Shown here: piece by piece, positions 1-64,000 of the stretch
How positions within the stretch are numbered: position 1 is the first letter of the stretch
How the letters are laid out: every line of letters begins with the position of its first letter
From: Bacillus sp. KH172YL63
GTDB lineage: Bacteria > Bacillota > Bacilli > Bacillales > Bacillaceae_B
Direction of reading: 5' to 3'
DNA: 64,000 nt
Assembly (NCBI RefSeq): GCF_011398925.1
Contig: NZ_AP022842.1
Location: 484,001-548,000 of the forward strand
Made by a program: the position numbers and the translations under genes
The notes under the pieces: model-generated
What the model saw: the letters and a program-made list of their open reading frames with translations, nothing else
Databases searched by the model: none
Told to the model about the DNA's origin: nothing

Positions 1-2
1 GC

Positions 3-638
3 GACATATACGGGCTGAGTGAAATCATCGGACCGGGAGTGGCGATGGAATGTCATGAGGTACAGGACGGACTGCATATCGCAGAAGATCATTTCCTCGT
101 GGAAGTCATCGATCCGGATACATTGGAACCACTGCCGGAAGGGGAAACAGGAGAGCTTGTGTTTACGAGTTTAACGAAAGAAGCGTTCCCGATCATCCGT
201 TACAGGACAGGTGATATCGCTTCGATCCAGCATGGCACATGTCGATGCGGCCGGACGACGGTGAAGATGTCCCGTGTGAAGGGCAGGGTCGATGACATGC
301 TCATCATCAGGGGTGTGAACGTATTTCCGTCCGAGATGGAACATCATCTCCTCCAGGTCGAAGAACTCGCTCCCCATTATCAGGTTCATCTCAAAAAACA
401 CGGTGCACTCGATGTAGTCGAGTTGCAGGTCGAGGTCACGGATGAATACTTCATGGGCATGGATAAAGATTTACATCACGAAAATATGGAACGACTGAAG
501 TCTAAAGTGAAAAGCCTGATGAAAGATCGCTGCTACGTTTCCATGGAAGTGAACATCAGGGGACCGAAAGAGATACCCCGTTCAGAAGGGAAAGCCATCA
601 GGATTGTAGATTTAAGGGAAGAGGCTATGTTCCAATAA
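3..638 (+). CDS. paaK: Phenylacetate-CoA ligase, C-terminal part (cut by window edge)
   Basis: Adenylate-forming ligase that activates phenylacetate to phenylacetyl-CoA, the entry step of the Paa pathway in the cytoplasm. Only the last 211 codons are present; the frame is open from base 3. Visible family motifs are YGLSE at the start, GETGELVFT, RYRTGD and GRVDDMLIIRG, followed by the small C-terminal lid domain. It lies 74 bp before paaA on the same strand and probably heads or belongs to the same operon. Identification is firm; the N-terminus lies outside the window. Confidence 0.93.
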   Translation, partial: DIYGLSEIIGPGVAMECHEVQDGLHIAEDHFLVEVIDPDTLEPLPEGETGELVFTSLTKEAFPIIRYRTGDIASIQHGTCRCGRTTVKMSRVKGRVDDMLIIRGVNVFPSEMEHHLLQVEELAPHYQVHLKKHGALDVVELQVEVTDEYFMGMDKDLHHENMERLKSKVKSLMKDRCYVSMEVNIRGPKEIPRSEGKAIRIVDLREEAMFQ

Positions 639-658
639 ATTTTTTTTGAATAAAAAAG

Positions 659-699
659 TTATCACGACTTTTGCTTTGCACGTGATGACAGTGTGATAA
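659..699 (+). promoter_or_regulatory. Candidate operator between paaK and paaA (inverted repeats)
   Basis: The 74-bp spacer holds ATCACG (661-666) and its inverted partner CGTGAT (681-686), and also TTATCAC (659-665) paired with GTGATAA (693-699). The spacing of about two helical turns suits a dimeric regulator. PaaX, encoded at 9.9 kb, is the obvious candidate ligand, but its site in this group is not known to me, so this is inference. Confidence 0.3.
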
Positions 700-712
700 A
701 GGAGGGTTTGGA

Positions 713-1681
713 ATGACTGACATATTATCGAATCAACAGCTGACTGAAGAAGAGCGTATGGCTCATTTCATGGATAAAATCGAAAATGATATTAAAATCG
801 AGGCGGATGACTGGATGCCTGATGAGTATCGGAATGCTTTGATCAAGTTGATTTCCATGCACGGGATCAGTGAAATCATGGGGGCGCTCCCTGAGAAGGA
901 GTGGGTGCCGAAAGCCCCGACGCTCAGAAGGAAGCTCGGGATCATGGCGAAGGTACAGGACGAGATGGGTCACGGCCAGCTTCTGCTTCGTGTGGCGGAA
1001 GATCTGATGAAGCCGTATGGGAAAACGCGGGAGCATATTATGCGGGATCTGTTTTCCGGAGATTTAAAATTTCATAACGTCTTTCATATGGAGGCACCGA
1101 CCTGGGGCGATGCAGGGTTGATCGGATGGCTCGTTGACGGGGCTGCAATCATCACGCAGACGAATATGCTTCATGCTTCATACGGACCATACGCCCGTGC
1201 GCTTAAGCGAATCTGTGCCGAAGAAGTGTTCCACGCACAGCACGGTGAAGCGATCATCATGGCGCTCACTGAAGGAACGCCTGAACAAAGGGCGCTGGTT
1301 CAGGATGCGGTGGACCGATGGTGGGAATCGCTCCTTATGTTCTTTGGGCCGGGGGATGCGAAGACGACGGGTTCATCCAAGCAGGATATCACCATCAAGT
1401 ACAACATCCGGACGAAAACAAATGAACAGCTGCGGCAGGACTTTTTCACAAAATATGTGCCGAGAATGCTGTCATTGGGGCTGACGCTCCCTGATGAGAC
1501 GATGTACTTCGATGAAGAAAAAGAGCAGTGGATCTATCAGCAGCCTGATTGGGACCGCTTTAAGGAAATCATCCGCAATAAAGGGCCGAAATCCAAGGAA
1601 CGCCTCCGCTTGAGGGAATTATCTTATGACAACAATGCCTGGGTCCGGGAAGCACTGAGCCCTGGTGGTCAAGTAAGTTAG
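713..1681 (+). CDS. paaA: 1,2-phenylacetyl-CoA epoxidase, catalytic subunit A
   Basis: Diiron monooxygenase subunit that epoxidises the ring of phenylacetyl-CoA as part of the PaaABC(D)E complex. At 322 residues it matches the family length. Helical diiron ligands are visible as EMGH (about 84-87) and EEVFHAQH (about 170-177). A strong ribosome site (AAGGAGG) precedes the ATG. It is followed at 16 bp by paaB. The family (PaaA/PaaC, ferritin-like fold) is established knowledge; assignment as A rather than C rests on length, intact ligands and gene order. Confidence 0.95.
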   Translation: MTDILSNQQLTEEERMAHFMDKIENDIKIEADDWMPDEYRNALIKLISMHGISEIMGALPEKEWVPKAPTLRRKLGIMAKVQDEMGHGQLLLRVAEDLMKPYGKTREHIMRDLFSGDLKFHNVFHMEAPTWGDAGLIGWLVDGAAIITQTNMLHASYGPYARALKRICAEEVFHAQHGEAIIMALTEGTPEQRALVQDAVDRWWESLLMFFGPGDAKTTGSSKQDITIKYNIRTKTNEQLRQDFFTKYVPRMLSLGLTLPDETMYFDEEKEQWIYQQPDWDRFKEIIRNKGPKSKERLRLRELSYDNNAWVREALSPGGQVS

Positions 1682-1697
1682 AAGGGGATGAGTTGGG

Positions 1698-2054
1698 ATG
1701 TCTGATAAAGGTCAGAATTTTTATCAGGAGTTTGAAGTGTTCAGTAAAAGGACCGGCGGGGCACAGATGCAGCATCAATTCAGCCTGCTGGCACCGAATC
1801 ATGAGCTTGCCATGGTGATGGCCCAGGAGAACTTCATGAGGCGGGAGCCTGTGTCGGATATATGGGTCGTGAAGCGTTCGGATGTGCGCATGATGACGCC
1901 TGAAGAAAGGGAAAGTGTGTCGCGCCTTGATAATAAAGATTACCGGAATGCGAAAGGGTACGGCTATTTGAAGAAGAAGTGGCGACAGTATGAACAGGAA
2001 ATGTTAGACGAGAAGGAAATCATGTCATGGGGAGAGTTGGTGAAGAAGAAATGA
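1698..2054 (+). CDS. paaB: 1,2-phenylacetyl-CoA epoxidase subunit B
   Basis: Small subunit (118 residues) of the phenylacetyl-CoA epoxidase, thought to bridge the catalytic AC pairs. The N-terminal part has the expected beta-rich PaaB core (FEVFSKRTGG, then MVMAQENFMRRE). The stop codon overlaps the paaC start (ATGA at 2051-2054), so translation of the two is probably coupled. Confidence 0.93.
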   Translation: MSDKGQNFYQEFEVFSKRTGGAQMQHQFSLLAPNHELAMVMAQENFMRREPVSDIWVVKRSDVRMMTPEERESVSRLDNKDYRNAKGYGYLKKKWRQYEQEMLDEKEIMSWGELVKKK

Positions 2055-2869
2055 AGGTGAAAGGTCCACAGGACATCCCGAATGCAGATTATAAAGAAGC
2101 CCTACTCAGTCTCCTCTATCAATTGGCAGATGATGATTTCATCCTTGCTTACCGGGGGTCTGAATGGCTGGGGCTCGCTCCCCATATTGAAGAAGATGTC
2201 GCGTTTTCATCCATCAACCAGGATACGATGGGGCACGCCACGATGTTTTATCAGCTACTGGAGGACCTGGGCGAAGGGGATCAGGACGCTCTTGCCCACG
2301 GGCGTAAGGCGGATGACCGAAGAAATGCCATTCTCCTTGAAGAGGTGAATGGACCCGGGCATTATCTGGAAGAACCACGATACGATTGGGCTTTCACCGT
2401 GGTGCGGCATTATTTCTACAGCGTCGCGAAAAAGGTACGGATCGATGCGCTGAAGAACTCGTCCTATGAACCGCTGGCCGACATGGCCGTCAAGATCAAT
2501 ACGGAATTATACTATCACCTGCTGCATTGGAAAACCTGGTTCATTCAGCTGATGAATGCGGGAAGTGAAGCGAGGGGACGGATGAATGAGGCGATCGACA
2601 GGGTGCTGAATGAATTCCAGGGGGTCCTCACTCTTGGGCCAAAAGGAAAAGAAATGGCACTCATGGCCCTGATCGAAGGAGAAGAGAGCATGACGAAGCG
2701 CTGGGAGTCTGCACTTCAGCCGGTCTTTCAATCTGCAAATCTCGCTTTTCCCCCGCAAATCAGGATGCAAAAAGGGAACGGACGCCTTGGGGAACATACC
2801 GGGGATCTGAATCAGGCGCTTGCCACTTTAAGTGAAGTGTATCAAACAAATCCCCAGGCGAGCTGGTAA
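2051..2869 (+). CDS. paaC: 1,2-phenylacetyl-CoA epoxidase, structural subunit C
   Basis: Partner of PaaA with the same ferritin-like fold but a scaffold role. I place the start at ATG 2051, which overlaps the paaB stop and has GGTGA just upstream; an in-frame ATG at 2027 would lie deep inside paaB. The product is then 272 residues, near the family's usual 250-270. Motifs include QDTMGHA in the region equivalent to the A-subunit ligand helix. It sits between paaB and paaD, as in characterised paa operons. Confidence 0.92.
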   Translation: MKVKGPQDIPNADYKEALLSLLYQLADDDFILAYRGSEWLGLAPHIEEDVAFSSINQDTMGHATMFYQLLEDLGEGDQDALAHGRKADDRRNAILLEEVNGPGHYLEEPRYDWAFTVVRHYFYSVAKKVRIDALKNSSYEPLADMAVKINTELYYHLLHWKTWFIQLMNAGSEARGRMNEAIDRVLNEFQGVLTLGPKGKEMALMALIEGEESMTKRWESALQPVFQSANLAFPPQIRMQKGNGRLGEHTGDLNQALATLSEVYQTNPQASW

Positions 2870-2872
2870 AGG

Positions 2873-3361
2873 ATGAGGGAGATGACGGTAACCGTGTTGG
2901 ATGTGCTTCATACAGTGAAAGATCCTGAAATCGACTCGATCAGCATCGTGGATCTTGGGATGGTCCACCGCATCGAGCATGAAAAGGATGAGGTGTTGAT
3001 TGAACTCCTCCCGACTTTTGTCGGCTGTCCCGCCCTGGATATCATCAGGGGCAATGTGGAAAAGGCGTGCAGGGAGAAGCTTGGGGTTGAAAGGATAACG
3101 GTGAACTTCGTCTACTCCCCGCCATGGACTTCGGAAAGACTGACCGAAAATGGACGGGAGAGACTGAAGGAATTCGGCATCGCGCCGCCACCTGAGCATT
3201 TTACAGGAGAAGAAGACTGGGAAATTCACTGTCCCTATTGTGATTCACCTTATACGTCGATGGAAAATCTATTCGGCCCGACTGCCTGCAGAAGCATTCT
3301 GTACTGCAAACAGTGCCGGAATCCGTTTGAAGCGATGAAACCGATATCGACAATGATGTAA
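2873..3361 (+). CDS. paaD: Phenylacetyl-CoA epoxidase accessory protein D (DUF59 / Zn-ribbon)
   Basis: Predicted maturation factor of the epoxidase, probably for iron-sulfur or metal assembly. The N-terminal half is a MIP18/DUF59 domain with the conserved loop PTFVGCPALDI. The C-terminal tail carries four or more cysteines (CPYC, then C and YCKQC), typical of PaaD zinc-binding tails. At 162 residues it is full length. The usual next gene, the reductase paaE, does not follow; an EthD-like gene does. Confidence 0.9.
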   Translation: MREMTVTVLDVLHTVKDPEIDSISIVDLGMVHRIEHEKDEVLIELLPTFVGCPALDIIRGNVEKACREKLGVERITVNFVYSPPWTSERLTENGRERLKEFGIAPPPEHFTGEEDWEIHCPYCDSPYTSMENLFGPTACRSILYCKQCRNPFEAMKPISTMM

Positions 3362-3419
3362 GTAACCCGCTGCATGCAGCGAGGAATAAATGATTGATAA
3401 TCAAAGGAGAGATTTCATT

Positions 3420-3728
3420 ATGGTAAAACTGATCGCATTATACAAGCACCCTGAAAACAAAGAGTCATTCGATGAGCATTATTTCAACACACACGCTCCG
3501 ATCACTGCAAAGATCCCTGGTCTTAAAAAGATGGAAGTGACAAGGATCGTCGGCTCCCCGATGGGTGGAGAAGGCAAGTATTACTTAATGTGTGAAATGT
3601 ATTATGACAGTCATGAAGCATTGAAAGCGGCCATGAAGTCCGATGAAGGAAAAGCATCAGGAAAGGATTTAATGGGATTCGCAGCAGACCTTGTCACACT
3701 CATGATCGGCGAAGAAGTGAATGAGTAG
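3420..3728 (+). CDS. EthD-family small protein
   Basis: Protein of 102 residues of the dimeric alpha/beta-barrel EthD family, recognised by the N-terminal pattern KLIALYKHPE, the EHYFNTHAP segment and the C-terminal LVTLMIGEE. The start at ATG 3420 is chosen because AAAGGAGAG precedes it at good spacing; a start at 3390 has none. EthD proteins often accompany ring-oxidation pathways, but the reaction here is unknown. It overlaps the next gene by 8 bp, so it belongs to the paa operon and may assist the epoxidase or a downstream intermediate; that is inference. Confidence 0.8.
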   Translation: MVKLIALYKHPENKESFDEHYFNTHAPITAKIPGLKKMEVTRIVGSPMGGEGKYYLMCEMYYDSHEALKAAMKSDEGKASGKDLMGFAADLVTLMIGEEVNE

Positions 3729-4500
3729 GCAGTACGAATATATCGTCGTCAACGAAAGGGACGGACTTGGTTTCGTTGAATTGAACCGGCCGAAAGTACT
3801 GAATGCAATCAATCGCCCGATGGTGTCGGAACTGGTCCATGCCTTGGAGACATTGGACCGGAACGATTCAGTGAAAGTGATTCTGCTGACAGGAAAGGGC
3901 AGGGCGTTTGCTGCAGGTGCCGATATCGATGAAATGGCAGAGGACGGGGCCATTGATTTGGAGTTGTTGAATCAATTCACTGAGTGGGACCGCCTTGCCT
4001 GGATCAAAAAGCCGATCATCGGGGCGGTTCAGGGATTTGTGTTGGGTGGAGGGTTCGAGCTTGCCCTTTGTTGTGATCTGCTGTTTGCCTCCGAGGATGC
4101 GACATTCGGCTTTCCGGAAGTGAATCTTGGCGTCATGCCGGGGGCGGGCGGAACCCAGAGGCTCACGAAACTGATCGGGAAATCCCGGGCGATGGAATGG
4201 CTGCTGTCAGGAGAGATGTTCACGGCAGATCAGGCGCTTCAATGGGGGATCATCAATCGGACGATCCCTAAAGAGTTATTAATAGAAGAAACAGAGAGAT
4301 TTGCCAGAAAGCTGGCTTCAAAGCCGCCACTTTCCCTGCGGTTGATCAAGGAGTCGGTCCATAAAGCGGTGGACTCTTCGATCTATGAAGGGATGCAGTA
4401 TGAAAGGAAGAATTTCTATCTCCTGTTTGCATCCGAAGACCAGAAAGAAGGCATGAAAGCTTTCGTGGAAAAACGAAAACCGGATTTTAAAGGGAAATAA
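3721..4500 (+). CDS. paaF: Enoyl-CoA hydratase (PaaF-like crotonase)
   Basis: Crotonase-fold hydratase, likely hydrating 2,3-dehydroadipyl-CoA in the lower Paa pathway. At 259 residues it is full length. The oxyanion-hole motif AAGADIDEM and both catalytic glutamates are present, one in GGGFELALCCD and one in PEVNLGVMPG, so a true hydratase is expected. It overlaps the EthD-like gene by 8 bp and precedes a second crotonase by 12 bp. Confidence 0.88.
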   Translation: MSRQYEYIVVNERDGLGFVELNRPKVLNAINRPMVSELVHALETLDRNDSVKVILLTGKGRAFAAGADIDEMAEDGAIDLELLNQFTEWDRLAWIKKPIIGAVQGFVLGGGFELALCCDLLFASEDATFGFPEVNLGVMPGAGGTQRLTKLIGKSRAMEWLLSGEMFTADQALQWGIINRTIPKELLIEETERFARKLASKPPLSLRLIKESVHKAVDSSIYEGMQYERKNFYLLFASEDQKEGMKAFVEKRKPDFKGK

Positions 4501-4512
4501 GGAGGCTGCCCC

Positions 4513-5286
4513 ATGTACGAAACGATTAAGTATGAAGTGAAGAATAACGTGGCATGGATCACGATGAATCGCCCGGATAAGCTGAATGCTTTCATCCGCC
4601 AGCTCAATCTCGAGATCCAAAAAGCGGTGAAGGAGTCTTCCCGGAATGAAGAAGTGAGGGCGATCGTCATCACGGGGGAAGGCAGGGCATTCTGCTCGGG
4701 GCAGGATTTAAGTGAAGTCGATGAAAGCATGGATCACGGTGAAGTCCTCCGACATAACTACGGACCGATGGTGAAGGAAATCGAACAGTGTGAAAAACCA
4801 GTCATCGCCGCCGTCAACGGAGTGGCGGCAGGTGCCGGATTCAGCCTTGCGCTTGCCTGTGATTTCAGGCTTGTGTCAGAGAAAGCAAGCTTCGTGCAGG
4901 CATTCGTACATGTCGGACTGGTCCCGGATTCAGGGAATCTCTATTACTTATCAAAAATCGTAGGATACGCCAAAGCCATGGAGCTTGCTGTATTCGGGGA
5001 AAAGATCAAGGCAGAGGAGGCAGAGAAACTGGGTCTCGTCACGAAGATCATCCCTCTCGAGGCGTGGGAGGAAGATACGGCCCGCTTCGCAGAACGGATC
5101 GCCTCGATGCCAACGAAGGCAATCGGCTTGATGAAGCGGTTATTGAAGGGAAGCGGTGATGCATCCTTCAATGAATACTTAGAAAAAGAAGCCTGTGCCC
5201 AGCGGATCGCAGGTCTGACAGATGACCACCGGGAAGGTGTCACGGCTTTTATGGAAAAACGAAAACCGGTCTTTCACGGTAAATAA
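4513..5286 (+). CDS. paaG: PaaG-like ring-epoxide isomerase (crotonase family)
   Basis: Likely converts the ring 1,2-epoxide of phenylacetyl-CoA to oxepin-CoA, and may also shift the double bond later. It is 257 residues with crotonase motifs SGQDLSEV and GVAAGAGFSLALACD. The first hydratase glutamate is replaced by serine (GFSLAL) and the second motif reads GLVPDSGN, with an aspartate as in PaaG-type isomerases. Start ATG follows AAGGAGG. It pairs with the preceding true hydratase. Confidence 0.86.
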   Translation: MYETIKYEVKNNVAWITMNRPDKLNAFIRQLNLEIQKAVKESSRNEEVRAIVITGEGRAFCSGQDLSEVDESMDHGEVLRHNYGPMVKEIEQCEKPVIAAVNGVAAGAGFSLALACDFRLVSEKASFVQAFVHVGLVPDSGNLYYLSKIVGYAKAMELAVFGEKIKAEEAEKLGLVTKIIPLEAWEEDTARFAERIASMPTKAIGLMKRLLKGSGDASFNEYLEKEACAQRIAGLTDDHREGVTAFMEKRKPVFHGK

Positions 5287-5310
5287 TTCAATCACAAAGG
5301 AGATGGAGTT

Positions 5311-6828
5311 ATGTCTACAGTTAAAGAGCAAAGCTTTGAAGTACTTGAAATGAAAAGGGATCATTATTCATTGGTGATCAACGGTCAGCGCATGGAGAGC
5401 GGGGCGGGAGAAACCTTTACTACTTACAATCCGGCAACGGGAGAACCGATTGCGACGGTATCACTTGCATCGGTTGAAGACGCGGAAAAAGCGGTCGAAG
5501 CGGCAAGGCATGCGTTTGACTACGGGAAATGGAAGAAGTTCCCGATCAATAAGAGATCCCGGGTGCTGAACAAAATCGCCGGCATCATGAGATCCCGTTT
5601 CAATGAGCTTGTTTCCCTTGAGATCATGGACAGCGGGAAGTCACTGACTGCTGCACAGGGACAGGTGATGCAGGCGATCGAAGACTTTGAATTTTATGCT
5701 GGGGCGATCGTTGGTCACCGTGGGACGGTCAACAACGTGCCTGGTCAATTCACAAACGTGGCTGAGAAAGAGCCAGTTGGTGTGTGCGCCCAGATCATCC
5801 CATGGAATTATCCGCTGATGATGGCGGCGTGGAAGATTGCACCGGCGATTGCAGCAGGCTGTTCGGTTGTCGTGAAGCCGGCGACACTGACGCCGCTTAC
5901 GGCCATCGTCCTTGGCGAAATCTGCATCGAAGCCGGAGTGCCTGAAGGGGTCGTCAACATCATCCCGGGAGCAGGCTCGACAGTCGGAAACTACCTGGTA
6001 GAGCATGAGAAGGTCGACAAAGTGGCTTTCACAGGTTCAACCCCAATCGGTAAAAACATCATGGAAAAAGCATCCCAGACATTGAAGCGTGTCACCCTTG
6101 AATTAGGCGGGAAGTCACCGAACATCGTGTTTGAAGATGCCGATGTGGATGCAGCCGTAGACGGATCGCTGTTCGGAATCTTCTATAATACAGGTCAATC
6201 CTGTGAAGCCCGTTCCCGTTTATACGTCCATGAAGATATTTATGATGCGTTCATGGAAAAGTTCGTAGAGAAGACGAAGAAGCTGAAGCTTGCCGATCCA
6301 CACGATAAAGGGACACATATCGGGGCGATCATCAACCAGTCTCAGCTCGATACGATCGACGGTTACGTACAATCGGCGAAAGAAGAGGGAGCGACAGTCC
6401 TGGTCGGAGGAAAGCCTGCCACCGTAGAAAACTTTGAAAAGGGCTACTGGTATGAGCCGACGATCATCACTGATGTGAACCACGAGATGAAAGTCGTCAA
6501 GGAAGAAATCTTTGGACCCGTTGTCGTAGTGATGAAGTTCAAGGATGAAAAAGAAGCGATCAAGCTTGCAAATGACAGTGAGTATGGACTTGGATCAGCC
6601 GTCTGGACTCAGAATCATGGCCGTGCGACGCGGGTTTCGAAAGCGATCCAGGCAGGTATCGTCATGGTGAACTGTCCGTTCTCCGCATTCCCGGGCACGC
6701 CGTTCGGAGGCTACAAGCAATCAGGATTCGGCCGTGAGCTCTGTGTTGAAACGCTTGATCTCTACACAGAAACCAAAAGCATCATTTCCTATTTCGGTAA
6801 CCGTCCGTTGAATCCATTCGGAGTATAA
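5311..6828 (+). CDS. Aldehyde dehydrogenase of the phenylacetate operon
   Basis: NAD(P)-dependent aldehyde dehydrogenase of 505 residues. Visible motifs: IPWNYPLMM, the nucleotide loop FTGSTPIG, the general base in LELGGKSPN, and the catalytic cysteine in NTGQSCEARSR. It lacks the C-terminal MaoC hydratase domain of the fused ring-cleaving PaaZ (about 680 residues), so it could supply only the aldehyde-oxidising half, acting on the 3-oxo-5,6-dehydrosuberyl-CoA semialdehyde. Alternatively it oxidises phenylacetaldehyde to phenylacetate; the sequence alone cannot decide. Confidence 0.85.
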   Translation: MSTVKEQSFEVLEMKRDHYSLVINGQRMESGAGETFTTYNPATGEPIATVSLASVEDAEKAVEAARHAFDYGKWKKFPINKRSRVLNKIAGIMRSRFNELVSLEIMDSGKSLTAAQGQVMQAIEDFEFYAGAIVGHRGTVNNVPGQFTNVAEKEPVGVCAQIIPWNYPLMMAAWKIAPAIAAGCSVVVKPATLTPLTAIVLGEICIEAGVPEGVVNIIPGAGSTVGNYLVEHEKVDKVAFTGSTPIGKNIMEKASQTLKRVTLELGGKSPNIVFEDADVDAAVDGSLFGIFYNTGQSCEARSRLYVHEDIYDAFMEKFVEKTKKLKLADPHDKGTHIGAIINQSQLDTIDGYVQSAKEEGATVLVGGKPATVENFEKGYWYEPTIITDVNHEMKVVKEEIFGPVVVVMKFKDEKEAIKLANDSEYGLGSAVWTQNHGRATRVSKAIQAGIVMVNCPFSAFPGTPFGGYKQSGFGRELCVETLDLYTETKSIISYFGNRPLNPFGV

Positions 6829-6846
6829 TTCCGCATAAACAAGCAG

Positions 6847-6873
6847 GGGGTTGTCCTATCATGGTCAACCCCT
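6847..6873 (+). other. Hairpin between aldehyde dehydrogenase and hydroxyacyl-CoA dehydrogenase genes
   Basis: GGGGTTG pairs with CAACCCC across a short loop, extended by a CC/GG pair. It is not followed by a T-run, so it is more likely a processing or stability element than a terminator. It sits just before the ribosome site of the next gene. Confidence 0.4.
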
Positions 6874-6898
6874 TATTGCTAGAAAGGGGAAAATGAAT

Positions 6899-7774
6899 AT
6901 GACACAGCATATCGTAGTCGTTGGTTCCGGCGTAATGGGGAGAGGGATCGCCTATGTCTCCGCGACGGGGGGATTTCGCACAACCCTTGTGGATATCAAA
7001 CAGGAGCAGCTGAATCATGCCAAGGATGAAATTCAGCTTCTTTTCCAAAAGGGTCTGGAACGTCAAAAACTGACACAGCAGCAGTATGTAGAGGCCATGG
7101 AGGGTCTGGACTATTCAACGAACCTGTCCATTGCCGTACGGGATGCGGATGTGGTGATTGAAGCCGTCCCTGAAAAAACCGATATCAAACAAGGTGTCTT
7201 CCAAGTACTCGATGCCCATGCCCCTGAAGCATGCTATTTGGCAACGAACACTTCGACGATGAGCCCGACTGAAATCGGCTCCTTTACAAAACGGCCGGAC
7301 AAAGTGATCGCCATGCATTTCTTCAATCCTGTACATAAAATGCCCCTTGTTGAGATTGTAAGGGGATTGGAAACGAGCGATGAAACAGCGGCGGTGATCC
7401 AGCAGGTCGCTGAAAGGATGGGGAAAGAAACGGTTGTCATCAATGAGTTCCCAGGCTTTGTCACAAGCAGGATCAGCGCGCTGGTCGGAAACGAAGCATT
7501 TTACATGCTGCAGGAAGGGCTCGGTTCTCCGGAAGAAATCGATAAAGCGATCAAGCTCGGCCTCAACTACCCGATGGGCCCATTTGAGCTCGGGGACCTT
7601 GTTGGATTGGACACACGCTTGAATAACCTGAAATACCTTCACGAAAAGCTTGGGGAAAAGTATCGCCCGGCACCGCTCCTGGAGCAATACGTAAAGGCAG
7701 GCCGTCTGGGGCGGAAAACAGGCAAGGGTGTTTATGACTATCTGAAGGTGAAAGAAAAGGAGCATCAGTCATGA
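6899..7774 (+). CDS. paaH: 3-hydroxyacyl-CoA dehydrogenase (PaaH-like)
   Basis: Oxidises 3-hydroxyadipyl-CoA to 3-oxoadipyl-CoA with NAD. The N-terminal Rossmann motif is GSGVMGRGIA, the catalytic region reads HFFNPVHKMPLVEI, and the C-terminal domain carries NYPMGPFELGDLVG. Start ATG 6899 is preferred because the ribosome site (AAAGGGG, 6883-6889) is about 9 bases away; ATG 6893 is too close. The product is 291 residues, the usual length of the short single-function enzyme. The stop overlaps the thiolase start. Confidence 0.9.
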   Translation: MTQHIVVVGSGVMGRGIAYVSATGGFRTTLVDIKQEQLNHAKDEIQLLFQKGLERQKLTQQQYVEAMEGLDYSTNLSIAVRDADVVIEAVPEKTDIKQGVFQVLDAHAPEACYLATNTSTMSPTEIGSFTKRPDKVIAMHFFNPVHKMPLVEIVRGLETSDETAAVIQQVAERMGKETVVINEFPGFVTSRISALVGNEAFYMLQEGLGSPEEIDKAIKLGLNYPMGPFELGDLVGLDTRLNNLKYLHEKLGEKYRPAPLLEQYVKAGRLGRKTGKGVYDYLKVKEKEHQS

Positions 7775-8976
7775 GGGAAGTCGTCATTGTCGATGCCGTC
7801 AGGACACCGATTGGCAAATATAAAGGCTCCCTGAAAGAGGTGCGGCCCGATGACCTCGGTGCCCATGTCATTAAAGCGCTTGTGGAACGGAACCCCCATG
7901 TGGCCCCGGAGAGCATCGAGGAAGTCGTTTTCGGGAATGCGAACGGGGCAGGGGAGGACAACCGGAACGTAGCCCGGATGTCTGTACTTCTTGCCGGCCT
8001 GCCGGTTGAAGTCGGTGCGACCACAATCAACCGGCTGTGCGGATCAGGCCTTGATGCCGTCAACTATGCGGCAAGGGCGATCCTCGCTAACGAAGGGGAT
8101 ATTTTCATAGCGGGCGGGACAGAAAGCATGACCCGTGCTCCCTACGTCATGGCCAAATCTGCACAGGACTTTCCGAGAGGGAATATGGAAATGTTTGATA
8201 CCACGATCGGCTGGCGGTTCGTCAATCCAAAGCTGAAGGAAGAATACGGCACCGATTCCATGCCTGAAACCGCCGAAAATGTCGCGAAGCAGTTCGGCAT
8301 CTCCCGGGAAGAACAGGACCACTTTGCCTACTGGAGCCAAATGAAAGCAAAACAGGCGATGGATGAAGAACGGTTCAAAGATGAAATCGTCCCGGTGGAG
8401 CTCAGGGACCGCAAAGGAAATTCAACCACCTTCGGGAGGGATGAACATCCAAGACCGGAGACGAATCATGAGAAATTACAGAAACTGAAGCCTTTATTTC
8501 CAGGAGGGACCGTGACGGCAGGGAACGCCTCAGGGGTCAATGACGGGGCATCGGCCCTGTTGCTCATGAGCAGGGAGAAGGCGGACGAACTGGGCATCAC
8601 CCCCCTTGCACGCTATATGACGTCTGCCACGGCAGGTCTCGAACCGTCCGTCATGGGCCTTGGACCGATCTATGCCACAAGGAAGGTGCTGAAGCGTTCC
8701 GGTCTCGAAATGGACCAGGTAGGCCTAGTCGAGCTGAACGAAGCCTTTGCCGCACAATCCATCGCCTGCATCCGTGAACTCGGTCTCGATGAAGAAAGGG
8801 TCAACGTCAACGGAGGAGCCATCGCCTTTGGCCACCCACTCGGTGCAAGCGGTGCCCGCATCCTTACCACCCTTATATATGAAATGAAAAGAAGAAACGT
8901 ACGCTACGGCCTTTCCACCATGTGCATCGGTGTCGGTCAGGGGATCGCGACACTGGTGGAAAACATGCAATCGTAA
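7771..8976 (+). CDS. paaJ: Acyl-CoA thiolase (3-oxoadipyl-CoA thiolase candidate)
   Basis: Last enzyme of the pathway, cleaving 3-oxoadipyl-CoA to succinyl-CoA and acetyl-CoA. It has 401 residues with the nucleophile motif NRLCGSG, the NEAFAAQ segment, [14 protein letters not shown] and the C-terminal active-site cysteine in CIGVGQG. It starts inside the paaH stop (ATGA-type overlap), so the two are coupled. Thiolase identity is certain; the oxoadipyl specificity is inferred from the operon. Confidence 0.88.
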
Positions 8977-8985
8977 TACGGGGCC

Positions 8986-9126
8986 GGGACAAAAAAGTGC
9001 CCGCCAATGAAAAATCCAAACGAATGATTTGTCAAGAATCCACTTCGTTCGGATTTTTTCATGCTATCAATTCTTACCTGCCTCTGGCAGGTTCCAGCTG
9101 TAGATTGGAGGGCAAAGCTATGTCCC
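8986..9126 (+). repeat. 141-nt nested inverted-repeat element after the paa operon, with terminator hairpin
   Basis: Ends are GGGACA (8986-8991) and TGTCCC (9121-9126). Inside, TGCCCGCCAAT (8998-9008) pairs with ATTGGAGGGCA (9104-9114) with one mismatch. Inside that are two hairpins: an A-rich arm at 9010-9024 with its T-rich partner at 9044-9058 (a usable rho-independent terminator for the paa operon), and ACCTGCC/GGCAGGT (9076-9092). The architecture suits either a structured RNA or a small MITE-like repeat. Confidence 0.6.
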
Positions 9127-9186
9127 ATCCTCTTTTTGTGATTAAGACCTTTCTATTTTAGAAAGGATAGACATGAGGTGAAAGGT

Positions 9187-9408
9187 ATGGAATTCGAAAT
9201 CATGACAGTAGAAAGCGAAATCCCCTGTCTCGTCGTCGTGGACGAAGATAACGGACGATTTATGATCAGAAAAGCTGACACAAGCGGGGAAATATTCAAC
9301 AGCCAGGAGGAACTTGTACAGTGGATCGAAACCAACTGGTCCAAAGAAAAGGTGGTCAACACCTATGATTTTGTGAAGATGCTGGAGATGTTGAGGTTGT
9401 ATCATTGA
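9187..9408 (+). CDS. Small protein of unknown function (73 aa)
   Basis: Acidic small protein with no family I recognise. It has alternating hydrophobic stretches (IPCLVVVDED) followed by a helical C-terminus (ELVQWIETNW). ATG 9187 is chosen over GTG 9178 because GAGGTG ends 6 bases before it. A perfect 9-bp hairpin starts right after the stop codon and a terminator follows, so it is likely a single-gene unit. No signal peptide or membrane segment is apparent. Confidence 0.6.
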   Translation: MEFEIMTVESEIPCLVVVDEDNGRFMIRKADTSGEIFNSQEELVQWIETNWSKEKVVNTYDFVKMLEMLRLYH

Positions 9409-9477
9409 GAAGGCTGTGGAAACAGCCTTCACGATAACGTGAAATCCGATCTGAGATTCTATGAGTTCGGATTTTTT
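9409..9477 (+). terminator. Hairpin plus terminator after the small unknown gene
   Basis: GAAGGCTGT (9409-9417) pairs perfectly with ACAGCCTTC (9422-9430), beginning one base after the stop. A second stem, AAATCCGA with TCGGATTT near 9443-9473, ends in a T7 run, giving a conventional terminator. Confidence 0.7.
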
Positions 9478-9479
9478 TA

Positions 9480-9790
9480 TTAGGCTTTATTTGAAAGACT
9501 CTTTTCGAATAGATTGTTGTTATTAGACGTTAATGTGAGTATCTTCGGTAATTTGAGCTGTGGAATAATTAAATTGCCATAGCAATGAATCAAGGACAAT
9601 ATACTCAAATGACGTTGGTCGCTACTATTCAGAAGATAAATAAGCAGTCTATCCAATGAATATTTGGTTTTTATCTTCGATGGTTGATTGGAGCGGAAGA
9701 TGCTCACTGCCATCCCCGCGGAAAGCGAGCATCCTTCGCTGCAATCAACCGCACCTCGCTTGTTTAAAAGCAACAATGTTTACATAAACA
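9480..9790 (+). repeat. Dispersed ~300-bp repeat, copy 1 (with palindromic insert)
   Basis: This non-coding stretch is homologous, in reverse orientation, to 54.83-55.10 kb. Shared blocks include CTCTTTTCG, ATCTTCGGTAATTTGAG-type, CCATAGCAATGAATCAAG and CTTCGATGGTTGATT. Copy 1 carries an extra near-palindrome: arms 9682-9705 and 9727-9750 (24 nt, three mismatches, 21-nt loop) containing CTTTCCGCGGGG-type sequence on the minus strand. A 98-codon minus-strand frame across it looks fortuitous. The remainder up to 9914 is AT-rich and should hold the paaX promoter, of which only a weak TAATAT (9848-9853) is visible. Confidence 0.75.
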
Positions 9791-9914
9791 CACTTAATAT
9801 TTTACTGAAATAAGAATATTCATTTTATTTTCATATCATATTTATGATAATATATTACTCAAACGTAAAATGAACGTCATGAAAATTTGAGAGATAACCA
9901 AAGGAGAGCCAGCA

Positions 9915-10790
9915 ATGAATACAAGATCAATGATCTTCACACTGTATGGTGATTACATACGCCACTATGGAAATAAAATCTGGATCGGCAGCCTGATCCG
10001 TCTTCTCAATGAATTCGGTCACAACGATCAGGCGGTGCGGGCCGCGATTTCGAGGATGAATAAGCAAGGCTGGGTCCAGGCTGAGAAGCAGGGGAACAAA
10101 AGCTACTATTCCCTGACTGAGCGGGGGGCGACCCGTATGGAAGAGGCGGCCAACCGGATCTTCAAGCTTAAGCCCGAGCAATGGGACGGCAAATGGAGGA
10201 TCCTCATGTATTCAATCCCCGAGGAAATCAGAAGCATCCGGGACGAATTGAGGAAAGAGTTGGTGTGGAGCGGATTCGGCACGCTGTCCACGAGCACCTG
10301 GATCTCACCTAATAATCTGGACACCCAGGTTCGCTCTTTGATTGATAAATATGATATTAAAGACTATGTCGACTTCTTCATCGCTGAGTATGAAGGTCCT
10401 AACGAGAATCAAAGATTGATTGAAAAGAGCTGGGACCTGAATGACATCAACGACCGTTATCAGGAATTCATCTCCCACTACAGTCAGCGATATATGATAG
10501 ATAAAAGTAAAATCGGGAAGGGGCAGATGACAGACGCAGAATGCTTCGTAGAAAGAACGAAGCTCGTCCATGAGTACCGGAAATTCCTGTTTGTCGATCC
10601 AGGACTGCCTGAAGAGCTCCTTCCCGAGAAATGGCTCGGTGCCCACGCAGCCACCCTGTTCGGTGAGTACTACAAAGAGCTTGCAGAACCGGCTTCCCGT
10701 TTCTTCGAGAGCGTATTCGAAGACGGTAACGAATTAAAAAACAAAGACCACAGCTACAACGTCATGACCCATCCTTTACTTCTTGATTGA
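9915..10790 (+). CDS. paaX: Phenylacetate operon repressor, PaaX family
   Basis: Transcriptional repressor of 291 residues expected to respond to phenylacetyl-CoA. The N-terminal winged-helix domain is clear (IWIGSLIRLLNEFG, then AVRAAISRMNKQGWVQ, and YYSLTERG), followed by the PaaX central domain (WRILMYSIPEEIRSIRDELRKEL) and the C-terminal PaaX domain. It lies 0.9 kb beyond the last paa gene with its own ribosome site (AAAGGAG) and terminator. Likely target: the spacers around paaK and paaA. Confidence 0.92.
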   Translation: MNTRSMIFTLYGDYIRHYGNKIWIGSLIRLLNEFGHNDQAVRAAISRMNKQGWVQAEKQGNKSYYSLTERGATRMEEAANRIFKLKPEQWDGKWRILMYSIPEEIRSIRDELRKELVWSGFGTLSTSTWISPNNLDTQVRSLIDKYDIKDYVDFFIAEYEGPNENQRLIEKSWDLNDINDRYQEFISHYSQRYMIDKSKIGKGQMTDAECFVERTKLVHEYRKFLFVDPGLPEELLPEKWLGAHAATLFGEYYKELAEPASRFFESVFEDGNELKNKDHSYNVMTHPLLLD

Positions 10791-10798
10791 CCCACCCA

Positions 10799-10827
10799 CC
10801 TGCCGACTCGTTTCGGCAGGTTTTTTT
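10799..10827 (+). terminator. Terminator of paaX
   Basis: CCTGCCGA (10799-10806) pairs with TCGGCAGG (10813-10820), followed by seven T. A copy of the GAGGGACGGACCT motif starts at 10828, directly after it. Confidence 0.9.
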
Positions 10828-10902
10828 GAGGGACGGACCTCTGCAACCCTTGTCTAAAAATTCTAAAAAGTATAACATGATTTTAACGAAGGGGGATTAT
10901 AA

Positions 10903-11859
10903 ATGAATAAACTCACGGACGTATTACAAATCAAGTATCCAATCATACAAGGCGGAATGGGGAATATCAGCAATGCACCGTTGACGGCGGCCATATCGGA
11001 GGCTGGGGCGCTCGGCACGATCGGTGTCGGGACGATGGAGGTAGAAGAGGTGGAAGGGATCATCATTGAAACGAAAAAGCGGACCCGTCAGCCATTCGCC
11101 CTCAATATCCCGGTTTCCATCACGCCTCACCTGAAGGAAATGGTGCGGCTGGTGGTGAAGCACGGCATTCCGGTCGTGTCTTTATCGGCAGGAAATCCGG
11201 CGCCTCTCATTCCTTATTTTCATGAACATCATGTGAAGGTGATCTGTGTCGTCGCTTCTAAACGCCAGGGAATGAAGGCTGAAGAAGCAGGTGCAGATAT
11301 CATCGTGGCGGAGGGGTATGAGGCTGCGGGCATCAACTCCAATCTTGAAACGACTACACTTGCGCTCATTCCCCAGCTTATCGATACGGTGAGCATCCCG
11401 GTTGTGGCAGCAGGCGGAATCGGTGATGGAAGGGGGCTTGCTTCCATGCTTGCCCTTGGCGCGAGCGGCGTACAGATGGGAACGAGATTCATCGCAACGA
11501 AGGAAGCTCCTTTTCATGCAAACTATAAATCTGCCCTGGTGGAAGCAGGTGACAACAGCACGGTCATCGTCGGCCGTTCCGTCGGGAAGGTAAGGCGGGT
11601 CATGAAGACCCCGTATGCTGCAAACTTGCTTCAAAAGGAACTGGAGGGAGTGGCACCTGAAGAATTCAATCAAATGACTTCAGAAGACTACCACCGGATC
11701 GGTGCCTTAGAAGGGAAGCTGGATGAAGGCTTCATCAATGGAGGTCAGGTATCAGGATTGGTGGCTGACGTTCCTTCGGTGAAAGAATTGATTGAAAGAA
11801 TGATAGGCGATGCCTCGAACATTTTTAAAAAGCTATCTGAAAATAGTGTTGGATCATAA
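10903..11859 (+). CDS. FabK / nitronate monooxygenase-family flavin oxidoreductase
   Basis: FMN-dependent TIM-barrel enzyme of 318 residues in the 2-nitropropane dioxygenase/FabK superfamily. Motifs: YPIIQGGMGNIS at the N-terminus, AEGYEAAGI (position of FabK's AEGMEAGG), VVAAGGIGDGRG and GASGVQMGTRF for phosphate binding. It could be an enoyl-ACP reductase II or a nitronate monooxygenase; the family cannot be split safely by eye. It is a single gene between two terminators with no obvious tie to the paa genes. Confidence 0.8.
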   Translation: MNKLTDVLQIKYPIIQGGMGNISNAPLTAAISEAGALGTIGVGTMEVEEVEGIIIETKKRTRQPFALNIPVSITPHLKEMVRLVVKHGIPVVSLSAGNPAPLIPYFHEHHVKVICVVASKRQGMKAEEAGADIIVAEGYEAAGINSNLETTTLALIPQLIDTVSIPVVAAGGIGDGRGLASMLALGASGVQMGTRFIATKEAPFHANYKSALVEAGDNSTVIVGRSVGKVRRVMKTPYAANLLQKELEGVAPEEFNQMTSEDYHRIGALEGKLDEGFINGGQVSGLVADVPSVKELIERMIGDASNIFKKLSENSVGS

Positions 11860-11861
11860 GC

Positions 11862-11887
11862 AAGCGCTCTTCGGGGCGCTTTTTTTA
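11862..11887 (+). terminator. Terminator of the FabK-like gene
   Basis: AAGCGC (11862-11867) pairs with GCGCTT (11876-11881), ending in a run of seven T. Confidence 0.88.
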
Positions 11888-11978
11888 TAGGAAAAAAATC
11901 ATGGCAGGCTGGACCGGTAAATTTGTCATTTCCTCTGGATAATCCGGCAGATACCGACTATACTAGTATTAATTTTTA

Positions 11979-11993
11979 ATTTTTCTGAATATT
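11979..11993 (+). promoter_or_regulatory. CodY-like box upstream of the ABC importer
   Basis: ATTTTTCTGAATATT matches the CodY consensus AATTTTCWGAAAATT at 13 of 15 positions and abuts the -35 element of the promoter at 11995. Repression in rich medium would follow; binding is inferred from the match. Confidence 0.55.
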
Positions 11994-11994
11994 A

Positions 11995-12024
11995 TTGACT
12001 ATTTTGTGACAGGAGTGATAATAT
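11995..12024 (+). promoter_or_regulatory. Sigma-A promoter of the ABC importer operon
   Basis: TTGACT (11995-12000), 18-bp spacer, TAATAT (12019-12024). A small inverted repeat (AGTCTA/TAGACT, 12073-12085) lies between the promoter and the first gene, at a place where a second regulator could bind. Confidence 0.65.
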
Positions 12025-12123
12025 AACGTTGTATTTACGCAGGTCGATATTTTTATCACAAACGGATTTGCTAGTCTACTAGACTACTGATCATATATCA
12101 GGTAAAGAAAAAGGGGGATTTCT

Positions 12124-13131
12124 GTGAAGAAGAAGAGTTTATTGCTTATTGTCGTCTCGATGTTATTGGGAATGCTGGCTCTGTCAGGGTGTGGCAGTGA
12201 TAAGAGTTCCGGTGGTGAAGATGGAGAGAAACAGTACGTCATCGGGGTGACCCAGATTGTCGAACATCCATCTTTGGATGCAGCGTTTGAAGGATTCAAG
12301 AAAGCACTCGCTGAAAATGGGTTCAAAGAAGGGGAAAATGTAAAATTTGATGTTCAAATCGCCCAGGGTGATCAAAGTAACTCACAAAGCATCGCGAAGA
12401 ATTTCGTCGGGGACGGTGTGGACCTCATCTTTGCAAACTCGACCCCAAGTGCACAAACGGCATTGAACGCAACGAGGGATATCCCGATCATTTTCACCTC
12501 AGTAACCGACCCTGTGGGTGCTGAATTGGTCAAGTCATTTGACGAGCCTGGTGAGAATATTACCGGAACAACAGATACGCATCCGGAAGCGATCTCCAAA
12601 ACACTGCATTTTATCACGGATGAAATGAAGGCGAAGAAGATCGGGATTGTTTATAATTCCGGTGAACAAAACGCTGTCGTGCAGGTAGCTGAAGTGAATA
12701 AGCTTGCAAAAGAAAGCGGAGTCGAAGTGGTAGAAGCCACGGTTTCAACGTCTGCCGATGTTAAACAAGCGACTGAATCCCTCGTGGGTAGAGTCGATGC
12801 CATTTATATCCCGAAAGACAATACAGTCGTGTCGGCGCTTGAATCCGTCATCACTGTAGCGAACGAAAAGGATATCCCTCTATTCGTAGGAGAGCTTGAT
12901 TCACTGAAAAAAGGTGCGATCGCAGCGAGCGGATTCAGCTACGAAGACCTTGGTTACCAAACCGGCTTGATGGCCGTGCAGGTTCTAAAAGGGGAGAAAA
13001 AACCTTCTGAAATCCCTGTACAGGCTCCGGAAAACTTTGAGTTGATGTTCAATAAGAAAGCAGCTGAAGAACAAGGTGTGGAAGTGAAGGAAGCCTGGTC
13101 TGAACTAGGGAAGTTTGTAGAAGAACAATAA
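12124..13131 (+). CDS. ABC importer substrate-binding lipoprotein (ABC_sub_bind family)
   Basis: Extracytoplasmic solute receptor of 335 residues. The N-terminus is a lipoprotein signal peptide: KKK, a hydrophobic stretch, and lipobox LSGC with the acylated cysteine near residue 23. The mature part follows the TrpX/YcjX-type periplasmic-binding pattern (ANSTPSAQTAL, FTSVTDPVGAELV, IPKDNTVVSAL). Homologues have been linked to tryptophan, tyrosine or other small ligands, so an aromatic amino acid is attractive in this neighbourhood, but the ligand is unproven. First gene of a three-gene importer. Confidence 0.9.
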   Translation: MKKKSLLLIVVSMLLGMLALSGCGSDKSSGGEDGEKQYVIGVTQIVEHPSLDAAFEGFKKALAENGFKEGENVKFDVQIAQGDQSNSQSIAKNFVGDGVDLIFANSTPSAQTALNATRDIPIIFTSVTDPVGAELVKSFDEPGENITGTTDTHPEAISKTLHFITDEMKAKKIGIVYNSGEQNAVVQVAEVNKLAKESGVEVVEATVSTSADVKQATESLVGRVDAIYIPKDNTVVSALESVITVANEKDIPLFVGELDSLKKGAIAASGFSYEDLGYQTGLMAVQVLKGEKKPSEIPVQAPENFELMFNKKAAEEQGVEVKEAWSELGKFVEEQ

Positions 13132-13147
13132 GAAGGGATGATGATTC

Positions 13148-14176
13148 GTGCCAACTGCAATATTTGCCTCCTTTGAATCTGGAATCATATACGCAATCAT
13201 GGCCCTCGGAGTCTATCTGTCCTTTCGGATACTGGATTTTCCTGATTTAACGGTCGACGGCAGCTTCGTGACCGGGGCCGCCGTCGCAGCGACCATGATT
13301 GTCAGCGGGGTTAACCCGGTCATCGCCACGCTGACAGCGATCATTATCGGATTTGTCGCGGGCTGTATCACAGGATTGCTTCATACGTTTGGAAAAATCA
13401 ATGCGCTTTTATCCGGGATATTGATGATGATCGCCCTCTATTCGATCAATCTCCGGATTATGGGAAGATCGAACGTGCCCCTCCTGAACCAGGACACGGC
13501 ATTTACAGGCGTGGAAGGGTTCTGGTCCCCGCTCGGGATCGACGCAGCCCTCAATAAGCTGTGGATGGCAGTGGGACTCGGGAATCCTGTCCCTGGCACA
13601 TGGAGCATCCTTTTCGTCATGACAATCATCACACTGCTGATCAAATTTTTGACCGACGGTTTCCTGAAGACAGAAGTCGGATTGGCACTGAGGGCGACCG
13701 GGGATAATCAGCGGATGATCCGCAGTTTCTCGGCCAATACGAATTTGATGATCATCCTTGGATTGGGGATCTCAAATGGGATGGTCGCCTTATCCGGGGC
13801 ACTGATTGCCCAGTACAGCCGGTTCGCCGATGTCGGAATGGGAATCGGGATGATCATCATCGGTCTTGCTTCGGTCATCATCGGTGAGGCGTTATTCGGT
13901 ACCAAAACGATTGCACGTACGACGCTCGCAGTCATCGGGGGCGCGATCATTTACCGTTTGGTCGTATCGATGGCCCTTCGAGTCGATTTCCTTGAAACAG
14001 GGGATATGAAACTGATTACGGCGACGATTGTCATCCTTGCCCTCGTCATGCCAAAGGTGATGGATCGCTATAAAGATAAGAAACGAAAGTCCCAGCGGCT
14101 GGCAGAACGGATGAACAGGGCCCCGATAACGGATGGAAAGGGTGAGAGCGGTGTTACAGTTAAATCGAATCCATAA
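13148..14176 (+). CDS. ABC importer permease
   Basis: Integral membrane permease of 342 residues in the BPD_transp_2 (branched-chain/ribose-type) family, with about eight or nine hydrophobic segments and a cytoplasmic basic tail. Signature stretches are LDFPDLTVDGSFVTGAA near the N-terminus and LRATGDNQRMIRSFS, the coupling-helix region that touches the ATPase. GTG 13148 is used as start, 16 bp after the lipoprotein gene. The 3' end overlaps the ATPase gene. Confidence 0.9.
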   Translation: MPTAIFASFESGIIYAIMALGVYLSFRILDFPDLTVDGSFVTGAAVAATMIVSGVNPVIATLTAIIIGFVAGCITGLLHTFGKINALLSGILMMIALYSINLRIMGRSNVPLLNQDTAFTGVEGFWSPLGIDAALNKLWMAVGLGNPVPGTWSILFVMTIITLLIKFLTDGFLKTEVGLALRATGDNQRMIRSFSANTNLMIILGLGISNGMVALSGALIAQYSRFADVGMGIGMIIIGLASVIIGEALFGTKTIARTTLAVIGGAIIYRLVVSMALRVDFLETGDMKLITATIVILALVMPKVMDRYKDKKRKSQRLAERMNRAPITDGKGESGVTVKSNP

Positions 14177-14945
14177 AGTATTCAACGAAGGGACACCGGA
14201 TGAAAAAATCGCCCTCGATGACATCCAGCTTTCCCTTAAACCGGGTGATTTCGTCACCGTCATCGGGAGTAATGGGGCAGGGAAATCAACGCTGATGAAC
14301 ATCGTGTCAGGCGTCCTGCTCCCGGACATCGGAAACGTGGTGATTGATGATCACGACGTCTCGAAGGTGTCTGAATATAAACGCTCGAAACTGATCGGGC
14401 GCGTCTTTCAGGACCCAATGGCAGGAACGGCGCCGTCCATGACGATCGAAGAAAATCTCGCCATGGCCTATTCGAGAAACCGGACAAGAACCTTTAAACT
14501 TGGGGTCACCAAAAAGCGTAAAGCTTACTTTAAAGAAGTCCTTGAAACCCTACATTTAGGACTGGAAAACAGGTTAAATGCCAAAGTGGGATTACTGTCC
14601 GGCGGAGAGCGGCAGGCGCTTTCACTCTTGATGGCGACGTTCACAGAACCGTCGATCCTCCTGCTGGATGAACATACGGCGGCGCTTGATCCGGCCCGTG
14701 CCGACCTGATCACGAACCTGACCAAGGAAATCGTCGAGAAGTACAAGCTCACGACGCTCATGGTCACCCATAACATGCAGCAGGCACTCGACCTTGGAAA
14801 CAGGCTGATCATGATGGACAAAGGACAGATCATCCTTGAAGTGAACGAAGCCGAGAAGAAACACCTGACAGTCGAAGGCCTCCTCCACGAATTCCAGCGA
14901 ATCCGCGGAAGCAAACTGGCCAGCGACCGGGCGCTCCTCTCCTGA
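14151..14945 (+). CDS. ABC importer ATPase
   Basis: Nucleotide-binding subunit energising the importer. Walker A GSNGAGKST, signature LSGGERQAL, Walker B with switch LLLDEHTAALDP and H-loop MVTHNMQQ are all present. I take GTG 14151 as start because it has AAAGGGTGAG upstream and gives the family's usual short N-terminus (LQLNRIHKVF); ATG 14133 is also in frame. It overlaps the permease gene by 26 bp and ends the operon with a terminator 20 bp on. Confidence 0.92.
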   Translation: MLQLNRIHKVFNEGTPDEKIALDDIQLSLKPGDFVTVIGSNGAGKSTLMNIVSGVLLPDIGNVVIDDHDVSKVSEYKRSKLIGRVFQDPMAGTAPSMTIEENLAMAYSRNRTRTFKLGVTKKRKAYFKEVLETLHLGLENRLNAKVGLLSGGERQALSLLMATFTEPSILLLDEHTAALDPARADLITNLTKEIVEKYKLTTLMVTHNMQQALDLGNRLIMMDKGQIILEVNEAEKKHLTVEGLLHEFQRIRGSKLASDRALLS

Positions 14946-14965
14946 AAAGACAAACAACCTTCAAC

Positions 14966-14999
14966 AAAAAAGCAGCGGGCCACGCCCTGCTGCTTTTTT
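14966..14999 (+). terminator. Terminator of the ABC importer operon
   Basis: AGCAGCGGGC pairs with GCCCTGCTGCT with one bulged base, ending in a T run. Confidence 0.85.
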
Positions 15000-15000
15000 G

Positions 15001-15188
15001 CTTTAAAGGAGAGAGGGACGGACCTTCCGCTTCGCTGGAAGGTCCGTCTGGTTGGTCGGGTCTGGGGTCAGTGCGGGTCGGTGGGGCGGTCTTGTGAAGG
15101 TTCGGACTGATCGTGGAGACCGTTTTGTTGGAGGTCCGTCCCTCTGCATAACGTATACCGATATAATATTTTAAATTTTAACAATTTA
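15001..15188 (+). repeat. Intergenic block with inverted GAGGGACGGACCTTC motifs
   Basis: The motif at 15013-15028 is followed by its inverse at 15037-15048, giving a 12-bp perfect stem with an 8-nt loop. A further inverse copy stands at 15131-15147, so the whole block can also close as a large stem of about 135 bp span. No coding sequence is seen in this G-rich segment. Confidence 0.7.
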
Positions 15189-15218
15189 TTGACTATTTAT
15201 AAAACAAAATGTTATTAT
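15189..15218 (+). promoter_or_regulatory. Sigma-A-like promoter upstream of the thioesterase gene
   Basis: TTGACT (15189-15194), 18-bp spacer, TATTAT (15213-15218), 59 bp before the start codon. The A+T-rich flank supports it; the exact -10 register is uncertain. Confidence 0.5.
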
Positions 15219-15276
15219 ATCGTTGAATTAACGTTATATAAAAAATTATTGTCTGTTCGTTTAAAGGGGGAAAGCA

Positions 15277-15672
15277 ATGAAGCCTGGATTAGCAGAAGGA
15301 CATTCGGCCGCCGTACTGACGGAAGTGACCTCCGATATGTATGCCCAATTCGAAGGAAGCGTTGTGCACCCGGTCTATTCAACGGTCTCGATGGTGTACC
15401 ACATGGAGTGGGCATCCAGGAAAATCATCCTTCCCTTTCTGGAAGAGCATGAAGAGGGAATGGGCGCACAAGTGAACGTGGAGCATATGGCACCGGCGAA
15501 AGAAGGTTCACGACTTGAAATCAAAGCGATCGTCATCAAATATGAACGAAACATCATCCTGACCGAAGTGACGGTCCTGGATCGAGAGAATGCCAGAGTG
15601 ATAGGGAAAGGCGAAGTGAAACAAGTCGTGCTGGCAAAAGAAAAAATTAACGAAAGAATAAAAGGGAGTTAG
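15277..15672 (+). CDS. Hotdog-fold acyl-CoA thioesterase (FlK-like)
   Basis: Small thioesterase of 131 residues. The single-hotdog pattern resembles fluoroacetyl-CoA thioesterase and its relatives: GSVVHPVYST early, MVYHMEWASRKIILPF on the central helix, GAQVNVEHMAPAKEGSRLEI in the core strands. Substrate unknown. Its position directly before phenylalanine dehydrogenase and a 2-oxoacid dehydrogenase complex suggests it removes CoA from an aromatic or branched acyl-CoA (for example phenylacetyl-CoA overflow); that is inference. ATG follows AAAGGGGG. Confidence 0.78.
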   Translation: MKPGLAEGHSAAVLTEVTSDMYAQFEGSVVHPVYSTVSMVYHMEWASRKIILPFLEEHEEGMGAQVNVEHMAPAKEGSRLEIKAIVIKYERNIILTEVTVLDRENARVIGKGEVKQVVLAKEKINERIKGS

Positions 15673-15707
15673 CTCCATTTTGACGAAAGGTAAAAGGGGG
15701 AAGCTAC

Positions 15708-16877
15708 GTGTCTAACACATCGACAAAACTGAAAGCGTTTACAAATGACGGGCTTGCAGGGGGAAATGACATGGATATGTTTCAAAAGATACAAAATCAT
15801 GAGCAGGTTATATTCTGCAATGATGAAGAAACAGGGCTCAAAGCCATCATCGCCATACATAATACCACGCTCGGTCCAGCCCTTGGCGGCTGCCGGATGA
15901 GACCTTACGCATCGGTCGATGAAGCGTTGGAAGATGTCCTGCGACTGTCAAAAGGCATGACGTATAAATGTGCAGCAGCCGACGTGGATTTTGGCGGAGG
16001 GAAAGCGGTCATCATCGGCGATCCTCAAAAAGACAGACACCCTGAACTTTTCCGGGCATTCGGTCAATTCGTAGAATCCCTCAACGGCCGATTCTACACG
16101 GGAACCGATATGGGCACGACCCCGGAGGATTTCGTCTATGCCCTGAAAGAAACAAACTGCATCGTCGGGGTCAATGAAGAATACGGCGGAAGCGGGGATT
16201 CATCCATCCCGACAGCGATGGGGGTCATGTACGGATTGGAAGCGACAAATCAAAACGTCTGGGGCTCAAAAGACCTTCACGGCAAAAGCTACGCCATCCA
16301 GGGACTGGGGAAAGTAGGCTTTAAAGTAGCCGAACGCCTGATGGAAGAAGGAGCTGATCTCTACGTCACGGATATCAGTCAGAAATCGATCGACCAACTG
16401 CTTGCAAAAGCAAAGCAGATCGGTGTGGGTATCAAAGTCGTATCAGGAGAGGAAATCTACTCCGTCAACGCAGATGTCTTCGTCCCATGTGCCATCGGGG
16501 GGATTATCAACGATCATACGGTAGATCAATTGAAAGTAAAGGCGGTCGTAGGTTCAGCCAACAATCAGCTACTGGACATATCCCACGGAAGGAAGCTGCA
16601 TGAAAAAGGAATCCTATACGCACCCGACTACATCGTCAACGCAGGCGGCCTGATCCAAGTAGCAGACGAATTGTACGAACCGAACAAAGAGCGGGTCCTG
16701 CAAAAAACAAGCGCGATCTATAACAGCCTTCAAAATATTTATCTTCAATCAGAAAATCAGCATCTGACCACGGTAGAGGCGGCGAATCGCTTTTGCGAAG
16801 ACCGGATCCACTCCCGGACAAAGCGGAACAGCTTCTTCTCGCATGGGAAGCGTCCGAAGTGGTCGGTTAGGAATTAG
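15708..16877 (+). CDS. pdh: Phenylalanine dehydrogenase
   Basis: NAD-dependent oxidative deamination of L-phenylalanine to phenylpyruvate. The glutamate/leucine/phenylalanine/valine dehydrogenase core is plain: LGGCRMRPY, the catalytic lysine in GGGKAVI, and Rossmann motif GLGKVG. The segments [14 protein letters not shown] and the C-terminal [12 protein letters not shown] match what I know of Bacillus-type phenylalanine dehydrogenases rather than leucine dehydrogenases. Length is 389 residues. GTG 15708 has a GGGGGAA ribosome site; a later ATG near 15771 is possible. It lies 35 bp after the thioesterase gene, probably one operon. Confidence 0.87.
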
Positions 16878-16973
16878 GGTTGATGGTTGTGGTATGGAGG
16901 GGATGGGTTGGGCGATAGTTTGGGGAAGTTGCTGACTGGGCATTGGGGAAATTGGATGAGGGGTTTGAGGTTA

Positions 16974-17078
16974 AGTTACGCAATGGAGGCGGAAAGTTAC
17001 GCAATGAACGTTAAAAGTCACGCAATAACCGGTGAAAGTTGCGCAATAACCAGTCAAACTCACGCAATTAATGTACTG
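16974..17078 (+). repeat. 21-bp direct repeat array, block 1 (five units)
   Basis: Five tandem units of exactly 21 bp start at 16974, 16995, 17016, 17037 and 17058. Each contains a core of the form TNRCGCAAT (for example TTACGCAAT, TCACGCAAT, TTGCGCAAT) followed by a variable half. A 153-bp spacer follows (17079-17231). Confidence 0.92.
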
Positions 17079-17231
17079 AGCAACACTGAAGAGTGACGAG
17101 TAGAGTAAAAAACGTCCTCTAGAAAGAGAGTTATAGTGAAAAGTTACAAATTTTTCAGATATGGCGGCGCGCAAACATTAAAAATTGCCCTTCTCCAAAG
17201 TGAAAATGTCCAAATTGCATGAGTGATTTGA

Positions 17232-17336
17232 AGTTACGCAATGAACGTTAAAAGTCACGCGATAACCAGCGAAAGTTACGCAATAAATGTTCAAAGTTGC
17301 GCAATAACCAGCCAAACTCACGCAATTAACGTACCG
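17232..17336 (+). repeat. 21-bp direct repeat array, block 2 (five units)
   Basis: Five units start at 17232, 17253, 17274, 17295 and 17316, exactly 258 bp after block 1. The following 153-bp spacer (17337-17489) is clearly homologous to the first one, with shared blocks GCGGCGCGCAAAC and AAAATGTCCAAATTGCATGA, so the superunit is 105 bp of array plus 153 bp of spacer. Confidence 0.92.
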
Positions 17337-17489
17337 AGCACTCCTGTAGAGTGACAAATAGAGTTAAAAACGTCTTCTGAAAAGAGGGTTAGGGTGAAAA
17401 GTTACAACTTTTTCAGATATTGCGGCGCGCAAACAGTAAAATTTGCCCTGCTCCAAAGTGAAAATGTCCAAATTGCATGAGGAATTATA

Positions 17490-17594
17490 AGTTACGCAAT
17501 AAACGTTAAAACTCACGCAATAACTAGCGAATCTCACGCAATAAATGCCCAATATCACGCAATAACCACCCAATCTCACGCAATAACCGTTCCA
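17490..17594 (+). repeat. 21-bp direct repeat array, block 3 (five units)
   Basis: Five units start at 17490, 17511, 17532, 17553 and 17574, again exactly 258 bp on. The sequence after it (17595-17790) is a decayed version of the spacer (GAAGTTAC, CTTTTTCA and AACATTGAAACGAC remnants). No protein-coding gene is credible between 16878 and 17855. Confidence 0.9.
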
Positions 17595-17800
17595 AGCACC
17601 ATCCCAAAAGCTAAAAAAACAGCAAAAATGCCCTCCCAACACAAAAAGAGACGACGAAGTTACACTTTTTCATCCTTCAAACCGAACAAACATTGAAACG
17701 ACCTTACTAATCAGCACGACACCATCAGAATGCAGACCTCCACCCAAGACCCCACACATCTCCCTGCACAAGAAACCGGCAAACCTATATACGAGTAGAC

Positions 17801-17824
17801 AGGAATCCTGACCGGATTCCTTTT
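17801..17824 (+). terminator. Hairpin just upstream of the 2-oxoacid dehydrogenase operon
   Basis: AGGAATCC (17801-17808) pairs with GGATTCCT (17814-17821), followed by TTT. It stands 32 bp before the E1-alpha start, so it could end readthrough from pdh or act as an attenuator or operator for the operon. I cannot see a convincing promoter nearby. Confidence 0.5.
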
Positions 17825-17855
17825 CCTAAAAATATGCACCATAAGAGGTGATGAG

Positions 17856-18920
17856 ATGATCGAGGAATTTCAGCTGGTCCAGGTCATGGACCGGGAAGGT
17901 GAGTTAGTTGAAAGCGGGTATGAAAAGGAAATTTCAGAGGACTTGGCCAGAACGTTTTACCGGCATTTGATGAGGATCCGGACGTTTGACCGGAAAGCGG
18001 TGAGTTTGCAGCGTCAGGGGCGGATCGGGACGTATGCACCGTATGAAGGGCAGGAGGCTTCCCAGGTGGGGAGTGCGCTTGCTCTTAAGGAGAAAGATTG
18101 GCTGTTTCCGTCTTACCGGGACCATGGTGCGACGATGACGTTTGGGCATTCGTTGCTTCATATCCTTCTTTTTTGGAAGGGGAGGAATGAAGGGTGCGTG
18201 CCTCCTGAAGGGAAGAATATTTTCACGCCGGGGATTCCGATTGCGACACAGCTGCCTCATGCGGTCGGAGCGGCGTATGCGGAGAAGCGGAAGGGAACCG
18301 GGAATGCGGCGATTGTTTATTTTGGAGACGGCGCCACTTCCGAAGGGGATTTTCATGAAGGGTTGAATTTGGCCAGCGTATGGTCGGCTCCGGTTGTCTT
18401 TTTTAATCAAAATAATCAATACGCGATTTCTGTACCTATCCATAAACAGATGAAGACGAAGACGATTGCCCAGAAAGCCCTTGCCTACGATATGCCTAGT
18501 GTCCGGATCGACGGCAATGATGTATTTGCGGTTTATTTCGAGACGCTGAAGGCATTGGAGGGGGCAAGGAAGGGGGACGGACCTTCCCTGATCGAGTCGG
18601 TGACGTGGAGATACGGTGCCCATACGACTGCCGATGATCCGACGAAGTATCGGGATCAGCAGGAGAGTGAGTCGAGGCGGAAGGAGAATGATCCGGTCGA
18701 TCGCCTGACCAGATTCATGGAGCGAAGAGGATGGATTGATGAGGATTGGAAGGTTTCTGTGGAGAAGGAGTGTGCGAAGGAAGTCGATATGGCGGTTGAG
18801 GCGCTGGAAGCTTATCCGGAAGCAGAGCCAAGTTTGATTTTTGATCATGTGTTTGCAACTCCGACATGGACGATCCAGGAACAAAAAGAAAAGCTCCTTG
18901 AGCAATTGAGAGGTGAATAG
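17856..18920 (+). CDS. 2-oxoacid dehydrogenase E1 component, alpha subunit
   Basis: Thiamine-diphosphate decarboxylase subunit of a 2-oxoacid dehydrogenase complex, 354 residues. The thiamine-diphosphate motif runs from GDGATSEGDFHEGLN to NNQYAIS. The N-terminal EGQEASQVGSA segment and C-terminal RYGAHTTADDPTKYR are as in PdhA/BkdA-type alpha subunits. The overall pattern is closer to pyruvate-dehydrogenase-type alpha chains than to the branched-chain type, but specificity is not readable. A GGGGGACGGACCTTCCC repeat copy lies inside the gene at 18572-18588. It heads a complete E1a-E1b-E2-E3 operon. Confidence 0.92.
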   Translation: MIEEFQLVQVMDREGELVESGYEKEISEDLARTFYRHLMRIRTFDRKAVSLQRQGRIGTYAPYEGQEASQVGSALALKEKDWLFPSYRDHGATMTFGHSLLHILLFWKGRNEGCVPPEGKNIFTPGIPIATQLPHAVGAAYAEKRKGTGNAAIVYFGDGATSEGDFHEGLNLASVWSAPVVFFNQNNQYAISVPIHKQMKTKTIAQKALAYDMPSVRIDGNDVFAVYFETLKALEGARKGDGPSLIESVTWRYGAHTTADDPTKYRDQQESESRRKENDPVDRLTRFMERRGWIDEDWKVSVEKECAKEVDMAVEALEAYPEAEPSLIFDHVFATPTWTIQEQKEKLLEQLRGE

Positions 18921-18921
18921 G

Positions 18922-19917
18922 ATGAGCACCTTAACGAAAATGAAGACGTTGACGATGGTTCAGGCCATCACGGATGGGATGAGAGTGATGCTTGAGGAAC
19001 ATGATGATGTCCTGTTACTGGGTGAGGATATCGGAACGAATGGAGGGGTGTTCCGGGCGACGGACGGGCTGCAGCAGGAATTCGGGGAAGACCGGGTCAT
19101 TGATACCCCGTTAAGTGAAGCCGGGTTCATCGGTGCGGCCATTGGAATGGGGTTGAACGGCTTCCGTCCCGTGGCTGAGGTCCAGTTCCTCGGGTTCATC
19201 TACCCTGCATATGAGCAGATCATGACACATGCTTCACGCCTACGCTCACGTACCCTTGGCCATTTCACGTGCCCATTGGTGATCAGGGCTCCGTATGGGG
19301 CTGGAGTGAGGGCACCTGAGATTCATTCCGACAGCACAGAGGCCCTTTTCACCCATATGCCGGGAATCAAGGTGGTATGTCCTTCGTCGCCTTACGATGC
19401 AAAGGGACTGCTGATTGCAGCGATAGAAGACCCTGATCCGGTTTTGTTCCTTGAGCCGATGAGATGTTACCGATCGTCCAGGGAAGAAGTGCCGGAAGAG
19501 AAATATACGGTGGAGATCGGAAAGGGAAAGGTAGTCAAAGAGGGGGAGGATGTGACCCTCATTGCCTGGGGGGCGATGGTCAAGGTTGCAGAAGATGCTG
19601 CAAAAGCAGCGGGCGAGAAAGGCATCGACTGTGAGGTCCTCGACCTTAGGACACTCTACCCTCTAGATAAAGATCTGATCGCTGACTCTGTACAGAAGAC
19701 AGGCAGAACGGTGATAGTCCATGAAGCGCATGCAACGGGCGGTGTCGGAAATGATGTGCTGGCGATCATCAATGACACGTCATTTTTATATCAGAAGGCG
19801 CCGACTGAACGGGTGACGGGATTTGATACCCCGGTTCCGTATTTCGGATTTGAAGATTTCTATTTACCCGACAGTAAACGTGTGCTCGCTGCAGTTGAGA
19901 AAGTGGCACGCTATTAG
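18922..19917 (+). CDS. 2-oxoacid dehydrogenase E1 component, beta subunit
   Basis: Transketolase-like partner of the alpha subunit, 331 residues. The N-terminal LLGEDIGTNGGVFRATDGL, the PLSEAGFIGAAIGMGLNG segment and AEVQFLGFIYPA are diagnostic; the C-terminal transketolase domain carries VLDLRTLYPLD and VHEAHATGGVG. ATG 18922 is used; it follows the alpha stop by one base, and GAGGTG just upstream lies inside the end of the alpha gene. Confidence 0.93.
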   Translation: MSTLTKMKTLTMVQAITDGMRVMLEEHDDVLLLGEDIGTNGGVFRATDGLQQEFGEDRVIDTPLSEAGFIGAAIGMGLNGFRPVAEVQFLGFIYPAYEQIMTHASRLRSRTLGHFTCPLVIRAPYGAGVRAPEIHSDSTEALFTHMPGIKVVCPSSPYDAKGLLIAAIEDPDPVLFLEPMRCYRSSREEVPEEKYTVEIGKGKVVKEGEDVTLIAWGAMVKVAEDAAKAAGEKGIDCEVLDLRTLYPLDKDLIADSVQKTGRTVIVHEAHATGGVGNDVLAIINDTSFLYQKAPTERVTGFDTPVPYFGFEDFYLPDSKRVLAAVEKVARY

Positions 19918-19932
19918 ACGAGGAGGGAGTTC

Positions 19933-21093
19933 ATGGAAGTAAAGCTTCATGATATCGGAGAAGGCATGACCGAAGCCAACATCAATCACTTTCTTGTGAA
20001 GGTCGGGGATGTGGTGAGAGCGGACCAGCCATTGGTGGAAGTACAGACGGATAAGATGACGGCGGAGATTCCTGCGCCTTTTTCCGGTGTGATCAAGGAA
20101 ATCACAGTCAGGGAAGGTGAGACGATACCGGTCGGCTCGACGGTCCTGCTGATGGAAGAAGGAGCCGGGGGAAGCAGGCGGATCGTTCCAGCCAGCACTC
20201 AGGTGGTCAGGAAAAAGAGGATACTTGCATCCCCGTATACGAGAAAGATCGCCAGGGAACATGGCATCAATATAGAAGAAGTGACCGGTTCCGGAGCAGG
20301 TGGCCGGGTGCTGGATGAAGATGTCTTTCTTTATATGAAAGAAGACAAAGGGCCGGTTCCGGAAAGGGAAGAAGAAGCGCCGATTCTCCACGAGGAAGAG
20401 CCACACACGATCCCGTTCCGGGGCAGGAGAAAACAAATCGCTGCGAAAATGTCCCAGTCGCTGAGGACGATCCCTCACTGCACACACTTTGAGGAAATTG
20501 ACGTTACGAATCTATTAATCTGGAAAGATTCAATGAAAGAAAGCGGACAGAGCATTTCAATGGGGGCTTATTTTATCAAAGTCCTGTCGGTTTGTTTAAA
20601 AGAGTTTCCTATTTTCAATGCCCGTCTCAATGAAGAGGAAGAATGTGTCGTGCTTCAGTCTCAGCATCATATCGGCATCGCAGTCGATACGGATGAAGGA
20701 TTGATCGTTCCGGTCATCAAAGGGGTACAGGAAAAATCAATGAAAGACATTCACAGTGAGATGAAGGAACTGACCAGGAAGGCAATTGAAGGCAAGCTTT
20801 CGATGGCCGACATCAAGGGAGGGACGTTCACCGTCAGCAATGTCGGACCGTTGGACGGATCGATCGGTGCAACCCCGATCATCAACGATCCGGAAGTCGC
20901 CCTTGTCGCTTTCCATAAGACGAAGAAGCGGCCGATGGTGAACGAAAAGGATGAAATCGTCGTCCGCTCGATGATGAATGTGTCGATGTCCTTCGATCAC
21001 CGGGTCGCAGACGGGGGAACGGCCGTGAAGTTCACAAACCGATTAAGGGATTTGATCGAACAACCTCAATCCATGCTTCTGGAGTTGATATAA
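19933..21093 (+). CDS. 2-oxoacid dehydrogenase E2, dihydrolipoamide acyltransferase
   Basis: Core acyltransferase, 386 residues. Domain order: one lipoyl domain (about 1-75, lipoylated lysine in TDKMTAEI at residue 41), a charged linker, the peripheral-subunit-binding domain (SPYTRKIAREHGIN, then GSGAGGRVL), a second acidic linker, and the catalytic domain ending in SFDHRVADGG with the active-site histidine. A single lipoyl domain is as in branched-chain and acetoin-type E2. It abuts the E3 gene with no gap. Confidence 0.93.
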   Translation: MEVKLHDIGEGMTEANINHFLVKVGDVVRADQPLVEVQTDKMTAEIPAPFSGVIKEITVREGETIPVGSTVLLMEEGAGGSRRIVPASTQVVRKKRILASPYTRKIAREHGINIEEVTGSGAGGRVLDEDVFLYMKEDKGPVPEREEEAPILHEEEPHTIPFRGRRKQIAAKMSQSLRTIPHCTHFEEIDVTNLLIWKDSMKESGQSISMGAYFIKVLSVCLKEFPIFNARLNEEEECVVLQSQHHIGIAVDTDEGLIVPVIKGVQEKSMKDIHSEMKELTRKAIEGKLSMADIKGGTFTVSNVGPLDGSIGATPIINDPEVALVAFHKTKKRPMVNEKDEIVVRSMMNVSMSFDHRVADGGTAVKFTNRLRDLIEQPQSMLLELI

Positions 21094-22521
21094 ATGGTAG
21101 TGGGAGAAATTACAGAAGAAAAGGACATCATCGTCATCGGGGGCGGTCCCGGCGGGTATCATGCTGCGATCAGGGCAGCGGCCCTCGGCAGACAGGTCAC
21201 ATTGATCGAGCGGGAGGAGCTTGGGGGGACCTGCCTGAATAAAGGGTGCATCCCCTCAAAGGTATTCACCCATTTTGCCCAGGAATTTAAAAAGACGGCG
21301 CATCTGAAGGAAATGGGTCTGGAGTATGGAGAAGTGGAAGCGAATCTTGCCTCTCTGCAACTCTATAAAAATAAAAAAATATCCCAGCTCCGGGCAGGTG
21401 TGGAGTCACTTTGTAAAGCGAATAAGGTGGAGGTCATGAAAGGATCGGCTGCCTTTCTGTCAGAATCCCGTATCGGGGTTGAAAACGGTCATGAGTTTTC
21501 CCTTTTCAACTTCAAGGAGGCGATCGTGGCGACGGGTGGGGTCTTTCATTATCCTGAAGGAATCAAGTTTGATGGGAGCTATATCCTGAAGGAAAGGGAA
21601 ATCTTTCAGCTCGAGGAAATCCCGGAAGAACTCATCATCTGCGGAGCCGATTATATTTCATTGGAAATCGCATCGGTGTTCGCCACTCTCGGGAGTGCCG
21701 TCACGTTGCTCCTCACCGGCGACCTGCCATTTGATCCGGCGATTACGAAAGAACTCTTCAGGCAGCTGAAAAAACAGCGCATCAACGTCATCAAAGATGC
21801 CGCCATCGAGGAAGCCTTCGGGAGGGACGGACACGTCATCGTCACACTCGAAAAAGCGTCTGGGGAAACAGTATCCATCCAGGGTTCACATTTTGTCGTC
21901 AGCGGTGAAACGAAGCCAGACCTGACAAACACCGGCCTCGACCGCCTGTCGGTTGCCCTGACGGACAGTGGCTATATCAAGACAGATCGGGAGGGACGGA
22001 CCTCGATTCCACATATTTGGGCGATCGGGGACGTCACGGAAGGTCCGTCCCTCGCAGTGAAAGCGATCAAGCAGGGGAAGGCGGCGGCTGAGGCGGCGGC
22101 CGGGTTGAAGGTGGAGGTGGATTTGGGGTTTGTGCCGAGTGTGGTGCAGATGAGTCCGCCGATTGCGTGTGTGGGGCTGACTGAGGAGGAAGCGCGTGAG
22201 CTGGGGTATGCGGTGTCAGTGAGTGAGAATCCTGTCAGGGGGAATGGGTATGCCCTGCTGACGGATGAGAAGGATGGTCTGGTGAAAGTCGTTTCAGACA
22301 GTGAATCGGACGTGATCCTCGGCATCCATATCATCGGTCAGGGTGCGGTGGAGCTCATCACATCAGGCATCCTTGGTCTTGAGATGGGCGCACGGGATGA
22401 AGATTTCCGATTTCCTCTCTATCCTCATCCGAGCATGAATGAAAGCCTTTTAGAAGCGGTTGAAGGACTGAAGGGGGATGCCGTGCATATGCCTCCGAGG
22501 AAAAAACAGCCGGTGAGGTAG
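21094..22521 (+). CDS. 2-oxoacid dehydrogenase E3, dihydrolipoyl dehydrogenase
   Basis: FAD flavoprotein reoxidising the lipoyl groups of E2, 475 residues. FAD motif GGGPGGYHAAIRA, redox-active disulfide GGTCLNKGCIPSK, the FAD loop AIGDVTEGP and the C-terminal interface HPSMNESLLEAV with its catalytic histidine are present. Two inverted repeat-motif copies (21991-22004 and 22038-22053) lie inside the gene. From about 22080 to 22260 the codons turn strikingly G-ending (GTG, GGG, CTG) compared with the rest. Confidence 0.92.
   Translation: MVVGEITEEKDIIVIGGGPGGYHAAIRAAALGRQVTLIEREELGGTCLNKGCIPSKVFTHFAQEFKKTAHLKEMGLEYGEVEANLASLQLYKNKKISQLRAGVESLCKANKVEVMKGSAAFLSESRIGVENGHEFSLFNFKEAIVATGGVFHYPEGIKFDGSYILKEREIFQLEEIPEELIICGADYISLEIASVFATLGSAVTLLLTGDLPFDPAITKELFRQLKKQRINVIKDAAIEEAFGRDGHVIVTLEKASGETVSIQGSHFVVSGETKPDLTNTGLDRLSVALTDSGYIKTDREGRTSIPHIWAIGDVTEGPSLAVKAIKQGKAAAEAAAGLKVEVDLGFVPSVVQMSPPIACVGLTEEEARELGYAVSVSENPVRGNGYALLTDEKDGLVKVVSDSESDVILGIHIIGQGAVELITSGILGLEMGARDEDFRFPLYPHPSMNESLLEAVEGLKGDAVHMPPRKKQPVR
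21991..22053 (+). repeat. Inverted pair of the GAGGGACGGACC motif inside the E3 gene
   Basis: GAGGGACGGACCTC (21991-22004) and GGAAGGTCCGTCCCTC (22038-22053) face each other across 33 bp of coding sequence. They encode EGRTS and EGPSL respectively, on either side of the conserved AIGD segment. Confidence 0.8.
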
Positions 22522-22600
22522 TGGATGATGGACTTCATCGCAGAGAAGCGTTTCAGCTTTACCGGCCGCTCTTGAGAAGTTCTATGAAACTATTTAATAT

Positions 22601-22615
22601 AATATTCAGAATATA
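22601..22615 (+). promoter_or_regulatory. CodY-like box upstream of hpd
   Basis: AATATTCAGAATATA matches the CodY consensus at 12 of 15 positions and lies 24 bp before the hpd start codon, close enough to block initiation or elongation. The match is moderate. Confidence 0.4.
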
Positions 22616-22638
22616 CTAACGTTTACGGAGGGATAACG

Positions 22639-23754
22639 ATGCAAGAACGTGTAGCTAAAAAGCAGGAAAAAGTAGAAGAGATCTTCCCGGTAAGAGATGT
22701 TGATTATTTAGAGTATTATTCCGGAAATGCAAAGCAGGCGGCTCATTTCTTCTGTACGGCTTTCGGCTTTAAGGCCGTTGCCTATTCAGGTCTTGAAACA
22801 GGGAATCGTGACACTGTGTCTTACGTTCTCCAACAAAATAAAGTCCGTCTGGTGATCACAGGAAGCCTGCATGAAGGAAGCCGCGTTGCCCAATTTGTCA
22901 AAGCTCACGGGGACGGCATCAAAGACATCGCGCTTGTCGTGGATGATGTTGAAAGTGCTTACAAAGGAGCGGTGACGCGTGGCGCGATTGAAATCATGCC
23001 TCCTTCCACACTTGAAGATGATAACGGCACAGTCAAAAAAGCCGTGATCGGTACATACGGGGACACAATCCATACACTTGTTGAACGAAAAGATTATAAA
23101 GGGATCTTCATGCCGGGCTTTGAAAAGTATGAGTCTTCCCTGAACGTTGAGGACGCAGGGATCATCGCTGTCGATCATGTTGTCGGCAACGTGGAGCGCA
23201 TGGAAGAGTGGGTGGAATATTACGAGAAAGTCATGGGCTTCAAAGAAATGCGCCATTTCACAAACGAAGACATTACAACCGAGTACTCTGCCCTCATGTC
23301 CAAGGTTATGCACAACGGCGGCCGCATTAAGTTCCCGATCAATGAGCCGGCAGAAGGGAAACGGAAATCGCAGATCCAGGAATATCTTGAGTTTTACGGA
23401 GGCCCTGGTGTGCAGCATATCGCGATCCTGACAGAGGACATCGTGAAGACGGTCGGCATCCTGAAAGAAAACGGAGTTGAGTTCCTGAGCACGCCTGCTT
23501 CATATTACGACATGCTTTCAGAGCGGGTCGGTGAAATCGATGAAGAGATTTCGAAGATCAAAGAGTTGAATATCCTCGTGGACCGGGACGACGAAGGGTA
23601 TCTGCTGCAAATCTTCACCAAGCCGATTGTGGACCGTCCGACGCTGTTCATCGAAGTGATCCAGCGTAAAGGTGCGAGAGGATTCGGGGAAGGGAACTTC
23701 AAAGCGCTGTTCGAGTCGATTGAACGGGAGCAGGAACGAAGAGGCAATCTATAA
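22639..23754 (+). CDS. hpd: 4-hydroxyphenylpyruvate dioxygenase
   Basis: Fe(II) dioxygenase turning 4-hydroxyphenylpyruvate into homogentisate in tyrosine breakdown. It has 371 residues with two vicinal-oxygen-chelate modules. The iron ligands are His180 (VDHVVGN), His260 (GVQHIAI) and Glu339 (LFIEVIQRKGARGFGEGNFKAL region), all in place. Start ATG follows ACGGAGGG. It opens the homogentisate gene group. Confidence 0.96.
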   Translation: MQERVAKKQEKVEEIFPVRDVDYLEYYSGNAKQAAHFFCTAFGFKAVAYSGLETGNRDTVSYVLQQNKVRLVITGSLHEGSRVAQFVKAHGDGIKDIALVVDDVESAYKGAVTRGAIEIMPPSTLEDDNGTVKKAVIGTYGDTIHTLVERKDYKGIFMPGFEKYESSLNVEDAGIIAVDHVVGNVERMEEWVEYYEKVMGFKEMRHFTNEDITTEYSALMSKVMHNGGRIKFPINEPAEGKRKSQIQEYLEFYGGPGVQHIAILTEDIVKTVGILKENGVEFLSTPASYYDMLSERVGEIDEEISKIKELNILVDRDDEGYLLQIFTKPIVDRPTLFIEVIQRKGARGFGEGNFKALFESIEREQERRGNL

Positions 23755-23801
23755 AGAGACAGATATAACGGGGGTCAAATGACCGGTCAGGGGGTTCACT
23801 C

Positions 23802-23912
23802 ATGATAGAGATCAGCTGCTTTTTCACTCCACCAATTGAAGGTGGGGACGGCGAAGACAAGCTGACACATGGGTTAACCCCCTTCATCCATGGAGAAAGC
23901 GGGGATGCATGA
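23802..23912 (+). CDS. Possible small ORF (36 aa) abutting the aminotransferase gene
   Basis: ATG 23802 is preceded by AGGGGG at 7-base spacing, and its TGA (23910-23912) directly abuts the aminotransferase ATG, the arrangement of a translationally coupled leader. The encoded peptide starts MIEISCFFTPP and matches nothing I know. GGGGGTT and AACCCCC bracket most of it, so it may instead be a structured leader. Could be chance. Confidence 0.35.
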   Translation: MIEISCFFTPPIEGGDGEDKLTHGLTPFIHGESGDA

Positions 23913-25022
23913 ATGACATTAAAGTTTAAAACAAGGGAAGCGGTCACCCATATCGCTCCATATGTGCTGGGAAAGACGCTTGGGGAACTACAGAAAGAGC
24001 ACGGTCTGAGTTCGATCAGAAAACTGTCGGAAAATGAAAACATATACGGATGCTCGCCGAAAGTGAAACAGTGGTTCAAAGACATTGGAAGTGATCTGTT
24101 TCTGTATCCGGACGGTGCGGCGGTCAATCTGAGTGAGAAGGTATCGGAATTCCTGGGGGTGCAAAGGGAACAGCTTCTGTTCGGAAACGGCTCGGATGAG
24201 GTGATCCGCTTGTTGACGAGGGCCTACCTGAGCTGCGGGGACGAAGCGGTCATGGCGGAGGTTACGTTCCCGAGGTACAAGACGAACGTACTATTGGAAG
24301 GAGGCATTCCGGTCACTGTCCCCCTCGTAGACGGGACACATGACCTCAAGGGGATGTACAGATCCATCACGGCAAAGACGAAGCTCATCTTTGTGTGCAA
24401 TCCTAATAACCCGACCGGCACCATCGTCGGGAAGAAAGAACTTCTTCAATTCATCGAAAGCATTCCGTCTCACATCCTTGTGATCGTCGATGAAGCGTAC
24501 ATGGAGTATGTGACGACCGACGATTATTTAGAAACGCTGCCGCTTCTATCTTCATTCGACAACCTGATCGTACTCCGGACGTTTTCAAAGATTTATGGCC
24601 TTGCAGGGCTGAGGGTCGGTTTCGGCGTCATGAATGAAGAAATTGCTGAGCAGCTCCGTAAAGTGAAGGATGTCTTCAATGTCAATACGGTCGCACAGCA
24701 GTCGGCTGTCATTGCCCTGGGGGATCAGGGGTTCATAAGGGAATGTACCCATAAGAATGAAAAGGGCAGGATGTATCTGGAAAAAGAATTCGACCGTCTC
24801 GGCATCTCTTATTTTCCGTCACAATCGAACTTTATCATGCTGGATACGGGGATGAACGGGGAGCGGGTTGCTTCCGAACTTGTGAAAAGGGGGCTCGTCG
24901 TCCGGTCCGGCACGCTGCTCGGGTATCCGACAACCGTCCGGGTTACGATCGGGACAGAAGAGGATAACGAGCGGTTCGTTGAAGCGATAGAGGATATTTT
25001 GCAAGCTGAAGGGGTGAAGTAA
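23913..25022 (+). CDS. HisC-type (histidinol-phosphate/aromatic) aminotransferase
   Basis: PLP-dependent class I/II aminotransferase of 369 residues with the HisC pattern: RKLSENENIYGCSPKV, LFGNGSDEVI, CNPNNPTGT, the VIVDEAYMEY segment and the PLP lysine in RTFSKIYGLAGLRVG. Between hpd and the homogentisate genes the natural role is tyrosine/phenylalanine to the 2-oxo acid, since HisC-type enzymes commonly accept aromatic amino acids. A purely histidine-biosynthetic role is less likely with no his genes nearby. Confidence 0.85.
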   Translation: MTLKFKTREAVTHIAPYVLGKTLGELQKEHGLSSIRKLSENENIYGCSPKVKQWFKDIGSDLFLYPDGAAVNLSEKVSEFLGVQREQLLFGNGSDEVIRLLTRAYLSCGDEAVMAEVTFPRYKTNVLLEGGIPVTVPLVDGTHDLKGMYRSITAKTKLIFVCNPNNPTGTIVGKKELLQFIESIPSHILVIVDEAYMEYVTTDDYLETLPLLSSFDNLIVLRTFSKIYGLAGLRVGFGVMNEEIAEQLRKVKDVFNVNTVAQQSAVIALGDQGFIRECTHKNEKGRMYLEKEFDRLGISYFPSQSNFIMLDTGMNGERVASELVKRGLVVRSGTLLGYPTTVRVTIGTEEDNERFVEAIEDILQAEGVK

Positions 25023-25634
25023 ATGGATATCAGGCCAGATACGCTCGAGTGGCAGGCTGCTTATAAGCTCATGATCGGCTCGATTTTGCCGAGGCCGATC
25101 GCCTTTGTTTCCACCCTGGATGAAAAGGGTGAGGCAAACCTTGCACCGTACAGTTTCTTTACGGCAATTTGCGCCGATCCGATGCTCGTCTGCTTCTCTC
25201 CGATGAGAAGGGGGAAGGACGGCAGCAAGAAGGATACGCTTTTGAACATCGAGAAAACGAAGGAATTCGTCATCAATATCGTCAGCGAAGGATTCGTGGA
25301 AGAGATGAATGACTGTGCAGTGGAATTCGCCCCTGATATCGATGAATTTGAACAGGTCGGACTGACGAAACGACAGTCGGTCACCGTGAAGCCCCCTGGA
25401 GTGACGGAAAGCAAGGTGCAGCTGGAGTGTGTCCTTCATGACGTCCTTCACTTCGGCGATCACCCCGGGGCAGGGAGCCTTGTCATCGGCAAGGTGGAAT
25501 GTGTCAGGGTGGAAGATGAACTCTTCTACGATGGAAAGATCGATTCAGAGAAACTCAAACCGGTGGGCAGGCTTGCCGGTCAGATGTACACCAAACCATT
25601 ATCCGATTCATTTGAATTGATACGAAAAAGGTGA
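25023..25634 (+). CDS. Flavin-reductase-like FMN-binding split-barrel protein
   Basis: 203 residues of the flavin reductase-like (DIM6/NTAB) family, recognised by SILPRPIAFVSTLDEKGEANLAPYSFFTAICADPMLVCFSP and the C-terminal HPGAGSLVIGKV pattern, which binds FMN. It begins right after the aminotransferase stop and ends 6 bp before the fumarylacetoacetase gene, so it is cotranscribed with the homogentisate genes. Its reaction there is unknown; possible roles are flavin supply or an uncharacterised step. Confidence 0.82.
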   Translation: MDIRPDTLEWQAAYKLMIGSILPRPIAFVSTLDEKGEANLAPYSFFTAICADPMLVCFSPMRRGKDGSKKDTLLNIEKTKEFVINIVSEGFVEEMNDCAVEFAPDIDEFEQVGLTKRQSVTVKPPGVTESKVQLECVLHDVLHFGDHPGAGSLVIGKVECVRVEDELFYDGKIDSEKLKPVGRLAGQMYTKPLSDSFELIRKR

Positions 25635-25640
25635 TGTCTT

Positions 25641-26606
25641 GTGAAGCTGGTCAGTTTTTTAACAGATGGAAGTGTAAGAGCCGGAATGCTGCAGGGAAAC
25701 CTTGTCGCCGATATCCATGCGGTGAGCGGCGGATCACTCCCGAAAGAGATGGCGGCCGTCATCGAACTGGGTGATGAGGGGCTGTCTGAAATGAGGGGGC
25801 TCGGCCCTTTTTCAAAAGGGGAAACAGGGGTGCATGAGCTGAAAGATGTCACGCTGAAATCGCCAATCCCGCGGCCCGTAAGCATCAGGGACTTCTATGC
25901 ATTTGAAGAACATGTGAAGACAGCCCGGAAGCGGAGGGGGCTCGATGTGGTACCGGAATGGTATGACATCCCGGTCTTCTATTTTACGAATCACCTGGCT
26001 GTCAAAGGCCCGCTTGATACGGTCGAGAAGCCGGCTGATTGCGGGTGGCTCGATTATGAGCTGGAAATCGCCTGCGTCATCGGGAAAGAAGGAAGGGACA
26101 TCACGGCGGATGAGGCGGATGATCATATATACGGGTATTTGATCATGAACGATTGGAGTGCCCGGGACATTCAGAAGCATGAGATGAAAGTCGGACTCGG
26201 TCCTGCGAAAGGGAAGGATTTCGCGACATCCCTCGGCCCATATCTGGTCACGAAGGATGAACTGGAACCATACCGGCAGGGCGACCGTTACGACCTGTCC
26301 ATGACGGCAAAAGTGAACGGGCAGCTGTTGTCCGAAGGGAACTACCGGGACATTCATTATACATTCGGGGAGATGATCGAGCGGGCATCGAAGGGGGTCA
26401 CCCTGTATCCCGGTGAGGTCATCGGCTCCGGTACGGTCGGAACAGGTTGCATACTGGAACTCGGGACAGAGGTCCACCGCTGGCTGGAGGCCGGTGATGT
26501 AGTGGAGTTGGAGATTACCGGATTAGGATTATTGAAGAATAGAATTGCAGAGAGAAGAGAGGGGGAAGTTCATGTACTATCGTCAACTGGGGAGCATACC
26601 CCATAA
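25641..26606 (+). CDS. Fumarylacetoacetate hydrolase family protein
   Basis: Last step of the homogentisate route, hydrolysing (maleyl- or) fumarylacetoacetate to fumarate and acetoacetate. 321 residues with the FAH catalytic domain: metal ligands in the RDFYAFEEH and DYELEIACVIGKEGRDI stretches, then IMNDWSARDIQ and GSGTVGTGC. GTG 25641 follows AAGGTGATG. The shorter bacterial form lacks the long N-terminal domain of animal FAH. It overlaps the next gene by 35 bp. Confidence 0.9.
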   Translation: MKLVSFLTDGSVRAGMLQGNLVADIHAVSGGSLPKEMAAVIELGDEGLSEMRGLGPFSKGETGVHELKDVTLKSPIPRPVSIRDFYAFEEHVKTARKRRGLDVVPEWYDIPVFYFTNHLAVKGPLDTVEKPADCGWLDYELEIACVIGKEGRDITADEADDHIYGYLIMNDWSARDIQKHEMKVGLGPAKGKDFATSLGPYLVTKDELEPYRQGDRYDLSMTAKVNGQLLSEGNYRDIHYTFGEMIERASKGVTLYPGEVIGSGTVGTGCILELGTEVHRWLEAGDVVELEITGLGLLKNRIAERREGEVHVLSSTGEHTP

Positions 26607-27717
26607 ACGTCATACTATGTTTAAAAAGGATGATGGCACGCTGTACAGGGAGCAGGTGATGGGGACGAAGGGATTCTCGGGCACACAGTCGATCCTCTAT
26701 CATCATCATTTGCCGACAGCTGTCGCGAAAACCGAATACTTAGGAAGTTATATGCCGGAATTTGAAGAAGACAGTGCCCTTCGTCATCGTCATTTCTTCA
26801 CAGACAAAGTCGAGAAAAAAGGCTGTGCCTTAAAGAGCCGGGAATATTTGCTCGGTAATTCGGATCTGTTGATCGGAACCGCTTATGTCACCGAGGAAAT
26901 GGGCAGCTTCTACCGGAATGGTGACGGGGATGAAATGCTCTATATCCATTTTGGCAAAGGGAAAGTGGAGACGATGTTCGGTACCGTCACATACGGAAAA
27001 GGTGATTATGTGGTGATCCCGATCGGAACCATTTACCGTGTCGTCCCGGAAGAAGATACGAAAATGCTGATCGTCGAGTCCTTCTCTCAGATCACGACGC
27101 CCCGCCGTTACCGTAACGAATACGGGCAGCTGCTTGAGCACAGCCCGTTTTGTGAACGTGATATCAGGGGACCGGAAAAGCTTGAAACGGTGGATGAAAA
27201 GGGCGAATTCGAAGTGATCACGAAATCAAGGGGTGCCCTTCATTCACACGTATTGAACCATCACCCCCTCGACGTCGTCGGCTGGGATGGATATTTGTAT
27301 CCTTGGGTGTTCAATATCGAGGATTTCGAACCGATCACCGGCCGCGTCCATCAGCCGCCTCCTGTCCATCAAACGTTTGAAGGCCATAACTTCGTTGTGT
27401 GCTCATTCGTGCCGCGGTTATATGATTATCATCCTGAATCGATTCCGGCCCCATATAATCACAGCAACGTAAACAGCGATGAGCTCCTGTACTATGTGGA
27501 AGGGAACTTCATGAGCCGGAAAGGGATTAAGGAAGGATCGATCACCCTTCATCCAAGCGGGATTCCCCACGGCCCTCATCCAGGAACGACGGAAGCGAGC
27601 ATCGGCAAAAAAGAGACCCTCGAGCTCGCCGTGATGATCGATACATTCAAACCGTTGAAGATTGTCAAACAGGCACACGATGTCGAAGATCCCAATTATA
27701 TGTTCACATGGGTATAA
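26572..27717 (+). CDS. hmgA: Homogentisate 1,2-dioxygenase
   Basis: Fe(II) ring-cleaving dioxygenase giving maleylacetoacetate. The start at ATG 26572 (MYYRQLGSIPHKRHTMF) is supported by GAGGGGG upstream and gives 381 residues, the length of the short bacterial type. The cupin core has the ligand-rich stretches LLYYVEGNF and HPSGIPHGPHPG. It ends the operon at a strong terminator. Order hpd-aminotransferase-flavin protein-fah-hmgA covers tyrosine degradation except maleylacetoacetate isomerase, which I do not find. Confidence 0.92.
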   Translation: MYYRQLGSIPHKRHTMFKKDDGTLYREQVMGTKGFSGTQSILYHHHLPTAVAKTEYLGSYMPEFEEDSALRHRHFFTDKVEKKGCALKSREYLLGNSDLLIGTAYVTEEMGSFYRNGDGDEMLYIHFGKGKVETMFGTVTYGKGDYVVIPIGTIYRVVPEEDTKMLIVESFSQITTPRRYRNEYGQLLEHSPFCERDIRGPEKLETVDEKGEFEVITKSRGALHSHVLNHHPLDVVGWDGYLYPWVFNIEDFEPITGRVHQPPPVHQTFEGHNFVVCSFVPRLYDYHPESIPAPYNHSNVNSDELLYYVEGNFMSRKGIKEGSITLHPSGIPHGPHPGTTEASIGKKETLELAVMIDTFKPLKIVKQAHDVEDPNYMFTWV

Positions 27718-27721
27718 AAAG

Positions 27722-27768
27722 AAGAATTAATCCAAACACCAGCTGGTGGTTTGGGTTGATTCTTTTTT
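27722..27768 (+). terminator. Terminator of the homogentisate operon
   Basis: AGAATTAATCCAAACACC pairs through G-U-tolerant bases with GGTGGTTTGGGTTGATTCT, loop AGCT, followed by six T. Confidence 0.88.
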
Positions 27769-27853
27769 GTGTTATCGGTAAATGGATGGACAGGGAATGG
27801 CCGGCCTTCCTTCATGGCAAGGTTTGTACAGATCTGGCAGACTGGTGGCAAGA

Positions 27854-27896
27854 TTTTATAATTGAAAAAGGTGAAATGACATTCTCAATTATAAAA
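27854..27896 (+). repeat. 12-bp perfect inverted repeat in the spacer before ilvE
   Basis: TTTTATAATTGA (27854-27865) and TCAATTATAAAA (27885-27896) are exact inverses with 19 bp between. The spacer 27769-28056 shows no gene. A looser pair (TTTGTCGAAAAA near 27952 and a TTTTTCGACCGACAAA-type partner near 28026) is also present. Function unknown. Confidence 0.6.
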
Positions 27897-28056
27897 GATA
27901 TTTGAGAATGTGTCAGTCGTGTTGAAGGCTCCTAATCCCCGGCACGAAGGAATTTGTCGAAAAATATTAATCCGAATCTTGCCTGCGGAGAGAAGCGGCT
28001 GATCATAAAAAAATTCAAAAAATTTTTTCGACCGACAAAGTCGATAAGGACAAAGA

Positions 28057-28070
28057 TGTAAGCGTTTACC
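28057..28070 (+). promoter_or_regulatory. CcpA cre-like site upstream of the ilvE promoter
   Basis: TGTAAGCGTTTACC matches the cre consensus TGWAANCGNTNWCA at 13 of 14 positions. It lies about 47 bp upstream of the -35 element, the kind of position from which CcpA activates the ilv-leu operon in Bacillus subtilis; activation here is inferred. Confidence 0.55.
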
Positions 28071-28116
28071 TGTAATCAGATTAATCTAAATAGTCAAACA
28101 ATTTACAAAAAGGCTG

Positions 28117-28145
28117 TTGACCTTCCCGGAAAACGGGCGTAATAT
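28117..28145 (+). promoter_or_regulatory. Sigma-A promoter of ilvE-ilvD
   Basis: TTGACC (28117-28122), 17-bp spacer, TAATAT (28140-28145). The spacer contains the small inverted repeat CCCG/CGGG, a possible operator. The untranslated leader to ilvE would be about 145 nt. Confidence 0.75.
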
Positions 28146-28247
28146 TGTCCTCAATATAAAAATCCTGAGTCAAGAAAGGACGGCAGTCACCGGCGGAATC
28201 GGCCGGCTGCACGTCGCCACGGCTCAACGCAATCATGCTATAAGAAT

Positions 28248-28262
28248 AAATTTCTGAATAAT
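28248..28262 (+). promoter_or_regulatory. CodY-like box in the ilvE leader
   Basis: AAATTTCTGAATAAT fits the CodY consensus at 12 of 15 positions and lies about 100 bp downstream of the promoter, where CodY could act as a roadblock. CodY control of branched-chain amino-acid genes is established in relatives. Confidence 0.5.
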
Positions 28263-28297
28263 CAAAATAAATAGTGAACATGAAAGGGATGATGAAC

Positions 28298-29197
28298 ATG
28301 AACGAACAATGGATCTACTTAGACGGACAATACGTAAAAAAGGAAGACGCAGTTGTATCTGTGTACGACCATGGTTTTCTATATGGAGATGGAGTGTTCG
28401 AAGGCATTCGAATGTACGACGGCAACGTATTCCGTCTGGAAGAACATGTTGATCGCCTTTATGATTCTGCCAAATCGATCATGTTGCACATCGAAGTGTC
28501 GAAACAGGAGATGGGTGACATCATTGTGGATACATTGAAGAAAAACAAGCTGGAAAATGCCTACATACGGGTGGTCATCTCCAGGGGAGTCGGAAATCTG
28601 GGTCTGGACCCTTTCACCTGCAGGAAGCCGCAGATCATCGTCATTGCCGAACAGCTGGCCTTGTTCCCGAAAAGCCTGTATGAAACTGGGATCGATATCG
28701 TGACGGTAGCGAGCAGGCGGAACCGGGCGGATGTCCTGTCACCGAAGGTTAAATCATTAAACTACTTAAATAATATTCTCGTAAAAATCGAAGCGAATCT
28801 GGCAGGTGTCAGTGAAGCCTTGATGCTGAACGATCAGGGATATGTCGCGGAAGGGTCTGCAGACAATATCTTCATCGTCAAAAAAGGGAAGATCCTGACG
28901 CCGCCTGGATATGTCGGGGCGCTTGAAGGGATCACCCGTAATGCGATCATCGAGATTGCGGAGAAATTAGGCTTCGAGATGAAAGAAGAAGTTTTCACCC
29001 GTCACGATGTCTATACAGCGGATGAGGTGTTCTTGACGGGAACCGCAGCCGAAGTCATCGCCGTTGTGAAAGTGGACGGCAGGGTGATCGGTGAAGGAAA
29101 GCCCGGGAAGTATACAAACCAATTATTGCAGGAGTTCAGAAACACTGTCACGCAGGATGGAAGAAAAGTTTACAAACAAAATGCACAGGTTGGCTAA
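28298..29197 (+). CDS. ilvE: Branched-chain amino-acid aminotransferase
   Basis: Class IV PLP aminotransferase catalysing the last step of valine, leucine and isoleucine synthesis. ATG 28298 (MNEQWIYLDGQYV) is chosen because AAAGGG lies 9 bases before it; GTG 28274 and other ATGs upstream lack this. 299 residues. Motifs: VYDHGFLYGDGVFEGIRMY, the PLP lysine in KVKSLNYLNNILVKIEA, and EGSADNIFIV. First gene of the ilv region, 15 bp before ilvD. Confidence 0.92.
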   Translation: MNEQWIYLDGQYVKKEDAVVSVYDHGFLYGDGVFEGIRMYDGNVFRLEEHVDRLYDSAKSIMLHIEVSKQEMGDIIVDTLKKNKLENAYIRVVISRGVGNLGLDPFTCRKPQIIVIAEQLALFPKSLYETGIDIVTVASRRNRADVLSPKVKSLNYLNNILVKIEANLAGVSEALMLNDQGYVAEGSADNIFIVKKGKILTPPGYVGALEGITRNAIIEIAEKLGFEMKEEVFTRHDVYTADEVFLTGTAAEVIAVVKVDGRVIGEGKPGKYTNQLLQEFRNTVTQDGRKVYKQNAQVG

Positions 29198-29212
29198 GTT
29201 GGAGGTGATGAC

Positions 29213-30880
29213 GTGCGAAGTGACATGATCAAAAAAGGAATCGACCGTGCTCCCCACCGCAGTTTACTGTATGCGACGGGAGTGAAGCTGGAAGATTTGG
29301 AGAAACCATTCATCGGTGTATGTAACTCGTATATCGATATCATCCCCGGTCACATGCATTTAAACGGATTTGCTCAAGTCGTGAAAGAAGCGATCCGGGA
29401 AGCAGGCGGGATCCCGTTCGAATTCAACACAATCGGTGTCGATGACGGGATCGCCATGGGACATATCGGGATGAGATATTCGCTCCCGAGCAGGGAACTG
29501 ATTGCAGACTCAGCGGAAACCGTCATCAACGCCCACTGGTTTGACGGCGTATTCTATATCCCGAACTGCGATAAGATCACACCGGGAATGCTGATGGCCT
29601 CGGTCAGGACGAATGTCCCTTCCGTTTTTGTATCGGGAGGTCCGATGGAAGCTGGCGTATCAAGTGAAGGGAAGCCTTTATCACTCGTATCCGTTTTCGA
29701 AGGCGTCGGTGCCCATCAGTCTGGAAGGATGACGGCGGAACAGCTGCTGGATATCGAAGCTAATGCTTGTCCGACTTGCGGATCGTGCTCCGGGATGTTC
29801 ACGGCGAACTCGATGAATTCCCTGATGGAGATGCTCGGAATGGCACCTCCCGGAAATGGGACGATCGTCGCAACATCCGAAGAGCGGCATCAATTGATCA
29901 AGGATGCAGCGAAATACCTTGTAGACATGGTAAAAAAAGACATCAAGCCGAGGGATATCATCACCGAAGATACGATCGATGACGCGTTCGCCCTGGATAT
30001 GGCGATGGGAGGCTCGACGAATACGGTCCTTCACACGCTTGCGATTGCCAATGAAGCAGAAATCGATTATGACATCAACCGGATCAATAAAGTGGCTGAA
30101 AGGGTCCCATATCTGTCCAAGATCAGCCCGGCCTCCGACTACTCCATGCAGGATGTGCACAATGCCGGAGGGGTCAGCGCCATCATTAAAGAGCTGTGCG
30201 AGATGGAAGCCGTACACAAAGACCGGATCACCATCACCGGAAAATCACTGTATGAAAATGTGAAGGATGCCCACATTCAAAACGATGACGTCATCCGCCG
30301 TAAGGAAAACGCCCACAGTCCGGTAGGCGGATTATCCGTCCTGTTCGGAAATATCGCCCCTAACGGCGGTGTCATCAAGGTTGGGGCAGTGGACCCATCG
30401 ATCAAGACATTCATGGGAGAAGCGATCGTTTACGAATCACAGGATGCTGCCCTTGCCGGAATCGAAAGTGGCGAAGTGAAGGAAGGTCATGTGGTGGTCA
30501 TCAGGTACGAAGGGCCAAAGGGCGGTCCTGGCATGCCTGAAATGCTTGCCCCGACAGCTGCGATTGCAGGGCGGGGATTAGAAAAGAAAGTGGCCCTCAT
30601 GACAGATGGACGATTTTCCGGGGCATCCCGGGGCATATCCATCGGACACGTATCACCGGAAGCGGCTGAGGGAGGGCCGATCGGGGTCGTGGAAAATGGC
30701 GATCCGATCTTCATCGACCTGACCAATCGGACAATTTCCCTGATGGTGTCAGAAGAAGAGCTGAAGTTCAGGCAGCAGGAGTGGGTACAGCCTCCTCCGA
30801 AAATCAAAAAAGGATATCTTGCAAGATATGCAAAGCTTGTGACATCAGCGAGTACAGGCGGCATCTTGAAAACCGAATAG
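29213..30880 (+). CDS. ilvD: Dihydroxy-acid dehydratase
   Basis: Iron-sulfur dehydratase forming the 2-oxo acids of valine and isoleucine synthesis, 555 residues. Cluster cysteines are visible in [17 protein letters not shown] and [12 protein letters not shown]; the C-terminal [20 protein letters not shown] is diagnostic. GTG 29213 follows GGAGGTGATG. The T-box leader begins right after its stop, so ilvE-ilvD lie upstream of the tRNA-sensing control point. Confidence 0.95.
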
Positions 30881-30892
30881 ATCGTAAAGCGT

Positions 30893-31178
30893 TGAAGAGG
30901 TAAAAGGATTGGAATCCGTATTTTCAGAGAGCTGGTGGTGCTGTGAACCAGTAATACATCCAATACCGACATCCCCTCTGAGTATCGTTCTGAACGTCTC
31001 AAGTAGGAACGGTCGAGTAGATGTTACTCGTTACAAAAACAAAGGCTGATGAAACCGGTCAGCCTGCAAAGGGAGATCAATCGGTCTCTGAATGAGGGTG
31101 GTACCGTGGAAAGGATGTAAGACCTTTTCACCCCTGCGAAAGATGAATTCTGTCGTAGTGGGTGGGAAGGTCTTTTTT
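30893..31178 (+). promoter_or_regulatory. T-box leader (tRNA-Ile type likely) controlling ilvB onward
   Basis: tRNA-sensing transcription attenuator in a 372-bp spacer. The T-box sequence AGGGTGGTACCGTG is at 31095-31108. The terminator has arms 31119-31133 (AAGACCTTTTCACCC) and 31160-31172, then T6. In Stem I, ATTGG (30908-30912) pairs with CCAAT (30960-30964), and the specifier-loop strand reads ACCGACATC, so the codon is probably ATC (isoleucine) at 30971-30973. I see no clear promoter between ilvD and the leader, so it may regulate readthrough from ilvED. Confidence 0.9.
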
Positions 31179-31252
31179 GTTTGAATCAGTTGGGTGAACA
31201 ATGCTCAGGCAAAATCAAACCAGCTTTTAAAAAAGGAGAGGAGAGATAGGCA

Positions 31253-32974
31253 ATGAGAGCGAAAGTTGAGGCAGAACCGGCTTCACAGACACTGACAGAC
31301 AACGTCAACGGTGCTGATATGCTGATGATGGCTTTAAAGGAAGAGAGAGTTGAGATTCTGTTTGGATATCCTGGAGGCGCGGTATTGCCGATTTACGATG
31401 CTCTTTACAAAGCTCCGATCAAGCATGTCCTGGCACGGCATGAACAGGGCGCCATCCACGCGGCGGAAGGGTATGCGAGGGTATCCGGGAAACCGGGAGT
31501 CGTCATTGCGACGTCAGGCCCAGGGGCGACGAATCTTGTCACCGGGATTGCAGATGCGATGATGGATTCCCTGCCACTCGTCATCTTCACCGGTCAGGTG
31601 GCTTCAGGTGTGATCGGGACCGATGCCTTTCAGGAAGCGGATGTTGTCGGCATCACGATGCCGATCACGAAGCATAATTATCAGGTCCGGGACATCAAGG
31701 ACCTGCCGAGGATCGTCAAGGAAGCCTTTCATATCGCCTCGACAGGCAGGCCGGGACCGGTGCTTGTCGATATACCGAAGGATCTCACATTGCAGCAGGC
31801 TTACCTGCCCCACGAGGTGGAGATGGACCTGCCGGGTTATCAGCCGAACTTCAGCCCGAATCCACTACAAATCAAGAAGATGGTCGACGCCATCCAGGTG
31901 TCGAAGCAGCCGGTCATCCTAGCCGGTGCCGGTGTCCTTCACGGAAAGGCAACGGAGGAACTGAAAACATTCGCAGAGCAGTATGATATCCCGGTGATCC
32001 ATACCCTCCTAGGGCTGGGCGGATTTCCGGCAGATCATCCGCTGTTTCTCGGAATGGCGGGAATGCATGGTTGTTATGCGAGCAATATGGCCATCCATGA
32101 ATGTGATCTTCTTATCAATATCGGTGCCCGGTTCGATGACAGGCTGACAGGGAATCTCACCACGTTCGCGCCAAGGGCGAAGGTGGTCCATATCGATATC
32201 GACCCGGCTGAGATCGGGAAGAACGTGGATACTCAGATTCCAATCGTGGCCGATGCAAAGCAGGCACTCACCAAGCTCCTTCAACATGAAGTCGTAAAGC
32301 CGGATTTCGATGCCTGGCACCATCATCTCAAATCGTACAAAAGGGACTATCCATTCTGGTATAACCAGGCACAGGACGTATTGTCCCCGCAGCGCCTGAT
32401 CGAGCAGGTATACGAAATGACGAACGGGGAAGCCGTCGTCACGACAGATGTCGGGCAGCATCAGATGTGGGCGGCCCAATACTACTCTTTCAAAAAGCCG
32501 AACAACTGGGTCACATCCGGCGGACTCGGGACGATGGGCTTCGGTTTCCCGGCTGCGATCGGTGCACAATTGGCGAACCCGTCCAGTACCGTCGTCGCTT
32601 TCGTCGGGGACGGCGGATTCCAAATGACCCTGCAGGAGCTGGTTCTCTTGAAAGAGCTGAATCTTCCAGTCAAGGTGATCCTGCTCAACAACGGCACGCT
32701 CGGAATGGTCAGACAGTGGCAGGAAACGTTCTTTGAAGAGAGGTACTCTCAATCGGTATTTTCCATGCAGCCTGATTTCGTGAAGCTGGCCGAATCATAC
32801 GGCATCAAAGGATATCAAGTGAAAACCCAGGAAGAAGTCGATGCTGTTTTAAAAGAAGCGCTCACAAATGATGAGCCGGTACTCATCGACTGCTGGGTGA
32901 ATCCAAAGGAAAACGTCTACCCGATGGTGGCCCCAGGGAAGGGATTACACGAAATGTTAGGGGTGAAACCATGA
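31253..32974 (+). CDS. ilvB: Acetolactate synthase, large catalytic subunit
   Basis: Thiamine-diphosphate enzyme making acetolactate or acetohydroxybutyrate, 573 residues. Catalytic glutamate in [19 protein letters not shown] region and the thiamine-diphosphate motif [17 protein letters not shown] to [12 protein letters not shown]. First gene after the T-box. Start ATG follows AAGGAGAGGAGAGA. Its stop overlaps ilvH by 4 bp. Confidence 0.96.
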
Positions 32975-33495
32975 GGAAGCGGATTGTCACAGCCCTTGTC
33001 CACAACCGGAGCGGTGTTTTGAACCGGGTGACAGGATTGTTCACGAAGCGTCAGTTCAATATCGAAAGCATCTCGGTCGGATACACGGAAGTCGAAGGGA
33101 TATCCCGGATGACCTTTGTCGTCAACGTGGAAGATGACCGGAAGATTGAACAGCTGTTAAAACAGCTCCATAAACAAATCGATGTCCTCAAAGTATCGGA
33201 CATCACCGATCAGGGTGTCGTTGCCAGGGAGCTTGCCCTCATCAAGGTGCTGAGCACAGGTCAGACCCGGTCCGAAATCAACGGGATCGTAGAACCGTTC
33301 AGGGCTGCCATCATAGATGTCGCAAGGGACAGCGTGACCGTTCAGGTGACAGGGGAAACGTCTAAAATAGAAGCCATCATCGATCTGTTAAGGCCATATG
33401 GGATCAAGGAAATCGCACGTACAGGGATCACGGCATTCGCCCGTGGCAATGGAAAACCGGTCACCGATCTGAAACAGTATTCAATCGTGAATTAA
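32971..33495 (+). CDS. ilvH: Acetolactate synthase, small regulatory subunit
   Basis: ACT-domain regulatory subunit binding valine and stabilising IlvB, 174 residues. The N-terminal ACT domain carries [28 protein letters not shown]; the C-terminal domain ends with the family's [12 protein letters not shown] overlap with ilvB indicates coupled translation. Confidence 0.95.
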
Positions 33496-33505
33496 TACCT
33501 TTTAA

Positions 33506-36110
<2,605 letters not shown>

Positions 36111-36160
36111 ATGAAGGGAGTCTTGGGACTCTTCTATTATAAAAACAGGAGGTAATTCTA

Positions 36161-37273
36161 ATGAAGAAGAAAATCGCTGTACTACCAGGAGACGGGATTG
36201 GTCAGGAAATCATGGACGGGGCATTGGAAGTACTGAAGGCAGTCGGTGACTGGTTCGGGCATGAGTTCGAAGTCGAAAAGGGCCATATCGGCGGCTCTGC
36301 CATCGACCGTTACGGCGTACCATTACCTCCTGAAACGATCAAGCTGTGCAAAGAGAGCGACGCTGTTTTACTGGGTGCAGTCGGAGGGCCGAAATGGGAG
36401 CACCTCCCGAAAGAGGTACGGCCTGAAAAAGGGCTGCTCGGGATCAGGAAAGAGTTTGACCTGTTCGCGAATCTTCGTCCGGTGAAAGCCTTTGAAAGCC
36501 TTCTGGGGGCCTCTCCCCTTAAACGGGAAATCGTCGAAGAAGTGGATTTGGTGATCGTCCGTGAACTGACGGGCGGCCTGTACTTCGGTCAGCCGTCCGG
36601 ACGCCAGGGAAAACAGGATGAAGTCGCCATCGACACCCTCGTGTATGAAAAGAGCGAAATCGAACGGATCGTTCATAAAGCCTTCAAGCTTGCACAAAAA
36701 CGGAAGAAAAAAGTCACCTCCGTCGACAAGGCCAATGTGCTGGAAACAAGCCGAATGTGGCGGGAAGTCGTGAATGAAGTGGCGGCAGAATACCCTGATG
36801 TGGAAGTGGAGCACATGCTTGTCGACGTCGCTGCCATGAAGCTGATGTATCAGCCGAAGCAATTCGATGTGCTTGTGACGGAGAATATGTTCGGGGATAT
36901 CCTCAGTGATGAAGCATCCATGATCACCGGCTCACTCGGCATGCTCCCTTCCGCCAGTCTGAGAGGCGACGGTTTCGGACTGTATGAACCGGTCCACGGC
37001 TCTGCACCGGATATCGCAGGTAAAGGAAAAGCCAATCCACTGGCGATGATCCTGTCGGTTGCGATGATGCTCAGACACTCCTTCGGTTTAAAAGAAGAGG
37101 CTGAAATGATTGAAATGGCCGTCCAGGAAGTGCTGAATGCAGGATACCGAACAGGCGATCTCTGGACGATGGGACGGGGGACCGTTGTCGGCACCGGTGC
37201 CATGAGTCAACTGGTTGTCGAAAGGCTGGAAGCGGATCATGCGCTGTCCTCGATCCTCGCCGCCTACTTATAA
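36161..37273 (+). CDS. leuB: 3-isopropylmalate dehydrogenase
   Basis: NAD-dependent oxidative decarboxylase of leucine synthesis, 370 residues. Motifs: [23 protein letters not shown], the [13 protein letters not shown] stretch and metal-binding [24 protein letters not shown]. Start ATG follows ACAGGAGG. A 50-bp gap separates it from leuA, with no terminator. Confidence 0.96.
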
Positions 37274-37318
37274 GAATAGATTGTGAATCAAAAAACGAAA
37301 TCAACCGGGAGGGAGTCC

Positions 37319-38734
37319 ATGGCAGGGAAAAATATCATCGAAAAGATATGGGAAAAACATATTGTACACAGAGAACAGGGCAAGCCGGACTTATTATACA
37401 TTGATCTGCACCTTGTGCATGAGGTGACGTCTCCCCAAGCATTTGAGGGGCTCCGTATAAAAGAGCGAAGCGTCCGGCGGCCGGACTTGACGTACGCCAC
37501 GATGGATCACAACGTACCAACGAGGGAGCGTCACATCATCAGGGATGAAATCGCCCGCCTGCAAATGGATACGTTGAAGCGAAACTGCGAAGAATTCGGT
37601 GTCACCCTTGCCGATATCGATCATCCCGATCAAGGGATCGTCCACGTCATCGGGCCGGAACTCGGGCTTACCCAGCCTGGGAAGACGATCGTGTGCGGGG
37701 ACAGCCATACGTCAACACACGGTGCATTCGGCGCCCTTGCCTTCGGGATCGGCACGAGTGAAGTGGAGCACGTATTGGCGACCCAAACACTTTGGCAGTC
37801 AAAGCCGAAAACCCTCCAGGTGGAAGTATCCGGGGAGACCGGGTTCGGCGTCACTGCAAAAGACGTGATCCTGCACATTATTTCCGCGCACGGGGTCGGG
37901 TTCGGCACCGGATATGTGATCGAGTTCACCGGAGACGTCATCCGCAATCTGACGATGGAGGAAAGGATGACCGTCTGTAATATGAGCATCGAAGCAGGGG
38001 CAAAGGCGGGGCTGATCAGTCCCGATGAAACGACGTTTGCCTATTTGGAAGGCAGGAGATATCTTCCACAGGATAGATCATTTGAACAATGCAAAGCAGA
38101 TTGGACTGGGTTGAAGAGCGATGAAGACGCGATCTATGACCACAGAATCCATGTGAAAGGGGAAGAGATCGAGCCCCATGTCACATGGGGAACAAATCCA
38201 GGCATGGGCGCCGGAATTTCAAGGTCCGTCCCTCATCCAGAAGACTACAGTGACCCGTCTGACAGAGACGGGGTGGAGCGGGCCCTCGATTATATGGGAC
38301 TCGAAGCGGGGATGAGGATGGAAGACATCCCTGTTGATTATGTGTTCATCGGTTCCTGTACCAATTCACGTCTAAGTGATCTGAGGGCGGCGGCCGAGGT
38401 CGTGAAGGGACAAAAGGTCCATGCCGGGGTAACGGCACTGGTCGTGCCTGGATCTTTTAAAGTGAAACAGGCGGCAGAAGAAGAAGGGCTCGATCTCATT
38501 TTCAAAGAAGCCGGATTCCAGTGGAGGGAAGCAGGATGCAGCATGTGCCTTGCCATGAACGATGACATCGTCCCTCCCGGCAAGCGCTGCGCTTCGACGT
38601 CCAACCGGAACTTTGAAGGCAGGCAAGGTAACGGATCAAGAACACACCTGTTAAGCCCGTCCATGGCTGCCGCGGCTGCCGTGACCGGAAAGCTGACCGA
38701 TGTGAGGAAACTGGAGAAAATGCCGATTTCATAG
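37319..38734 (+). CDS. leuC: 3-isopropylmalate dehydratase, large subunit
   Basis: Aconitase-fold [4Fe-4S] enzyme isomerising 2- to 3-isopropylmalate with LeuD, 471 residues from ATG 37319, which follows GGGAGGGAG (GTG 37283 is in frame but unsupported). Cluster cysteines lie in [13 protein letters not shown] and [11 protein letters not shown] copy of the AAGGTCCGTCCCTC repeat lies inside at 38221-38234 and encodes part of SRSVPHP, a less conserved linker before the swivel region. Confidence 0.95.
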
Positions 38735-38745
38735 GAGGTGTACAA

Positions 38746-39351
38746 GTGGCAATCAATCATGTGGAAGGAAGGGTATTTCCTTTAAGGCGTGACAACGTCG
38801 ATACAGACCAGATCATCCCGAAGCAATTCCTGAAACGAATCGAGCGGAAGGGCTTCGGTCAGTACTTGTTTTATCATTGGCGATTTGAAGACGATGGGAA
38901 ATCGCTCAGAAGCGATTTTGCCCTTGATACACCGAGATATCAGGATGCCGAAATCCTTCTTGGAGGCAAAAATTTCGGCTGCGGATCTTCAAGGGAACAC
39001 GCACCGTGGGCCCTTCAGGATTTTGGATTCAAGGTCATACTTGCGAAAAGCTTTGCGGATATCTTTTTTAACAACTGCTTGAAAAATGGAATCCTGCCTA
39101 TCCGGCTAGACGATGCCATCGTGGATGCGTTCATGAAAAATGAACGACAGTCCGATTCCTATACAATTGACGTCTCACTTGAGAAACAGGAGATAAGAGA
39201 TTCTGAAGGGCTGACCGCCCGGTTTGAAATCGATCCGTACTGGAAGACGATGCTCCTGAAGGGGCTTGACGAAATAGATTTGACCCTGCATTACGGCACA
39301 AAAATCGAAGAATACGAAAACAAATATGAGGTGAGTGACTTGGGAATTTAA
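38746..39351 (+). CDS. leuD: 3-isopropylmalate dehydratase, small subunit
   Basis: Swivel-domain partner of LeuC, 201 residues. Motifs: RDNVDTDQIIPKQFLKRI near the N-terminus and GGKNFGCGSSREHAPWAL in the substrate loop. GTG 38746 follows AGGAGGTG. The stop shares one base with the ilvA start (TAATG). Confidence 0.96.
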   Translation: MAINHVEGRVFPLRRDNVDTDQIIPKQFLKRIERKGFGQYLFYHWRFEDDGKSLRSDFALDTPRYQDAEILLGGKNFGCGSSREHAPWALQDFGFKVILAKSFADIFFNNCLKNGILPIRLDDAIVDAFMKNERQSDSYTIDVSLEKQEIRDSEGLTARFEIDPYWKTMLLKGLDEIDLTLHYGTKIEEYENKYEVSDLGI

Positions 39352-40334
39352 TGGATAGCACTGAAGTTGTAGAAGCGATGGAAAGAATCAGTCATCAGGT
39401 GCACCGGACACCTTTGAAACAATCATCGACGCTGAATTCGTTCACAGGCGGAGAGGTTTATTTGAAAATGGAAAACCTGCAGAGAACAGGTTCATTCAAA
39501 GTCAGGGGCGCAATGAATAAAATCATGTCATTGTCAGAAGAAGAAGCAGGGAGGGGAATCATCGCCGCATCTGCCGGCAACCACGCCCAGGGGGTGGCAC
39601 TAGCCGCCTCTAAGCGGGGGGTCCCCTCAAAGATCTTCATGCCGAAACGGACACCTTCAACGAAAGTGGCGGCAACGAAACATTACGGAGCCGAAATCGT
39701 CCTGACAGGCGACACCTATCAGGAAGCCTACGGGGCAGCACTCGAAGAGAAAGTCAGAAAGGGCTCAACGTATGTTCATGCATTTGATGACCATAAAGTG
39801 ATGGCCGGTCAAGGGACGGTCGCACTGGAAATGCTTCAGCAACTCAGTGATCTGGACATGATCCTTGTACCCGTCGGGGGAGGCGGGCTGCTTGCAGGCA
39901 TGGCCCTTGCCGTAAAGGCGTTCAACCCCCGGGTGCAAATTGTCGGCGTGCAGGCACTGGGAGCGCCTGCTACGTACAACTTCTTTACCGGGAGGAACAA
40001 AGGTCCCCTCGAACACGTACACACGATCGCAGACGGGATCCTTGTGAAGAAGCCGGGAGAACTCACATTCCCGATTATTAAAAAATACGTAGATGACATG
40101 GTCACGGTCACCGATGAAGAAATCTCCTACAGCATCATGTTCATGCTGCAGCGGGAGAAAACCCTCGTCGAAGGAGCCGGTGCCGCATCCCTTGCGGCAG
40201 CCATGTGCAAAAAAGTCAACGTGCAAGGAAAGAAAGTCGGCTGCGTCATCAGCGGCGGCAATGCCGATCCGAGCAAAATCCCCGTGTACAGGGACTTATC
40301 GAAAATGGCGCGGCAACTGCACCATATCGTTTAA
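39351..40334 (+). CDS. ilvA: Threonine dehydratase, short form without regulatory domain
   Basis: PLP-dependent threonine/serine deaminase supplying 2-oxobutyrate for isoleucine. 327 residues: PLP lysine in TGSFKVRGA, NHAQGVA, and the glycine loop PVGGGGLLAGMA. It ends after the catalytic domain and lacks the ACT-like C-terminal domain of the isoleucine-inhibited IlvA (over 400 residues), so it resembles the catabolic (TdcB) form although it closes a biosynthetic operon. The name follows context. Confidence 0.88.
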   Translation: MDSTEVVEAMERISHQVHRTPLKQSSTLNSFTGGEVYLKMENLQRTGSFKVRGAMNKIMSLSEEEAGRGIIAASAGNHAQGVALAASKRGVPSKIFMPKRTPSTKVAATKHYGAEIVLTGDTYQEAYGAALEEKVRKGSTYVHAFDDHKVMAGQGTVALEMLQQLSDLDMILVPVGGGGLLAGMALAVKAFNPRVQIVGVQALGAPATYNFFTGRNKGPLEHVHTIADGILVKKPGELTFPIIKKYVDDMVTVTDEEISYSIMFMLQREKTLVEGAGAASLAAAMCKKVNVQGKKVGCVISGGNADPSKIPVYRDLSKMARQLHHIV

Positions 40335-40439
40335 TAATGAGACGGCTTCCGGCTATGGGCTTAGTCGGGGGCGGTTTTGTTTTTTTAAGGGGGGGGTTGT
40401 GCGATTGGTGTGGGGGCAGCGGCAATATGGCGCTTGCGC

Positions 40440-40676
40440 AATGTATGGGGGGAAGTGGCGGAACATGGAAATTAGGCAATATGCATCAGGGGCAGCGGCA
40501 TAACATGGAAATTGCGGAATGCGCATGGGGGGCAGTTGCACAGCATGGCAATTGCGATATGCGCATGGGGGGCAGTTGCACAGCATGGAAATTGCGGAAT
40601 ACGTATGAGGGGAAGCGGCACAACAAGGCAATTGCGCTATACGCATGGGGGGAACGGCACAACATGGCAATTACGC
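40440..40676 (+). repeat. 40-bp tandem repeat array (six units)
   Basis: Units start at 40440, 40478, 40518, 40558, 40598 and 40638, of 38, 40, 40, 40, 40 and 39 bp. Each has a GCATGGGGGGCAGTTGCAC-like half and a CATGGAAATTGCGG-like half. The array merges directly into the 21-bp array at 40669. Open frames across it are low-complexity and not credible genes. Confidence 0.9.
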
Positions 40677-40773
40677 AATACATGCTGAAAGTCACGCAAT
40701 AAATGTCAAAACTCACGCAATAAATACCGAAAGTTGCGCAATAACCAGTGAAAGTTACGCAATTCACCCTCGA
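40669..40773 (+). repeat. 21-bp direct repeat array, block 4 (five units)
   Basis: Units start at 40669, 40690, 40711, 40732 and 40753, with the same TNRCGCAAT core as the 17-kb arrays and again exactly five units. The following 130 bp (40774-40910) recalls the 17-kb spacer (CAATAGACGCCACGAACG, AACTTTGAAAAATGGC). Confidence 0.9.
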
Positions 40774-41000
40774 TGAGACCCGGTAAGTGGTCAATAGACG
40801 CCACGAACGGGGGCTCTCACTATTAAACTTTGAAAAATGGCAAACATTTTCCCGAAATCAGTTCAACTCGAAGCGAAAATCCCCATTCTTAAGCAGAAAT
40901 AATAGAAACGACACGTCCCTGCCAGGCAATAGACTGACCAAAATAACCAATCCCCCAATCTATTAAAATTGAAAGCTCTTACATTTTAAAAACAAACAAA

Positions 41001-41035
41001 TACCTATTGTAATAGGTAATTTTTTCAACTATAAT
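41001..41035 (+). promoter_or_regulatory. hom-thrCB promoter with palindromic operator over the -35
   Basis: TATAAT at 41030-41035 with a weak -35 TTGTAA (41007-41012, 17-bp spacing). TACCTATT/AATAGGTA (41001-41018), a perfect 8-bp inverted repeat with a 2-bp centre, covers the -35, as expected of a repressor or activator site. The T6 run after it makes a weak terminator an alternative reading. Confidence 0.6.
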
Positions 41036-41092
41036 GTCCACTATAGAAGAACAAATGTACATCAGAAATATACAAATGGAGGTTTTCGACTT

Positions 41093-42391
41093 ATGGAATC
41101 AATTTCAATCGGACTTTTAGGACTTGGGACGGTAGGAGCCGGAGTGGTGAAAATTGTTGAGAGTCATCAGGATAAATTATCCCATCAAATCGGCTGTCCT
41201 GTGAAAGTGAAGAAGGCGCTCGTTCAGGATATGAACAAAGACAGGGGAATGGATATTGAGCGCGGCATTCTGACCTTGAACCCTGACGATGTCCTGTTTG
41301 ATCCGGAGATTGATATCGTGGTCGAAGTGATGGGCGGCATTGAAGACACGAAGGAACATCTCCTTCAGGCGCTAAACGAGAAAAAGCATGTGGTGACGGC
41401 GAACAAGGATCTGATGGCACTCCATGGACCCCAATTGCTGAAGGCGGCGTCGGAAAATGGCTGTGATCTATTTTACGAAGCGAGTGTCGCAGGGGGCATC
41501 CCGATTTTAAGGAGTTTAGTAGACGGCCTTGCTTCTGACCGGATCACGAAAATGATGGGGATCGTCAACGGGACGACCAACTTCATTTTGACAAAGATGA
41601 CAAAAGAGGGACGGACCTTCGATGATGTCCTGAAAGAAGCGCAGGACTTAGGCTATGCGGAGGCAGACCCGACAGCTGATGTCGGCGGATTGGATGCGGC
41701 GAGGAAGATGGCGATCCTTTCGACGCTCGGATTTTCGATGAATGTGGATCTTGCCGATGTAAAAGTGAAAGGTATCACGGGGGTGACCGGTGATGATATC
41801 CAGTACGCCGAACAATTTGGCTACACAATGAAGCTCATCGGCTATGCCCACCGTGAAGGGGATAAGGTGGAAGTCAGCGTGGAACCGACATTGTTGAAAA
41901 ATGAGCATCCGCTCGCCTCTGTACATGATGAGTACAACGCCGTCTATGTGTACGGTGAAGCGGTAGGAGAGACGATGTTTTATGGACCGGGCGCAGGGAG
42001 CCTTCCGACAGCGACTGCCGTCGTATCGGACATGGTGGGGATCATGAAGAATATGAGGCTCGGCGTCAATGGGAAGAGTGCAGTGAATCCCCAGTTCCCG
42101 AAAAGACTGAAAGAGCGGGATGAGATTCATTCAAAGTATTTCCTGAGACTTCATGTCAAAGATGAAGTCGGCGTATTGGCCAAATTGACGTCTATCTTCT
42201 CGGATCACGGAGTCAGTTTCGAGAAAATCCTTCAGAACCCGCTGGACCGGGAAGGCTTGGCTGAAGTCGTCGTGGTCACTCATAAAGCATCCCTTGATCA
42301 TTATGAAGATATTTTGATGGAGCTGAAGGATGACGGGGCGATGCATGCAATTGTAAGTTCATACCGTGTGGAAGGGGGCGAAAAAGGATGA
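41093..42391 (+). CDS. hom: Homoserine dehydrogenase
   Basis: NAD(P)-dependent reduction of aspartate semialdehyde to homoserine, 432 residues. Domain order: Rossmann domain ([14 protein letters not shown]), catalytic domain with [13 protein letters not shown] and [15 protein letters not shown], and a C-terminal ACT domain ([20 protein letters not shown]) for threonine feedback. A repeat-motif copy sits at 41606-41620, encoding EGRTF. Start follows TGGAGG. The stop overlaps thrC by 4 bp. Confidence 0.96.
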
Positions 42392-43449
42392 GATGGAAAG
42401 GACTGTTGGAAGAGTACAGAGAGCATCTGCCGTTAAAGGCTGATACACCATTGTTAAGCTTAAATGAAGGCAACACGCCGTTGGTCGAGCTGAAGACTCT
42501 GTCGGCAGAATGGGGCATCGAGCTGTTTGCGAAGGTCGAGGGCGCGAATCCGACAGGCTCCTTTAAGGACCGTGGGATGGTACTGGCAGTGGCGAAAGCG
42601 GTGGAAGCGGGAAGTTCGACGGTCATCTGTGCATCAACGGGCAACACTTCGGCATCCGCTGCCGCCTATGCTGCACGGGCAGGCATCAAATGTATCGTCG
42701 TCATCCCCGAGGGGAAAATCGCCCAGGGGAAACTCGCACAGGCTGTCATGTACGGAGCGGAGATCATTTCGATCCAAGGGAATTTTGATGAAGCCCTTGA
42801 AATTGTACGGGAATTAAGTGAAACAGAATCGGTCACACTCGTGAATTCGGTGAACCCGTACAGACTGGAAGGACAGAAGACGGCTGCCTTCGAGGTCGTT
42901 GAAGGACTCGGTGAAGCGCCTGATGTGCTTGCGATTCCGGTGGGCAATGCCGGTAACATTTCTGCTTACTGGAAAGGGTTCAAGGAATACCATGAGCATA
43001 AAGCCACGAGTCTGCCCCGGATGTTCGGATTTGAGGCATCCGGTGCGGCAGCGCTCGTTCACGACCGGGTGTTTCCGGAGCCTGAAACGGTTGCGACGGC
43101 GATCCGCATCGGAAACCCGGCAAGCTGGAATCTCGCGGTGGATGCGCTGAAGGAATCGGACGGTCATATCGATGAAGTGACCGATGAAGAGATCCTTGAA
43201 GCCTATCAGCTCCTGGCAAGCAGGGAAGGGATCTTTGCCGAACCGGCTTCATGTGCTTCGATTGCAGGAATCAAGAAATCTTTAGAAAAAGGGCTCATCG
43301 AAAAAGGAACGAAGATCGTCGCAGTCCTGACGGGCAATGGATTGAAAGATCCTGTGACAGCGATGGAGTGCAGTCCGGTCAGACCGATTACCCTCCCCCG
43401 GGACCGTGAATTGGTCAAGGACCATATTAAAGGGACAATCGGGGTATGA
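42388..43449 (+). CDS. thrC: Threonine synthase
   Basis: PLP enzyme converting O-phosphohomoserine to threonine, 353 residues. PLP lysine in [11 protein letters not shown]; glycine loop [18 protein letters not shown] overlaps on both sides join it to hom and thrB. Confidence 0.95.
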
Positions 43450-44381
43450 GAGGCCGGGAGCCCCGTTCCTTCAAAATCACCGTCCCGGGAAGTACGGCTA
43501 ATTTAGGTGCCGGCTTCGATTCGCTCGGCCTTGCGTTGAATATATTTTTGACCGTAGAAGCACATGAAGCGGAAGAATGGAAGGTGATTCCGCTTTCGGC
43601 CGCTCTTGAAATCTTTCCATCCGATGATACCCACTTCATCGTTGAAGTGGCAAAGGAGGTGGCAGCGGAATATGGGCGGAAACCTGCTCCATGCCACCTA
43701 TATGTGAAGAGCGATATCCCTTTGACAAGGGGACTGGGATCGAGTGCGGCTGCGGTCGTCGCAGGAGTGGAGCTTGCCAATGCCTTGTGCGGGCTGAACT
43801 TGTCACTGGATCAGAAGCTCTCCATTGCAAACCGGTTTGAAGGTCATCCAGACAATGTCGGGGCATCTCTTTATGGCGGATTCGTCGTCAGCTGTCAGCA
43901 TGAAAAGGGTGTAGGTATGATTTCGGTGCCGGACCTGCCCATCGATGTCGTATGTGTCATCCCGAAAGACGAACTGAAAACATCCGATTCGAGGAATGTC
44001 CTTCCATCCACCCTTTCCTTCGGCGAAGCCGTGGGGGCTGGTGCGATATCGAATGTGTTGGTTGCGGCGTTTCTGACTGGGGATTGGGAGACGGCCGGAA
44101 AGATGATGAAGCGTGATCGCTATCATCAACCATATAGAAAGAAGCTCATCCCCCATTACGAGGCAGTGGAAGAGGTGGCCAACCGATTCGGTGCATTTGG
44201 AACCGCCCTGAGCGGTGCCGGACCGACGATTGCCTGCTTCGTGGAGCGGGAAGCAGGGGAATGGCTTTTCAGGCAATTGGAGCAATCCTTCCCCCGTATG
44301 GACGTGCGCAGGCTCTCGATCGCCCAAAGCGGAAGCACAATCACCAACGTACAACCGAAGGTCCGTCCCTCATCGCTTTAA
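43446..44381 (+). CDS. thrB: Homoserine kinase
   Basis: GHMP-family kinase phosphorylating homoserine, 311 residues. Motif 1 [16 protein letters not shown], the phosphate loop [14 protein letters not shown] and motif 3 [14 protein letters not shown] are present. The last six residues (KVRPSSL end) are encoded by a copy of the GGTCCGTCCCTC repeat and the stop codon lies in the loop of a hairpin. Confidence 0.95.
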
Positions 44382-44402
44382 TGCGTTGAGGGGCGGACCT
44401 TC
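44358..44402 (+). terminator. thrB terminator built from an inverted repeat-motif pair
   Basis: GAAGGTCCGTCCCTCA (44358-44373) pairs with TGAGGGGCGGACCTTC (44387-44402) with a single G-U; the loop contains the thrB TAA (44379-44381). The T-run afterwards is short (ACTTTTG), so termination may be partial. Confidence 0.7.
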
Positions 44403-44439
44403 ACTTTTGTTCATATGGCTGAGATCCGGTGGGAGCGTG

Positions 44440-44742
44440 CTACTCCGTCTTGATCACAAAGCATTTTTCTTTTTCGTTGATGTGTATGGAGTAGGGGGAG
44501 TGATGGGTGATGCCCATTTCGTCCCGGAGTTCTTTTGGGATGTGTACCGTTCCTTTTTCTGAGATGTACCGCTTGTTATGGGTGGATTCGGTCACAGCCT
44601 GCTTGATCGTCAGGCAATTGTTCCGATAGATGAGCTCTGCGAGTCTTCCCGGAAGCAGTCCGAACTGCTGTCTCCATTTATATGGAAGGGTGATTGTGCC
44701 GCTTTTATTGAATGTTCTGGTTTCGCACACCATGCTCGACAT
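44440..44742 (-). CDS. Tandem SpoVT-AbrB domain protein
   Basis: About 100 residues with two swapped-hairpin AbrB-type half-domains: SGTITLPYKWRQQFGLLPG and KGTVHIPKELRDEMGI. Such proteins bind DNA as transition-state regulators or act as antitoxins; no toxin gene is adjacent. Start at 44742 has AGGTG 5 bases upstream on the minus strand; an in-frame start at 44766 is possible. It faces convergently to thrB and diverges from the antiporter gene. Confidence 0.75.
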   Translation of the reverse strand: MSSMVCETRTFNKSGTITLPYKWRQQFGLLPGRLAELIYRNNCLTIKQAVTESTHNKRYISEKGTVHIPKELRDEMGITHHSPYSIHINEKEKCFVIKTE

Positions 44743-44890
44743 GTTGTCACCTGCTTTCAAGATCATTGCTTCTTCTTTTTCCTTTCAGATGAAAAATAAA
44801 CGTGAATTTGAAAAAATAGGAAGAAGGTTGGGTGTGAAGTTTAGTAAAATATTGAGAGAGGAATACATACATAAAGACGATTATGAACGT

Positions 44891-46108
44891 ATGGAGGTGT
44901 GGAGAATCGAACCTGTCCATCTGTTGTTTTTACTGGTGATCGGATATAGCGTTTTTACCATTGATAAGAAGAAAAAGAGTTTCCCTGTTCCAGTCATACT
45001 CCTACTCATTGGGATCGGGCTTTCATTTGCGCCTGCTTTTTCCGGGATTACGCTGACGAAAGAGACGATTTTTGAGTGGTTCCTGCCTGCGTTGTTATTC
45101 ATTTCTGCATATCAGTTCCCTACAAAGGCTTTGAAGAAGCATGCCGGGATCATCACATTTCTCAGTACCATCGGAATTATTTTGACGACGCTGCTGATGA
45201 GCCTGCTTTTTTATTACGGACTGCACCCTTGGCTTCCGATTTCGTTTACTGAAGCTTTATTGATCTCGACCATCCTGACACCAACCGATCCGGTGTCTGT
45301 TGTGTCGATACTGAAAGAGTCATCGAATCGACAGGATATTGCGGATGTGGTGGAAGGGGAATCCATGATCAATGACGGAACGAGCATCGTGCTGTTTACG
45401 GTCGTGGCGGGCATTTACTTTGGAGGGGAGCGATTTTCTGTCTCTTCCTTTCTCGGTGAATTCCTCCTCGTTTCTCTTGGGGGAATCGCAGCGGGCGTCC
45501 TCCTCGGGTGGCTAGCAAGCAAAGCGATCCATTTCACTTCAGATTCCAGGTATCAAATCATGCTGAGCATCATCCTCGCTTACGGCACCTTTTATATTGG
45601 AGAAGAACTTGGGGTCTCCGGGGTACTTGCGACCGTCTCGGCAGGCATCATGCTTTCCTATGAATACGGTAAAACGAAGAAAGAGAATCATTTCAGGAAG
45701 GACCTGGATGGATTTTGGACCGTGATTGAGCCTACAATCCTTACCCTTCTGTTTTTATTGATCGGGATCCAGACGACGCGATATTTATCATTTTCATTAA
45801 CCGGTTGGATTCTCTTGCTATTTGTTCTCTCCTTATTCGTTCGCTATGTTATTATTATTGGTGTTGTGAAAATGAAAAGAACGTGGAGAAAAACATATGG
45901 ATGGAAAGAAGTTTTCATCTTGACGTGGTCGGGCATTAAAGGAACCATGTCAGTTGCTTTATTATTGGGACTCGATAAACAAGGTCCATTTCTTCTTCAC
46001 TCCCTAACATTTGGGGTTATCCTGTTGTCACTCGTCATACAAAGCGTTGGAATCTACCCCCTATCCACTTTGTTTCTAAAAGGTGAGGAGAAGGGGAAAG
46101 ATTTTTGA
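44891..46108 (+). CDS. Cation:proton antiporter (CPA1/NhaP type)
   Basis: Membrane antiporter with roughly 11-12 hydrophobic segments. Family motifs TPTDPVSVVSIL and GESMINDGTSIVLF, with the paired acidic residues needed for ion exchange, are present, as is GIKGTMSVALLLGLD near the end. Counted from ATG 44891 it has 405 residues and lacks the long cytoplasmic tail of some NhaP proteins. The start is uncertain: the frame is open to 44630, and GTG 44833 has a better ribosome site. Which cation is carried cannot be read. Confidence 0.82.
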   Translation: MEVWRIEPVHLLFLLVIGYSVFTIDKKKKSFPVPVILLLIGIGLSFAPAFSGITLTKETIFEWFLPALLFISAYQFPTKALKKHAGIITFLSTIGIILTTLLMSLLFYYGLHPWLPISFTEALLISTILTPTDPVSVVSILKESSNRQDIADVVEGESMINDGTSIVLFTVVAGIYFGGERFSVSSFLGEFLLVSLGGIAAGVLLGWLASKAIHFTSDSRYQIMLSIILAYGTFYIGEELGVSGVLATVSAGIMLSYEYGKTKKENHFRKDLDGFWTVIEPTILTLLFLLIGIQTTRYLSFSLTGWILLLFVLSLFVRYVIIIGVVKMKRTWRKTYGWKEVFILTWSGIKGTMSVALLLGLDKQGPFLLHSLTFGVILLSLVIQSVGIYPLSTLFLKGEEKGKDF

Positions 46109-46171
46109 TAAATTGGTAAGTACTGTGAAAACATAGGGGAAAGACTAATTGAATTTAGGTGAAGAGTCCAG

Positions 46172-47494
46172 ATGAAAAAAGCAAAAGAAATTGCCTTGAA
46201 AGTTTCCATCACCTATGTGTTATTTGGCGTTTTATGGATTGTGCTTTCCGACTATTTTTCCATCGTCGTGGCGCATGAAAATTTAAGTATGTATATTTAC
46301 TATCAACGGTATAAAGGCTGGCTGTTCATCCTTGTGACAGGTATCTTCATTTTTTTACTCGTGTACAGGAGAACCCATGAACTCATCCTTTCCAATCAGA
46401 AATTGAAGAACAAGGAACGCCAGCTTCAAATCAGGAATCAGCATTATCATTCACTGTTTGAACAAAACCCCGATGCCGTCATGGAACTGAGCCTCGATGG
46501 AAAAGTGAGGTCTGTGAACTCAGAGGCTGAAGGGATGCTTGAATCGACCCATGAACAGTTGAAAGAAGTGAAGTTCAGCAATTTTTTGAATGAAAATGAA
46601 ATGAAGCGGGTCACCAACTATTTTCTTGGGTCCATCAATGGTATCCCGGCGACATTCGAAACGACGATACATCTTGGTGAAAAGAATAAGAAGCTGCTTC
46701 GCTGTTCTCTTGTGCCGATCATCATTGATGATAAAGTGACAGGGATGTTCGCGATTGCACGGGACATCACACTGAACCGTGAAAATGAAGAGATGGTGGT
46801 GGCATCTGAGAAGCTTTCAGTCATTGGTCAGCTTGCAGCTGCAGTCGCCCATGAAATCCGGAATCCGCTCACTTCTCTCAAAGGATTCATTCAGCTGATG
46901 CAAACGACCAACTCCATTAATCATGATCATTTGGATATCATGCTTTCTGAAGTGGATCGGATCGATTTGATCTCAGGTGAGATGCTCATACTTGGAAAAC
47001 AGCAGGAAACGTTCTTCAGTCATGAAAGGCTGGACGAGATTCTTAGGCAGGTCCTTGTGTTGATGGAAGCCCAGGCACATCTTGATAATGTGTCGATCGC
47101 TTACGAAAATCTTTCCGAAAGGCCGTTAGTGATATTAGGGGAAGTCAATCAGCTTAAGCAGGTGTTTATTAACATCATCAAAAATGCTGTGGAATCCATC
47201 CCTAAAGGCAAGGACGGCCGTGTGACGATCACCCTCTTGGATGAAGGGGCGGATGCTCACGTCATCGTGCGGGATAATGGGATCGGAATGGAGCCGGAAC
47301 GATTGGAACATCTGGGTGAGCCGTTTTATTCCACAAAGGAAAAAGGGACTGGCCTTGGACTTGCCGTATGCAAAAAAATCATTGAACGACATAATGGACA
47401 TATCCATTTTCAAAGCGAAAAAGAAAAAGGGACAGCAGTCGAAATTCACCTGCCGATAGAGGAGAAGGAAGTTTCCGCTGATGTGTCCGATTAA
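46172..47494 (+). CDS. PAS-domain sensor histidine kinase
   Basis: Membrane-bound histidine kinase of 440 residues: two transmembrane helices (about 9-31 and 48-66), a PAS domain (about 90-200), HisKA with phospho-acceptor His227 (AAVAHEIRNPLTSLKGF), and a HATPase_c domain (N-box IIKNAVE, DNGIGM, GTGLGL). The pattern matches sporulation-type kinases (KinA-E group) and other orphan kinases. No response regulator gene is adjacent, consistent with an orphan feeding a phosphorelay; that is inference. Confidence 0.88.
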   Translation: MKKAKEIALKVSITYVLFGVLWIVLSDYFSIVVAHENLSMYIYYQRYKGWLFILVTGIFIFLLVYRRTHELILSNQKLKNKERQLQIRNQHYHSLFEQNPDAVMELSLDGKVRSVNSEAEGMLESTHEQLKEVKFSNFLNENEMKRVTNYFLGSINGIPATFETTIHLGEKNKKLLRCSLVPIIIDDKVTGMFAIARDITLNRENEEMVVASEKLSVIGQLAAAVAHEIRNPLTSLKGFIQLMQTTNSINHDHLDIMLSEVDRIDLISGEMLILGKQQETFFSHERLDEILRQVLVLMEAQAHLDNVSIAYENLSERPLVILGEVNQLKQVFINIIKNAVESIPKGKDGRVTITLLDEGADAHVIVRDNGIGMEPERLEHLGEPFYSTKEKGTGLGLAVCKKIIERHNGHIHFQSEKEKGTAVEIHLPIEEKEVSADVSD

Positions 47495-47509
47495 GAAGGG
47501 AAGAAAAGA

Positions 47510-48637
47510 ATGAACTCAATTTCAACTATCATCCATCACCCGGCGCTGCAGAAGAACTGGGAAGAATCAGGATTTGCTACATTAACACCCGTACAGGAAA
47601 AAGTGGTGCCGATGATCATGGAAGGAAAAGATGTCGTATGCGAGTCGCCGACGGGTACAGGTAAAACCCTGGCGTACTTACTGCCGATCATTCAATCGAT
47701 CGATCCGTCAAGGAAGCAGGCACAAGCGGTCATCATTGCACCGTCACGTGAACTTGTGATGCAGATCCATCAGGAAATCCAAAAATGGGCGAAGGGGACC
47801 GACGTGACGAGCGCAGCCTTCATCGGCGGTGCCAATATCAAGAAGCAGGTTGAAAAGTTAAAGAAAAAGCCTCATATCGTCGTCGGTACAACCGGACGCC
47901 TCATCGAACTGATGAAATTAAAAAAGCTGAAGATGCATGAAGTGAAGACAATCATCGTGGATGAGTTCGACTTAATGATTGCTCCGGAACATATCAGGGA
48001 AGTGAAGGATATCATTAAATCAACCTTGAAGGAACGTCAGGTACTCTTTTTCTCTGCGACTTTATCAGATGAAACCGAGAGTGTGGCGGAAAACCTCCTC
48101 CAGAACCATGAAACGGTTAAAATGGAAGCGAACCTGGATAACCCGAAAGTGGACCATGTCTTTGTGTACAGTGAACTCCGGGACAAAATGGAAGCCCTTC
48201 GCAGCATTTCATACTTCAAAGGAATCAAGGCACTCGTATTCTTCAACCAGTTGGAAAAGCTGTCTGAGATTGAAGAAAAGCTTAAATATAAAGGCGTAGA
48301 GCTTGAAGTTTTGGCAGGAGAATCGAATAAGATCGAGCGAAAGCAATCATTGGATCGCTTCCGTTCAGGAAAGGTGTCATTGCTTCTGACAACAGACGTG
48401 GCTGCACGTGGACTGGACATTTCTGATGTCACCCATGTCATCCATTACGACTTCCCGAGCGATACGAAACAATATATCCACCGTTCAGGAAGAACAGGAC
48501 GGATGGGAGCAGAAGGAACCGTCATCTGCCTCGTATCCAAACGTGAGCTGAGCTTCCTTGAAAAACTCAGCAAAGAACTCAACCTCCCATTCCAGGAAAA
48601 ACACATCCGGGGTGGCGGGCTTCAAGATCCGAAATAA
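47510..48637 (+). CDS. yfmL: DEAD-box RNA helicase, YfmL type
   Basis: RNA helicase of 375 residues, the length of Bacillus YfmL, with just the two RecA domains. Q-motif region (LTPVQEKVVP), motif I SPTGTGKTLAY, Ia PSRELVMQ, motif III SAT, and motifs V-VI TTDVAARGLDIS and HRSGRTGRMG are intact. Motif II reads DEFD instead of DEAD. YfmL has been linked to ribosome assembly and cold growth; the same is inferred here. Confidence 0.85.
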   Translation: MNSISTIIHHPALQKNWEESGFATLTPVQEKVVPMIMEGKDVVCESPTGTGKTLAYLLPIIQSIDPSRKQAQAVIIAPSRELVMQIHQEIQKWAKGTDVTSAAFIGGANIKKQVEKLKKKPHIVVGTTGRLIELMKLKKLKMHEVKTIIVDEFDLMIAPEHIREVKDIIKSTLKERQVLFFSATLSDETESVAENLLQNHETVKMEANLDNPKVDHVFVYSELRDKMEALRSISYFKGIKALVFFNQLEKLSEIEEKLKYKGVELEVLAGESNKIERKQSLDRFRSGKVSLLLTTDVAARGLDISDVTHVIHYDFPSDTKQYIHRSGRTGRMGAEGTVICLVSKRELSFLEKLSKELNLPFQEKHIRGGGLQDPK

Positions 48638-48715
48638 CGACATCAATACATTTCTAACCGCTGTTTATATCCAATCAACAGCTTGTACCTGCTAAAACAT
48701 GAAGCGCTAGCGCTG

Positions 48716-48756
48716 AAAAATCCGAACGAGTCATTCAATCACTCGTTCGGATTTTT
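48716..48756 (+). terminator. Terminator after the helicase gene
   Basis: AAAAATCCGAACGAGT (48716-48731) pairs with ACTCGTTCGGATTTTT (48741-48756). The stem shares the ATCCGAACGA core with the hairpin after the paa operon at 9.0 kb. It is symmetric enough to serve both converging genes. AGCGCTAGCGCT (48703-48714) beside it is a 12-bp perfect palindrome. Confidence 0.88.
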
Positions 48757-48803
48757 TATTGGAGAAAACTTTTTGTACCAGCCTCTTTGGTTCATCCAGA
48801 CGC

Positions 48804-50411
48804 CTAACGGCCAAACACCACTTCCCCGTCCATCATGGTCAGCCAGACCTTTGTGTCGAGAATTTCTTCAGCCCCGATGGTGAAAAGATTCCGGTCAAGG
48901 ACGACGAGGTCGGCTTTCTTTCCGGCCTCGAGTGTACCCAGATCATGCTCCCTGAAATTCCCGAAGGCAGGGGATTTCGTGTAGTGAATCAGGGCATCAC
49001 TGAGCTGGATTTTTTCATCAGGATTCCAGCCTTCCCGGGGCGTGCCGTCTTCGTGCCGGCGGGAGACCGCCCTGTATATGCCGAGCATCGGGTTGATGTC
49101 GACAATCGGGAAGTCAGTACCGAAAGCGACATGTGCCCGGCATTCTTGCAGGGTGCCGATCGGCCATGTATATCTTGCCCTGTCTTGACCGAGCCGGTCC
49201 AAATAGGCATGGGTTTCCATCGACCCTGACGTCAGATGCTCAGGCTGGATCGATGCGATGACCCCCAGTTCCGAGAAACGGTCAAAGTCAGCGGGATCAC
49301 AGACTTCAATATGCTCGATCGTATGGCGGGAATCCCTGATTCCATTTACCGACCGGGCATGCTCATATAAATCGAGGGCCAACCGGACCGCTCCGTCCCC
49401 ACATGCATGAAGCCGGACCCGGAACCCTTCCCGGTCGGCAGCTTCTATCCATTGCCGGTACACGAGCGGCTCATAAATGGTGCCGCCCCTTTCTGATGGA
49501 CGGTCTGCATAGGGCTTCAGCAGATACCCGGTATACGTGAGGGGGACCCCGTCGAGGAACTGCTTCAGCCCGGAGAATTGAAGCTTGTCTGAATGGTAGT
49601 TTTTCCTGAAGCGGACACCCCGTTCAAGGTCACCATTCAACACATCAAGGAAATGAATCCTTGTGGTCAGTTTCCCTTTTTCCTCAAAGCTTCTGTAGAA
49701 AGCCGGGTCCCCGAGCGTATATCCAGGGAGGGGAAGCATGTCTGAAACAGAGGTGATCCCATAGGATGACAGTTTGGATAGCATCCCGTCCATCAATCTG
49801 TTCTTCACTTTATCCTGAAAGGCGAAAGCTTTAATCACATATTTGACCGCCGTTTCGTATAGAAAACCAGTCGGCTCCCCGGATTCATCTTTTTCGATTT
49901 TTCCAAAAAGGGGTTCGGGCGTATCCCGGTGAATCCCCAGTTTCTCAAGGGCTGCTGTATTCAGCCACGCGCTGTGCGCTTCTTCATTCAAGAGCACGAC
50001 GGGACGATGGGGGATATACCGGTCTAACGAATGGCGGGTGGGGAGGGTTTCATTCGGCCAGCGGACATGATGCCATCCGAAACCAAGCACCCATTCTTCA
50101 TCCGGATGCCGGGAAGCATAATCTGCGACCATTTTGGCGGTAGCGTCTTCCGTATGGCCGGAAGTCAGCTGACAGAACCCTTCGAACATCGCCCCTAAAA
50201 ATAAATGGAGATGAAAATCATGAAATCCCGCCATCACAAGGCGGTCGCCGACATCCCATGTTTCCGTGGACGCTCCGATAAAGCTTTCCATCTCAGAGCG
50301 GGGGCCTGTCCCGATGATGATGTCATCCCTTACAGCAATGAACCCATCCGCCGGTAAGGGCGTGTTCCCGGTGAAAATTGTGGAACCTACAATGATTTTT
50401 TGTGCCTTCAT
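48804..50411 (-). CDS. Amidohydrolase family 3 protein (YtcJ-like)
   Basis: Metal-dependent hydrolase of 535 residues. Motifs: GFHDFHLHLF (first metal-binding histidines), the RLHACGDGAVRLALD segment, HIEVCDP, and AFGTDFPIVDINPMLGIY with the catalytic aspartate, followed by the composite-domain end GTLEAGKKADLVVLD. Family members hydrolyse diverse amides and cyclic compounds; substrate unknown. Start at 50411 has GGGTGA upstream on the minus strand; earlier in-frame starts lack a ribosome site. Stands alone. Confidence 0.88.
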   Translation of the reverse strand: MKAQKIIVGSTIFTGNTPLPADGFIAVRDDIIIGTGPRSEMESFIGASTETWDVGDRLVMAGFHDFHLHLFLGAMFEGFCQLTSGHTEDATAKMVADYASRHPDEEWVLGFGWHHVRWPNETLPTRHSLDRYIPHRPVVLLNEEAHSAWLNTAALEKLGIHRDTPEPLFGKIEKDESGEPTGFLYETAVKYVIKAFAFQDKVKNRLMDGMLSKLSSYGITSVSDMLPLPGYTLGDPAFYRSFEEKGKLTTRIHFLDVLNGDLERGVRFRKNYHSDKLQFSGLKQFLDGVPLTYTGYLLKPYADRPSERGGTIYEPLVYRQWIEAADREGFRVRLHACGDGAVRLALDLYEHARSVNGIRDSRHTIEHIEVCDPADFDRFSELGVIASIQPEHLTSGSMETHAYLDRLGQDRARYTWPIGTLQECRAHVAFGTDFPIVDINPMLGIYRAVSRRHEDGTPREGWNPDEKIQLSDALIHYTKSPAFGNFREHDLGTLEAGKKADLVVLDRNLFTIGAEEILDTKVWLTMMDGEVVFGR

Positions 50412-50568
50412 CTGTTTCACCCAACCTTCGTATGCTAGTATCTCGATTGTAACCAGAATAAGGGAATAAGACAATGTCGGGCTGGTTGTGAAAAGTTTCT
50501 TCCTCTAGAGGGCTTTCAGACCCCGATGTGGAATTAATAAGGAGAAGATGTAGAAAAGGAGAATGGAT

Positions 50569-51114
50569 ATGCTCACAAGAACCTTTCCGCTGCTTGAAAC
50601 CGAAAGATGTGTGTTAAGGGAGATGACGGCAGGGGATGCTCCCCGGGTATTTGATTATTTCTCAAGAGACGCTGTTACCCGATATTACGACCTGGATACG
50701 TTCCAAGAGGAAGGCGAGGCGATGGCACTCATCCAAAAATGGAACGAGCGCTTCCGGATGAATGAAGGGATCAGATGGGGCATCGCGCTGAAAGAAACGG
50801 GTGAAATCATCGGAAGCTGCGGCTTTCATCAATGGGAGAAAGAACATTTCAAAGCAGAAGTGGGATTTGAAATACATCCTGATTACTGGAGACAAGGAAT
50901 AATCACCGAGGCCCTTCGATCCGTACTGAACTATGGGTTCGGGGAAATGGAACTGAACAGGATCAAGGCTTACTATGATCCGAGAAACCTGGCGTCGAAG
51001 AAAAGTCTTGAACGAGCCGGTTTTACATATGAAGGCGTATTGCGGAAATCAGCGTATGAAAAAGGCGTATTTTGTGATGCTGCGGTATGCTCGTTGTTGA
51101 GGGAAGAATGGTAA
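50569..51114 (+). CDS. GNAT acetyltransferase (RimJ/RimL type)
   Basis: N-acetyltransferase of 181 residues. Typical RimJ-like features: LETERCVLREM at the N-terminus, GSCGFHQWEKEHFKAEVGFEIHPDYWRQGIITEALR including the acetyl-CoA loop (WRQGIITEA), and the N-ASKKSLERAGF end. The ATG at 50569 is 7 bases from AAAGGAG; the ATG at 50563 is too close. The target (ribosomal protein or a small amine) is unknown. Confidence 0.85.
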   Translation: MLTRTFPLLETERCVLREMTAGDAPRVFDYFSRDAVTRYYDLDTFQEEGEAMALIQKWNERFRMNEGIRWGIALKETGEIIGSCGFHQWEKEHFKAEVGFEIHPDYWRQGIITEALRSVLNYGFGEMELNRIKAYYDPRNLASKKSLERAGFTYEGVLRKSAYEKGVFCDAAVCSLLREEW

Positions 51115-51122
51115 GAACAAAT

Positions 51123-51165
51123 TTAAGACGCTGCTTATGCCTATACCACATAAACAGCGCCTTAA
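51123..51165 (+). terminator. Long hairpin after the acetyltransferase gene
   Basis: Arms 51123-51139 and 51149-51165 (17 nt, two mismatches) with core CGCTG/CAGCG. No T-run follows on the plus strand, so it may terminate weakly or protect the 3' end. Confidence 0.6.
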
Positions 51166-51288
51166 CTTAAGTAAACCTTATTCAATTAACGTTCCTATCC
51201 TTTCTTACTAATACACATACTCAACATTCAATTTTCATTAATGGTATTGCATGTATGATTTAGTTTATTTTCACTTTCCGCTGAGTTC

Positions 51289-51504
51289 CCCACACGCCCA
51301 CATGTTACGAAGATAGTTTTCACCGGCTATCCTCTTGCGTACCATGATGTTAGCATGCTTCGCTTACATTCTTCATTGGAATCCTCTCCCGAAATAAGAT
51401 TGCGCATTCCCACATATCCACACATTCTGAAATCAGTTTTCACGGGCCGATCTCACAAGCTGAATGTGATGTTGATATGCTTTGCTAACTCACTTCATTG
51501 GAAT
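51289..51504. repeat. Imperfect ~95-bp direct duplication in non-coding DNA
   Basis: Copy A (about 51289-51384) and copy B (about 51411-51504) share CCCACA, AGTTTTCAC, GATGTT, ATGCTT and TTCATTGGAATC blocks in the same order and spacing. The surrounding 51166-51775 region is AT-rich and shows no credible gene. It also holds a GGGCGTG/CACGCCC hairpin near 51715-51740. Confidence 0.7.
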
Positions 51505-51775
51505 CACGCCTTCCTGTTGGTGTGTTGTTTGTTAATGATTTATTAATTACATATTAACAAATTATAAAATTAATGCAAATGTTCAGAATAATCAATATAA
51601 TGTGATTTTGGCGGGTTTTTACTGCGAAATGATCTGTTTTCTCAGTTTATCTCATTTTTTCTGTTTTTTTATAGTTTTTTTGAAAAGCAGTCATTTCCTG
51701 CTGTCTTTTTTCATGGGGCGTGGATTGAACGTTCACGCCCTTGAAGCAGTGTAAACGCTTCTTGTGAAGAACCTG

Positions 51776-52015
51776 CTATTCACTCATTCTCCTATTAATA
51801 TAGTATTGCTCCAGATCCAGCTCCCGGTTGACGAGCAGTTCCATTTCTTCGAGGTCGTGTGTTTCAACGATTGGATCAAGTTCGGACCAGTGGACTTTAT
51901 TGACGAAATAATAGTTTCTGATTTTCCTCAGGATGACCAGGGAGTGGGGGAAGTGGTCGAACTCTGCTTTTATACTGTTGAAGCGGGTAAAGCCCCATTT
52001 TGTCAATTTCATCAT
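51776..52015 (-). CDS. Small protein of unknown function (79 aa)
   Basis: Minus-strand gene with a good ribosome site (AGGTGA) before an ATG-ATG pair. The product starts MMKLTKWGFTRFNSIK and is rich in charged and aromatic residues (FVNKVHWSELDPIVETHDLEEMELLVNRELDLEQYYINRR), cytoplasmic, probably helical. I recognise no family. The two operator-like palindromes at 52.1 kb lie upstream of it. Confidence 0.6.
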   Translation of the reverse strand: MMKLTKWGFTRFNSIKAEFDHFPHSLVILRKIRNYYFVNKVHWSELDPIVETHDLEEMELLVNRELDLEQYYINRRMSE

Positions 52016-52077
52016 TCATCACCTGATACTCTATTCCTTTTTTGTACGGGTGTTAATCATCCGGCAGCCCATACAAT

Positions 52078-52097
52078 TTAAACAAACGTTTGTTTAA
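52078..52097. promoter_or_regulatory. 20-bp perfect palindrome, operator-like
   Basis: TTAAACAAACGTTTGTTTAA is its own reverse complement, typical of a TetR-family operator. A weaker relative (TTAAACAACTGTTTAGT) lies at about 52134-52150. Both sit between the divergent 79-aa gene and the helicase gene. No TetR gene is in the window. Confidence 0.55.
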
Positions 52098-52257
52098 CGA
52101 TTCAAAGTCCTTATTTTACAAGGGTTGGCGGTATTAAACAACTGTTTAGTATGCTTTTAGTTCATCCGGTCGCTCATAGATTGTCATTGCCATGATCCGA
52201 GGGCTCTTGTTATGATGAGAAGGTTATGAATCGAATCGTAAGCTAGGAGAATGAGCT

Positions 52258-54510
52258 TTGAATAAAGTACTGACCAACTATTCCATCTACCCATATGATG
52301 CGGAAAAAAAGGAAATACCGGTCGCCGCGCTCCATAAAGGAGAGACCACGAAGGAATTGGTATCCTCCGAAGAAGAGGATGCTTTTTTCTTTCGGACGAT
52401 GGAGGAAGCAGGCATCCACCTCAATGCTTCCCAAATCGAAGCGGTACGCCACGTGGACGGACCATGCCTTACCCTTGCAGGGGCGGGGACTGGGAAGACG
52501 ACGGTTCTGGTCTGCCGTGCAGGCTACCTGATGGCGGTGAAGAAGATTCAGCCAAGAAACATTCTGCTGGTCACATTCACTAAAAAAGCAGCGGAAGAAA
52601 TGAAGCAGAGAATCGCAAAGCTGCCAGGGACGGAAGCTGGGGGAGCGGTTCATGCCAGCACTTTTCATGCCTTGTTTCTCTATTTGTTAAGGTCCCGCCA
52701 TTACACGCAGGAAGTGATGGGGAACGAACGGTACAAACAAATCATCCTGAAGCAGATTCAAAGGGAAATGAATATATATGATCCTTATGATGCAGAAACG
52801 CTTCTTGCAAAGCTGTCTCACTATAAGCTGAATCAGAAAGATATTTCGGAGCTTCCTGAGAAATCTAAATCGGAAAAAGAAATCCGCAGCATCCTTCTGA
52901 AATATGAAGAGTGGAAACGGATGAATCATAAGATGGATTTTGATGATATTTTGACAGAGGCCCACCAGTTGTTATTGGGGAATCCGAACCTGTTGACTTC
53001 ACTTCAACACCGTTTCCAGTATGTGATGGTGGATGAGTTTCAGGATACGAATCTCGTACAATATGAACTCATGAAAATGATTGCGGCCCACCGGAATCTG
53101 TTCGTCGTCGGCGATGATGATCAGACGATCTATACCTTCAACGGCGCACGGAACGAGTTCATCCTGGATTTTGATGAGGAATTCCCGGATGCCAAAGTCG
53201 TGGCGCTGAAAGAGAATTACAGGTCCGATGCGTACATCATCGGATTGGGGAATGAAGTGATCGGCCGGAATGACCACAGACGGAAGAAAGAACTGATCGC
53301 AACAAAACCTGATGGCCAGAAGCCCCTGTACTCAAGACCGGCCACGGCAGACGAAGAAGCGATTTGGATCACCGAAGAAATCCAACGATTAATAGAAGAA
53401 GGGTATACGTACCGGGACATGACGATCCTTCACCGGACGATGAGCAGCGGCCGGGCCGTTTTTGAGCAGCTCCTGCTGAAGGAAATCCCTTTCACGCCAT
53501 ATAACCAAAAGGATTCCCTCTTTTATGAGAACTGGACCGTGAAGCCTGTCGTCGATTACTTGAGGTTATCGATTGTACCGAGGAATTTTTCTGCGATGGA
53601 ATCGCTGCTGCCGACCCTTTTCATCAGAAGGGACCGGGGGATCGCCCATATCATGCAGGAAGAAAGCAAAGAAAGAAAGAAGTATCCGCTCATCCACCTG
53701 ACGACACTGTCCGGCTTGAAGCCGTTCCAGGTGAAGAACATCAAGGAGCGGATGAAGTTCCTTAAGTCGATTGCCGACCAGTCTCCGGAAACGGCGATTA
53801 AACGGATCCGGAAAGAATTTTATCATCAATACATCGATGCCCAGGAATCACATGTCGTGACGGAGCAGAAGGAGCTCATCAAAGAAATGCTGGACGAACT
53901 TGAAGGCTCGGCCAAACGTTTTGATACGATTTCAAGCTTCATCACGTTCATTGATGAAATGAAAGCGAAGTATGAAGAAATCTATTCGAATCAGCATCAA
54001 TCGAAAAATACGGACAGCGTGTCCCTCATGACGATTCACCGTTCGAAGGGGCTGGAATTCCCGGTTGTATTCCTGATCGGGGCGATTGAAGGGAACCTGC
54101 CACACAGTTCCGCTCTAAATGCCAACAAGCTTGAGGATAAAGTGTATAAGGACCCGAACGTAAAGGAAAAGGCAAAGGGCGCGCTGGAGGAAGAACGGCG
54201 TCTTGCATATGTGGCCATCACCCGTGCAAAAGAGAAGCTCTTCATCTCTTCCCCTGCCTATTATCAGGGAGAACAGCGGAAATGCTCACGCTTCATTGCC
54301 GACTTGTTCAAAGAGGTTCCGCACACTGACAGCCCTGCCCCGGCGAAAAAGACAAGAACCGGCAAAGTCACCCGAATCCTTGCCTGGGTCTGTACACACT
54401 CTACGTGCATTGCATGGCAGAGACCGGAAACCCATGAGGATACCGAATCTAAAGAGTGCCCACTTTGTTCAAGCCCGATGAAGCTCGGCGAAAAAGAAAT
54501 CATGGAATAA
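52258..54510 (+). CDS. yjcD: UvrD/PcrA-type DNA helicase (YjcD-like)
   Basis: Superfamily 1A ATP-dependent DNA helicase of 750 residues, close to Bacillus YjcD. Motif I GAGTGKTT, Ia TFTKKAAEEM, II DEFQDTN, III GDDDQTIY, IV ENYRS, V TIHRSKGLEF and VI AITRAKEKLF are intact. The C-terminus carries a possible zinc-binding set (CTHSTC, then CPLC). TTG 52258 is the start, 10 bases from AGGAG. A role in repair or recombination is inferred from the family. Confidence 0.87.
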   Translation: MNKVLTNYSIYPYDAEKKEIPVAALHKGETTKELVSSEEEDAFFFRTMEEAGIHLNASQIEAVRHVDGPCLTLAGAGTGKTTVLVCRAGYLMAVKKIQPRNILLVTFTKKAAEEMKQRIAKLPGTEAGGAVHASTFHALFLYLLRSRHYTQEVMGNERYKQIILKQIQREMNIYDPYDAETLLAKLSHYKLNQKDISELPEKSKSEKEIRSILLKYEEWKRMNHKMDFDDILTEAHQLLLGNPNLLTSLQHRFQYVMVDEFQDTNLVQYELMKMIAAHRNLFVVGDDDQTIYTFNGARNEFILDFDEEFPDAKVVALKENYRSDAYIIGLGNEVIGRNDHRRKKELIATKPDGQKPLYSRPATADEEAIWITEEIQRLIEEGYTYRDMTILHRTMSSGRAVFEQLLLKEIPFTPYNQKDSLFYENWTVKPVVDYLRLSIVPRNFSAMESLLPTLFIRRDRGIAHIMQEESKERKKYPLIHLTTLSGLKPFQVKNIKERMKFLKSIADQSPETAIKRIRKEFYHQYIDAQESHVVTEQKELIKEMLDELEGSAKRFDTISSFITFIDEMKAKYEEIYSNQHQSKNTDSVSLMTIHRSKGLEFPVVFLIGAIEGNLPHSSALNANKLEDKVYKDPNVKEKAKGALEEERRLAYVAITRAKEKLFISSPAYYQGEQRKCSRFIADLFKEVPHTDSPAPAKKTRTGKVTRILAWVCTHSTCIAWQRPETHEDTESKECPLCSSPMKLGEKEIME

Positions 54511-54512
54511 AT

Positions 54513-54552
54513 AAACCCCGGCGTCCTGAATACAAGGACACCGGGTTTTTTG
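54513..54552 (+). terminator. Terminator of the helicase gene
   Basis: Interrupted stem around GTCCT/AGGAC with outer CCGG/CCGG-type pairs, ACCGGG followed by six T. Confidence 0.88.
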
Positions 54553-54555
54553 CCG

Positions 54556-54702
54556 TCACTGTGAAAAATGATCGTGGTCACGGTCATAAGTATCAATCTT
54601 TTTCGAATCATCCGAATCCAATGCTTGTCTTAAGAAATAAATCAGAATACCCATAATCATCCCAAGCATCACAATCAAACCGATCGTAATCGTCACGCCC
54701 AT
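54556..54702 (-). CDS. Small single-span membrane protein (48 aa)
   Basis: A very strong ribosome site (AAAGGAGGG) precedes the start at 54702 on the minus strand. The peptide begins MGVTITIGLIVMLGMIMGI, one transmembrane helix, then a polar, aspartate- and histidine-rich tail (DSDDSKKIDTYDRDHDH). Such miniproteins are common in Bacillaceae and mostly uncharacterised. The tail could bind metal, but that is only a guess. It converges on the helicase gene. Confidence 0.7.
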   Translation of the reverse strand: MGVTITIGLIVMLGMIMGILIYFLRQALDSDDSKKIDTYDRDHDHFSQ

Positions 54703-54829
54703 GAAAATCCCTCCTTTATTGTCACAGCTATCGTCCATTTTTCAGCATTTTAAACCTTTATATGGTTAGTGTATGAGGTGGGGGAGGGGAGATATGCTGG
54801 GTTGGGGAGAAATTGTGTACAGGAAGGCT

Positions 54830-55100
54830 TCTTTTAAGAAGGCTGTTTTCGTAAACATTGTGGTTTTAAAAAAGCGAGGTGTGCTTGATTTTGATTGCAG
54901 CGAGAATCAACCATCGAAGGTAAAAACCCAAATCCACTGAATAACTGCTTATTCATCTACTGTATAGTAGTGATAAACGTAATTCTGTATATTGCCCTTG
55001 ATTCATTGCTATGGAAATTTATTTATTCCGCAGTCTCAAATTACCGAAGACGTTCCCATTCTAATAATAGCAACAATCTTTGCGAAAAGAGCCTTTAAGA
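54830..55100 (-). repeat. Dispersed ~300-bp repeat, copy 2 (no palindromic insert)
   Basis: Reverse-orientation homologue of 9480-9790. Shared blocks on the minus strand: TCTTCGGTAATTTGAG, CCATAGCAATGAATCAAG, AATAAGCAGT, CTTCGATGGTTGATT, GCGAGGTG and AATGTTTAC. Open frames across it (for instance ATG 54794 to TGA 54940 and 54895-55098) follow the repeat and are probably not genes. The rest of 54703-55223 shows no other feature. Confidence 0.75.
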
Positions 55101-55223
55101 AAAATATGATGGCTGATTTTAGATTTTGACAGGTAATGTCCAAGGTTTTATAGAAAAAGTACTAAAATCACCTGTTTGAGTAAGACAGTTAATATGAAAT
55201 TATTTATTAATAGAGGGGTATTT

Positions 55224-55541
55224 ATGAAGCAACTAACATTCCGTGATTTACAGAGCTATTTAGCACTCAAATACAAAGAAGGTCGCACTTCCTCTGCATT
55301 GTTTATGAAACTAGCAGAGGAAATTGGGGAGGTCGCAGAAGTACTGAATCAATTAGAAGGGAGAAAAGAGCATAAATCGAATACTTCTTTAGCAAATGAA
55401 CTAGTTGATGTTATCCACTATGCCGTAGCCATTGCCAGCATAAATGGTATTGATTTAACAGAGGCGATCATACATAAGGATAAACTAGCCGCGATTAAAT
55501 ATAAACAATCTCCAAATTTAGAAGAGTTTTTATTAGACTAG
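55224..55541 (+). CDS. MazG-like nucleotide pyrophosphohydrolase domain protein
   Basis: 105 residues, one MazG/all-alpha NTP pyrophosphatase domain. The EEIGEVAEVLN motif and the ELVDVIHYAVAIA helix supply the acidic Mg ligands (EExxE and ExxD). ATG 55224 follows GAGGGG; upstream in-frame starts lack a site. Possible house-cleaning role on abnormal nucleotides. A bidirectional terminator separates it from the kyn genes. Local A+T content is higher than in its neighbours. Confidence 0.8.
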   Translation: MKQLTFRDLQSYLALKYKEGRTSSALFMKLAEEIGEVAEVLNQLEGRKEHKSNTSLANELVDVIHYAVAIASINGIDLTEAIIHKDKLAAIKYKQSPNLEEFLLD

Positions 55542-55552
55542 GCTTAATGTTT

Positions 55553-55588
55553 TAAAAAAACCAGATCCAAATTCGGACCTGGTTTTTT
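55553..55588. terminator. Bidirectional terminator between the MazG-like gene and kynB
   Basis: CCAG-TCC and GGA-CTGG stem with A7 before and T6 after, so it works on both strands for converging genes. Confidence 0.85.
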
Positions 55589-55601
55589 ACATTCATTGAA
55601 C

Positions 55602-56225
55602 CTACCCACGCTCCACCAACACCGCCCGCACCGGAGACCCGTCCCCGTCCTGAAGCGGCAGGGGAAGTGCGACCAATTCGTACCGGCCCGGGTTGACGTC
55701 TGTCAGGACGATTCCTTCCAGTATCCCGATCCCGTTTGCATGGAGGGAATGATGTGCGTTCAATTCCTTACTGTCCAGCTGGTCGACAGAAGGAAGGTCG
55801 ACCCCGATCAGGTCAATGCCATTTTGTTTCAGAAAAGGACCGAGTTCTTCTGAAACAGGGGGGATCTCTTCTGGGAATTGATCGGGATTTTTCCATGCAT
55901 TCGTCTTGAATAAAATTTTCGTAACGCCTGAAAAGTCGATATCCTTCAGCTGTTCAGGCGTGATTTCCTCAGCGCCTTCTACCGATACGACGACAGCCTG
56001 TCCCATGAAGCGTTCCAAAGGCAGATCGAGTATCCGGTTTCCATCTTGATCAAAATGGAAGGGGGCATCCACATGGGTCCCTGTATGAGAACTCATCGTG
56101 ACTTGTCCGACATTCACCGATCCGGTTTCTTCTTTCGTCCAATTCAATGAAAAGGAGAAAGGTGTATCTCCGGGCCATACAGGGGTGTCGTTGTGCAGTG
56201 GTCTTGATATGTCTATGATCTTCAA
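55602..56225 (-). CDS. kynB: Kynurenine formamidase
   Basis: Metal-dependent cyclase-family hydrolase turning N-formylkynurenine into kynurenine, 207 residues. Motifs: DISRPLHNDTPVWPGD and the zinc-binding MSSHTGTHVDAPFHF, as in bacterial KynB. Second gene of a kynU-kynB pair; 24 bp separate them. Confidence 0.93.
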   Translation of the reverse strand: MKIIDISRPLHNDTPVWPGDTPFSFSLNWTKEETGSVNVGQVTMSSHTGTHVDAPFHFDQDGNRILDLPLERFMGQAVVVSVEGAEEITPEQLKDIDFSGVTKILFKTNAWKNPDQFPEEIPPVSEELGPFLKQNGIDLIGVDLPSVDQLDSKELNAHHSLHANGIGILEGIVLTDVNPGRYELVALPLPLQDGDGSPVRAVLVERG

Positions 56226-56249
56226 ATGAATTCATCCTTTCCGTTCATG

Positions 56250-57533
56250 TCAGGCAACAACATTCCGCGTGTTTTCAAATTGCTTGTATTCTTCATTTTC
56301 CATGATGCTCTTCAGAATCTGAACCGTTTCCCATACATCTTTGTACGATGAATAAAGGGCGACAGGTGCAAGGCGGATCACGTTCGGTGAACGGAAATCA
56401 GGCGTGACGCTGTTCTCCTTCAGAGCTTTACATATTCTTGCCGCTTCGTCATGCTTCAGGCTGATATGGCCGCCCCTTTTTTCATCTTGAAGCGGATTGC
56501 AGATCGAGAATCCGTGTCCGGAAAGCTCCTGGTGGATCAAATCGATCATGAATTTTGTAAGTGAAAGGGATTTTTGTCTTAAACGCTCAATGCCCGCTTC
56601 TTTAAACAACTCTAGGGATCCGAGCAGCGGTGCGCTGCTAAGGATATGAGGGGTCCCAATCTGGAATGCGCCGGCTGATTCTTCATGGGTCAATGTGTGA
56701 TCCATATCAAACTGCTTATCCTTCCGGGAACTGAACCAGCCTGAGAGCCCTGGCTTCGTGCCGGCATGCTTTTGGTGAACGAAGAGACCGCCGACTCCGC
56801 CTGGCCCGCTGTTCAAATATTTATAATTGCACCAAACGGCGAAATCGACACCGTCATCGTGCAGTTGATGGGGAAGCGCTCCGATCGAGTGGGCAAGATC
56901 AAATCCAATCACGATGCCCCGTTTATGGGCTTCTCCCGTCAACCGCTTCATGTCAAGAAGCTGCCCGCTCCTGTAAAGAACCGACGGCAATAGTATCAGT
57001 GCGATATCATCTGTCATGCAAGAGATAATATCCTCTTCCTCCAACGTATAGCCGTCCCTGCTTTTCACCTGGATCAAATGTTCATCGGGAGAGTATCCTT
57101 TCAGCTCCAGCTGACTTTGGATCGCATATATATCCGAAGGGAAAGTCAGCTCATCAGCCAGGATCTTCGTCCGATTGCCCTTCGGTTGATAAAAGGTTGC
57201 AAGCAACTGGTGCAGATTCGTTGTAATCGAACCTGTCACGATCACTTCTTCCTTCCGTGCGCCGACCAATGGCGCAGTCATTTCCCCAAGCTTCTCGGAG
57301 AAATAAAACCACGGCTCCTGCCCGTCCATCCAGCCGTCGATTCCGTGCTCCTTCCAATCATTCAAGGAGGTCAATAAAGAAGCCTCCGCCCGTTTCGACA
57401 GAAGCCCGAGCGAATTTCCATCCATATAATAATGCCCGTCTTTTATGTAAAATTCATCGCGGAAATGAGCCAATCTATCCTTTTGGTCCAACTCCTGTGC
57501 GTGTTCCCACGTTAATTTCCCACTATGTGTCAT
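56250..57533 (-). CDS. kynU: Kynureninase
   Basis: PLP enzyme cleaving kynurenine to anthranilate and alanine, 427 residues. Family stretches: [19 protein letters not shown], the [32 protein letters not shown] segment with the PLP lysine, and [18 protein letters not shown]. First gene of the minus-strand pair. Tryptophan 2,3-dioxygenase (kynA), the first step, is not in the window. Confidence 0.95.
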
Positions 57534-57563
57534 CCCAATCCCACCTTTTACAGTTCTATCAAA

Positions 57564-57592
57564 ATCATAATCTAAATTCTGTGAATAGTAAA
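57564..57592 (-). promoter_or_regulatory. Likely sigma-A promoter of kynUB
   Basis: On the minus strand, TTTACT (57592-57587), 17-bp spacer, TATGAT (57569-57564), about 30 bp before the kynU start. The remainder of the 237-bp divergent spacer to 57770 shows no other clear signal. Confidence 0.5.
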
Positions 57593-57770
57593 ATAATGGT
57601 CTGGCTCTTGCTATGGCAAATTCACAAGGTTGACCGACGAGGAGGAATATTTGTTTTTGAATAAATTATTTAAAAATGTATAAAAACTCAGAATAGTCTG
57701 GTATAACTGAATGGATATGATAAAACCCAAGAAAATTATTCATAAGTGAATAACTAAGGAGTGACACTAG

Positions 57771-59150
57771 ATGTCTGAACATAAAAAAACCTGGAATGAA
57801 AATGAAGCGATCCTACATTCTCTGCAAGATGATATTTTAGTCACGAATACAGATGGAATCATTTTGAAAGTCAGTGATGCAACAGGTGATATATATAATG
57901 TCAACTCGGAAGACATGGTAGGGAAATCAGTATACGAGCTTGAGAAGCAAGGCGTATTCACCCCGCTGCTGACTCCCATCGTATTAAAGGAAAAAAAGAA
58001 AATTACACTTGTTCAAACGAGTAAATCAGGGAAAAAGCTGCTTGTCACAGGTATCCCGGTATTGAATGAACAGGGTGATTTAGTAAGAGTCGTCAGCTAT
58101 TCTCACGATGTAACCGAATTACTGAATCTGAAAAAATACTTGATGGATATGGAAGACGAGATGGAAAGGGTGAAAAGTGAGCTGGACCTTCTCAGGAGCC
58201 GTCATTATTACTCAGAAGGGATCATCGCCACAAGTGGTGAAATGAAGAAGGTGCTCCAGGTCGCCCTGCAGGTGGCGGAAGTGGACGTGAATGTCCTGCT
58301 GTTGGGGGAATCGGGTGTCGGAAAATCGCATATTGCGAAATTTATACATAATAAGAGTCATAGGAAAAAGGGGCCGTTCATTGAGGTCAATTGCGGTGCG
58401 ATACCCGAGTCTTTGTTCGAGGCAGAGTTTTTCGGGTATGAACCGGGCGCTTTCACAGGAGCGGATCGAAAAGGGAAGATAGGACTCGCGGAACTTGCTG
58501 AAGGGGGGACGCTCTTTCTGGACGAAATCGGTGAATTGTCCCTTCCGAACCAGGTGAAAATTTTAAAATTCATACAGGAGAAGTGCTTTTACCGGGTCGG
58601 CGGGACAAAAGTAAGGAAGGTGGATTTCCGCGTGTTGGCTGCGACAAACAAAGATTTAGAGGAAGCAGTGGCGGAAAGATCATTCAGGGAAGACCTCTTC
58701 TTTCGATTGAATGTTGTACCGATCATCATTCCTCCTTTAAGGGAACGGCCGGCTGATATCATGACGATGATCGAGTACTTTCTCAAACATTTCTCTGAAA
58801 AATACGACCGGGAAAGAAAGTTGGATGAAGGGGTCCTGCATCGTTTATTAGTGCAGGAATGGAGAGGGAATGTGAGAGAGCTGATGAATGTAATCGAGCG
58901 ATTGATTGTCACTTCTTCCAAACAGTTGATTGAGATGGAGAATCTGCCCCGCCGCTATGTGAAAGATCACAGTGATCTGACAAGTTACGAACAAAGCGGG
59001 GGCTCCTTAAAGGATATTTTGGAAGGAGTCGAAGCCGAAGTGTTGAGGAAAGCCAGGGAGTCTCATGGGACAACTACTCAAATGGCTTTGAGACTGGGAA
59101 TCAGTCAGCCATCTGTTGTCAGGAAGATGAAAAAATACAACATCAAATAA
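57771..59150 (+). CDS. Sigma-54-dependent activator with PAS domain
   Basis: Enhancer-binding protein of 459 residues: N-terminal PAS sensor (about 10-115), short coiled segment, AAA+ domain with Walker A GESGVGKS (179-186), the sigma-54 contact loop GAFTGA (226-231), Walker B LFLDEIGEL (248-256), and a C-terminal Fis-type helix-turn-helix (TTQMALRLGISQPSVVRKMKK). The layout matches Bacillus RocR and the GabR described in the B. thuringiensis gab cluster. A sigma-54 promoter follows 3 bp after its stop, so its target is very likely the next two genes. Confidence 0.92.
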   Translation: MSEHKKTWNENEAILHSLQDDILVTNTDGIILKVSDATGDIYNVNSEDMVGKSVYELEKQGVFTPLLTPIVLKEKKKITLVQTSKSGKKLLVTGIPVLNEQGDLVRVVSYSHDVTELLNLKKYLMDMEDEMERVKSELDLLRSRHYYSEGIIATSGEMKKVLQVALQVAEVDVNVLLLGESGVGKSHIAKFIHNKSHRKKGPFIEVNCGAIPESLFEAEFFGYEPGAFTGADRKGKIGLAELAEGGTLFLDEIGELSLPNQVKILKFIQEKCFYRVGGTKVRKVDFRVLAATNKDLEEAVAERSFREDLFFRLNVVPIIIPPLRERPADIMTMIEYFLKHFSEKYDRERKLDEGVLHRLLVQEWRGNVRELMNVIERLIVTSSKQLIEMENLPRRYVKDHSDLTSYEQSGGSLKDILEGVEAEVLRKARESHGTTTQMALRLGISQPSVVRKMKKYNIK

Positions 59151-59153
59151 ATA

Positions 59154-59170
59154 CTGGCATGGAACTTGCA
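59154..59170 (+). promoter_or_regulatory. Sigma-54 (SigL) promoter
   Basis: CTGGCATGGAACTTGCA has the invariant GG (59156-59157) and GC (59168-59169) ten bases apart and otherwise fits YTGGCACGRNNNTTGCW with one change. It stands between the activator gene and the membrane-protein gene. Confidence 0.85.
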
Positions 59171-59265
59171 GGTATAAAGGTGAAAAGTTGAAAAAATGAA
59201 CTAAGGAGGTCGCGGTACGGAGCGTTCAATAGGGGTGGAATATATTTCAAAGGGGTGTTTGAAGG

Positions 59266-60648
59266 ATGGAAGTGGGAAAACAAAATGTTAGCAGGCTGCA
59301 AACCGAGTCAGGCAGGACGGTACGTGAAGCGATGAAATTTATCATCCCTTCCTTGTTTGGGGTATTGCTGTTCCTCGTACCGGTTACGTATGAAGGGAAC
59401 ATGACCATTGGTGTCGGGATCTTTGCTTCTTATTTCCAAGGGATGCTTGAAGGTGTATTACCGTTATTCATGACTGCTGTTTTTGGGTTATCTGCCCTCA
59501 TGGCCATTTATACAAAAATATTTAAACCTCAGTGGATCATAAAGCAGGCATTTTTAAAGGGACTTTTCGATGTAGGGTATTTTTGGATTGCGATCCGCGT
59601 CATTGGCTCTGTTTTCGCTGTCATGACTGTGAATGGAATCGGTCCTGAGTGGATCACTTCTGAATTCACAGGGGGAACGGTGTTGTATTCACTGGTTCCT
59701 GTCTTAACGACATGGTTCTTATTTGCAGGTTTATTGATGCCTCTATTATTGGATTTCGGATTAATGGATTTCTTCGGGACATTGCTTCAGAAAATGATGA
59801 AGCCCCTTTTCCAGCTGCCGGGCCGATCTTCCATTGACGCCCTTGCTTCCTGGATGGGGAGTGGGACCGTTGGCGTTCTGATTACGACGAAACAATTCGA
59901 AGAAGGCTATTATACGAAACGGGAAGCAGCCGTGATTGCCACGAATTTTTCTGTCGCGTCGATTGCTTTCAGTCTTGTCATTGTAAGCTTTATCGGATTG
60001 GAATCCATGTTTGTACAACTGTATGGAACGGTCGTCATCGCAGGGATTGCCGCTGCCGTGATTTGTCCGCGCATACCGCCACTTTCCCGAAAGAAAGACA
60101 CGTATTATGAACCGGTAGGCATGCAGATTTCTGAAAATGTACCGGACAACGTATCACGCCTGCAATGGGGATTCGAAAAGGCAGTGGAGAAAGCGTCGGA
60201 AGTGAAGAGTATCGGAGAAGTGACGAAAAAGGGCTTGCAGAATGTATTGGATATCTGGTTTGGACTGATTCCACTGGTCATGGCCCTTGGTACGATCGCA
60301 TTGGTCGTAGCAGAATATACGCCTGTATTTGACGTGCTGGCCTACCCGATTGTCCCACTCCTTGAGCTCCTTCAAATTCCGCAGGCTGCCGATGCAGCAC
60401 CTGCAATGATTGTCGGCTTTGCAGATATGTTCCTGCCTGCCGTGGTGGGAAGCGGGATAGAGAGTGAGTTGACCAGATTCGTGATTGCTGCGATGTCGTT
60501 GACTCAATTAATCTATATGTCTGAAATCGGGATTCTTTTAATCAAGTCTAAGATACCGATCAGTTTCTTGGATCTCTTCATCATTTTTATACAGAGAACA
60601 ATCATTACGCTGCCGATCGTAGCGTTGCTCGCTCATTTGTTTATGTGA
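59266..60648 (+). CDS. YjiH-family membrane protein (nucleoside-recognition domain)
   Basis: Polytopic membrane protein of 460 residues, with about ten hydrophobic segments and a soluble central stretch (about 270-325). The pattern, with [22 protein letters not shown] and [25 protein letters not shown], fits the YjiH/gate (nucleoside-recognition) group, presumed transporters. It follows a sigma-54 promoter and precedes an aminotransferase by 49 bp, so it may import that enzyme's amine substrate; that is inference. Confidence 0.8.
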
Positions 60649-60697
60649 TTGTTTGTCCAACTTGACTATACAGAATCAATACATGGGGGTTATGGGA

Positions 60698-62071
60698 ATG
60701 AAACGCACATTTGAACAGCTTATCCAGCGAATGCCTGAGAGACTGGCACCGAGTATGGCAAAGGATCATCCCAATTTGCCGGTGGTGAAGGAAGAAGGAT
60801 GCTATTACTATGGAGTGGACGGAAGGAGATATCTGGATTTCACCTCAGGTATCGCTGTCACGAATGTAGGGCACCGCCACCCTAAAATCGTCCAGGCAAT
60901 CAAAGATGCAGCAGATGGGCTGATGCACGGACCGTCGGGCGTTATCATGTATGAATCGATTCTAAGACTTGCTGATGAATTGGCAGATATCCTTCCCGGT
61001 GATTTAGACAGTTTCTTTTTTGCCAACAGCGGAACAGAAGCGATTGAGGGCGCAATCAAGCTTGCCAAATATGTGAAGAAGCGTCCTTATGTGGTCTCCT
61101 TTACCGGATGTTTTCACGGCCGTTCTCTCGGTGCGTTGAGTGTCACGACATCGAAGAGCAAGTATCGTAAGTTCATGCAGCCATCGGGCCTTGCCTATCA
61201 GATTCCGTATGCGGATGAAAGGGCGTGCCCTGAAGGTGAGGACGCTGTCCGGTATGTAGTGGAGAAGCTTGAGAGAGATTTTGAAACGCTGTTCAATCAT
61301 CAGGTGACACCTGAGGAAGTGGCGTGTGTCATTCTCGAGCCGGTTCTTGGGGAGGGGGGCTATATTGTCCCTCCTAAAGCGTGGCTTAAGAAAGTAAGGG
61401 AGATTTGTGACCGTCATGACATCCTATTAATCTTCGATGAAGTGCAGACAGGTTTCGGGCGCACTGGGGAATGGTTTGCGGCTCAGACTTTTGATGTCAC
61501 GCCTGATATTATGGCGATAGCAAAAGGCATAGCCTCCGGTCTTCCGCTGAGTGCGACTGTAGCATCCAACGCCCTGATGAAGCAGTGGCCCCTCGGAAGC
61601 CACGGCACCACATTCGGAGGGAATCCGATTGCATGCTCAGTCGGGCTCGCTACATTGGAGGTTATGAAAGAGGAGGGTCTCCTTGATAACACCAAATCAA
61701 TGGGCGCATATGCCGTTTCCAAACTTGAATTGTTAAAGGAAAAACACCCGGTTATCGGAAGCATCCGGGCTGTGGGGCTGATGATTGGAATTGAAATCAT
61801 CCATCCCGAAACCGGAGAACCGAACCATGAAGGACTAATGGACATTCTCGACCGGGCGTTGGAAAAAGGTGTTTTATTCTATCTTTGTGGAAATCATAGT
61901 GAAGTGATCAGGATGATTCCCCCTCTTACTGTATCAAAGGAACAGATTGAAGCAGGGATTGAGATGTTGGATGAAGCATTAAGTGAATACGAGAGTGGAA
62001 GGATGAACCATTTGGATAAGGCTCTACCTGCCGGGAAGACTGACTGTGGGAGGCAGGCTTCTTCAAGTTAA
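60698..62071 (+). CDS. Class III aminotransferase (4-aminobutyrate type)
   Basis: PLP-dependent omega-aminotransferase of 457 residues. Motifs: [66 protein letters not shown] and the PLP lysine in [13 protein letters not shown], followed by [11 protein letters not shown]. GabT is the closest well-known type, but other amines (diamines, beta-alanine) are possible. ATG 60698 follows a G-rich site; an in-frame start at 60653 is weaker. Sigma-54 control and a PAS activator suggest use of the amine as a nitrogen source. Confidence 0.87.
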
Positions 62072-62111
62072 AGGTTTATGGGTTGTTGAAATAACGATTT
62101 TTCGACAAAAT

Positions 62112-62231
62112 GCTCATATTTTCGAAAAGCCGCTCATATATCAGGAATCACGCTCATAAATCCTGAAACCGGCTTATAAAATCAAAAAGGGGCTCATAAA
62201 AAGGGAAAACCGGCTCATAAATGAAGAGGTA
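62112..62231 (+). repeat. 20-bp direct repeat array (six units)
   Basis: Six units starting GCTCATA or GCTTATA at 62112, 62132, 62152, 62172, 62192 and 62213 (one unit is 21 bp). The second halves vary. It is non-coding, between the aminotransferase gene and a terminator, and resembles the 21-bp arrays in format but not in sequence. Confidence 0.88.
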
Positions 62232-62363
62232 GGGGGTATTGGCTCCCTGATAAACAATAGATTGAGCCGGTTTTATAGATGAAACCCGACCTTCATCATG
62301 ATTTTTCAAAGAAAATCGTTAATAATTGCCCTTTTTAACCAATAATCAGCCACATAAAACACA

Positions 62364-62395
62364 ACCCTGCTCAGGATCCGGAGCAGGGTCTTTTT
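62364..62395 (+). terminator. Terminator after the aminotransferase gene
   Basis: ACCCTGCTC (62364-62372) pairs perfectly with GAGCAGGGT (62381-62389), then C and five T. The 350-bp spacer otherwise holds only the 20-bp array. Confidence 0.85.
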
Positions 62396-62424
62396 ATCAT
62401 GGTCGAAGTATCAATCTATCAACC

Positions 62425-63279
62425 TTACAACCTCTTCACCGATATCGCTTTCCGCATCTTTCTCAATGCTTCCTGACCTTCGCCTTCCCGTCTCATCATG
62501 AGATTCACATAGAGGGCATCAATCAGCGTTAATTGTGCGATCCGTGAAGAAAGGGCTTCCGAGCGGTAGTCGGTTTCTTCCGAGACGGTGAAAAGGGGGA
62601 TGTCGACCCTTTTACTTAATGGCGATTTGGCGAAATTGGTGATGCCGATCGTCTTAGCGCCGCTTTCTTTGACGATGTCCATGACCTGCAGGATGTCTTT
62701 GGTCGACCCGGAATGGGAGATGAAGACGGCGCAATCTTCGCCTGTCATCTGGGATGCGGTCATCAGCTGGATGTGACTGTCGCTTGCAGCGTGGACACGG
62801 AGACCGGTCCGGATGAATTTATGGTAGGCGTCAAGGGCGATGACGCCGGAACCCCCGCTGCCGAAGAATTCGATCGAGCGGGCGTTGAGCATGACGTCGA
62901 CGGCCTTCATGAGATTTCTTTCATCGATGACCATCAGCGTATCTTCTATCGTTTTAATATTGGACCGGAATACCTTGGTGGCGATGGTCTGAGCGGTGTC
63001 CCCTTCATCGATGCGCTCGTGGATATCCTTCAGACCGGTAACGATTTCAGAGGCAAGGGCGATCTTCATCGCCTGGTAGCCTTTGAAGCCGATCCGTTTG
63101 CAGAAGCGGAATACAGTGGAATCAGCCACTCCTAAATCTTCCGCAACGCCGTTGATTGTCGAGTGGATGATGTCATTCGGGTTTTCGAGTATATAGTCGG
63201 CAATTTTTTTCTCGGTCACACTGAAATGGGAATAGTGGGCCCGGATACTTGCCAGGCAGTGCTGATGTTCTGGTTTCAT
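62425..63279 (-). CDS. RpiR/MurR-family transcriptional regulator
   Basis: Sugar-phosphate-responsive regulator of 284 residues from the start at 63279 (AGGAGAG 8 bases upstream on the minus strand). N-terminal RpiR helix-turn-helix (LTVTEKKIADYIL-type, then GVADSTVFRFCKRIGFKGYQAMK) and a C-terminal SIS domain (FFGSGGSGVIALDAYHKFIR, VFISHSGSTKDILQ). It diverges from the gluconate-permease gene, its probable target. Confidence 0.9.
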   Translation of the reverse strand: MKPEHQHCLASIRAHYSHFSVTEKKIADYILENPNDIIHSTINGVAEDLGVADSTVFRFCKRIGFKGYQAMKIALASEIVTGLKDIHERIDEGDTAQTIATKVFRSNIKTIEDTLMVIDERNLMKAVDVMLNARSIEFFGSGGSGVIALDAYHKFIRTGLRVHAASDSHIQLMTASQMTGEDCAVFISHSGSTKDILQVMDIVKESGAKTIGITNFAKSPLSKRVDIPLFTVSEETDYRSEALSSRIAQLTLIDALYVNLMMRREGEGQEALRKMRKAISVKRL

Positions 63280-63348
63280 AGACATCTCTCCTGTAAGTGT
63301 TTTCATACTTTCATTATACAAGAATGATAGAAAAATAAAAATAATTTC

Positions 63349-63362
63349 TGTAAACGGTTGCA
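63349..63362 (+). promoter_or_regulatory. CcpA cre-like site over the gluconate-permease promoter
   Basis: TGTAAACGGTTGCA fits the cre consensus at 13 of 14 positions and overlaps the -35 element, which would give catabolite repression. Confidence 0.6.
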
Positions 63363-63385
63363 AAAAGAAAAAATTTTTTTATAAT
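63358..63385 (+). promoter_or_regulatory. Sigma-A promoter of the gluconate-permease gene
   Basis: TTGCAA (63358-63363), 16-bp spacer, TATAAT (63380-63385), leaving a leader of about 170 nt to the start codon. Confidence 0.7.
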
Positions 63386-63564
63386 AGAGTTAGGTAGAAA
63401 ATAATTTCCTCTCAGATTTAAAGCCGGGAAAAAATTTTCAAACAGAGGCTGGATGTGTGATTGGGAGTTACACAGGAAGAATTGCAAACGCTTTATCCGG
63501 TAGATTGAACCGGGTCGAAAATAGGCAGCCAAGCTGTCGGGAGAAAAGAAAGGTAGGGATTAAT

Positions 63565-64000
63565 ATGTCAGATCAAATGCTCATTTTAGTGGCACTGGCC
63601 GGAATTTTTCTATTATTATTTTTAGTAATTAAAACAAAGCTGCACGCTTTTGTTGCCCTGTTGCTTGTCAGCTTGATCGTAGGGATTGCAGCTGGGATGC
63701 CGCTTCAGGAAGTCGTGACATCGATTCAAAGCGGAATGGGTGGCACCCTCGGATTTGTCGCAGTGGTTGTCGGTTTAGGTGCCATGTTCGGCCGCATGCT
63801 TGAAGTATCAGGCGGGGCAGAACGGCTTGCCCAGACGCTTATTAACAAGTTCGGTGAAGATAAAGCACAATGGTCACTTGGTATCACTGGTTTCCTTGTT
63901 GCCATTCCGGTATTCTTCGATGTAGGATTCATCATATTAGTACCGATTGTATATGGTTTAGCCCGTAAAACTGGAAAGTCACTATTATACTATGGAATTC
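63565..64000 (+). CDS. gntP: Gluconate:H+ symporter, N-terminal part (cut by window edge)
   Basis: GntP-family permease; 145 codons are visible and the frame runs off the window. It starts MSDQMLILVALAGIFLLL with successive hydrophobic helices, and has the family stretch GGTLGFVAVVVGLGAMFGRMLEVSGGAERLA followed by FFDVGF. ATG follows AAGGTAGGG. Divergent from the RpiR regulator and under a cre-like site. Other hydroxy acids than gluconate are possible. Confidence 0.9.
   Translation, partial: MSDQMLILVALAGIFLLLFLVIKTKLHAFVALLLVSLIVGIAAGMPLQEVVTSIQSGMGGTLGFVAVVVGLGAMFGRMLEVSGGAERLAQTLINKFGEDKAQWSLGITGFLVAIPVFFDVGFIILVPIVYGLARKTGKSLLYYGI

Follow-up and report, generated by a model that had tools for sequence, protein, structure and literature searches.

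Two described systems come closest to the locus analysed here. In the phenylglycine (pristinamycin) biosynthesis of Streptomyces pristinaespiralis, the pyruvate dehydrogenase (PDH)-like complex PglB/PglC is proposed to convert phenylpyruvate to phenylacetyl-CoA (PMC7089894). The likeness lies in a PDH-like alpha/beta E1 for phenylpyruvate and in a thioesterase, PglD, encoded in the pgl operon; the differences are that the system serves antibiotic biosynthesis, that the next step is an oxidation by PglA, and that the pglA-E operon, compared by description only, is listed without an E2 or E3 gene (PMC7089894). The second precedent is the 2008 genome paper of Exiguobacterium sibiricum, which places a phenylalanine dehydrogenase (PheDH) beside a 'pyruvate dehydrogenase', the same neighbourhood as in our locus, and suggests a phenylpyruvate role in one sentence (PMC2615787). 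Its authors named phenylacetate as the product, and in the passages available from that paper the suggestion comes without a test or survey (PMC2615787). Because of these precedents, the complex described below is not wholly new in kind. Searches of open-licence PMC papers found no 'phenylpyruvate dehydrogenase' with phenylacetyl-CoA, no phenylpyruvate/branched-chain thiamine dehydrogenase complex with phenylacetyl-CoA and no complex converting 4-hydroxyphenylpyruvate to 4-hydroxyphenylacetyl-CoA, absences that weigh little. The names current for such complexes are pyruvate, 2-oxoisovalerate or 3-methyl-2-oxobutanoate dehydrogenase.

Our locus comes from Bacillus sp. KH172YL63, a Rossellomorea-type genome of 4.25 Mb in one contig, and lies in a stretch of 64,000 nucleotides (the window). 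Its order is paa genes with paaX, then a thioesterase of the FlK type, PheDH and a complete E1a-E1b-E2-E3 operon, then homogentisate genes. On the gene content, gene order, distribution and common promoter motif observed in the sequences, we infer that this operon very probably specifies the organism's fourth 2-oxo acid dehydrogenase complex, dedicated to phenylpyruvate (and related arylpyruvates) and catalysing phenylpyruvate + CoA + NAD -> phenylacetyl-CoA. The features of the locus are as follows.

39..8976, + strand: paa operon (C-terminal part of PaaK, paaA, B, C, D, an EthD protein, F, G, an aldehyde dehydrogenase, H and J; NCBIfam/Pfam)
9915..10790, + strand: PaaX repressor (TIGR02277, 349 bits, cut-off 265)
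12124..14945, + strand: TrpXYZ-type ABC importer (TrpX model 289 bits, under the cut-off of 390)
15189-15218, + strand: promoter-like TTGACT-18-TATTAT, upstream of FlK-PheDH
15229-15242, + strand: operator-like 14-mer TAACGTTATATAAA behind the promoter-like element (whole feature 15189..15242)
15277..15672, + strand: FlK-family hotdog acyl-CoA thioesterase (Pfam FlK PF22636, E 2e-31)
15708..16877, + strand: PheDH (ELFV dehydrogenase)
16966..17605, + strand: intergenic ACGCAAT repeats between PheDH and E1a, with 21-bp and 258-bp periods
17856..18920, + strand: E1a (E1 alpha; NCBIfam TIGR03181, PDH_E1_alph_x, 466 bits, cut-off 411)
18913..19917, + strand: E1b (E1 beta; PRK09212 308 bits, under the cut-off of 321)
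19933..21093, + strand: E2 dihydrolipoamide acyltransferase (Pfam: one lipoyl domain, E3-binding domain, catalytic domain)
21094..22521, + strand: E3 dihydrolipoyl dehydrogenase (TIGR01350 417 bits, cut-off 409)

The gene content and positions given in an earlier note on this DNA were confirmed, with thioesterase, PheDH and E1a-E1b-E2-E3 all on the + strand. E1a, E1b (whose start overlaps E1a by 8 bp), a lipoyl-bearing E2 and E3 stand together with their motifs intact, including CxxxxC in E3 (as CLNKGC), as in 2-oxo acid dehydrogenase complexes of the E1ab type. The paa operon is the consumer of phenylacetyl-CoA; PaaA, PaaC and PaaD exceed their NCBIfam/Pfam cut-offs, PaaF, PaaG and PaaJ fall under theirs, and paaB is named by position only. 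PaaK (635 bits, cut-off 646) heads the operon, its gene starting upstream of the window (L008, position 11314). Downstream of the complex are HPD and homogentisate genes, with a weak hmgA match (66 bits, cut-off 511), and farther on, at 28.3 kb of the window, lies an ilv-leu biosynthetic operon.

In the route that we propose, the TrpXYZ-like importer, which from its resemblance probably takes up aromatic amino acids, would bring phenylalanine in, and PheDH would deaminate it to phenylpyruvate. The thiamine-dependent E1 would decarboxylate phenylpyruvate and load E2's lipoyl arm with the resulting phenylacetyl group; E2 would pass this on to CoA, and E3 would reoxidise the lipoyl arm with NAD. 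Phenylacetyl-CoA made in this way would feed the paa pathway with no free phenylacetate as intermediate, and the ATP that PaaK consumes would be saved. It is plausible that the FlK-type thioesterase vents surplus phenylacetyl-CoA, freeing its CoA. The earlier note had the complex bypass PaaK, which holds for phenylalanine; since PaaK heads the paa operon, the complex would bypass PaaK and not replace it, and PaaK, in a common regulon, would serve exogenous phenylacetate.

The same genome carries its other 2-oxo acid dehydrogenases elsewhere: a PDH-type operon (L006) with an E1a above the TIGR03181 cut-off, a BKD-type operon with ptb and buk at a separate locus (L005), and oxoglutarate dehydrogenase (L007). 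The window E1a is 39% identical to the genome's PdhA and 35% to its BKD-type E1a, and falls in a clade of the E1a tree separate from PDH; the window E1b is 51% and 46% identical to the PDH and BKD-type E1b, respectively, and the window E2 35% identical to the PDH E2. TIGR03181, a model named pyruvate dehydrogenase, does not separate the window E1a from PdhA, because both pass it with nearly equal scores (466 vs 471 bits). The order E1a-E1b-E2-E3 is that of Bacillus-type PDH (PdhABCD), and the THDP and active-site histidines of its E1 (1w85, which we take to be the E1 of that complex) are kept in the window; the window E1a differs in having Thr59/Glu64 where PDH has Phe/Ala, and in a GAHTTADDP loop one residue shorter than in 1w85. 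With BKD (1um9, presumably from Thermus) it has the complex architecture and the length of this loop in common.

Comparable gene sets occur widely among related bacteria. In a survey of 299 Bacillales genomes for the complex, PaaA and PheDH at cut-off, the complex was present in 124 (about 41%), PaaA in 126, PheDH in 116 and all three in 108. PaaA was found in 117/124 genomes with the complex vs 9/175 without it, in line with the co-occurrence of PheDH, complex and paa that the earlier note had proposed to survey. Counted by hand at the genus level, to which Fisher's test was applied, 49 genera had complex and PaaA, 4 the complex only, 6 PaaA only and 57 neither. Of the 124 complex-bearing genomes, 97 have a same-strand PheDH no more than 500 bp upstream of the complex, and in 94 PaaA shares the contig of the complex at a distance of up to 25 kb. 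The misfits among the 299 were nine genomes with PaaA and eight with PheDH but without the complex; 16/124 complex-bearing genomes had no PheDH at cut-off. In the seven complex-bearing genomes without PaaA the complex stands beside hpa genes and a HisC-like aminotransferase, one of these on a single hpa gene, which speaks for the arylpyruvate reading. A phylum-wide sample of 398 genomes gave an E1a match in 8, PaaA in 11 and both in 7, and in five of these seven (G330, G377, G416, G504, G666) E1a, 48-54% identical, and PaaA were separated by over 500 kb. The E1a loci read for G330, G416 and G666 had neither paa genes nor PheDH nor an aminotransferase beside the complex, and therefore those distant, unlinked complexes may have another use.

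Gene neighbourhoods were compared in named loci, the best 80 of at least 573 relatives, so that distant relatives are under-sampled, with neighbours labelled by BLAST matches to the window's own genes plus a few typed genes. Of the 58 named X-group loci, 43 carry one or more core paa genes (A-D, X) no farther than 10 kb from the complex (a count preferred over 44 because L083 counts by thiolase alone); the figures for PheDH, FlK and TrpX at this distance are 43/58, 40/58 and 28/58. In 56 of these 58 the complex is accompanied by PheDH, some paa gene, an aminotransferase or two or more hpa-type genes, and no aromatic neighbour was found in the stretch read at the other two (L096, L101) or at 4 of the 12 named D loci. 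The linkage extends to Thermoactinomyces and Alicyclobacillus, and one Bacillus MAG has E1a-E1b-E2-E3-PheDH-paaABCD in line. A source of phenylpyruvate and a sink for phenylacetyl-CoA thus lie near the complex. Eleven loci (6 named, from the best 80 of at least 573, and 5 fetched) have hpa genes next to the complex and are devoid of paa genes; nine of them carry a HisC-like aminotransferase, and in 10 an esterase or 4HBT thioesterase adjoins the complex. Because of these loci the family is better called arylpyruvate dehydrogenase, a widening of the name under the earlier note's phenylpyruvate to phenylacetyl-CoA reading, which the comparative evidence otherwise supports.

Four observations favour the phenylpyruvate reading: the genome has PDH and BKD besides this complex; across Bacillales the complex is inherited together with paa and PheDH and in most cases lies in a cluster with them; the FlK-PheDH and paaK promoters have an operator-like motif in common; and no second enzyme dedicated to consuming phenylpyruvate was recognised among the genome's proteins. 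The plain alternative of the earlier note, one more dehydrogenase complex for pyruvate or branched-chain 2-oxo acids, lying near paa by chance, could draw on the TIGR03181 score, on the 51% identity of E1b to PDH E1b and on the nearby ilv-leu operon. It is weakened because PDH, BKD-type and oxoglutarate complexes are present separately, the PDH-type and BKD-type E1a each occurring not only here but in 61/61 sampled Bacillales genomes, which sets it aside as the main reading; moreover, the complex tracks PaaA (117/124) and PheDH (108/124), and among the loci listed more than one ilv-leu-type gene occurs in the 10-kb flanks only at Geomicrobium L109, the first gene of the ilv-leu operon reaching the flanks of L058, L059 and L113. 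We therefore consider this alternative improbable.

A 2-oxo acid dehydrogenase of broad aromatic or mixed specificity, with 4-hydroxyphenylpyruvate or indolepyruvate in place of phenylpyruvate as its main physiological substrate, would account for the hpa-linked loci, their aminotransferases and esterases or thioesterases, and for an importer that resembles TrpXYZ; we rate it as quite improbable for the window, where tyrosine is already served by HPD and the homogentisate genes, given also that most X loci adjoin PheDH and paa, a phenylacetyl-CoA route, and that in the E1a tree the hpa-linked sequences fall within the X clade, with three changes of label. Other bacteria are known to use decarboxylase or ferredoxin routes, and with PaaK at the head of the paa operon phenylpyruvate could be converted to phenylacetaldehyde or phenylacetate by such an enzyme encoded elsewhere and then activated by PaaK, the complex being used otherwise. 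One TPP enzyme (L220) matched no model above cut-off, but none of the genome's seven TPP_enzyme_C proteins was recognised as a phenylpyruvate/indolepyruvate decarboxylase and its sole ferredoxin oxidoreductase beta subunit belongs to the PorB/KorB type, which leaves this route extremely improbable. The genome gave no match to phenylalanine hydroxylase.

The E1a sequences carry two marker residues that accompany the phenylpyruvate reading. At residue 59, a position which we take to have a substrate pocket role, all 58 X and all 12 D loci among the best 80 of at least 573 relatives have Thr, and 30/30 PDH and 30/30 BKD have Phe; residue 64 is Glu in 56/58 X and 12/12 D of the same named loci, Ala in PDH and Gln in BKD. 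A search of open-licence PMC papers on the pocket residues found nothing matching, an absence of little weight. Thr59 is also present in 10/10 named H loci, nine of them haloarchaeal or Bipolaricaulota and without aromatic linkage, and in the unlinked loci L210-L213; for this reason it is the mark of a larger family and does not prove that a complex is specific for aromatics, and we dropped it as a stand-alone aromatic marker. Trp251 was likewise rejected, being kept in only 50 of the 58 named X loci, with Tyr or Phe in the D loci. The E1a tree is a quick one with SH-aLRT support only, and its PDH and BKD branches are long. We lean slightly towards a distinct Bacillota arylpyruvate class (E1a Thr59/Glu64) that switched its partner pathway between paa and hpa more than once, and that together with PheDH would be the standard ATP-free entry of phenylalanine into aromatic catabolism in bacilli and the natural role of many PheDHs used in biocatalysis. 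In the hpa variant, 4-hydroxyphenylpyruvate would give 4-hydroxyphenylacetyl-CoA, followed by hydrolysis to 4-hydroxyphenylacetate. If true, the proposed route would establish how phenylpyruvate is processed during phenylalanine catabolism in a large bacterial group, conserve NADH and save the ATP spent by PaaK, provide an enzyme for arylacetyl-CoA directly from amino acids, affect annotation in about 41% of sampled Bacillales genomes (124/299), and give a role to many bacillar PheDHs, as 108 of the 116 PheDH genomes also have the complex.

The window PheDH is 47% identical to the LeuDH-type paralogue of its own genome and reads TGTDMG where the paralogue reads TAEDVG, the first G being kept in 46/46 orthologues among the named loci (best 80 of at least 573 relatives). 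It thus has Gly in T(A/G)xD, where five aligned solved LeuDH-type chains have Ala; we take this position to be the PheDH/LeuDH determinant. The thioesterase matches PF22636, as does the fluoroacetyl-CoA thioesterase FlK, and its T36/E44/H70 align with Thr42/Glu50/His76 of FlK, presumably the catalytic triad, whereas its similarity to FlK itself is weak (E 2e-5); the nearest solved chain is 2cwz (E 4e-23). Between PheDH and E1a the window strain has 978 bp, holding the ACGCAAT repeats. This is unusual: PheDH lies within 500 bp in 97/105 genomes with a same-strand PheDH within 5 kb upstream, and the spacing is -118 to 359 bp in 41 named loci (best 80 of at least 573), under 100 bp in 38. Because of these 978 bp, co-transcription of PheDH and E1a in the window strain is uncertain. 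A separate promoter before E1a was considered and dropped, as the consensus scan gave no + strand match there; the scan itself proves nothing, because its count of 8 equals the shuffled mean of 7.8.

The exact 14-mer TAACGTTATATAAA has two sites in the 4.25 Mb, one before paaK and one before FlK, and only these two carry weight, because at one mismatch the genome count closely matches that of the reversed control (4 vs 3). PaaX is a candidate regulator of both paa and the FlK-PheDH promoter. The E. coli PaaX site is given as TGATTC-N27-GAATCA (PMC9493321), and the 14-mer bears no resemblance to it. Among the named loci, the best 80 of at least 573 relatives, a similar motif stands upstream of FlK in 27/40 vs 7.0 expected from a shuffle that keeps base composition only, the related species not being independent. 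In the same named loci the motif is not enriched before PheDH (2/46) or E1a (1/73), consistent with transcription of the operon from the FlK promoter.

The window (484001-548000 of a single 4.25-Mb contig) carries the FlK-family thioesterase, the phenylalanine dehydrogenase (PheDH) and the complete E1a-E1b-E2-E3 operon that the earlier note had read from the sequence, all of them where it had placed them:

15277-15672, FlK-family thioesterase (FlK)
15708-16877, phenylalanine dehydrogenase
17856-18920, E1a
18913-19917, E1b
19933-21093, E2
21094-22521, E3

The motifs of the complex are intact, and the thioesterase retains the residues aligned with FlK Thr42, Glu50 and His76. Located 5' of the FlK-PheDH region are paa genes, PaaX and a TrpXYZ-type importer, with the start of paaK just ahead of the window (stretch L008); 3' of the complex are a 4-hydroxyphenylpyruvate dioxygenase, an aminotransferase and homogentisate-type genes. 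Among relatives that carry a genus name, those closest to E1a belong to Rossellomorea (P0002, 87%; L058, 89%, among the best 80 of 573 relatives). Most likely, the complex would convert phenylpyruvate, CoA and NAD into phenylacetyl-CoA, CO2 and NADH, with PheDH feeding it phenylpyruvate and the paa pathway draining the phenylacetyl-CoA. A small EthD-domain protein (3390-3728) lies inside the paa operon, and typing of the window's paa ORFs (39-8976) turned up no PaaE-like reductase.

The complex is a variant of a complex type already described. In function it comes closest to PglB/C of pristinamycin biosynthesis, which PMC7089894 describes as a pyruvate dehydrogenase (PDH)-like complex converting phenylpyruvate to phenylacetyl-CoA. 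PMC7497051 describes a Phaeobacter route from phenylalanine through phenylpyruvate directly to phenylacetyl-CoA, skipping phenylacetate. A single sentence in the Exiguobacterium sibiricum genome paper suggests that a PDH adjoining PheDH could convert phenylpyruvate, and names phenylacetate as the product (PMC2615787). No experimental test or survey of a window-type complex was found in the open-licence PMC literature.

The plain alternative would make these genes a second PDH or a second branched-chain 2-oxo acid dehydrogenase (BKD). An E1 domain search of the genome leads to four places. Besides the window complex, these are L006, a PDH-type operon whose E1a scores 471 bits on TIGR03181; L005, a BKD-type operon that also carries phosphate butyryltransferase and butyrate kinase; and L007, where an oxoglutarate dehydrogenase is accompanied by its E2. 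L005 is classed as BKD by its gene order and by the adjoining ptb and buk genes, no NCBIfam model having matched its E1 and E2 at E <= 1e-110. Identities of the window E1a/E1b/E2/E3 are 39/51/35/37% to the PDH-type and 35/46/34/33% to the BKD-type proteins. Since PDH-type and BKD-type E1a are each present in 61/61 sampled Bacillales genomes, the window complex is a fourth complex added to a full set, and the plain alternative is unlikely. The genome search gave no match for phenylalanine hydroxylase. TPP_enzyme_C matched seven proteins, namely pyruvate oxidase, a PorB/KorB-type beta subunit, MenD, IlvB, Dxs, transketolase and an acetolactate-synthase-like protein (L220) that falls below every model's cut-off; none of these is an obvious competitor for phenylpyruvate.

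At a threshold of E <= 1e-100, 35 of the 36 genomes from the genus and 124 of 299 Bacillales genomes contain E1a. The same 299 include 126 with PaaA and 116 with PheDH. The co-occurrence that the earlier note had proposed to survey is borne out: the complex is accompanied by PaaA in 117 of its 124 genomes and by PheDH in 108, each with PaaA as well, and all three are missing from 159. Exceptions are PaaA without the complex (9 genomes), the complex without PaaA (7) and PheDH without the complex (8); G014, a Rossellomorea genome, has none of the three. A hand count by genus, put to Fisher's test, gave 49 with complex and PaaA, 4 with the complex only, 6 with PaaA only and 57 with neither; genome and genus counts alike take no account of phylogeny. 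PheDH lies at most 500 bp upstream of the complex on the same strand in 97/124 genomes and within 5 kb in 8 more; one genome has it 5.3 kb downstream, two have it on another contig, and in 16 it was not found. PaaA shares the contig of the complex at a distance of no more than 25 kb in 94/124 genomes; 8 have it further away, 15 have it on another contig, and 7 lack it.

The named loci are the best 80 of 573 relatives; of these, 58 have an E1a at least 55% identical to that of the window (group X), 12 are 48-54% identical (D) and 10 form a further set (H). Within 10 kb, the X loci contain a core paa gene (paaA-D or X) in 43 cases, PheDH in 43, FlK in 40, TrpX in 28 and at least two 4-hydroxyphenylacetate (hpa)-type genes in 10. 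At least one among a paa gene of any kind, PheDH, an aminotransferase and a set of two hpa genes was seen in 56/58 X loci, 8/12 D loci and 1/10 H loci (L129, placed with Thermoactinomycetaceae by the E1a tree). Phylum-wide, E1a is matched in 8 of 398 genomes. PaaA is present in 7 of the 8, with over 500 kb between the two genes in 5 of those 7, so the 48-54% relatives are not uniformly aromatic in context. The link to paa thins beyond Bacillales, and the case for an arylpyruvate role is firmest in group X.

Gene order is kept over wide distances between hosts: Exiguobacterium has FlK-PheDH-E1a-E1b-E2-E3 divergent from the paa operon, Thermoactinomyces has paaF-like and paaG-like genes, PheDH, E1a, E1b and E2, Alicyclobacillus has aminotransferase-E1a-E1b-E2-(TetR)-paaA, and a Bacillus MAG has E1a-E1b-E2-E3-PheDH-paaABCD with E3 as two ORFs. 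PheDH-E1a spacing is -118 to 359 bp in the 41 named loci with PheDH at most 3 kb upstream (<100 bp in 38); in the window, 978 bp with ACGCAAT repeats separate them. These repeats, at 16966-17605 and 40671-40755, have 21-bp periods, the former also a 258-bp period.

The seven genomes with the complex and without PaaA (G086, G139, G190, G202 and G240, read as loci L205-L209, and G123 and G304, at the coordinates of L090 and L098) all have a HisC-like aminotransferase beside the complex. Six contain at least two hpa-type genes, as labelled from typed HpaG, HpaF-type isomerase, HpaE, HpaB and HpaI representatives; in G240 (L209) the stretch read shows a single one, related to HpaI. Including L087, L088, L089 and L099, eleven loci have no paa gene, and an esterase or 4HBT thioesterase adjoins the complex in ten, as the chemistry would need because the hpa pathway starts from the free acid. 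FlK was found in 0/6 named paa-less loci. A quick E1a tree (113 rows, SH-aLRT support only) unites X and hpa rows in one clade (99) with D rows outside; a larger clade (89), 80 rows in all, adds the D rows and two unlinked rows; the hpa label requires three changes. The comparative evidence supports the predicted use of phenylpyruvate, with the prediction widened to arylpyruvates in view of the hpa loci, and the comparative case for a predicted arylpyruvate dehydrogenase is strong.

Thr occupies position 59 of E1a in every X (58/58), D (12/12) and H (10/10) locus; PDH and BKD have Phe there (30/30 each), which probably lines the substrate side-chain pocket. Thr59 would give space for a ring; this is supportive at most, since H loci and L210-L213 have Thr59 without aromatic links. 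At position 64, 56/58 X loci and 12/12 D loci have Glu and 9/10 H loci have Ser; the residue there is Ala for PDH and Gln for BKD. The PheDH TGTDMG motif has Gly in 46/46 named orthologues and Ala in the genome's own LeuDH-type paralogue, a difference that presumably helps tell PheDH from LeuDH.

A promoter-like pair (TTGACT-18-TATTAT, 15189-15218) precedes FlK, followed by TAACGTTATATAAA (15229-15242). This exact 14-mer has two genome sites, the second of which stops 28 bp short of the predicted paaK start (L008). Allowing one mismatch gives 4 sites, against 3 with the reversed control, which leaves the weight with the two exact matches. A related 11-mer (at most 2 mismatches, 220 bp upstream, expectations from composition shuffles) precedes FlK in 27/40 loci (7.0 expected), TrpX in 16/28 (5.2), a FabK-like gene in 12/37 (4.2), paaX in 9/35 (3.4), PheDH in 2/46 (5.2) and E1a in 1/73 (7.5). 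The pattern fits a single regulator, probably PaaX, and an operon that would be read from FlK.

Several minor observations were made. The FabK/nitronate-monooxygenase-like flavoprotein (10903-11859) is kept near paaX, and 37 of the named loci (best 80 of 573) include a gene with this label. A hexapeptide-repeat protein, possibly PaaY-like (L078, 743-1270, and related loci; 19 cluster members in named loci), is often encoded on the opposite strand in the paaX/FabK-like interval; the window has none between these genes. L080 bears the name Rossellomorea aquimaris; the E1a tree puts it with Pseudalkalibacillus, and no HPD gene was seen downstream of it, reflecting either horizontal transfer or a mislabelled genome. 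Virgibacillus L099 and L123 have lost both Glu64 and Trp251 of E1a, and their specificity has perhaps changed. Paenibacillus L114 and L116 have a diverged E1a-E1b-E2; typing identified an FtsX-type permease for L114 and a ketoacyl-synthase polyketide gene for L116, each with a homologue in the other locus; this complex may supply an unusual acyl-CoA starter. The haloarchaeal and Bipolaricaulota relatives (L128, L130-L137) have Thr59 in common, and a lipoyl-synthase-like gene lies just upstream in L128, with homologues before E1a in L130-L133 (cluster c41).
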